DNA of 25,387 bases from a virus: positions 1 through 25,387 of IMG/VR virus record IMGVR_UViG_3300011114_000318; one strand, 5' to 3'. Positions 1-25,387 of this stretch are shown piece by piece (the stretch's first letter is position 1; each line of letters opens with the position of its first letter). A model generated the notes under the pieces. That model made no database searches. It worked only from the letters and a program-made list of their open reading frames with translations, and was not told where the DNA came from. The position numbers were made by a program, and so were the translations under genes.

Positions 1-262
1 AGTTCGTATTCTGAGGAACTAACCATGCAAACACGTCAGTTGTTGCATCCCAAAGAATGCGTACTTCCATGCCATGCGTAGTAGACCAGATTTTGTTGAT
101 TTTCACGCCATTGCAAGCCAAATTAAATGAATTTGGAGCAAGCGTAGAAACATCAATTTTTACAACGCCGGTTTCACCCGTGCCGTCAGATATGTTTGTA
201 AACTTGGCGATGAACAGCCGTTCGCCATCAAGTAGAGTTTGTGAAGCTACTGCGTCAGCCAT
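1..262 (-). CDS. Phage structural-region protein of unknown function, 3' end cut by window edge
   Basis: An open frame starts at the ATG at 262-260 and runs off the left edge, giving 87 residues that begin MADAVASQTLLDGERLF. A good ribosome binding site (GGGAG, 6 nt before the ATG) and its place just after the preceding leftward gene support it. The protein is rich in beta-prone residues and has no motif I recognise. It lies in the capsid gene cluster, so a virion or head-completion role is plausible, but that is inferred from position only. The C-terminus is not in the window, so the true length is unknown. Confidence 0.8.
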   Translation of the reverse strand, partial: MADAVASQTLLDGERLFIAKFTNISDGTGETGVVKIDVSTLAPNSFNLACNGVKINKIWSTTHGMEVRILWDATTDVFAWLVPQNTN

Positions 263-275
263 GTTGATCTCCCGA

Positions 276-755
276 TCAAACAGCAGCGCTGAATGGTGTA
301 GCCTCTGTGCCGGTGCCGGTCAAATTGCAATGTACCAAAAACAAACCACTGGCGATATCTGTGATGTAGATCGTATCGCCCTTGGTGCCACCTTTGGTGG
401 TGCCGTTTAGGGTAATGGTGTCAGATGCGGCAACGGTTTCAAAGCCGACTACCGTATCGGCGGCGTCTTGCATAATAATGGCCCGACCCGCCATTACATC
501 GGTTGCATTTGCCACCTGGACAACGTAGTTGTTGCTAGTGACCGTGGTTTGCACGGCAAAATTGTACTGGTTGCCACTGCCAGTAGCCGCAGGCAGTGTG
601 ACGATTGCCCCGGCAGCTACGTTGAACAGATTCAAGCGGCCAGCATTTGCGGCGTTAGTGGCTGTAGCTGCAGCCGTGATTTGAACGAGTGAGCCTGAGC
701 CAGTAATGAATCCATTGGTGGACGTTACTGGGCCCGAAAAGGTCGTGGATGCCAT
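276..755 (-). CDS. Putative capsid-associated structural protein (159 aa)
   Basis: The product is rich in Ala, Thr, Gly and Val with very few charged residues, as in beta-rich virion proteins such as head decoration or fibre proteins. No catalytic motif is seen. The start is ATG 755 with AAGGA six bases upstream. It is the first gene after the major capsid gene and lies 128 bases beyond it, a gap filled by two stem-loops. Its stop is 13 bases before the start of the next leftward gene. The decoration or surface role is an inference from composition and neighbours; I do not recognise the family. Confidence 0.75.
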   Translation of the reverse strand: MASTTFSGPVTSTNGFITGSGSLVQITAAATATNAANAGRLNLFNVAAGAIVTLPAATGSGNQYNFAVQTTVTSNNYVVQVANATDVMAGRAIIMQDAADTVVGFETVAASDTITLNGTTKGGTKGDTIYITDIASGLFLVHCNLTGTGTEATPFSAAV

Positions 756-777
756 GATGTTTCCTTACATGCAAGTG

Positions 778-831
778 TAATGCGTCTGTCTGCATGTCGT
801 CAGCTTGAGGTTTAAGCTGTCAGACGCATTA
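778..831 (-). other. Long stem-loop upstream of the 159-aa gene
   Basis: A perfect 11-bp inverted repeat (TAATGCGTCTG at 778-788 against 821-831) encloses a second hairpin (CAGCTT 801-806 with AAGCTG 814-819, 7-nt loop). It occupies the gap between the capsid gene and the next leftward gene. There is no U-run directly after it on the minus strand, so a classic intrinsic terminator is not supported. RNA processing, mRNA stabilisation or partial attenuation are possible. Confidence 0.55.
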
Positions 832-844
832 AAACTACCTCCAT

Positions 845-871
845 AACCCCCAACCTTGTGAGTTGAGGGTT
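845..871 (-). terminator. Stem-loop just after the major capsid gene stop (terminator-like)
   Basis: The 10-bp arms 845-854 and 862-871 pair completely on the minus-strand RNA with one G-U wobble, around a 7-nt loop. The stem begins 12 bases after the capsid stop codon. The bases after it contain TTTT only about ten positions away, so termination would be weak. A terminator or 3'-end stabiliser that raises capsid mRNA over downstream genes fits the position, as an inference. Confidence 0.45.
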
Positions 872-883
872 AAAGCCGTAGTC

Positions 884-1798
884 TTAGACTCCAGCGGTGC
901 CGTACAGACCGCGTGGGTCAGTCCAACCCACCGTGTAACGCTCAGTGGCTTTGTAGCGCATAGAGTCAGTCTCAAAGTCACCTTCCATAGACTTCTCCAA
1001 GCCCCGACGCATCAACAGCTTCAGGCCATCCTGTGCATCAGTCTGGATCCACCAAGCGGTGGTAGACGTGATACGCGACAGATTGCCTTGACCTTCAGCC
1101 AGCAAGCCCATTGACTTGACCGGGTTGATGTCATTGTCAGCCGTGCCGGTGCGCAGAACAGACTTGAGCAGAACTTCGGCCTGGAACACATTGCTGGGTC
1201 CAGAAACGATCTTCTTAGGTGTCAGACGGATACGCTTGCCGTTGTTGTCAACAGCGTTGCGGATCTGAACCAACTGTTGCTCAAGCGATGTCTGCGACAG
1301 CGCAGCAGCGGTGCTCAACTGATTGCTAAACACACCACCGACAACGGGGTGTGAAGTTGAAATCAAAGAAACACCGTCACCACCCAGATACGCGCTGTTG
1401 AAGGCGCGGTTCAGAACGTTGGCGGATAGAGTTTCTTTAGTCTCAATCAGCGACTGAGCCAAGTGCTTGGCATAGGTCTGACCAATGCGGATGTGGTCGC
1501 CGTCTTCAACGAGCACCTTGGTCAAAGCAAAGGCAAGGCCATACACTTTGTAAAGGTAACGTTGAATGAAGAGCACACCACCGCTTTGGTAGGTCACAGC
1601 CATGCCGTCAGGCAACTCGGGAGCCGCGCCGAAACCGTACAGGACGGGTTCTTCGTGGTAATTCCGAGGAATACCTTTTTGCTCACGGAAGACCATCTTC
1701 CATTCGTCAGCACGTTGCTCGTAAATGCCGTCGAACACCTCGTTCATTATCGGCTCAACAACCGACCTAAAGTCGGTACTTCTCATTGGGGTAGCCAT
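884..1798 (-). CDS. Major capsid protein (HK97-fold type, inferred)
   Basis: This 304-residue protein sits downstream of scaffold and decoration-like genes, where the major head subunit of tailed phages is normally found. Its length and composition fit that family. Features include an N-terminal helical segment (SVVEPIMNEVFDGIYEQ), a central stretch typical of phage head subunits (LIETKETLSANVLNRAF, about residues 117-133) and a C-terminus WTDPRGLYGTAGV resembling ends of Mu gpT-like or related capsid proteins. Many copies would form the icosahedral shell around the scaffold. The start is ATG 1798 with a very strong AAGGAGG eight bases upstream, the best binding site in the block, as expected for the most abundant virion protein. 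The assignment rests on context and overall pattern, not on a database match. Confidence 0.8.
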   Translation of the reverse strand: MATPMRSTDFRSVVEPIMNEVFDGIYEQRADEWKMVFREQKGIPRNYHEEPVLYGFGAAPELPDGMAVTYQSGGVLFIQRYLYKVYGLAFALTKVLVEDGDHIRIGQTYAKHLAQSLIETKETLSANVLNRAFNSAYLGGDGVSLISTSHPVVGGVFSNQLSTAAALSQTSLEQQLVQIRNAVDNNGKRIRLTPKKIVSGPSNVFQAEVLLKSVLRTGTADNDINPVKSMGLLAEGQGNLSRITSTTAWWIQTDAQDGLKLLMRRGLEKSMEGDFETDSMRYKATERYTVGWTDPRGLYGTAGV

Positions 1799-1811
1799 GT
1801 TTTAGCCCTCC

Positions 1812-2411
1812 TTAGATTGAGTTGACGGCAGCTTTGTAGATGTGCTCGTTGATACGAACAATGGCTACAATGTATGCGTCTGTTATGGAGTCGTTGATTT
1901 CGCCACCGAAGCCAGTCAACTGGAATTGACCAGAAGTAGCTTCAATAACGCCGATTTGGGTGTTTGACAACCCTGTTGCGGTAGAACCGCCCGGTGAGGC
2001 CACAACCCAATCCATCTGCTCACCAACGGCAGTTTGCATTGTCGTGGTGCCAGGTGTACCCGGATTGGTGTACTGCACGTTGAACAGAGTTTCCGGATCG
2101 TCATAAACCCAAGCCGTAATATCCGTTGCGGTTACTCCAGATGGCCAATACGATGATACGGTTGGCTTGCCCAATGCATCGGTATATTGGCAGCCGGCAA
2201 AGATGCCAAGCAGCAAAATACCAGCAACAGTTCCTGAGCGAGTGCCGTCAGAGGTGCCGAGTTGAACAGTACCTGCATCCACCAACTTTACGGGGTCTCC
2301 CTCGAAAATGTTGGCAGCGTAAGTGCTGGCGATTGTGTAGGCTTTAGGCCGCATTTGTCCACTGTTGTGGAAACTGGGCCTAAAACCAAAGGGTGCGCTA
2401 GTCGAAGACAT
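1812..2411 (-). CDS. Putative head decoration or capsid-stabilising protein (199 aa)
   Basis: The product begins MSSTSAPFGFRPSFHNSG and is rich in Gly, Thr, Ser and aromatic residues with few lysines, a beta-rich virion-protein composition. It ends 13 bases before the capsid start and begins after AGGAG with 7-nt spacing. A gene of this size immediately upstream of the capsid gene often encodes a decoration protein. No signature confirms this; the role is inferred from order and composition. An alternative is a head-fibre base or unknown head protein. Confidence 0.7.
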   Translation of the reverse strand: MSSTSAPFGFRPSFHNSGQMRPKAYTIASTYAANIFEGDPVKLVDAGTVQLGTSDGTRSGTVAGILLLGIFAGCQYTDALGKPTVSSYWPSGVTATDITAWVYDDPETLFNVQYTNPGTPGTTTMQTAVGEQMDWVVASPGGSTATGLSNTQIGVIEATSGQFQLTGFGGEINDSITDAYIVAIVRINEHIYKAAVNSI

Positions 2412-2441
2412 TAGCTTTCTCCTAAGGGGTTAAAAAGTCTG

Positions 2442-2975
2442 TCAAGCAAGATCAAACTGAGCTTGCCGCTTTTGTCCCAATTCTGTATTACCGTCGCCCA
2501 GCGTCAACTTCGATTTAGATGATCGTGCTTGTTGCTCAAGGAAGTCAGCCGTATCGGTGAGCTTTTCCTCTTCGCGCAGAGGGGCATCGTGATGGGCTTC
2601 GCGCATGTACTTTTCGTACAAACTCATGGGCAACTTAAACGCAAGCATCTCATTGACCCCAATGAATCCAGACCAATCACCCGTTTTAAGGGTGGCGTAT
2701 TCCCAGCCAGGAACATCTTCTGGCTTAATGGGCTGGTAGCCCAAGCGGATACGGGTTTGGATGGAGTCACGTGGGTTCGTCGTTGTTAGCCAGCAAGGAT
2801 GCCAGCCGGGCAGCTTTGGTAAATCAGGTAACGAGGACTGGAAAAACTGTTGACGGAACATTTCAACTCGCTCATCATCGGACAGTTCACGATTTTCAGT
2901 CGCCGTGCGATCTTGCACAGCGCGTTGCTCGCGATTGTCACCAGCGGATTTCTTTAGACGTTCGTCGGTACTCAT
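2442..2975 (-). CDS. Head-region protein of unknown function (177 aa)
   Basis: The product has a charged, glutamate- and arginine-rich N-terminus (residues 1-50), a Trp/Pro-rich centre (LPKLPGWHPCWL, PEDVPGWEYATLKTGDW), and a charged helical C-terminus. I do not recognise a family. Two start codons are possible; ATG 2975 is preferred because AAGGAG lies 7 bases before it but only 1 base before the ATG at 2981, and because it forms an ATGA overlap with the stop of the endonuclease gene upstream. Its place between scaffold and capsid genes suggests a head assembly or minor virion role, by position only. Confidence 0.75.
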   Translation of the reverse strand: MSTDERLKKSAGDNREQRAVQDRTATENRELSDDERVEMFRQQFFQSSLPDLPKLPGWHPCWLTTTNPRDSIQTRIRLGYQPIKPEDVPGWEYATLKTGDWSGFIGVNEMLAFKLPMSLYEKYMREAHHDAPLREEEKLTDTADFLEQQARSSKSKLTLGDGNTELGQKRQAQFDLA

Positions 2976-3544
2976 ACACATGCTCCTTCAGCAATTTGCA
3001 ATTGTTTACGTTTTGCCCATCCGGCTTTTATCGCAGCGCCGTGGGCAGATCTTGTTTCAGGGTCTGAAAAATAACACTTAATTTTGGACTTAGCCTCTTC
3101 TGTGTGTTTTCTACCCTGCGAAGACAATCCGATTTTAGCTCTAGTTTCAGGATTAGACATTGTTTTCTTTGACGCAACGCTCATGCGTAATCGTGTTTCA
3201 TCAGAAACGATTATTCCAAACATTCCGTTCTTATTGCCAAATTGACGCAGTTTATTCCTAGTTTCGTCTGTTACGACTCTACCAGAAACACCCTCCCCGC
3301 CATCAGTAAGATTGCAAAGATCAAAACCTAGATCCCTAAAACATTTAATCAAGAATTTCTCATGCTCAAACGCTTCTGCTTCTGAGGACCATCGTGCCAG
3401 AATTTCAGAACTAAAACCGCCCTCTTTGGCAACGATGTTTTTCCAGTGCCGACTCCGTCCAACAGACGCATACCGGTTGCCGGACCCTTTACCTATGTAA
3501 AAAATCCGACCATCTGGCCTGTAATGGGCGTACGTGTAAAACAT
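2972..3544 (-). CDS. GIY-YIG homing endonuclease with NUMOD3-like motifs
   Basis: This is a probable free-standing homing nuclease (190 aa) that cleaves DNA at a target site and promotes its own spread. The N-terminus MFYTYAHYRPDGRIFYIGKG has the FYT...FYIGKG form of the GIY-YIG core, followed by basic residues (NRYASVGRSRHW) and the catalytic-type glutamate region (EAFEHEKFLIKCF, about residues 56-69). Asn at LCNLTDGGEG completes the domain. The C-terminal half has NUMOD3-type DNA-binding repeats (GMFGIIVSDETRLRMS and GRKHTEEAKSKI). It interrupts the head gene block between scaffold and the 177-aa gene. GC is about 38% over 3061-3240, lower than neighbours, which supports horizontal arrival. 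Its stop overlaps the next start, and that gene's ribosome site lies inside its last codons. No ribosome site precedes its own ATG. Confidence 0.88.
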   Translation of the reverse strand: MFYTYAHYRPDGRIFYIGKGSGNRYASVGRSRHWKNIVAKEGGFSSEILARWSSEAEAFEHEKFLIKCFRDLGFDLCNLTDGGEGVSGRVVTDETRNKLRQFGNKNGMFGIIVSDETRLRMSVASKKTMSNPETRAKIGLSSQGRKHTEEAKSKIKCYFSDPETRSAHGAAIKAGWAKRKQLQIAEGACV

Positions 3545-3551
3545 GTTGAGG

Positions 3552-3581
3552 ATTATAACCCCAATTTTTAGAAAAATAAAG
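3552..3581 (-). promoter_or_regulatory. Candidate promoter of the GIY-YIG gene
   Basis: On the minus strand a perfect TATAAT (3557-3552) lies in an A/T-rich 41-bp gap, 7 bases before the endonuclease ATG. A -35 is poor (TTTATT at 17-bp spacing). If used, transcription would begin at about the ATG itself, giving a leaderless message, which would fit the missing ribosome binding site. This is an inference from sequence. Confidence 0.4.
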
Positions 3582-3585
3582 TTTT

Positions 3586-4500
3586 TTATGCTTGACTGCG
3601 TTGATTTCGGTCATATTCAGCGTACCGAGCAGCGTATTTCTTTCGCAAAATGGGGTCATCCCACACTCCGGCCTCAATCAGAGCCTGTTTTCGCTCCGGA
3701 TTGATGTAAACCTCGTTCCGGGTTGAGGTTGGTGCATGTTCTCGGCCAGAACCGACGGCGGGGCCGCCTCGGGCAACCCGTGTTTCGGTCTTAAATCGCT
3801 CCGGCAGGCGGCGAGCGGCACGGCGTTTGAGTTCTGCCCAGTATTCGTCAGATTTGGAGTCGTAACCGTCCTTGTTTAGCGATTGATCAATCGCCAAGAC
3901 AATTGCACTGTCCTCGTCACGCCCATTGATGTCATACCAAGGGTGCTCAGCCATGAATTCTCGAGCATGGCTTAGGGTGGCTTCATCAAATTGCGCTTGC
4001 GGCTTTGGTTGAACCTGGGTGGCCTGCGTTTTGATGGCATTCAGTTGATTGAGTTTGGCCAGTGCTTGATCCCGATACCTCAACGCCTGCGCTACGTCAG
4101 TACCGTTGCTGGACTCAACAGCTTTGGCGATGACTCGGTCTGACAATTCTGCCTCTTCTTGCGCACGACGGATGTGTGCGTCAATGTTTTGCAAGTCAGT
4201 CTGGTGAGCACGGTACTCCTGCGCCCCCATGCGACGCTCTAGCTCGTCGTTGCGCTTGCGCAGGAAGTCTAGTTCCGTTTTGTCGCGGGTGATGGCTTTG
4301 TCTTTGCGGTCACGGCGCTCAATCTTCTCTAGCCGACGCCGTTCGCGGATTGCCTCCCTCTCGGAGTCAGTGCCACTGTCTTCGTCAGCCTTAATTCGAT
4401 CATCATCCTCATCGTCCTGTGGCGGTTTGTCTTCCACAATGACAATGTCTTCTGTGGGCTTTTTAATGTCCTCGTCTTGCTCGTTCAGTGTTTCAGCCAT
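3586..4500 (-). CDS. Scaffolding protein (putative)
   Basis: This 304-residue protein is highly charged and mostly helical. It has an acidic N-terminus (many D/E in residues 1-50), a strongly charged coiled-coil stretch (about residues 45-125) and a basic C-terminal part (RRAARRLPERFKTETR and the final 60 residues). Acidic coiled-coil proteins located between portal and major capsid genes are typically scaffolds that guide procapsid assembly and then leave the head. No protease motif is seen. The start is ATG 4500 with AAGGAG 7 bases upstream; the co-chaperonin gene ends 13 bases before it. The role rests on composition, size and order. Confidence 0.72.
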   Translation of the reverse strand: MAETLNEQDEDIKKPTEDIVIVEDKPPQDDEDDDRIKADEDSGTDSEREAIRERRRLEKIERRDRKDKAITRDKTELDFLRKRNDELERRMGAQEYRAHQTDLQNIDAHIRRAQEEAELSDRVIAKAVESSNGTDVAQALRYRDQALAKLNQLNAIKTQATQVQPKPQAQFDEATLSHAREFMAEHPWYDINGRDEDSAIVLAIDQSLNKDGYDSKSDEYWAELKRRAARRLPERFKTETRVARGGPAVGSGREHAPTSTRNEVYINPERKQALIEAGVWDDPILRKKYAARYAEYDRNQRSQA

Positions 4501-4513
4501 TTCTCATCTCCTT

Positions 4514-4921
4514 TCAGATGAATGCACGAATGGACAGCGGATCGACGTTAACTCGCCCGATGATGTCCAAGTCGTTAAAGATTACAAACAGCGCCGATTC
4601 GCCGTTTGACATGGGAACTTCCCACCTGTCGCCGCCATACTTGGCAACTCGCACATACTCACCTTCCACGCACCAAGAACCCTCGGGCCAACTGGCCATT
4701 GTGTTGCGATTCTTAAACGCCAAAGGGCCAATTGAGATGACTTTAGCTACCTGAGTGTTCCACTTTTCAGTGTCTCGGGAGCCCACATCTAAAATAATGC
4801 CCGAAGCGGTGCGTTGTTTAGGACTGCGAATTTGTACCAGAACACGGCTCCCAAAAGGCTGAATGCCGGCTTCTGCAGCCGGAAAAGCCTCTGCCATTGC
4901 GTCCTCATAAGTCATTGCCAC
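4514..4921 (-). CDS. GroES-like co-chaperonin (Cpn10 family)
   Basis: This 135-residue protein matches the Cpn10 pattern: IQPFGSRVLVQIRSPKQ (strand 1), a mobile-loop-like segment TASGIILDVGSRDTEK whose GIIL would contact GroEL, VAKVISIGPLAF (the 'G-VV-vG' strand), VEGEYVRVAKYGG (the 'v-vGD-V-y-kyaG' strand), and a terminal LFVIFNDLDIIGRVN. It is longer than cellular GroES (about 97 aa), with an N-terminal extension and a central insert (WPEGSW). It likely caps the host GroEL ring so that phage head proteins fold, the job done by T4 gp31. It lies directly before the scaffold gene. I chose GTG 4921 because GAGGAG sits 7 bases upstream; ATG 4915 is next best. It overlaps the preceding gene by 17 bases. 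Confidence 0.82.
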   Translation of the reverse strand: MAMTYEDAMAEAFPAAEAGIQPFGSRVLVQIRSPKQRTASGIILDVGSRDTEKWNTQVAKVISIGPLAFKNRNTMASWPEGSWCVEGEYVRVAKYGGDRWEVPMSNGESALFVIFNDLDIIGRVNVDPLSIRAFI

Positions 4922-5102
4922 TGTTTTTCTCCTCTTCCAAAATGGTAAAAAGTACATCTAACGCTGCGTCATAACCGGATACGACGCCCACGCGATAGCC
5001 GTACTCAAAGCTATCGCGGTTTTGGGGACGCTTGAGTGATTCAAGCGCAAAACTTGCTTGCGCGGCTTTCAGCCGATTTAGCAAAACTGTCTCTATATTC
5101 AC
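4905..5102 (-). CDS. Small protein of unknown function (65 aa)
   Basis: The product is helical and charged (NRLKAAQASFALESLKRPQ, GYDAALDVLFTILEEEK) with no known motif. It starts at GTG 5102, whose GTGA overlaps the stop of the 42-aa gene upstream, and its end overlaps the co-chaperonin start by 17 bases. The tight coupling on both sides argues that it is translated. It could be an accessory to head assembly, but nothing in the sequence shows this. Confidence 0.72.
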   Translation of the reverse strand: MNIETVLLNRLKAAQASFALESLKRPQNRDSFEYGYRVGVVSGYDAALDVLFTILEEEKNSGNDL

Positions 5103-5227
5103 GCAGGCGTCTTTGGCATCGCGGGTGGTGCTGGCAAAGTCTGGCCAGTTACAGGCTCTCCTGCTGCCATGCGGTGGTGCTGCTTGACTGCGCCGTTATT
5201 CATTGGGACTGCGGGGGTATTGTTCAT
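5099..5227 (-). CDS. Tiny proline- and alanine-rich protein (42 aa)
   Basis: The frame runs from ATG 5227 (preceded by AGGAG with 8-nt spacing) to the TGA at 5101-5099, which overlaps the GTG start of the next gene by four bases. The product begins MNNTPAVPMNNGAVKQHH and ends in a Pro-rich tail (LPAPPAMPKTPA), probably disordered. It follows the portal gene by 18 bases. The ribosome site, the overlap and the lack of other coding sense in this stretch support it. No function can be named. Confidence 0.68.
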   Translation of the reverse strand: MNNTPAVPMNNGAVKQHHRMAAGEPVTGQTLPAPPAMPKTPA

Positions 5228-5245
5228 CGTGGTTTCTCCTATGTG

Positions 5246-7789
5246 TCAAGCGCCGGGATTGAGGCCTGTACCTGTTGAGACGGCAAACTTCTCGCCAGTG
5301 GCTAGCTCGGTTGCGGCTAGGCGCAGGGCGGTATTGTTGTCGTCTGTGTTCATTTGATAGCGGGTCTCTAGTTCGACCTTTGTGCGTTCGTTTTCTGCCT
5401 GCTCTTTGAGCATGGTTTGCTGAGCATCCTCTGCCATCTTTTGTGCATTTTGCTGTGCATCTTGCTGCACTTTGGCTTGCTCAAGTTGTAACTTGGCTTG
5501 CTCCAGTTGCAGCTTGGACTGCTCAGCCTGCATTTTTGCTTGCTCAGCTTGAGCGGCTTGTTGCATTTTTGCTTGGTCAAGTTGCGTGCGCTGCTGGAGT
5601 GCTTGGCCTTGCAACTGTGCATTCATCTGAGCTATCTGCATGCTGCTGTCTGGCGGCATCGGTGGCTGGGGTTTGAACTGCTGAGCGACTTGATCAATCT
5701 GAGCCAACTCTTGGGCAAACCCGTTAAGTTGCTGCTCAATGATTTCCTGCACTTTAAGAATCACCTTGACCTGCTGTTCTGCTTCTTTCTCAATCAAGTC
5801 TTTCTTCTGAGCAACATCTACCGCCTCGTGAGCCTCGGTCAGATAATAGTTCAGCAGGTGGTCGCGCAGGTGAGTGGCCATTGGGAACATGTAGGTTTTG
5901 ACGATAGCCGGGTTCTGGCCAAACAGCGGTGACTTGAGAAACGCTAGGTGGGTCTTGAGGTGGGCAATGTGATCTTGCTGCGGCAGAACATAAACAGGAG
6001 TTCCCATTGTGGCGGCCACGTTCTCACTTACCGGGTCAATGTCCTCGGTGCCGGGCGCGGGTTGTAGTACATCGTCAGCGCTGATCTTTAGCGTGCGCAA
6101 AAACAATTGCTCAATTTTGCGCTGGTCGTACATCTGCGGCATAGTGGCCGAGCGTTGCATGAGCGCCTGGGTTTGAGCAAAACGCTGTGTCTCAGAAAAG
6201 ATTGCCGGGTCACTTACCGGCACCACGTCCATTGGGCCGTCAAAGTCTTCAGGCTTGACATCCAAACCGGATGCCTGCGCTTCAATGTCTTCAATGGTCA
6301 AGTAGGCACTGTTGATGCGGTGCAGGATCTTGAACACACGGCTCATTGAGCTATGGATGCGCGAGTGGATGCTACTGAAGACCACCATGCCCTGCTCAAT
6401 CAGGGCCATCGTGGTGCCAACCGGCTGTGCCTGATTGGCATCGCTCAGCTTCTCAAAGCTGGTCTGTACAACGCCCTTGCCGGCATCAACCACAAAGCCT
6501 AGCAGTTGGAACAGCACAGGGCTCGGCCCATTGAACGGTAGCGGCATGGCCAGCTTGCGCACGTCATCAATCAGCGCACCGCCTTCAAGCTCTACAACCT
6601 CGGTAGGTTGCACGTTAAGCGTCTGGCCACCAGGCCCACCCTTTAGCTTGAGCAGGGTTGGGATGTTCTGAATGTGCGCCGAGTCCAGCAGGGCGCGTAG
6701 TGCGCCGGTAGCTGCTCCTGAAAGGCCACCAATCATGTGGGTCAGGCCGATTGGGTAAGCACCACGCCAAGGCACAAATGGGAACTCCACAATCCAGTCA
6801 AGCTCTACACGGCGAGGATCTTCAGGCTCCCAGTTGCGGTACAGCGCCACGGCCTTGCTGCTGGTCTTGTCAATGCTGATGATGTACGGCTCAACACCAT
6901 CACCAAAGTCTAGGTGGGTGTAGATCTCAAAAATGGTGCGCAGGCCGTCTTCATTGTAGGAGGTGTCTTTGCGCCCCTCAATTTTGTCATTGGCGATCGA
7001 TGCCTTGCTGAAGTCTGGCTGTTCTGGCGAGCCAAGGTCAACGTCGATGTACATCTCGCACTTGACCCGACGTTGGTACTCCATCTCGGTCACATACTGG
7101 ACGTGGGTTTTGCGCTCCGCACTATAGAAGTTAGTGGCCGCAAAGGGTAGGTACACGTCATCAATGGGGATGAACTCAGCGCACGGGCGCAGGTATTGAG
7201 CGCTCCACATCATCTTGAGGTACTGAGCGCCACCCAACGGTAGTTGCGTACTGAGCTGCTCTAACTCGCCCCTAAACTCCGGCATCTGCTCAGTAGTCTG
7301 CCAGTTCATAAAGTCAGTCTTGCGCTCGGCTTTGGCGACCTTGTCCTTCTCTTTCTCGCCAAGGATCTTGCTCTTGACCGGGCCACCTGGGGGGAAGATC
7401 TCCTTCATCACTCGTGAGGAGAAGTCAACACAGGCTTCCACCAGCATGGGGTGGACGACCTTTGTTGAGCCGGTGAACTGCGCCCCGCCCGGTGCGTCAT
7501 CGCCTAAACCAGTGCGGCGTAAGCCTTCCTCGTACAGCTTATCCCGCTTCTGTCGTGCGTCTTTGTCCTTGGCAACCTTGTCTAGCAATTCTGTGACAGC
7601 ATCGCTCAAGTCACCTTGGTCAACTTCATCAACAATATTGGCAAAGTGCGCTTGCTTTTGACGTTGGTCGTCCTCGTTCTTGAGTTTGACCATTGCGCCG
7701 CCGTCATCAGTATCCTCGGCGTCTGACTCATCATCGTCTACCTCAACGATTTCGTCTTCTTCAATGGTAAGGTCTGTATTTTTAGGCAT
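5246..7789 (-). CDS. Portal protein (head-to-tail connector)
   Basis: This 847-residue protein would form the dodecameric ring through which the terminase packages DNA. It has an acidic N-terminus (residues 9-30), a charged helical segment, then TGSTKVVHPMLVEACVDFSSRVMKEIFPP (about 107-134), like the clip/stem-preceding region of large portals of podovirus-like phages. PFVPWRGAYPIGLTHMIGGL and VGTTMALIEQG are typical conserved blocks. The C-terminal 130 residues are Gln-rich coiled coil with a perfect heptad repeat. Position between terminase and scaffold supports the call. ATG 7789 is preferred over the in-frame TTG 7810; it overlaps the end of the preceding gene by 8 bases, with only a weak upstream GAAAG. 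Family assignment is by pattern, not search. Confidence 0.8.
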   Translation of the reverse strand: MPKNTDLTIEEDEIVEVDDDESDAEDTDDGGAMVKLKNEDDQRQKQAHFANIVDEVDQGDLSDAVTELLDKVAKDKDARQKRDKLYEEGLRRTGLGDDAPGGAQFTGSTKVVHPMLVEACVDFSSRVMKEIFPPGGPVKSKILGEKEKDKVAKAERKTDFMNWQTTEQMPEFRGELEQLSTQLPLGGAQYLKMMWSAQYLRPCAEFIPIDDVYLPFAATNFYSAERKTHVQYVTEMEYQRRVKCEMYIDVDLGSPEQPDFSKASIANDKIEGRKDTSYNEDGLRTIFEIYTHLDFGDGVEPYIISIDKTSSKAVALYRNWEPEDPRRVELDWIVEFPFVPWRGAYPIGLTHMIGGLSGAATGALRALLDSAHIQNIPTLLKLKGGPGGQTLNVQPTEVVELEGGALIDDVRKLAMPLPFNGPSPVLFQLLGFVVDAGKGVVQTSFEKLSDANQAQPVGTTMALIEQGMVVFSSIHSRIHSSMSRVFKILHRINSAYLTIEDIEAQASGLDVKPEDFDGPMDVVPVSDPAIFSETQRFAQTQALMQRSATMPQMYDQRKIEQLFLRTLKISADDVLQPAPGTEDIDPVSENVAATMGTPVYVLPQQDHIAHLKTHLAFLKSPLFGQNPAIVKTYMFPMATHLRDHLLNYYLTEAHEAVDVAQKKDLIEKEAEQQVKVILKVQEIIEQQLNGFAQELAQIDQVAQQFKPQPPMPPDSSMQIAQMNAQLQGQALQQRTQLDQAKMQQAAQAEQAKMQAEQSKLQLEQAKLQLEQAKVQQDAQQNAQKMAEDAQQTMLKEQAENERTKVELETRYQMNTDDNNTALRLAATELATGEKFAVSTGTGLNPGA
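5462..5545 (-). repeat. Four tandem 21-bp units coding Gln-rich heptads in the portal C-terminus
   Basis: The portal residues about 749-776 consist of four 7-residue units of the form EQ(A/S)K(M/L/V)Q(A/L/Q). At DNA level each 21-bp unit ends in a GCTTGCTC-like block on the plus strand, with unit-to-unit differences. The periodicity suits a coiled coil. Copy number could vary by slippage or unequal recombination. Confidence 0.8.
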
Positions 7790-10700
7790 ATGCACTTTCA
7801 CGTTGCGCAATTATTTGCTGGATGTTTTCAGGATCGTAATCATCATCCAAGCCGGCAATGATCTGTTTGATCTTAATCGGGTCAAAGTGGTTTGAGACTA
7901 AGCCGCCTTGGGCGTAGTTAGTAGGATCAAGATATTCTTGCTCCCTGCCGACAATGTGTCCTCGGCTGTCGTACTTTAATCGCTGGCCTTCTGGCGTAAT
8001 GCTGTTATGCAAGCGTTGTAAGTCTTCTCCGCTGGCCCAGATTGGAACTTCCAAGCCTGCATCTTGAATCATTTTAAGTTCATTTGAGTTGAACGCATCC
8101 AAAGTGGGGCGCAACCCAGTATTCCTTAAGTCAACCGCATTAACGTCAGACCAATTGCTGCCCTTCACGAAGTCTTGGATGTAGGGCAGGTACTCCTCAT
8201 TGGGTGCGCGGTTGCCTTTGCCTTTGATTTGGCTGATGCTTTCTTTAGATTCTTCAGGGTAAATTTTTTCAGCTTGCCGCAACGCATCTTCAGCCGTTTT
8301 GCCTTCTTTTTCTAATTGCGCAGCTAAAAATCCAATTTTGTAACGGCGTTGCTCTGGAGTCATTCCTATTTGCTCAACCTCAACCGTTGCATGAGGCGCA
8401 CCCTTGGAGTCAACCAGCGAGTACACCTTGGCCTTGCCGCTCTTGATAGCCTCCCAGCCGCCGTGGCCGTAGCCAGAGCTACCGGCATCACCAGAAGCCT
8501 CAGTCCAGTCAGGATGGCCCTTGGGCGGCTCGTAGCCACGTACTGAGTGTCCCATCGCCTCGGACTCTTGCGCAAAGGATCCGGGCTTGTTGAGTTGAAT
8601 CCATTTGTATCCTTCAGGATACTCTCTGTAAGTAGGCAAACCCTCACGAGCCGCTGCCCTGCTGGCATTCATCTTGGCCGCCAGATCCCGATCGTACTCG
8701 CTGGTGCGGCGAATTGCGTCGGTAATGCTGAATTTGTTGAGTTGCTCTGGGCGAATGCGGCCAGCCGTCACATCTTCACGCAGCACATCCATGATGTGGT
8801 CAAAGCCAAGGTTTTGAGTGTACGTAGAATAAAGTGAGGTGTTTGGGTCCAGCTTGGCAATAAAAGGGTTTTGACGCCCAAGATCCATGTAGTGGTCCAT
8901 CATTGGAGGATGAGAAGCGTGAAACTGATCTTCGGCTTTTAAATAATCCAACCAATTTTGCTCGGCAAACGGAGTTTCACTCTTGTCAAACTCCTCTCTG
9001 GCAAGACGCATCTTGTTTTCAGCCTCAGTAAACTTGGCATATTTCTCCGGCATTCCTTGTATGTCGCCAGCACGGTGCGATGCAATAACCTCGTCAGAAG
9101 ATATCTCCCAAGCCTTGGCCATAGGGGATTGGCCCAAGCCCTCTTCTGGGAAACCCGCTGCTCTGCGCTGTTTTTTTACATCTTCAGTACGGCGCACTTG
9201 CTCGCCACTCAATGGTTCATGTAGGTACTCATCTAAAAGCGCAGGCTTGTGCGAGATGTGATTGACGGCCATCTGTCGCTCTGTGTTTGCTTCAGCCTTT
9301 ATGCGTTCAGCTTCACGCAGCAAGTTGGCTTGCTTACGTGGGTCTGACTCTCCCGTGGCTCGTTGAGCGATGCGTTCAGACTTCTCAATGTCCTTGGCAT
9401 ACTGAGCGTCAATCTCTTGTGCGCGTTTGTCAAACATCAATCGGACCGGGTCGTCAGCCGTGCCCATTTGCTTCTTGACGTAGTTGGTCAGGTTGCTGTC
9501 AACCCAGTTATCAATTGCGGCTTCACCTTTGGTTACGTCAAGCATACGTTGAACACGGTCTCGCTGGTCTTGGCTCAGTGCTGGGTTTTTCAGTAATTCT
9601 TCGTGCTTGGATATTCTTTGAGCAGGCGTTTCACCAACAAAGGTTGACGTTTTCAAAGGCTGCAAGTCCTTCTCAGTCCGCCCGGTCAGGAAGTTCCCCC
9701 CAGGCATTTTGATGACGCCAGGCATCAACCCTTGCCGCTCCAAATATTTCTCGCCTATTCGCACAGCTGTTGGCCCTAGTGCTTGGCCGGTTGCCTTTGC
9801 GCTCTTAATGCCTAGCCTAGCAATGCTTGTGGCCCCCGTGCCGCCAAGCAAGTTACCTGCAGTTGTGAACGCCTTGCCTGTTGGGGTTTCGTTTAGCTGA
9901 GCACCCGGCAGGTACTCGTTGTAGAACTCGGTGGTTGGCAGCTGTGGGGTGGGATCAGCCCTGCTACCGATGCCAAATGCACGAAGAGCAGGGAAGGCTG
10001 TCAATAGTTGTGGCGGCAGTTGGGAGATGCCTGCACGGGCTAAGCCCTCAATGTCTCCTGGCAATCCTGCTGTACCTGCAGCCCAGCCGCGCAGTGCCGA
10101 GAGCGGAGCATTGGCTGCAGCTTCACGGTCTTGCTGCGCACGGCGTGCTTTCATCTGCGGGAATACGCCGAAGGCTGCACCGCCTTCATCCATGTGGACT
10201 GCACCACCCTCCGCAAAACCCTCACGCAGCAAGTGTCGGATGTATTCGTTGTTCAAGGCTTGGCTTGGCAAGCCCTCACCCTCTACGCCAAGAGCAAGGT
10301 CATAGTAGCCGGGGGCTTTGCGCTCTGGATTGTTAGTTTTAAACCGAGCGTGCCAATCCGGCAAGTACACCTCTGTCGGTGTCGGCATCATGTTGTAATT
10401 TAAGTCCTCGCCCTTAATAAGCGTTGGGAAGCCAGGGTGCAGATCAGGCCGATACATTGACTCCGGCTCTAACGAAAACAAGCGTGGCCCAGCAGCATAA
10501 GTCGGCACATCACCACCATGCTGAGTGTGCAACAGGCTTGGCTCGGTCTCACGCTTGAGGATGTCAGTGGGGCGAAAGATCACGCCCCGTCCGCTCTTCT
10601 CGCCGCCAAGAGCAACGCCGCCTAGCCCTGGTGCAATGCCTTGGCCCATCATTGCATCTGCCAGTGCATCACGCTTGTAAAATGTGTCTGCCAACTTCCA

Positions 10701-13181
10701 GATGCCTGGGTCACGGATGTCAACGCCTTCACCAAAGGTCAGCGATAGGTTGTGATTGATTTTCCCAGCCAGTTCGTCAGATAGGTTGCCCTGTTTCATA
10801 GAATCAATAAACCCACGCTTCAGCTTATCAAAAACCACAGGGTTGGTCTTGAGTTGAATCGCTGAACCTAACATCGTCGTCCAGGCGGTGTCAGGTGTCG
10901 TTAGGTTCTTGAGCCTCGAGGCTGCGCCTTCATCCATCACGCCCCAAACCTTGCCGGCATAGGCGGGGTCGGCTTGGCTAAGGGCGGGGAATGGTGCGCC
11001 GCCGATGTTGCCGCCGCCCACACGGGTGCGGTCAGCCTGAGTAGTGGTTGTGCGCTTAAAGCCTTTCTCCATGAGTTGGCCAAGCGCCTCAGATGCTTTG
11101 ACCTGTTCCTGCGACTTAATGAGTTCAGCCGCAGCACGGCCAGCTGCAGCACGTTGAGCGGCAGTTATTGCCTTTTCGCCGCTATTTACTAGCATACCCT
11201 GTAACAACTTAACAACGCCGCCGGATTGGTAAAGTTGCGTGCGCCCTTCAATATCTTCAAGTTTAATTTTCTTAGCGTTAGTAAACATGGGTGCTTTAGC
11301 GCCTGATCCCATTGTTGAGTGTCCGTAAGTTTCTCCCGCAAACGGGTCCATAAGCACCATTTCAGCATGAGGCTCTGCGCCTGTTTGCCTTGCGCGTTTA
11401 TCAGCGTAATAATCAGCAATACGTTTCTGCGGAGAAACAAATAACTCGGGTGTGTCAAGGTTCTCTCCTGCATAACCCCGATAAAACCCTTGCAACATTT
11501 TGTGCTCTTCTGGCACAGCTGGAGCAACCATCGGCTGTCCGTTGCGCTCCAGTATGGTCAGGTTCTTTTCTTCGCCGGGGAAGGTGACAAAGTTGCGGGT
11601 TCCTTGACCACCGCCACGGCTGTTTGCATCTAGGTATTTGATGCCGGGGATGCCCATGCCGCGTAATGTTTCACTGGTTCCGACCTGATAGTTTTCTGAG
11701 TCAAACAGGTCGGGTCTATAGCCCTCATCGCGCATGACCATGCTGTGCAAGTCTTTGCCAGTGATGTTGCTGTCAATCCTGCCAGACTCTTTGCGAACCT
11801 GATTAACGTACTTTTCCCAATCAACATTGTTTGAGTAGTCAACTGGGTCGCCCCCTGTCATCTCGGCCCACTCATCAGCCTCTTGGCGCAATCTCATATC
11901 GGCAATCTTCTCGGCCTCCTTCTGGCTGACGCCGACCTCGTAGTCTGTGCCCTTGAGCGCCTTGATTACATTTGGCTGTTCACTCAATGGCCTATCCCAA
12001 TCAAGCATCTTAGCTATTTGCTCATCGGGTAGGTCTACTTTATAGAGGTTGCCTGATTTTTTATAAATTTCTTTAACATCAATTAAATCTTTCATTGCAT
12101 CATCAAAAGACCCACCATATTTTTGTGCATATAAATCTAATATGTTCATTTCAGGTCTTCCCTGACTTAACATATCTGCAACAAATTCTTGCTTATTTGT
12201 TAGACCACCATGAAGCGTTTTATAAGTTGCCTCTGCTAATTGATATCCCTTTGCCACCGCAGGAGCTTCTGCCGTATATATCCCATGCCCGTACGCCTGC
12301 GCTCCCTCACCAGTGCCAATCTTGCTGGCGTCAAAGCGGTCAAACTTGTGTGGACTCCCGTGGTAGACATCCAACTGAGGCATCAACCCTTGGCGCTGCA
12401 GGTAACCCTCGCCCATCCTTACCGCGGTTGGCCCCAGCGCCCTGGCACCAGCCGCCACTGCTCTAGCTGCTGGCATCGGGTTCAAAGGCACAAAGGCACC
12501 TGCTTGCCCAGCAACTTCACCAATCCTGGACGTTGGCTTGAGTGGCAAATTCTCAAGATAATATTCGGAGCCATAGGGCAGCTGCGGTGCTGGCTCGTAC
12601 TGCGTTTCACCGAACACCTCAGTCGGCATGGGACTTCTACCCATGAAATTCAATGTGTCAGGCAGTAACCCCAGCAATCCTGCCAGCCGCCCTCGGGTGA
12701 TATCCAGCGGAACATTGGCTGATGCCTCACGGTCTTGGAACCTGCGCCTGGGCTTCATCTGAGGAAAAACGCCAAACGCTGCACCTAACTCATCATCCAA
12801 CAGTCCCATGCCGCCACGCCCCATGATTTGAGGCACAGCACGTTCAGCAAGGCGAGCGCCGGCGCGGCCTGCGGCCATAGTCCCTTGGGCAGCAAGTTTG
12901 CCAAGCGCTCCGGCTCCGGGTGCTACTGCCATAGCGGCGTCAAGCACCTCGGGGCGAAACCTTGTGGTGCCGCCAAGTCCGCCAGCGCCGGTAAACAATG
13001 ACCTTCCAGAAGGGTCATAAGACAATCGGTCTATTGTCTCGCTGATGGCTGGCATATCCAGAAACTTTGCGACCCCCTGCATCTGCTGGGTGCGCTCGGG
13101 CGAATAACTCTGCGCCAAGAAGTCGGCCAATGCGCCTAGCGCTGAGTTTCGAGGTGTAGCACGGACTTGATCACGCGGCAT
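7782..13181 (-). CDS. Giant multidomain polyvalent-type protein with ADP-ribosyltransferase-like and PcfJ-like regions (1799 aa)
   Basis: This protein is likely packaged or ejected with DNA and carries several effector-like domains, as in phage 'polyvalent proteins'. In order: Ala/Gly-rich N-terminus (1-130); module A (133-268); an ADP-ribosyltransferase-like domain (270-545: VYHGSPHKF, YGHGIYTAEAP, RGMGIPGIKYLDANSRG, NFVTFPGEE); a second region resembling an ADP-ribosyltransferase fold (556-650: FYRGYAG, LFVSPQKRIADYYA, HAEMVLMDP); an unknown domain (660-985); module B (1001-1154), homologous to module A; a charged helical region (1185-1480); and a PcfJ-like region (1490-1690: AMGHSVRGY, KVYSLVDSKGAPHATVEVEQ, ISQIKGKGNRAPNEEY). 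It starts at ATG 13181 with AAGGTG seven bases upstream and overlaps terL by 11 bases and the portal by 8. No membrane segment is obvious. Catalysis is unproven; domain calls are from memory of patterns. Confidence 0.8.
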   Translation of the reverse strand: MPRDQVRATPRNSALGALADFLAQSYSPERTQQMQGVAKFLDMPAISETIDRLSYDPSGRSLFTGAGGLGGTTRFRPEVLDAAMAVAPGAGALGKLAAQGTMAAGRAGARLAERAVPQIMGRGGMGLLDDELGAAFGVFPQMKPRRRFQDREASANVPLDITRGRLAGLLGLLPDTLNFMGRSPMPTEVFGETQYEPAPQLPYGSEYYLENLPLKPTSRIGEVAGQAGAFVPLNPMPAARAVAAGARALGPTAVRMGEGYLQRQGLMPQLDVYHGSPHKFDRFDASKIGTGEGAQAYGHGIYTAEAPAVAKGYQLAEATYKTLHGGLTNKQEFVADMLSQGRPEMNILDLYAQKYGGSFDDAMKDLIDVKEIYKKSGNLYKVDLPDEQIAKMLDWDRPLSEQPNVIKALKGTDYEVGVSQKEAEKIADMRLRQEADEWAEMTGGDPVDYSNNVDWEKYVNQVRKESGRIDSNITGKDLHSMVMRDEGYRPDLFDSENYQVGTSETLRGMGIPGIKYLDANSRGGGQGTRNFVTFPGEEKNLTILERNGQPMVAPAVPEEHKMLQGFYRGYAGENLDTPELFVSPQKRIADYYADKRARQTGAEPHAEMVLMDPFAGETYGHSTMGSGAKAPMFTNAKKIKLEDIEGRTQLYQSGGVVKLLQGMLVNSGEKAITAAQRAAAGRAAAELIKSQEQVKASEALGQLMEKGFKRTTTTQADRTRVGGGNIGGAPFPALSQADPAYAGKVWGVMDEGAASRLKNLTTPDTAWTTMLGSAIQLKTNPVVFDKLKRGFIDSMKQGNLSDELAGKINHNLSLTFGEGVDIRDPGIWKLADTFYKRDALADAMMGQGIAPGLGGVALGGEKSGRGVIFRPTDILKRETEPSLLHTQHGGDVPTYAAGPRLFSLEPESMYRPDLHPGFPTLIKGEDLNYNMMPTPTEVYLPDWHARFKTNNPERKAPGYYDLALGVEGEGLPSQALNNEYIRHLLREGFAEGGAVHMDEGGAAFGVFPQMKARRAQQDREAAANAPLSALRGWAAGTAGLPGDIEGLARAGISQLPPQLLTAFPALRAFGIGSRADPTPQLPTTEFYNEYLPGAQLNETPTGKAFTTAGNLLGGTGATSIARLGIKSAKATGQALGPTAVRIGEKYLERQGLMPGVIKMPGGNFLTGRTEKDLQPLKTSTFVGETPAQRISKHEELLKNPALSQDQRDRVQRMLDVTKGEAAIDNWVDSNLTNYVKKQMGTADDPVRLMFDKRAQEIDAQYAKDIEKSERIAQRATGESDPRKQANLLREAERIKAEANTERQMAVNHISHKPALLDEYLHEPLSGEQVRRTEDVKKQRRAAGFPEEGLGQSPMAKAWEISSDEVIASHRAGDIQGMPEKYAKFTEAENKMRLAREEFDKSETPFAEQNWLDYLKAEDQFHASHPPMMDHYMDLGRQNPFIAKLDPNTSLYSTYTQNLGFDHIMDVLREDVTAGRIRPEQLNKFSITDAIRRTSEYDRDLAAKMNASRAAAREGLPTYREYPEGYKWIQLNKPGSFAQESEAMGHSVRGYEPPKGHPDWTEASGDAGSSGYGHGGWEAIKSGKAKVYSLVDSKGAPHATVEVEQIGMTPEQRRYKIGFLAAQLEKEGKTAEDALRQAEKIYPEESKESISQIKGKGNRAPNEEYLPYIQDFVKGSNWSDVNAVDLRNTGLRPTLDAFNSNELKMIQDAGLEVPIWASGEDLQRLHNSITPEGQRLKYDSRGHIVGREQEYLDPTNYAQGGLVSNHFDPIKIKQIIAGLDDDYDPENIQQIIAQRESAYA
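8112..8714 (-). other. PcfJ-like domain of the giant protein
   Basis: Residues about 1490-1690 carry the order SFAQESEAMGHSVRGY, then IKSGKAKVYSLVDSKGAPHATVEVE, then ISQIKGKGNRAPNEEYLPYIQDF. This resembles PcfJ-family proteins of conjugative elements and phages, whose hallmark is an MGHC-V motif. Here the usual Cys is Ser (about residue 1545). The function of the family is not established to my knowledge. Confidence 0.5.
9720..10181 (-). repeat. Module B of the duplicated segment in the giant protein
   Basis: Residues 1001-1154 start with GAAFGVFPQMKARRAQQDRE and end with ALGPTAVRIGEKYLERQGLMP. They match module A (12378-12785), which starts GAAFGVFPQMKPRRRFQDRE and ends ALGPTAVRMGEGYLQRQGLMP. 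The middle diverges, though LP.....YN/YL..LP spacing is similar (LPTTEFYNEYLP versus LPYGSEYYLENLP). The DNA has diverged too, so the duplication is old. Confidence 0.85.
11547..12374 (-). other. ADP-ribosyltransferase-like domain of the giant protein
   Basis: Residues 270-545 follow the H-Y-E-type layout of polyvalent-protein ADP-ribosyltransferases: YHGSPHKFDRFD (His274), GHGIYTAE (Tyr302), and after a long insert GIPGIKYLDANSRG then RNFVTFPGEE with acidic candidates Glu537/Glu538. If active, it would transfer ADP-ribose from NAD to a host target early in infection. The insert between the Tyr motif and the C-terminal motifs is coded by an unusually A/T-rich stretch (12001-12240). Confidence 0.6.
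12378..12785 (-). repeat. Module A of the duplicated segment in the giant protein
   Basis: Residues 133-268 form the first copy of the repeated module. Both copies directly precede a different effector-like region (ADP-ribosyltransferase-like after A, helical plus PcfJ-like after B). This suggests a conserved leader or trunk unit to which variable domains are attached; that use is an inference. Confidence 0.85.
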
Positions 13182-14748
13182 AAGGGTTCACCTTGTCTCG
13201 GCTTTTTGGCCGTGGTTCATCAACGTCTTTGGCTTGTGGGAGTTCAAACCATCCATCATCCTTAAGGTAGATGATAGCTTGGGTGAACGTGTCAACATAA
13301 TCATCATGCTCGGCCAGAGGAAACTTGGTAAGCTGTTTGATGAACGCCGCTGCCCAGCTGACAGGCTGTCCGGGGTTGCGCTTTGACTCGGGTATCCACA
13401 ATAGTCCAAGCTCCAAAGTGGGTGCGGCTTGATGCGCACGGCTGATTTTGTCTGCGTTGCCAGGATTATACCCCACTGCAGGCACCCTGGCCAAGCGCAA
13501 ATCCTGCAGCAAAGATTGGCCACTGGCTTTGGCCTCAACCAGAATCCGGTCTGGCCGCCGAGCCCGGGTGGGCATACCGGCACCATTGTTGTTGTCGCCA
13601 CCATACTCGGTCGTCCAGTCTTTGACCGCCTTCGCCCTCAAGTCCGGGTAGCTCAAGTGCTCGTCCCAGGCATCAAGCAACATGCAGTGCCGTTCCTTCT
13701 TGTGCGTGAACACACCCCAAACTGTGCAAGCTGTAGGATCACCTGTAGTTTTTTCAGTAAACGCGCAGTCATAGCTCTGCAATATGTACTCATACTGTGG
13801 CAGCCGGTCAGCGTGTGGCCACTGCTGGAAATGGGCGGTTTTAAGCAGGCCGCCGGTACTAGGCACAGGATCTTGCTGCAGTTGGCCGCTTGTGCCATAT
13901 GAACCGAGTAGCTGTTTTAAGGCTGTGATCTCTACCGGCCCGAAGCGCTCAGGACAGATGAGTTCACCTTTCTTTGTGCGTGGGTCATAAGGACCGAGCA
14001 CCGTCTTGCGTGCTTTGCCATCCCATTCGGCAGGGATGCAGATGTGCTCCCAGCCTTTGATGTCATCGAGTATATGACCGCTGATGTCACGTTCATGTAG
14101 CCGCTGCATCACAACTACCATTGCATCAGTCTTGGGATTGTTCAGCCGTGTGCTCCACACCACATCGAACCACTCCAGCGTGCTCTCTCGCATCGCATCG
14201 GACTGGGCTTCTTGTGCACCGTGCGGATCGTCAAGCACCAATCTAGATCCACCTTCGCCTGTAGCCGTGCCGCCAGGTGACGTGGCTATGCGGTAGCCGG
14301 TCTTGGAGTTCTCAAACCGCTGCTTGGCATTCTGGTCACCTGACAACTCAAACATGCTGCCCCAGCGCTCCTGATACCAAGGCGACTGCACCAAGCGCCG
14401 TGCTTTCAGGTTGTCACGGATGGACAGGTTGCCGGCATAGCTAGCGCACAGGAACTTTGCCTCAGGCGTGGTCAGCCACTCCCACATTGGCCACATGACA
14501 GACACAATGGTTGACTTGGAATGTCTAGGCGGTATGTTAATTAGTAGCCGCCGAATGTCGCCGCATGAGATGGCTTCAAGGTGTTCGCAGATCTCTTGGA
14601 TGTGCCAGCTTTGGATAAACGGTATGCCTGGCTCCACCACGTGCCATGATTGCTTGACAAAGTCGTACAGACTGCCCTCGGCTTTACGCCGCAGCTGCTC
14701 CCGCTGGATCATCTCCAGCACCGCTGCCGGGGTAAGCGGGGCATTCAT
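13171..14748 (-). CDS. terL: Terminase large subunit (packaging ATPase-nuclease)
   Basis: This 525-residue protein docks on the portal, cuts concatemeric DNA and pumps it into the head. The ATPase domain has a Walker A variant NIPPRHSKST (residues 71-80), a Walker B RLVLDDPH (169-176) and a coupling-type motif VVVMQRLHERD (211-221). The RNase H-like nuclease domain has acidic residues at QSYDCAF (Asp327), LVEAKASGQ (Glu405) and HDDYVDTF (Asp482/483/486). Length is normal for the family. ATG 14748 overlaps the small-subunit stop as ATGA; no clear ribosome site is present, so translation is probably coupled. The end overlaps the giant protein's start by 11 bases. Confidence 0.95.
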   Translation of the reverse strand: MNAPLTPAAVLEMIQREQLRRKAEGSLYDFVKQSWHVVEPGIPFIQSWHIQEICEHLEAISCGDIRRLLINIPPRHSKSTIVSVMWPMWEWLTTPEAKFLCASYAGNLSIRDNLKARRLVQSPWYQERWGSMFELSGDQNAKQRFENSKTGYRIATSPGGTATGEGGSRLVLDDPHGAQEAQSDAMRESTLEWFDVVWSTRLNNPKTDAMVVVMQRLHERDISGHILDDIKGWEHICIPAEWDGKARKTVLGPYDPRTKKGELICPERFGPVEITALKQLLGSYGTSGQLQQDPVPSTGGLLKTAHFQQWPHADRLPQYEYILQSYDCAFTEKTTGDPTACTVWGVFTHKKERHCMLLDAWDEHLSYPDLRAKAVKDWTTEYGGDNNNGAGMPTRARRPDRILVEAKASGQSLLQDLRLARVPAVGYNPGNADKISRAHQAAPTLELGLLWIPESKRNPGQPVSWAAAFIKQLTKFPLAEHDDYVDTFTQAIIYLKDDGWFELPQAKDVDEPRPKSRDKVNPYAA

Positions 14749-15221
14749 GCGCCGGGGGAGGCCTTACCCAGCAGGGTCTGCATCTGCACTAACTCTACGT
14801 CGCTCAGTCCCTTGAGATCGACCGCAGCAATCGGTATTGCACTGCCGCCGGGTCCGCTGATCTCACTGCGAGCCAGCTTAGGCACATGATATTCGACCAC
14901 GCTTTGGAACAAGTTGAATGCGCGTTCAGGGTTTGGCCGCGTCACGTAGACTTTGTTGCCCTCGTGATCGTAGACTTGCTTACCGTCGATATCAAGCATC
15001 GGCGTGCCTTCAGCCACAGCATCAAGCCAGCCCGTCAGCCGATGCGCGTTGCCTTCAACAAATTCAGCAATAGCCATTTTGGCAGTCAGCGTCACTTTGT
15101 TGAGAGAACCAACTGGCCTGCCGGACCCAAGCGGCTTTGGCCGGCCCGGCCTAGCACCGCCACCGTTGTTTGATCCAGGCAACGCGCCGACTTTCCTCTT
15201 TACAACTGTTACCAAATCCAT
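14745..15221 (-). CDS. terS: Terminase small subunit (putative)
   Basis: This 158-residue protein directly precedes and overlaps terL (ATGA). It has a Gly/Pro/Arg-rich N-terminus (GARPGRPKPLGSGRPVGSLNK), usual in phage small terminases, then helices and a short beta-like YDHEGNKVYVTRPNPERAFNLF segment. The small subunit recognises the packaging site and activates the large subunit. I see no decisive helix-turn-helix. The start is ATG 15221 with AAAGGG six bases before. It is the first gene of the late block, just downstream of the repeat-rich regulatory region. Confidence 0.7.
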   Translation of the reverse strand: MDLVTVVKRKVGALPGSNNGGGARPGRPKPLGSGRPVGSLNKVTLTAKMAIAEFVEGNAHRLTGWLDAVAEGTPMLDIDGKQVYDHEGNKVYVTRPNPERAFNLFQSVVEYHVPKLARSEISGPGGSAIPIAAVDLKGLSDVELVQMQTLLGKASPGA

Positions 15222-15240
15222 AATAAACCCTTTCGGTCAA

Positions 15241-15300
15241 ATTGTATTCTTTAGATTGTATACCGTATAAAATCATACAGAAAGTCATTTGTAGTCAAAG
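15241..15300 (-). promoter_or_regulatory. Candidate promoter region for the terminase/structural operon
   Basis: On the minus strand this A/T-rich stretch holds TTGACT (15298-15293, part of a TGACTACA repeat), TATGAT 15 bp later, and a TACAAT further on that would give a leader of about 30 nt before terS. The exact -10 cannot be decided by eye. An 11-bp palindrome TATACCGTATA (15259-15269) overlaps the area and could be an operator. Confidence 0.45.
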
Positions 15301-15479
15301 TAGGCATTGTAGTCACGCTGTTTTATTCGGTCGTGGTTTTGCGCCAGCGCTCCCATACACATATCATATATTCCTTAAGATTTGAAGAAAAAAATGACTA
15401 CATTGACTACAAACACCCGTTTCCCCTCTCAGGCGACGTAGTCAACCGCGTTTTTACAGATTGACTACAGATGACTACA
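15290..15479. repeat. Array of TGACTACA repeats (iteron/operator-like)
   Basis: Perfect TGACTACA occurs at 15395-15402, 15404-15411, 15462-15469 and 15472-15479. Its complement TGTAGTCA occurs at 15290-15297 and 15308-15315, and a 7-base match GTAGTCA at 15438-15444. Copies come in pairs with start-to-start spacing of 9, 10 and 18 bp, near one or two helical turns. Between the pairs lies an A/T-rich stretch (15361-15394). Such short paired repeats in the largest intergenic region suggest cooperative binding by a regulator or a replication initiator. Confidence 0.8.
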
Positions 15480-15500
15480 AACCCCAAAATCCGGTACACT
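15471..15500 (+). promoter_or_regulatory. Candidate promoter for the 56-aa plus-strand gene
   Basis: ATGACT (15471-15476), inside a TGACTACA repeat, is followed after 18 bp by GGTACACT with TACACT (15495-15500) as -10. Transcription would start about 20 nt before the ATG at 15528. The same GGTACACT octamer forms the -10 of the candidate leftward promoter at 22126-22133, which supports its use. Confidence 0.4.
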
Positions 15501-15527
15501 ACCTTGCCGTAACAACCGAGACACACC

Positions 15528-15698
15528 ATGAAAAAATTTCTTCCCTCCATGTTGATGCGCGAAAATAAAAGCTACGAACGAACTACGTACATAAACGGCG
15601 ACATTGCCACTGCAGATCTGTTAGACCGTATTGACCAGCTAACGAAAGCGTTAGGGAGGGCGTTAGCAGAGCTTGAGGACATTAAGCAAGACCACTAG
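15528..15698 (+). CDS. Small protein of unknown function (56 aa), opposite to its neighbours
   Basis: The frame starts at ATG 15528 (MKKFLPSMLMRENKSYERTT) and ends at TAG 15698. The N-terminus is basic; the C-terminal half (ADLLDRIDQLTKALGRALAELEDIKQ) looks like an amphipathic helix or coiled coil, so it may oligomerise. It is the only plus-strand gene between two leftward blocks and lies next to the TGACTACA array, so a regulatory role is tempting but unproven. The ribosome site is weak (CGAG, 7 bases before). It converges on the primase gene and overlaps it by four bases, both stops being in one CTAG. Confidence 0.6.
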   Translation: MKKFLPSMLMRENKSYERTTYINGDIATADLLDRIDQLTKALGRALAELEDIKQDH

Positions 15699-17971
15699 GC
15701 CACGACGCGGCGCATGTCCGACTTGGATAGCCCAGCAACGTCGGGCGCCGCAAATATGTGCTTTTTAGTTGGGAATTCCCGCGACGTGAGGCGGCCCATG
15801 TCAGCCCAACCGGCCTCGCGCAGGGCGTGAAATAGCGCCGCCTGGACAATCTTAATGCCCGGCGCCACGGCACCGGACCCTTGCACGCGGTCGCAAATTG
15901 TGTGGAACGGCGAGCCAATCACCCCGGCCGCGAACACGCCCCGGCGCTCGCGGAGCATCTCGACCAATATAGACTCTGCCGTACTCATACCGGCGTCAAT
16001 CATGATGGCCTTCGCCTCAGTCAGGGGCGGCGGGGCGGCGGGGTTGAAAGCGGACACGTCCCGCGCCATTAGCCATGCCGCCACGCCAGCGAAGCCGCCC
16101 CGGTGGTGGTACCAGTTCCACAGGGCGACGGCCTCGGCCTCGGGCAGGCGCCCGGCCTCGGCCCACGCCACGAACCATCGGCGGTCGTCGCTAGGCAACG
16201 AGATCGCCACGCGCTCATTACTGAAGGCGACCACTAGCACTCGGTTGAGGGCCATATAGGGGTGCAGACCCTTCCTGTTGACTGGGAGATATTCGGGCGG
16301 GGCGGCGATGATGGGTTTTAAGTGATTCTCCAGCGCCCGGCGGTCACGGGCCTCAGCCTGGCGTAGCTCGGCGATCTCCATGACCTCACACTCCAGCCCG
16401 TAACCCCATTGGCTAGTCAAATCGTCATTCTTGACGACGGCGCAGTTCAGCTTGGCGGCGCCACCAATGGTCCAAAAAAAAGGCGCCAGAAGCGTATCCT
16501 TGCCGGAGCCTGGCTTGCCGCCCAATAGGACGGCATGGTTGATCTTATGGCCGGGGTACTGGATTTTGTGGGCCAGTACATTAAAAAGATGCTCGCGCTC
16601 AAACTCGACCGGCAGCATCCGAGCGGCGTGACGCAGCCACAGACTGATGTCACAAGCCACAGGCGTCGGTCGGGCGTTGCGCCAGCGGTTGCCGTAGGTT
16701 AGTCCGTCCCGAGTGACCAGCACCGGCTCGCCAGCGGCGTAAGTGACGCCGACCAAGGACCGGGCGCCAGCCGCCTGGCGGTTCTCATCAAAACAGACGC
16801 TGGCCTCAACGCGGCGGTGAGACTTGCCGGTAGCGTGAATTGACACGCATTTGATGTGCCGAAAAACAGCGTTAAAGGTGTTCCGGGACAGTTCGCGGCG
16901 GTCCTGCATATCAAAGAAAGCCTCATCATCTTGCAAGTACGCAAACCGCTCATACCAACCGGATTTCTCGACCCGGCCCAATTCTTGGCGAGAAACCTCA
17001 GCAATGACCTCGGCGGCAGCGTCAGGGTACTCAGGACTAGGTTTAATTTTAGCAAGGGCCAACTCTAAACGGGCGGCCATCAGGTCGTCTCGCAGGCCGG
17101 GCGAATGGCGGGGGCCGCCGTTCTCAGCAACCCACTGCATAAAAGTGTTGCTGTCCAGATCGATGCAGTGGCCATGCATGCAGCAGTAGGCGCGGTTTAG
17201 GGGCATGTAGCGGCCCTCGGGGTTGCCGTCGGTGTGCTCGCTTGAATTAGGGCAGATGACCCCGGCCCAGCCCTCGGCGTTTGGGCGCGAGAGCAAAAGA
17301 CCCTGGTCTGAAAGCCAGGCCAGCACATCGTCGGCGCCGTTGTCGGCCATACGAATTGGCTGGATACTACCGGACTCGGCCGGGCCAGGCTCCACGTCCA
17401 GGGCCGCGCAAATGTCAACCAGCAGATACTCGCGGGTGGGGTGAAACTCAACCAGCCGGGATGCGAAAGCGGCTTTGTCGGGCTTCAAATTGACCGAGCC
17501 GGGCAGTCGGAAGTTGCGGACCGGGTTACATGCGCCGGGGTCGGTATAGCCGGCAGCGGCGATAGCTTTAATGGCGGCGGCAAACTTGCCCTTGGTCGGC
17601 TGTGAACTGAAAACAAATCCCCATTGATAGTTGTTGGGTGATGTCTCCATCACCCATGTCGGTTCAAGCGGCGGCGTTTTGGACTTAGTACCAATATCGT
17701 CCAGCACCATCACGGCCACATACTCACAGTTGGCCGCCGAGGCCGACACGCGGCCATCAACAAAACGGTCGCAGATGAAGGAGGCGGTGTTGCCATACCA
17801 AGCCTCGCCGGCGCGAACGCCGTGCGAGGGCAGGTAGGCAGGCCAGGTGGCCTTGACTGCACCATCGGCGTGGTACTGCGCCTCGCCGCCACGTAGCTGT
17901 GGTTTTTGGCGCACAAACAGCATTGTCTCGCCCTCGGGCGCGAGCGCCGTGATAAACTCTAAAAATTGCAC
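15695..17971 (-). CDS. Primase-helicase (AEP-like primase plus SF3-type DUF5906-like helicase)
   Basis: This 758-residue protein probably primes and unwinds phage DNA. The N-terminal part has VMVLDDIGTK (87-96; primase-type acidic pair) and PVRNFRLPGSVN (150-161), a motif of phage archaeo-eukaryotic-type primases. A zinc-binding-like cluster follows (Cys240, His246, Cys263/264, His266/268, Cys269). The C-terminal helicase has Walker A GGKPGSGKDT (484-493), Walker B-like CEVMEIAEL (528-536), FSNE (583-586) and DDRRWF (595-600). GTG 17971 is the start, with AAAGGAG five bases upstream. It is the last gene of the leftward replication block. Order with polymerase and nuclease genes fits a phage-coded replisome. 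Confidence 0.85.
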   Translation of the reverse strand: MQFLEFITALAPEGETMLFVRQKPQLRGGEAQYHADGAVKATWPAYLPSHGVRAGEAWYGNTASFICDRFVDGRVSASAANCEYVAVMVLDDIGTKSKTPPLEPTWVMETSPNNYQWGFVFSSQPTKGKFAAAIKAIAAAGYTDPGACNPVRNFRLPGSVNLKPDKAAFASRLVEFHPTREYLLVDICAALDVEPGPAESGSIQPIRMADNGADDVLAWLSDQGLLLSRPNAEGWAGVICPNSSEHTDGNPEGRYMPLNRAYCCMHGHCIDLDSNTFMQWVAENGGPRHSPGLRDDLMAARLELALAKIKPSPEYPDAAAEVIAEVSRQELGRVEKSGWYERFAYLQDDEAFFDMQDRRELSRNTFNAVFRHIKCVSIHATGKSHRRVEASVCFDENRQAAGARSLVGVTYAAGEPVLVTRDGLTYGNRWRNARPTPVACDISLWLRHAARMLPVEFEREHLFNVLAHKIQYPGHKINHAVLLGGKPGSGKDTLLAPFFWTIGGAAKLNCAVVKNDDLTSQWGYGLECEVMEIAELRQAEARDRRALENHLKPIIAAPPEYLPVNRKGLHPYMALNRVLVVAFSNERVAISLPSDDRRWFVAWAEAGRLPEAEAVALWNWYHHRGGFAGVAAWLMARDVSAFNPAAPPPLTEAKAIMIDAGMSTAESILVEMLRERRGVFAAGVIGSPFHTICDRVQGSGAVAPGIKIVQAALFHALREAGWADMGRLTSREFPTKKHIFAAPDVAGLSKSDMRRVVA

Positions 17972-17984
17972 GTTGTCTCCTTTG

Positions 17985-18012
17985 CGCCGCCCCTGACCGG
18001 GCGGCGTTTTTA
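17985..18012 (+). terminator. Intrinsic terminator-like hairpin reading on the plus strand
   Basis: An 8-bp GC-perfect stem (CGCCGCCC 17985-17992 with GGGCGGCG 17999-18006, 6-nt loop) is followed by TTTTTATTT on the plus strand. No plus-strand gene lies directly before it. On the minus strand the same hairpin sits between the HNH stop and the ribosome site of the primase-helicase gene, three bases from AAAGGAG, so it could instead affect that gene's translation. Confidence 0.6.
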
Positions 18013-18393
18013 TTTGTTTGCGATTAGACCCAGCTTATGCAGCTTGCGATCCGCCATGTTTTCTTTATTTGTTCCGTATTTGAGATTAGATAGCTGGTTG
18101 TTAGTTTTATCTCCATCAAGGTGTCTAATTTCGCTGCGCCCCGTTGTACGTGGCCGCACCCCGGCAAAAGACAACAAAACTAGTTCATGGACGTAAACTG
18201 TTTTTGTGATTCCTGCCCGGGCTAACTTAACGCTAAGGTACGCACCGGAAATAAAAAGTTTTAGTTCACGCCCTTTGTACGTCATTCCCGTATGTCTCCC
18301 ATACGGAACAGACCGGGTCAAAGATCGAATGTGGCCGTAGTTGCTGGCCTCATAAAAGCCTTCATACCCGGGTATTGATGTCCAAAGTTCCAT
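18010..18393 (-). CDS. HNH homing endonuclease with NUMOD4 motif
   Basis: This protein (127 aa from the preferred start) begins MELWTSIPGYEGFYEASNYGHIRSL... which is the NUMOD4 DNA-binding motif (W..I.GYEG.Y..SN.G.IRSL). The HNH part is YVHELVLLSFAG...RHLDGDKTNNQLSNLKYGT, with the His, Asp/Asn and Asn of the beta-beta-alpha metal fold. It would nick or cut a cognate DNA site, usually in a related phage lacking the gene. It lies between the DNA polymerase and primase-helicase genes, a common spot for such elements. ATG 18393 has GGAAG seven bases before; the ATG at 18408 overlaps the polymerase end and is also in frame. Confidence 0.88.
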   Translation of the reverse strand: MELWTSIPGYEGFYEASNYGHIRSLTRSVPYGRHTGMTYKGRELKLFISGAYLSVKLARAGITKTVYVHELVLLSFAGVRPRTTGRSEIRHLDGDKTNNQLSNLKYGTNKENMADRKLHKLGLIANK

Positions 18394-18397
18394 AGCG

Positions 18398-20293
18398 TCA
18401 CTTCCCATATTTATTCATCGTCTTGATTCCAACTGCCAACGGCAGGCCAGCGGCCCACGCAGGCGGCGTGGTCATCACCCTACGCACTTCCTCTTCTGAA
18501 CCGCCCTCGACGACGATCTCGTCGTGGACGTGCAGCACCACACCATCAAGCTGCCGCAGCGCGTAGCGCAGCAAATCATTGGCCACGGCCTGGGTCACGT
18601 TCTCGCAAGCCAGACCGCGCCACAGCCGGGCGCGGGGCCACTCGGTGGCGTCCTGGGCAGGTTTCCAAGCTGACTTGGCGTAGCTGATGCCGTCGTCCTC
18701 CAGCCGGGCGAATGGGTAGCAAAGCACCCGGCCCGAGGGCAAAGAATACCAGAGATGGCGACCGTCGAACAGGTAAGTTACGCGCCCGGCGGTGAACTCC
18801 TGATTCTTATTTCGCATGGCCCTGGTGTACTGCTGCTCAAGCTGCTGCCAGAAGCCAACGGCCCACTGATTGTTGCGGCGCCAGGCGTCCACCATGCGCT
18901 TGGAGTCGGCCTCGGACAGGCGCACACTGTAGATTCTGGCCATCGACGCAAACGCGCCCACGCCACCTGCGAAGCCACAGGCCAGCTCCTGCACCTTGCC
19001 GATCTGGCGCTGGGCCGACTCGCCGTCGCGGTCGTAGTCGGCCTTGATGTCGTCGTAGGTGCGCTGGAAAGTACCGGCGGCGTTGACGATGTAGGGGTCG
19101 AGGCCCGACTCGAAAATGTCTAGCTTGGCCTGGCCCGTACCAGACAACCAAGGGTTTACCCTGGCCTCAATGGATGACCAATCGGCAACAACTAGGTGTT
19201 TACCCTTGGCTGGTATCAGTGCAGGCCGTAGCATCCCCCGGAGGACATCGGTAACTCGCTGGCCAAACTTGGGGACGATGGCGTGACCCCGGCACATTGC
19301 AGCCCTAACATCATCAGGACTTTTCGCGCATTTGCGTGTGAAATTGTGAACTTGCGCCCCGTAGCTACTAGCTCGACCTGTAGCAGACCCTCCGGCAAAG
19401 ACGAAGGCGCCTCGGACTCGGCTGTCCTCCTCGTCGGCGAGTTGGGCGAGTCGGGCGAACTTGGCGACCGATGACGCCCAGAGATCGTCGGCGCACTGGA
19501 TGATTTCTTGGACATCGGGGGGTACTCCTTCACAATTTAGTAGGTTGGCTCTCACGGTCTTGTCGATGCTGACCTTGTCGTCCTTGGTCATCAGGGCACG
19601 GGCCTCGGGGCCAACACGGTCCCAGACCCACTGGCGCATCTTAGGCGACCGCACAGAGGTCAGCTCACCCTTGGACACCTCCTTGACAATCTCGGCGATC
19701 TCAGCGGCCTCTGCGGCGGCGTAGGACACCGCTGCGCGGCACAGCGGCACATCGACCAAGACGCCCCGGTCGTTGATGCGCTCGTTGACGTGGTAGTCAG
19801 CCAGCTCCTCGTCCGACAAGGGGCGCATGGCCTGGCTGATGGCCCTCATGGCCCGGACATCCTGCTCACAATACTGGATCATCTCAGCAGTCAACGCAGC
19901 CGACTCTTGAAAGGGCGGTACGCACATCTTGCGGATGAGCGCAGCGCCCCGGTGGTCTTTCTTCATGCTGGCGCCCATGAACCGGCCCACGTCCTCCAGC
20001 GACCCTGGCGCACAGTTGGCACGGGCCTGCGCGGCGGTGCAGTAGAACTGCTCCAGCGGGATGTTGACCTGCAAGACGTACCAGCAGATGAGCCGCTCAA
20101 AGGCAGCGTTGTGCGCCATGATGCGGTGGCCGGTGAAGTCAGGTAGTGGGCCTGTCGTCCAAGTCTGCACCTCGCCGTCATCGACGGCGTAGGACATGCA
20201 CAGCACCTCGGTCGTGAGGTCTTGCGCGTAGTTGTAGACGCCGCGACTTTTTAGGTCACAGGTGGAGCGGGTTTCAAAATCAAGCCAGATCAT
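18398..20293 (-). CDS. Family A DNA polymerase with 3'-5' exonuclease
   Basis: This 631-residue enzyme replicates phage DNA. The exonuclease has MIWLDFETRS (Asp5, Glu7), MAHNAAFER (59-67) and MIQYCEQDVRAM (138-149). The polymerase has TGRASSYGAQVHNF (305-318), motif A VVADWSSIEARV (368-379; Asp371, Glu376), motif B RQIGKVQELACGFAGG (429-444; Arg429, Lys433) and motif C LHVHDE (587-592). All catalytic positions are intact. There is no 5'-nuclease domain, as in other phage enzymes. ATG 20293 is chosen because the exonuclease motif begins there; ATG 20323 would add ten residues. An HNH gene follows, overlapping or abutting its end. Confidence 0.93.
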   Translation of the reverse strand: MIWLDFETRSTCDLKSRGVYNYAQDLTTEVLCMSYAVDDGEVQTWTTGPLPDFTGHRIMAHNAAFERLICWYVLQVNIPLEQFYCTAAQARANCAPGSLEDVGRFMGASMKKDHRGAALIRKMCVPPFQESAALTAEMIQYCEQDVRAMRAISQAMRPLSDEELADYHVNERINDRGVLVDVPLCRAAVSYAAAEAAEIAEIVKEVSKGELTSVRSPKMRQWVWDRVGPEARALMTKDDKVSIDKTVRANLLNCEGVPPDVQEIIQCADDLWASSVAKFARLAQLADEEDSRVRGAFVFAGGSATGRASSYGAQVHNFTRKCAKSPDDVRAAMCRGHAIVPKFGQRVTDVLRGMLRPALIPAKGKHLVVADWSSIEARVNPWLSGTGQAKLDIFESGLDPYIVNAAGTFQRTYDDIKADYDRDGESAQRQIGKVQELACGFAGGVGAFASMARIYSVRLSEADSKRMVDAWRRNNQWAVGFWQQLEQQYTRAMRNKNQEFTAGRVTYLFDGRHLWYSLPSGRVLCYPFARLEDDGISYAKSAWKPAQDATEWPRARLWRGLACENVTQAVANDLLRYALRQLDGVVLHVHDEIVVEGGSEEEVRRVMTTPPAWAAGLPLAVGIKTMNKYGK

Positions 20294-20334
20294 TTTCCAA
20301 TGCCCACTCTTGCGAATGAGCATCAGAAAACGGC

Positions 20335-20964
20335 TTACGCAGCCGCTAAGCGGCGCCGCCGCCCGGCTGGTGCCGGTGCCTCAACCGTTGGCTCACCTTC
20401 CATGCTGACCCATTCAACAATCTCAAACACCGGGGTGTAGATCTTGCCATACGACTTGTGCTGGTAGTGATCCTTGGTCAGCTTCACAACCGGCACGGGC
20501 TTGGTTTGATCCTTCTCGACCTGCTCGGCTAACGCAGCGGCGACTGTTTGCACGCCACGCTTACCGCCGACAGACGTTGTCGTAAACCGCGCTTCCATGC
20601 CCTTGTCGTCGCCGGTCAAGCACTTAAGGCTCATGCCGATCTGCTGTTCCCAACCCTTCTTTGCGGCGGGGGGCGCATCGTCAATCTGAGGCAACGGCTG
20701 ACTGATGGCGACCATCTTTTCGCCAAGCACTTCACCGTCACCCCAAGCGATAAAGCCGTGGACAAAGGAGAAGGGGTTGACGGCCCAGGTCGAGTCGTCC
20801 TCGACCTCGGTCTGGTCTGCACCGAAGACCCAATGACCGCCCTTATCCATTTTGAGGATAACGACACCCGTCGGGCCTGCGCTTGCGCTGATGCTCTTGA
20901 GAGCGGAGGAGAGAGTACTGATAGCTGGCAAACCAGCCTTAGAGAACACTGAAAGATTACTCAC
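20335..20964 (-). CDS. Putative ssDNA-binding or replication accessory protein (209 aa)
   Basis: The product begins (GTG 20964) MSNLSVFSKAGLPAIS and contains beta-rich stretches (GVVILKMDKGGHWVFGADQ, YGKIYTPVFEIVEWV) and a basic tail RRRRLAAA. The start is fixed by AAAGGA six bases upstream; the frame extends further upstream but that part overlaps the preceding gene. It lies between a Cas4/RecB-like nuclease gene and the polymerase gene, where many phages carry a single-strand binding protein (DUF2815 or similar). I do not see a certain family match, so the function rests mainly on gene order. Confidence 0.6.
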   Translation of the reverse strand: MSNLSVFSKAGLPAISTLSSALKSISASAGPTGVVILKMDKGGHWVFGADQTEVEDDSTWAVNPFSFVHGFIAWGDGEVLGEKMVAISQPLPQIDDAPPAAKKGWEQQIGMSLKCLTGDDKGMEARFTTTSVGGKRGVQTVAAALAEQVEKDQTKPVPVVKLTKDHYQHKSYGKIYTPVFEIVEWVSMEGEPTVEAPAPAGRRRRLAAA

Positions 20965-20974
20965 GATTTTTCCT

Positions 20975-22099
20975 TTACTGCAGTTTAAAAAGCCGGGCAA
21001 GTTGTTTACCCAGCAAGAGCACCTCAGGGCGTGGGTCATCCACGCTAGCCAAGGTATTACCTGAAGAGACGGCGACAACCACATCCACAGGCAAGGCGAT
21101 CTTGCGCTTTTTGAGCGCCGTTTCAGCCTTGGCCGGAGAGATCACGGAAGTCTCCATCACTTCAGATTCTTTCAGACCCAACGCAAACAAAGCGACCTTC
21201 GCCTTGTCCTCGTCAGTCCATTGTCTAATTGCCCGTTTGGCAACCAATTTGTAGTCTGGCAGTCTAGCACCGGACTCCAGCATAGATAGCGCCAACTCAC
21301 GCAGGCTGGTGATCCAAGTCTCCAGCAGGTCGGCGTTCTTAAGGTAGTCGCTGATCAAGTTCTTGTCGAGGTTGTCTATCTTGACGGCAATGGCCCGGTC
21401 GGCAGCACCAGTCATCTCGGGGCATATGGGCTTAGCTGTGCAAAACCGGCAATGATCACCTGCCATGAGTCGAGCGTCCGGCAAAGACGACTGCTTAACG
21501 GCCTGCACCAAGTCGCGCTCAAACTGCCTAATACGCTCGGGTGTGGTTACCCAGCGCCGCACCATCGGTGGCTGAACAATGACGCACTCAATCTCGGTTG
21601 CACCGTCAAACGCCCACGCCGCGCTTGGCGTCCGCATGGCGGCAGCAGCGTAAAACATAAGTTGTTCATTTTGCTCAGCAGTTACCGCCACACCGTCGCC
21701 GAACTTCCAATCCAGCACGATGGCTCGGTTGGCTATGCGGCCAATCAAATCAGTCGAGCCGAACACGCCCGGTAACAAATCGCCAAAACCAACATGGGTT
21801 TCGGTGTTGAAGGTCATCTGCTCCAAGGGGTCCACCTCGTCGAGCAGCGCCAGCGCCGTCTTCAACTTCTCGCAGTGGTCTTCGTCAAGAACCACACCGT
21901 TGAAGGTCTTGCCCAGCAGGCTATAGGCGCTGGCGTCGCCGTCGTTGACCAGCAGGTCAACGGCAGAGTGCAGGGCCGTCCCATCGGCCATGAACTTGTT
22001 CTCGGCTTGTGGCGGCATCTTGGCAACTAAGGCCACACTGCCGGGGCAGGCCATCACACGCTTGGCGGTCGAACCGCCGACGATCTTACTGTGTTGCAT
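20975..22099 (-). CDS. DUF2800-like PD-(D/E)XK nuclease (Cas4/RecB type)
   Basis: The 374-residue protein has GTALHSAVD (40-48), a GVFGSTDLIGRI motif with Asp117, IVLDWKFG (127-134; the D-x-K of the nuclease core), EQNEQLMFYAAAA (142-154; QxxxY-type helix) and a cysteine cluster (Cys217, Cys220, Cys226, with Cys18) resembling the Fe-S set of Cas4 and AddB. It probably processes DNA ends in replication or recombination. ATG 22099 has AAGGA six bases upstream. It is the first gene of the leftward replication operon, starting at the divergent promoter region. Confidence 0.82.
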   Translation of the reverse strand: MQHSKIVGGSTAKRVMACPGSVALVAKMPPQAENKFMADGTALHSAVDLLVNDGDASAYSLLGKTFNGVVLDEDHCEKLKTALALLDEVDPLEQMTFNTETHVGFGDLLPGVFGSTDLIGRIANRAIVLDWKFGDGVAVTAEQNEQLMFYAAAAMRTPSAAWAFDGATEIECVIVQPPMVRRWVTTPERIRQFERDLVQAVKQSSLPDARLMAGDHCRFCTAKPICPEMTGAADRAIAVKIDNLDKNLISDYLKNADLLETWITSLRELALSMLESGARLPDYKLVAKRAIRQWTDEDKAKVALFALGLKESEVMETSVISPAKAETALKKRKIALPVDVVVAVSSGNTLASVDDPRPEVLLLGKQLARLFKLQ

Positions 22100-22125
22100 T
22101 ACTGTCCTTTAGTTGATGAGCGGCC

Positions 22126-22155
22126 AGTGTACCACACAAAAATAAATTTGTGCAA
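22126..22155 (-). promoter_or_regulatory. Candidate leftward promoter of the replication operon
   Basis: On the minus strand TTGCAC (22155-22150) and TACACT (22131-22126) are separated by 18 bp, giving a start about 20 nt before the DUF2800 ATG. The -10 lies in GGTACACT, as at 15493-15500. Elements match the sigma-70 consensus only in part. Confidence 0.45.
22135..22152. promoter_or_regulatory. Palindrome between divergent promoters (operator candidate)
   Basis: CACAAA (22135-22140) and TTTGTG (22147-22152) form a perfect inverted repeat around 6 bases. It overlaps the spacer and -35 of the leftward promoter and the -35 of the rightward one, so one bound dimer could control both operons. Confidence 0.4.
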
Positions 22156-22177
22156 ATCTTTTTTTCTGTGCTAAAGT
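22148..22177 (+). promoter_or_regulatory. Candidate rightward promoter, possibly giving a leaderless mRNA
   Basis: TTGTGC (22148-22153) and TAAAGT (22172-22177) are 18 bp apart. The predicted start falls at about 22184, the ATG of the VRR-NUC gene, which lacks a clear ribosome site. Both elements are weak matches. Confidence 0.35.
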
Positions 22178-22183
22178 TTGGAT

Positions 22184-22459
22184 ATGGAAAAGCACATTGA
22201 AGCATATCTGGTCAAGCGCGTCAAGGCGCTGGGCGGCACAGCCTACAAGTGGCGCGGCCACGGCGGCGCAGCCGACCGCATCGTGGTGTTGCCCGGCGGC
22301 GTGGTGTGGTTTGTGGAAGTCAAGACCCTCGGCGGTCGGCTGTCCGCGCTCCAGAAAGTCTTTGCCGCCGACATGGCGCGGCTGGGGCAAAGGTACTGTG
22401 TGCTGTGGACAAAGGAGCAGGTGGATGAATTTACGACCATACCAAGAACAGGCAGTTGA
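22184..22459 (+). CDS. VRR-NUC domain nuclease
   Basis: This 91-residue stand-alone VRR-NUC protein has the compact PD-(D/E)XK pattern: an N-terminal Glu (MEKHIEAYLVKRVKALGG), KWRGHGGAADRIVVLPGG with Asp31, WFVEVKTLGG (EVK with Glu45 and Lys47), and RLSALQKVFAADMARLG with the QxxF helix. Stand-alone phage VRR-NUC proteins act as structure-specific nucleases, for example on flaps or junctions. ATG 22184 begins the conserved sequence; a TTG six bases earlier is less likely. It overlaps the helicase gene by 35 bases in another frame, pointing to joint expression and probably a joint role in replication or recombination. Confidence 0.88.
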   Translation: MEKHIEAYLVKRVKALGGTAYKWRGHGGAADRIVVLPGGVVWFVEVKTLGGRLSALQKVFAADMARLGQRYCVLWTKEQVDEFTTIPRTGS

Positions 22460-23723
22460 CTTCCTGTACGAGAACGACCGGGCCATGATCTTGGCGCCGG
22501 TCGGCGCAGGCAAGACCGCCATCGCCTTGTCGGCTATGGACGAACTTATTAGCAAATGTCTTGTGGGTCGGTTCCTGGTGGTGGCGCCGCTGCGGGTGGC
22601 CGTCAGCGTCTGGCCGACCGAGGCCCGGCTGTGGGCCGAGTACCGCAAAGTGTCGGTGGCGGTCGGGACGCCCAAGCAGCGGCTGGCTGCGATTGAAAAT
22701 TCGGCTGAGATCGTGGTGACCAACTACGACAACCTGCAATGGCTGGCCGACCATTGGGACAGATCGTGGGGTTTTGACGCCGTCGTGTTCGACGAACTGA
22801 CCCGGCTGAAGAACCCTAGCGGGGCCAGATTCAAGGCTTTCAACAAGGTCATCACCGAGGTGCGTACCCGTTGGGGTTTGACCGGCAGCTTCACCAGCAA
22901 CGGCCTAGAGGACGTATTCGGCCAGTGCAAGATCGTTGATCAGGCGCTGCTGGGCCGCAGCAAGGGCGCGTTCCAGCAACAGTACTTCTTCTTGGTCAGC
23001 AAAGAATACAACCAGTGGGCGCCGCGCCCAGGTGCGCTGGAGCAGGTCATGGAGCGCATCAAGCCAGCCACGTTCGTGCTGGAGCCGGGCGAGTACAAGG
23101 ACAAGTTGCCCCCGCTGCACACTGTGCCGGTGCGGTTTGACTTGGTCAACCGCCAGCCTTACGACCAGATGAAAAAGGACTTTGTGGCCCAGTTCCCCAA
23201 CGCCCAGGCGGTGGCCGTCAACGCCGGCGTGGTCACGGCCAAGCTGCAGCAGATGGCGTCTGGGTTTGTGTACGGCGACTCAACCGTTTGGTTTGACTCG
23301 ACCAAGTTCGACGCCTTGGACGACCTGCTGGCCGAAAACCAACACGCCAACACCATCATCGCCTACACCTACCGGGAGGAGTTGGCCGAACTCAAGCGCC
23401 GCTACCCTCGCGCCGTGACGCTGGACGCGCCAGACGCCATCGAACGCTGGAACGCTGGCAAAGTCGAGCTGCTGCTGGCCCATCCTAAGTCTGCTGGCCA
23501 CGGCCTCAACCTGCAGCACGGCGGCAGCAAGATCATTTTTCTGTCCCTGCCCTGGTCGCTGGAACTCTACGAGCAGACCATCGGGCGCCTGCACCGCAGC
23601 GGCCAGCGGCATGACGTGTGGTGTTACGTCATGGTGGCGAACAAGACCGTAGACGAAAAGATATGGGCGGCGCTCCATGACAAACGCGCCATTTCTGACA
23701 TTGCACTGGAGGCATTAAAGTGA
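22425..23723 (+). CDS. SNF2-type superfamily 2 DNA helicase/translocase
   Basis: This 432-residue ATPase has motif Q/I LRPYQ (3-7) and APVGAGKT (24-31), Ia FLVVAPLRV (50-58), motif II VVFDELTRLKN (120-130; DELT in place of DEAH), motif III LTGSFTSNGLED (152-163), motif V SAGHGLNLQ (356-364) and VI QTIGRLHRSGQ (384-394). It lacks extra domains and is short, as phage versions are. It likely remodels or unwinds DNA at forks or junctions together with the VRR-NUC. ATG 22425 has AAAGGAG seven bases upstream; the same frame is open further upstream to 22197 but only as a shadow of the VRR-NUC gene. Confidence 0.93.
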   Translation: MNLRPYQEQAVDFLYENDRAMILAPVGAGKTAIALSAMDELISKCLVGRFLVVAPLRVAVSVWPTEARLWAEYRKVSVAVGTPKQRLAAIENSAEIVVTNYDNLQWLADHWDRSWGFDAVVFDELTRLKNPSGARFKAFNKVITEVRTRWGLTGSFTSNGLEDVFGQCKIVDQALLGRSKGAFQQQYFFLVSKEYNQWAPRPGALEQVMERIKPATFVLEPGEYKDKLPPLHTVPVRFDLVNRQPYDQMKKDFVAQFPNAQAVAVNAGVVTAKLQQMASGFVYGDSTVWFDSTKFDALDDLLAENQHANTIIAYTYREELAELKRRYPRAVTLDAPDAIERWNAGKVELLLAHPKSAGHGLNLQHGGSKIIFLSLPWSLELYEQTIGRLHRSGQRHDVWCYVMVANKTVDEKIWAALHDKRAISDIALEALK

Positions 23724-23884
23724 CCCGAATCACACAACTCAAGGCCAGACTCAAGGCAGCACAGGCCGAACTTTTGATCCGCACCCGGACGCACAATAGC
23801 GCGTCACGGGCCTACAACAAGGTGGTGGCCCACATTGCCGAACTGGAGAAGAGAATTGCTGACTTGGAGAAAATTTCAAAGTAA
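23720..23884 (+). CDS. Small coiled-coil protein (54 aa)
   Basis: GTG 23720 overlaps the helicase TGA as GTGA and has GGAGG seven bases before it. The product (MTRITQLKARLKAAQAELLI...) is charged and heptad-like at both ends (LKARLKAAQAELL and IAELEKRIADLEKI), so a helical dimer is likely. No family is recognised. The overlap, ribosome site and strong helical pattern support translation. Confidence 0.7.
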   Translation: MTRITQLKARLKAAQAELLIRTRTHNSASRAYNKVVAHIAELEKRIADLEKISK

Positions 23885-23912
23885 TCTGTCCAACTACAGT
23901 GAGGCCGATCTT

Positions 23913-24044
23913 TTGGCTTTGTTGGACGAGGAGAAAAACAAACACCGTAGGGTAACCATGCTAGAGCGCATCCATCAACGCTACTGCACCGTAAGAACCA
24001 ACCGGGAACGGTTGGAAATTTTGAAACAGGGGAAACAACCATGA
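23913..24044 (+). CDS. Small charged helical protein (about 43 aa, start uncertain)
   Basis: The open frame ends at TGA 24044 and reads ALLDEEKNKHRRVTMLERIH... It is rich in Lys, Arg and Glu. The start is unclear: TTG 23913 has GAGG eight bases upstream, ATG 23958 has a weak AGGG, and TTG 23835 would give 69 residues overlapping the previous gene. The following gene starts inside its stop (ATGA). Function unknown. Confidence 0.55.
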   Translation: MALLDEEKNKHRRVTMLERIHQRYCTVRTNRERLEILKQGKQP

Positions 24045-24187
24045 TTAAAGATCGCTACATGACCGTCCGACTGCCTGCCGACATTGAGCGTGAGCTGCGG
24101 AAGATGGCCGAGCGCAACACCAGGACGCTGGCCGCACAGATCCTGCACTACCTCAAGCAAAGCCTGGCCAGAGAGCAAAGTACTTAG
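24041..24187 (+). CDS. Arc/CopG-like ribbon-helix-helix protein (48 aa)
   Basis: The product MIKDRYMTVRLPADIERELR KMAERN... has the ribbon-helix-helix layout: a beta strand with alternating polar residues (YMTVRLP, 6-12), helix 1 (ADIERELRKMAERN) and helix 2 after a short turn (TLAAQILHYLKQSLA). Dimers of this fold bind short repeated DNA sites and usually repress. The start is ATG 24041 with AGGGG eight bases upstream; it overlaps the preceding stop as ATGA. It is a candidate binder of the repeats at 15290-15479 or of its own operon, by inference. Confidence 0.75.
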   Translation: MIKDRYMTVRLPADIERELRKMAERNTRTLAAQILHYLKQSLAREQST

Positions 24188-24295
24188 GGTTTGTCCCTAT
24201 ACAAATAGTTTCTGGATTGTGCGAAATTGTGGGAAACAGTGATATGATGAATCTAAGCCCTAGCAAATCGCATGAGGGTTTTTTAGGAAAGCAAC
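24188..24295 (+). promoter_or_regulatory. Intergenic stretch with extended -10 promoter and terminator-like leader hairpin
   Basis: An extended -10 TGATATGAT lies at 24240-24248, without a good -35. About seven bases later a 7-bp stem (24255-24261 with 24275-24281, one G-U, 13-nt loop) runs into six T residues (24279-24284), then the ribosome site AGGAAAGC of the next gene. It could end transcription from the helicase unit and start a new one, or attenuate it. Confidence 0.45.
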
Positions 24296-24427
24296 ATGAA
24301 CTACACGGCTAAAATCAACGCTCACGGCAACATCATCGTTTGCAAAGGCGACACCGTCCGAAACAGCTATTGCATTATTTTTACGGGTTCTTACGCAGAG
24401 TGCCTTGCACTGAAAGTGGGGGGATGA
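24296..24427 (+). CDS. Small protein of unknown function (43 aa)
   Basis: The frame starts at ATG 24296 (AGGA seven bases upstream) and ends at TGA 24427, which overlaps the next start as ATGA. The product reads MNYTAKINAHGNIIVCKGDT... with alternating hydrophobic residues, probably a small beta-rich domain, and three cysteines (positions 16, 26 and 35) that might bind metal or pair. No family is recognised. Confidence 0.68.
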   Translation: MNYTAKINAHGNIIVCKGDTVRNSYCIIFTGSYAECLALKVGG

Positions 24428-24666
24428 TGAATCTAATCTACAGAGGTAAAAAAACATTGGCTTGCAAGAAGTTGCTGGACAGCAGTGACCCTGCAGGCAC
24501 AGTCTCCACACGACTGATGACAAATTACCCCAGCGATGAGCATCGCGTACTGCAACGCCTGTTGAAACAGGGCTGGGTCACGTTGCGCTCTAGCGGACCT
24601 CGTGGTGGCTCCCGCTACCACATTACTGAAGCCGGCGCTGACGCCTTAACGAAAGCAACATCATGA
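24424..24666 (+). CDS. Putative winged-helix DNA-binding protein (80 aa)
   Basis: The C-terminal part EHRVLQRLLKQGWVTLRSSG then GGSRYHITEAGADAL resembles a winged-helix recognition region: helix, a turn, then a wing of two strands ending in 'Y.IT..G...L', as in MarR or PadR-like regulators. The N-terminal part (MMNLIYRGKKTLACKKLLD) is basic. Start at ATG 24424 overlaps the previous stop; GGGGGG just before may serve as ribosome site, and ATG 24427 is an alternative. A local transcription regulator is likely but not proven. Confidence 0.7.
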   Translation: MMNLIYRGKKTLACKKLLDSSDPAGTVSTRLMTNYPSDEHRVLQRLLKQGWVTLRSSGPRGGSRYHITEAGADALTKATS

Positions 24667-24821
24667 TTGATTACGATTACGAAGAAGATTTGGCGGCTTA
24701 CATGAGTGACGATGGCTGTGAGCCTGGTGAGACTGACATCTGCCAGGCCTGTTCGGGCAGTGGCGAGGGTGAGTTTGACGGTGCCGTATGCCTGACTTGC
24801 CGTGGACGGGGTGAAGCATGA
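24663..24821 (+). CDS. DnaJ-type zinc-ribbon mini-protein (52 aa)
   Basis: After an acidic N-terminus (MIDYDYEEDLAAYMSDDG) the product has CQACSGSGEGEFDG then CLTCRGRG. The two CxxCxGxG units match one zinc site of the DnaJ cysteine-rich domain. It may be a protein- or nucleic-acid-binding zinc module; it has no J domain. Start and stop overlap neighbours as ATGA on both sides, indicating translational coupling. Confidence 0.75.
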   Translation: MIDYDYEEDLAAYMSDDGCEPGETDICQACSGSGEGEFDGAVCLTCRGRGEA

Positions 24822-25030
24822 ACGACACAATAGTCACTCTTATTAGAAATTACTTTCGCAAACCTACACCGTTGGAGGTCATCGCCGCTGAGTTAGCTAT
24901 TGCCCAGCTATCAAAGTTGGAAGCGGAGACGGCAGTAGATTACGCCGTATCTGTAGTGCGCTACAACGACACCAGAATAGCCAGACTGACCAAGCACCTA
25001 ACCACGTACCAAGGAGCAATCAATGAGTGA
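24818..25030 (+). CDS. Small protein of unknown function (70 aa)
   Basis: The product begins MNDTIVTLIRNYFRKPTPLE and is helical and charged (VIAAELAIAQLSKLEAETAVDYA), ending LTKHLTTYQGAINE. No family is recognised. The ATG overlaps the previous stop and GGGG lies six bases before; the end overlaps the next gene by eight bases. An accessory early gene is likely. Confidence 0.7.
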   Translation: MNDTIVTLIRNYFRKPTPLEVIAAELAIAQLSKLEAETAVDYAVSVVRYNDTRIARLTKHLTTYQGAINE

Positions 25031-25259
25031 CACCCCAGAGATGACAGATTTGGTCATTGAAACACTTTTGCGCCAAGCGATTGAAGCCCGAAAAAATAAA
25101 CCCGAGTCAGTGTGGCTTGCTCATTCTTTTGAAGAAGCAGAAGCTAATGCAAACCTATTTACCAAGACACAATTACCTATCACCAACCCCGAACGCAAAC
25201 GCAACCTGATACGAGCGTTTGACCGAGTAGCTAAATCACGGGAGACATACCATGTATGA
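25023..25259 (+). CDS. Small protein of unknown function (78 aa)
   Basis: ATG 25023 has AAGGAG six bases upstream, within the end of the previous gene. The product MSDTPEMTDLVIETLLRQAI... is charged and mainly helical with no recognised motif. Its last 8 bases overlap the start of the membrane-protein gene. It fits an early operon of small accessory proteins. Confidence 0.72.
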   Translation: MSDTPEMTDLVIETLLRQAIEARKNKPESVWLAHSFEEAEANANLFTKTQLPITNPERKRNLIRAFDRVAKSRETYHV

Positions 25260-25377
25260 CGATGGCGACTATGGTGGCATTGATGAGATCATGTACTACG
25301 TGACCCTCATCGTTTTGTTCCTTATGACTGTTGTGTTTCTCGCTGGCGTTGCTGGCTTTATCTGGGCCATGATATGA
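25252..25377 (+). CDS. Single-span small membrane protein (41 aa)
   Basis: The product starts MYDDGDYGGIDEIMYY and then has an uncharged segment VTLIVLFLMTVVFLAGVAGF (17-36), long enough for one membrane helix. An acidic N-terminus and a hydrophobic C-terminus suggest an inner-membrane protein of unknown role. ATG 25252 has GGGAG seven bases upstream. The stop overlaps the next ATG at 25374. Confidence 0.7.
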   Translation: MYDDGDYGGIDEIMYYVTLIVLFLMTVVFLAGVAGFIWAMI

Positions 25378-25387
25378 AACTACCTGA
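25374..25387 (+). CDS. Start of a further gene, cut by window edge
   Basis: ATG 25374 overlaps the membrane-protein stop as ATGA and continues for four codons (MKLP) to the window end. The overlap repeats the pattern of the whole operon, which is the only support. Confidence 0.4.

Follow-up and report, generated by a model that had tools for sequence, protein, structure and literature searches.

The locus between a terS-like ORF and the gene of a DUF5906 PrimPol-helicase raises the question of why short repeats are so densely packed at one place of this phage genome. The first-pass annotation of the window (the whole stretch analyzed here, a virus record of 25,387 bases) had suggested a replication origin, an operator that switches late genes, or both. 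The origin part of this proposal is strongly supported, and the late-gene operator gains no support beyond the position of the array. We consider, with a probability of about 0.88, that the array serves this phage as its replication origin, with the 9-bp units acting as iterons to which the C-terminal winged helix of the phage's own PrimPol-helicase binds.

The word TGACTACA occurs as six exact copies, all within 15290-15479 (15290 and 15308 on the minus strand; 15395, 15404, 15462, and 15472 on the plus strand), and an exact-word search of the rest of the window found no further copy. In 100 dinucleotide shuffles of the window, the mean is 0.51 copies and a count of six is never attained, in agreement with the annotated density far above chance; the Poisson probability of the array, about 4e-18, assumes independent positions and is an indicative value only. 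The start-to-start spacings of 18, 9, and 10 bp and the two orientations around an A/T-rich core were confirmed as well. When the array is recast as 9-mers, eight units form inverted arms around this core. The arm beside the terS-like ORF (15290..15316, minus strand), recognized by word search and comparison with relatives, consists of three tandem units, TTGACTACA (15290-15298), ATGCCTACT (15299-15307), and GTGACTACA (15308-15316), and is the same arm as ATGCCTACATTGACTACAAA in L006, L016, and L039. The adjoining spacer and core (15317..15393) is, from its base composition, the proposed strand-opening region, and the stretch 15361-15400 is 80% A+T. Word search then gives an opposing pair on the plus strand (15394..15411), ATGACTACA (15394-15402) and TTGACTACA (15403-15411), and an outer plus-strand pair (15461..15479), TTGACTACA (15461-15469) and ATGACTACA (15471-15479). 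The single inverted unit TTGACTACG (15437..15445, minus strand) between these pairs keeps its position and orientation in relatives, and corresponds to the partial copy that the annotation had listed beside six perfect 8-mers. Cumulative GC skew, one of the checks proposed there, is uninformative and gives no sign of an origin at the array. In several contigs, the minimum of AT skew coincides with the array, but gene direction flips there too.

The candidate initiator is a 758-aa DUF5906 PrimPol-helicase of the SF3/D5-like type (15695..17971, minus strand; Pfam DUF5906, E = 1.3e-8; PHROG 1156, DNA primase), and the array lies 216-405 bp past its stop codon. A 56-aa ORF convergent with the helicase gene (15528..15698, plus strand), taken from the ORF list and without family matches in Pfam and PHROG, occupies the spot of a 1.3-4.6 kb block of small genes in relatives. 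To the right of the array, the minus strand carries the replication module, comprising the PrimPol-helicase, an HNH ORF, PolA, a 249-aa protein (p249), and a DUF2800/PD-(D/E)XK exonuclease, and the SNF2-type helicase of the module is on the plus strand. To the left, the minus strand carries the terS-like ORF (14745..15221, 158 aa, start 69 bp from the array), terL, and head genes. Since the terS-like ORF has no Pfam or PHROG match, it is named by its position upstream of terL only, and the genes that relatives carry here are not related to it. Most of the replication module shows 84-97% identity to its equivalent in the closest related phages, whereas none of the compared contigs with this replication module contains a match to the late module (276-15221). 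The array is therefore located at a mosaic boundary as a member of the replication side, and it remains beside the replication genes where the late module has been exchanged. Replication modules thus pass from one phage body to another, unrelated one, and the putative origin marks the junction. A search of 28 records for tyrosine or serine integrases or resolvases found none, an absence in records that is not proof of a lytic life style; terL and capsid-type genes are present in the window. Two further ORFs, an HNH endonuclease ORF between the PolA and helicase genes (18010-18408, PHROG match) and an ORF among the head genes that by eye resembles a GIY-YIG endonuclease (2972-3544), are likely homing endonucleases.

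The first query of IMG/VR gave 363 relatives of the helicase. Arrays of TGACTACA are present in 14 of the first 80 loci, and most of the others hold an array of a different word at the equivalent place; the repeats are thus retained among relatives rather than lost. The words differ by clade and include TTGACTACA, TTGTCCACA, TAGCCAACA, TGACCCAAA, and TGGCACACA, with ATGACCACA, TTGCCCAAA, TGACCTAAA, TGACTAACA, TTGCCTACA, and TTGCCCTCA among the further ones and TGGCACACA/TGACCCACA/CTGCCCACA forming a group. A word-blind detector, which was supplied with no word and looks for inverted pairs of tandem 9-mers downstream of the helicase, scored at least 21.5 in 89 of 135 scanned loci versus a maximum of 18 in 20 shuffled controls. 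Two of the 89 cores (L220 and L236) are GC-rich tandem repeats and were dropped. About one third of the scanned loci have no clear core, partly owing to early contig ends or over-degenerate words. The orientation pattern ---+--+++ (on the helicase strand) recurs with different words. A search immediately 3′ of the helicase gene found no arrays in relatives, because the array is further off there (median distance 2.5 kb, up to 4.6 kb); in the window, it lies directly 3′ of the gene. The window is without the small-gene block of the relatives, yet it has retained the word. The scan of genome contigs gave a single MAG contig. Arrays of TGACTACA were also seen near a BT4734-N/PriCT_2/VapE-like helicase, with a closely similar layout (L139 6667-6892), near a replication protein of another family (L131 7515-7633), near a 619-aa DUF5906 protein (L157 3539-3698), and near a PriCT_2 protein (L160 3236-3337). 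The presence of such arrays beside other replication-protein families suggests a wider origin type or convergence.

In this set of phages, the repeat word follows helicase residues 727-729 and 734, which belong to the wing of the C-terminal winged helix. When 15 phages with TGACTACA were compared with 26 phages with TGNCNCACA (helicase identity 84-100%), the discrimination was concentrated in the last 80 residues of the helicase. Across the helicase, PolA, p249, and DUF2800, perfect separation was found only at helicase columns 727, 728, and 729, which are Arg-Leu-Thr in the TGACTACA phages versus Leu-Val/Ile-His in the TGNCNCACA phages, and no column of PolA, p249, or DUF2800 separates the two groups perfectly; SNF2 has one separating column, a conservative one with few rows. 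In a relatedness-corrected test with 63 non-redundant loci, in which overall relatedness was regressed out, columns 734 (the top column) and 729 correlated with word distance at r = 0.48 and 0.45, compared with a mean of 0, a standard deviation of 0.05, and a maximum of 0.22 for helicase columns 1-640 and a maximum of 0.143 under label permutation. In the window, the putative specificity codons 727-729 (Arg-Leu-Thr; covariation and model) are at 15785..15793 and codon 734 (Pro) is at 15770..15772, all on the minus strand.

One relative provides a natural exchange of these residues. Outside 727-729, the L015 helicase is 98.5-98.7% identical to those of the TGACTACA-type L014 and L018, and its C-terminal region matches the one of the TGACTACA-type L002 at 99% identity. 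At 727-729, it has LVH in place of RLT, with the codons GGG TTA GTA CAC as in L010, and its iterons are of the CTGCCCACA type at matching positions and orientations. Judged from its sequence, L015 is a recombinant with a natural three-residue swap, in which the array has switched too. In the converse control, the terminase genes of G019 and G021 are nearly identical, and the two phages differ in both the helicase tip and the word. Since Ala729 accompanies several related words, residue 729 alone is not the whole code; residues 727, 734, and perhaps 748 add to it. Covariation links the iteron word to residues 727-729 and 734 of the helicase, and since the word changes in step with three or four residues of the helicase tip, the recognition code seems readable from natural variation.

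A forecast from the word/residue table paired Lys729 with TTGTCCACA, Ala729 with TAGCCAACA and TGACCCAAA, and His729 with TGGCACACA. It was applied to new contigs found by repeat word alone, which gave at least 111 readable helicases and many loci without a helicase in reach. Among the matches listed, the expected residue 729 was present in 110 of 111 readable helicases (Lys729 in 37/37 for TTGTCCACA, Ala729 in 33/33 for TAGCCAACA and 39/40 for TGACCCAAA, and His729 in 1/1 for TGGCACACA). For TGACTACA, RLT was found in 12/12, six of which are new contigs. On a tree built with FastTree from helicase residues 100-640, with the C-terminus excluded, residue 729 and the word class each changed about 18 times. 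Independent pairs on the tree agreed in 7/7 cases for both Lys729/TCCACA and Asp734/(G,A)TCCA (p = 0.016 each), p-values that lend modest support because of the FastTree build and because the word classes were chosen after the table had been seen. The other pairings had too few pairs, and Ala729 had one contrary pair.

AlphaFold2 models place the winged-helix domain, the proposed iteron-binding domain, at codons about 664-745 (15737..15982, minus strand), and in the model of the C-terminal part the mean pLDDT across most of this domain is about 95. Residues 727-729 end strand β2 at the start of the wing and residue 734 is in the wing loop; none is in the modeled recognition helix. The best Foldseek match of the full model is the C-terminal region/ring of NrS-1 polymerase (6k9c, E = 1.8e-14), which is also the only significant PDB sequence match of the initiator, and further matches include poxvirus D5/E5 and others such as PriRep1. 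The AEP domain matches 6zp9. In Pfam, the window helicase has DUF5906 over its cut-off, RepB_primase just under its own, and no TOPRIM match. The isolated C-terminal domain has no significant PDB match by Foldseek (best E = 0.15), the weak matches including several winged-helix regulators. Stand-alone copies of the winged helix, such as nuclease-fused ones, were not clearly present, and nearly all of the 20 helicase-less matches seem to be cut by contig ends (L414 aside).

Several known systems resemble this arrangement. PICI origins consist of two iteron sets flanking an A/T-rich region (PMC6092414). In SaPIs/PICIs, the short iterons are oppositely oriented and located 3′ of the initiator gene, and the origin is recognized by the C-terminal domain of this initiator, a helicase that in some cases carries a fused primase (PMC6092414, PMC7581432). 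The window shares the two opposed iteron sets, the A/T-rich region, the 3′ location, and the helicase initiator, and covariation points to the C-terminal domain as the part that sets origin specificity. However, the replicons here are phages with their own capsid and terminase genes, rather than PICI-type satellites with an integrase, att sites, and no full structural module; no integrase was found in the 28 records, and genes separate the helicase from the origin in relatives. The P4 repeat word and the two-site ori1/crr layout differ from the array here. The P4 α protein binds origin repeats through the winged helix of a primase-helicase initiator, a mode of recognition that is also predicted here, but α has a TOPRIM primase (PMC4234260), whereas the initiator here has an AEP PrimPol and no TOPRIM-helicase fusion. 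The DUF5906 PrimPol-helicase of NrS-1 is the closest solved structure, but the accessible part of its paper describes a Tail domain of novel fold and reports no iteron origin. The pRN1 ORF904 and AEP-SF3 phages such as BIP-1 share the fusion of an AEP primase with an SF3 helicase and a proposed origin 3′ of the gene, but that origin is a large stem-loop rather than iterons (PMC4234260).

Among other functions, the one that survives best is a transcriptional operator only, at which the helicase or another phage protein would repress or switch the promoters from which the small-gene block and the late genes are divergently transcribed, while replication starts elsewhere. The array lies between divergently oriented genes, and a LexA box in the core of 25 of 87 relatives, versus 0.78 expected, suggests promoters there. 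However, only one promoter-like match was found in 15150-15750, versus 0.8 expected in shuffles; the earlier proposal that several copies act as -35 boxes is therefore weak, and a promoter array was rejected. Moreover, the protein that covaries with the word is the replicative PrimPol-helicase, and PICI origins are documented to have this layout of inverted arms around an A/T-rich core. A late-gene operator also fits poorly with the word being unchanged when the late module is wholly replaced (window versus G021) and altered while TerS and TerL stay 96% identical (G019 versus G021). The promoter/late-operator idea is not supported, and an operator-only function is improbable; a second role of the array in autoregulation is possible.

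The same module swaps bear on a packaging site (pac/cos) bound by the small terminase. In the window, no more than 70 bp separate the end of the array from the start of the terS-like ORF, and in G021 the array ends just ahead of the ATG, but one word is found with unrelated terminase modules in these two genomes and different words with the 96% identical pair. Since the site sequence does not track the terminase, a TerS-bound site was rejected and has very little chance of being correct. DnaA boxes, bound by the host's DnaA or by a DnaA domain IV protein that the phage encodes, are just as improbable. The words do resemble TTATCCACA, with exact TTATCCACA units in L057 and L240 and the near form ATATCCACA in L053, and MW202483 encodes a DnaA_C protein nearby; however, DnaA_C is in none of the 48 other records searched, the window included, and a phage-encoded protein was rejected for this occurrence in one of 49 records. 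Words such as TAGCCAACA or TGACCCAAA, which track a phage protein, misfit host DnaA, whose specificity is to our knowledge near universal. The DnaA and TerS readings are thus disfavored. A different phage regulator, with the helicase tip covarying merely by linkage, might be sought among the small genes that adjoin the array in relatives, but is very unlikely given that the window keeps the word without these genes, that the covariation is confined to 727-729/734 with the rest of the helicase and PolA non-discriminating, and that L015 alters three residues inside an otherwise TGACTACA-type helicase.

The origin reading is further favored by the same array recurring downstream of the same helicase and by the word and the helicase C-terminus changing together. 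Points that weigh against it are the GC skew, the location of the specificity residues outside the recognition helix, the isolated C-terminal domain's lack of a significant PDB match, the scanned loci with no clear core, and the several words that share Ala729. From these analyses, we infer helicase-iteron binding, core melting, and a replication start at the array. The PrimPol-helicase, encoded next door, would bind the iterons via its C-terminal wing, and its subunits would assemble on both arms, which face in opposite directions. The strands of the A/T-rich core that the arms flank would then open, the helicase rings would load, and copying would begin with the fused primase and the neighboring PolA. 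This order of steps is proposed because the SaPI/PICI and P4 initiators set a precedent for it.

We give even odds to a broader interpretation, in which the origin is re-programmable. Wing residues 727-729 and 734 would form a compact code for the 9-bp iterons, and the initiator and the whole array would switch jointly and repeatedly, as the number of changes on the tree suggests. Gene conversion over a very short tract, as in L015, would account for some of the switches, and the result would be replicons that are mutually exclusive. The pressure may come from co-infecting phages, satellites, or origin-cutting nucleases, for the last of which the ICP1/PLE conflict is a precedent (PMC8263062). 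A search of the open literature found no mapped origin for tailed phages with DUF5906 PrimPol-helicases. Judged from that literature, this kind of origin is already known, and what appears new is its widespread, fast-switching form in phages without a detected integrase and the mapping of its specificity onto a small number of residues. The layout with iteron arms on both sides of an A/T core, once described as private to PICIs, is common here in tailed phages with DUF5906 PrimPol-helicases. The natural variation of these phages resembles a ready-made experiment, in which over ten words pair with a handful of residues, three residues have been exchanged naturally, and the forecast was borne out; it opens a way to test how a replication initiator shifts its target without losing function, and is a source of orthogonal initiator-origin pairs.

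Other elements were noticed around the arrays. The LexA (SOS) boxes are perfect matches to CTGT-N8-ACAG, often CTGTATATATATACAG, in or beside the A/T-rich core (L004, L005, L008-L012, L020-L027, L029, L034, L037, L041, L042, L065, L071, L227, L228, and L230), and are absent from the core of the window. They may make replication or early transcription respond to damage of the host DNA, and no integrase was detected in the phages that carry them. In phages with Lys729 and Asp734, the host DnaA box units (L057 and L240) or the close form (L053) lie beside TTGTCCACA-type units. MW202483 (L082), an outlying phage, encodes its small DnaA domain IV protein (Bac_DnaA_C) at 7083-7379 on the minus strand and has its own repeat arrays of the ACTACCAA and ATGTAAAC type. 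In many relatives, a GC-rich short tandem repeat that varies by phage (CTGGCTGC, CGACCGCC, and others) is located between the iterons and the terminase genes, as at L029 11171-11357, L034 11580-11692, L026 10443-10564, and L008 6270-6420.
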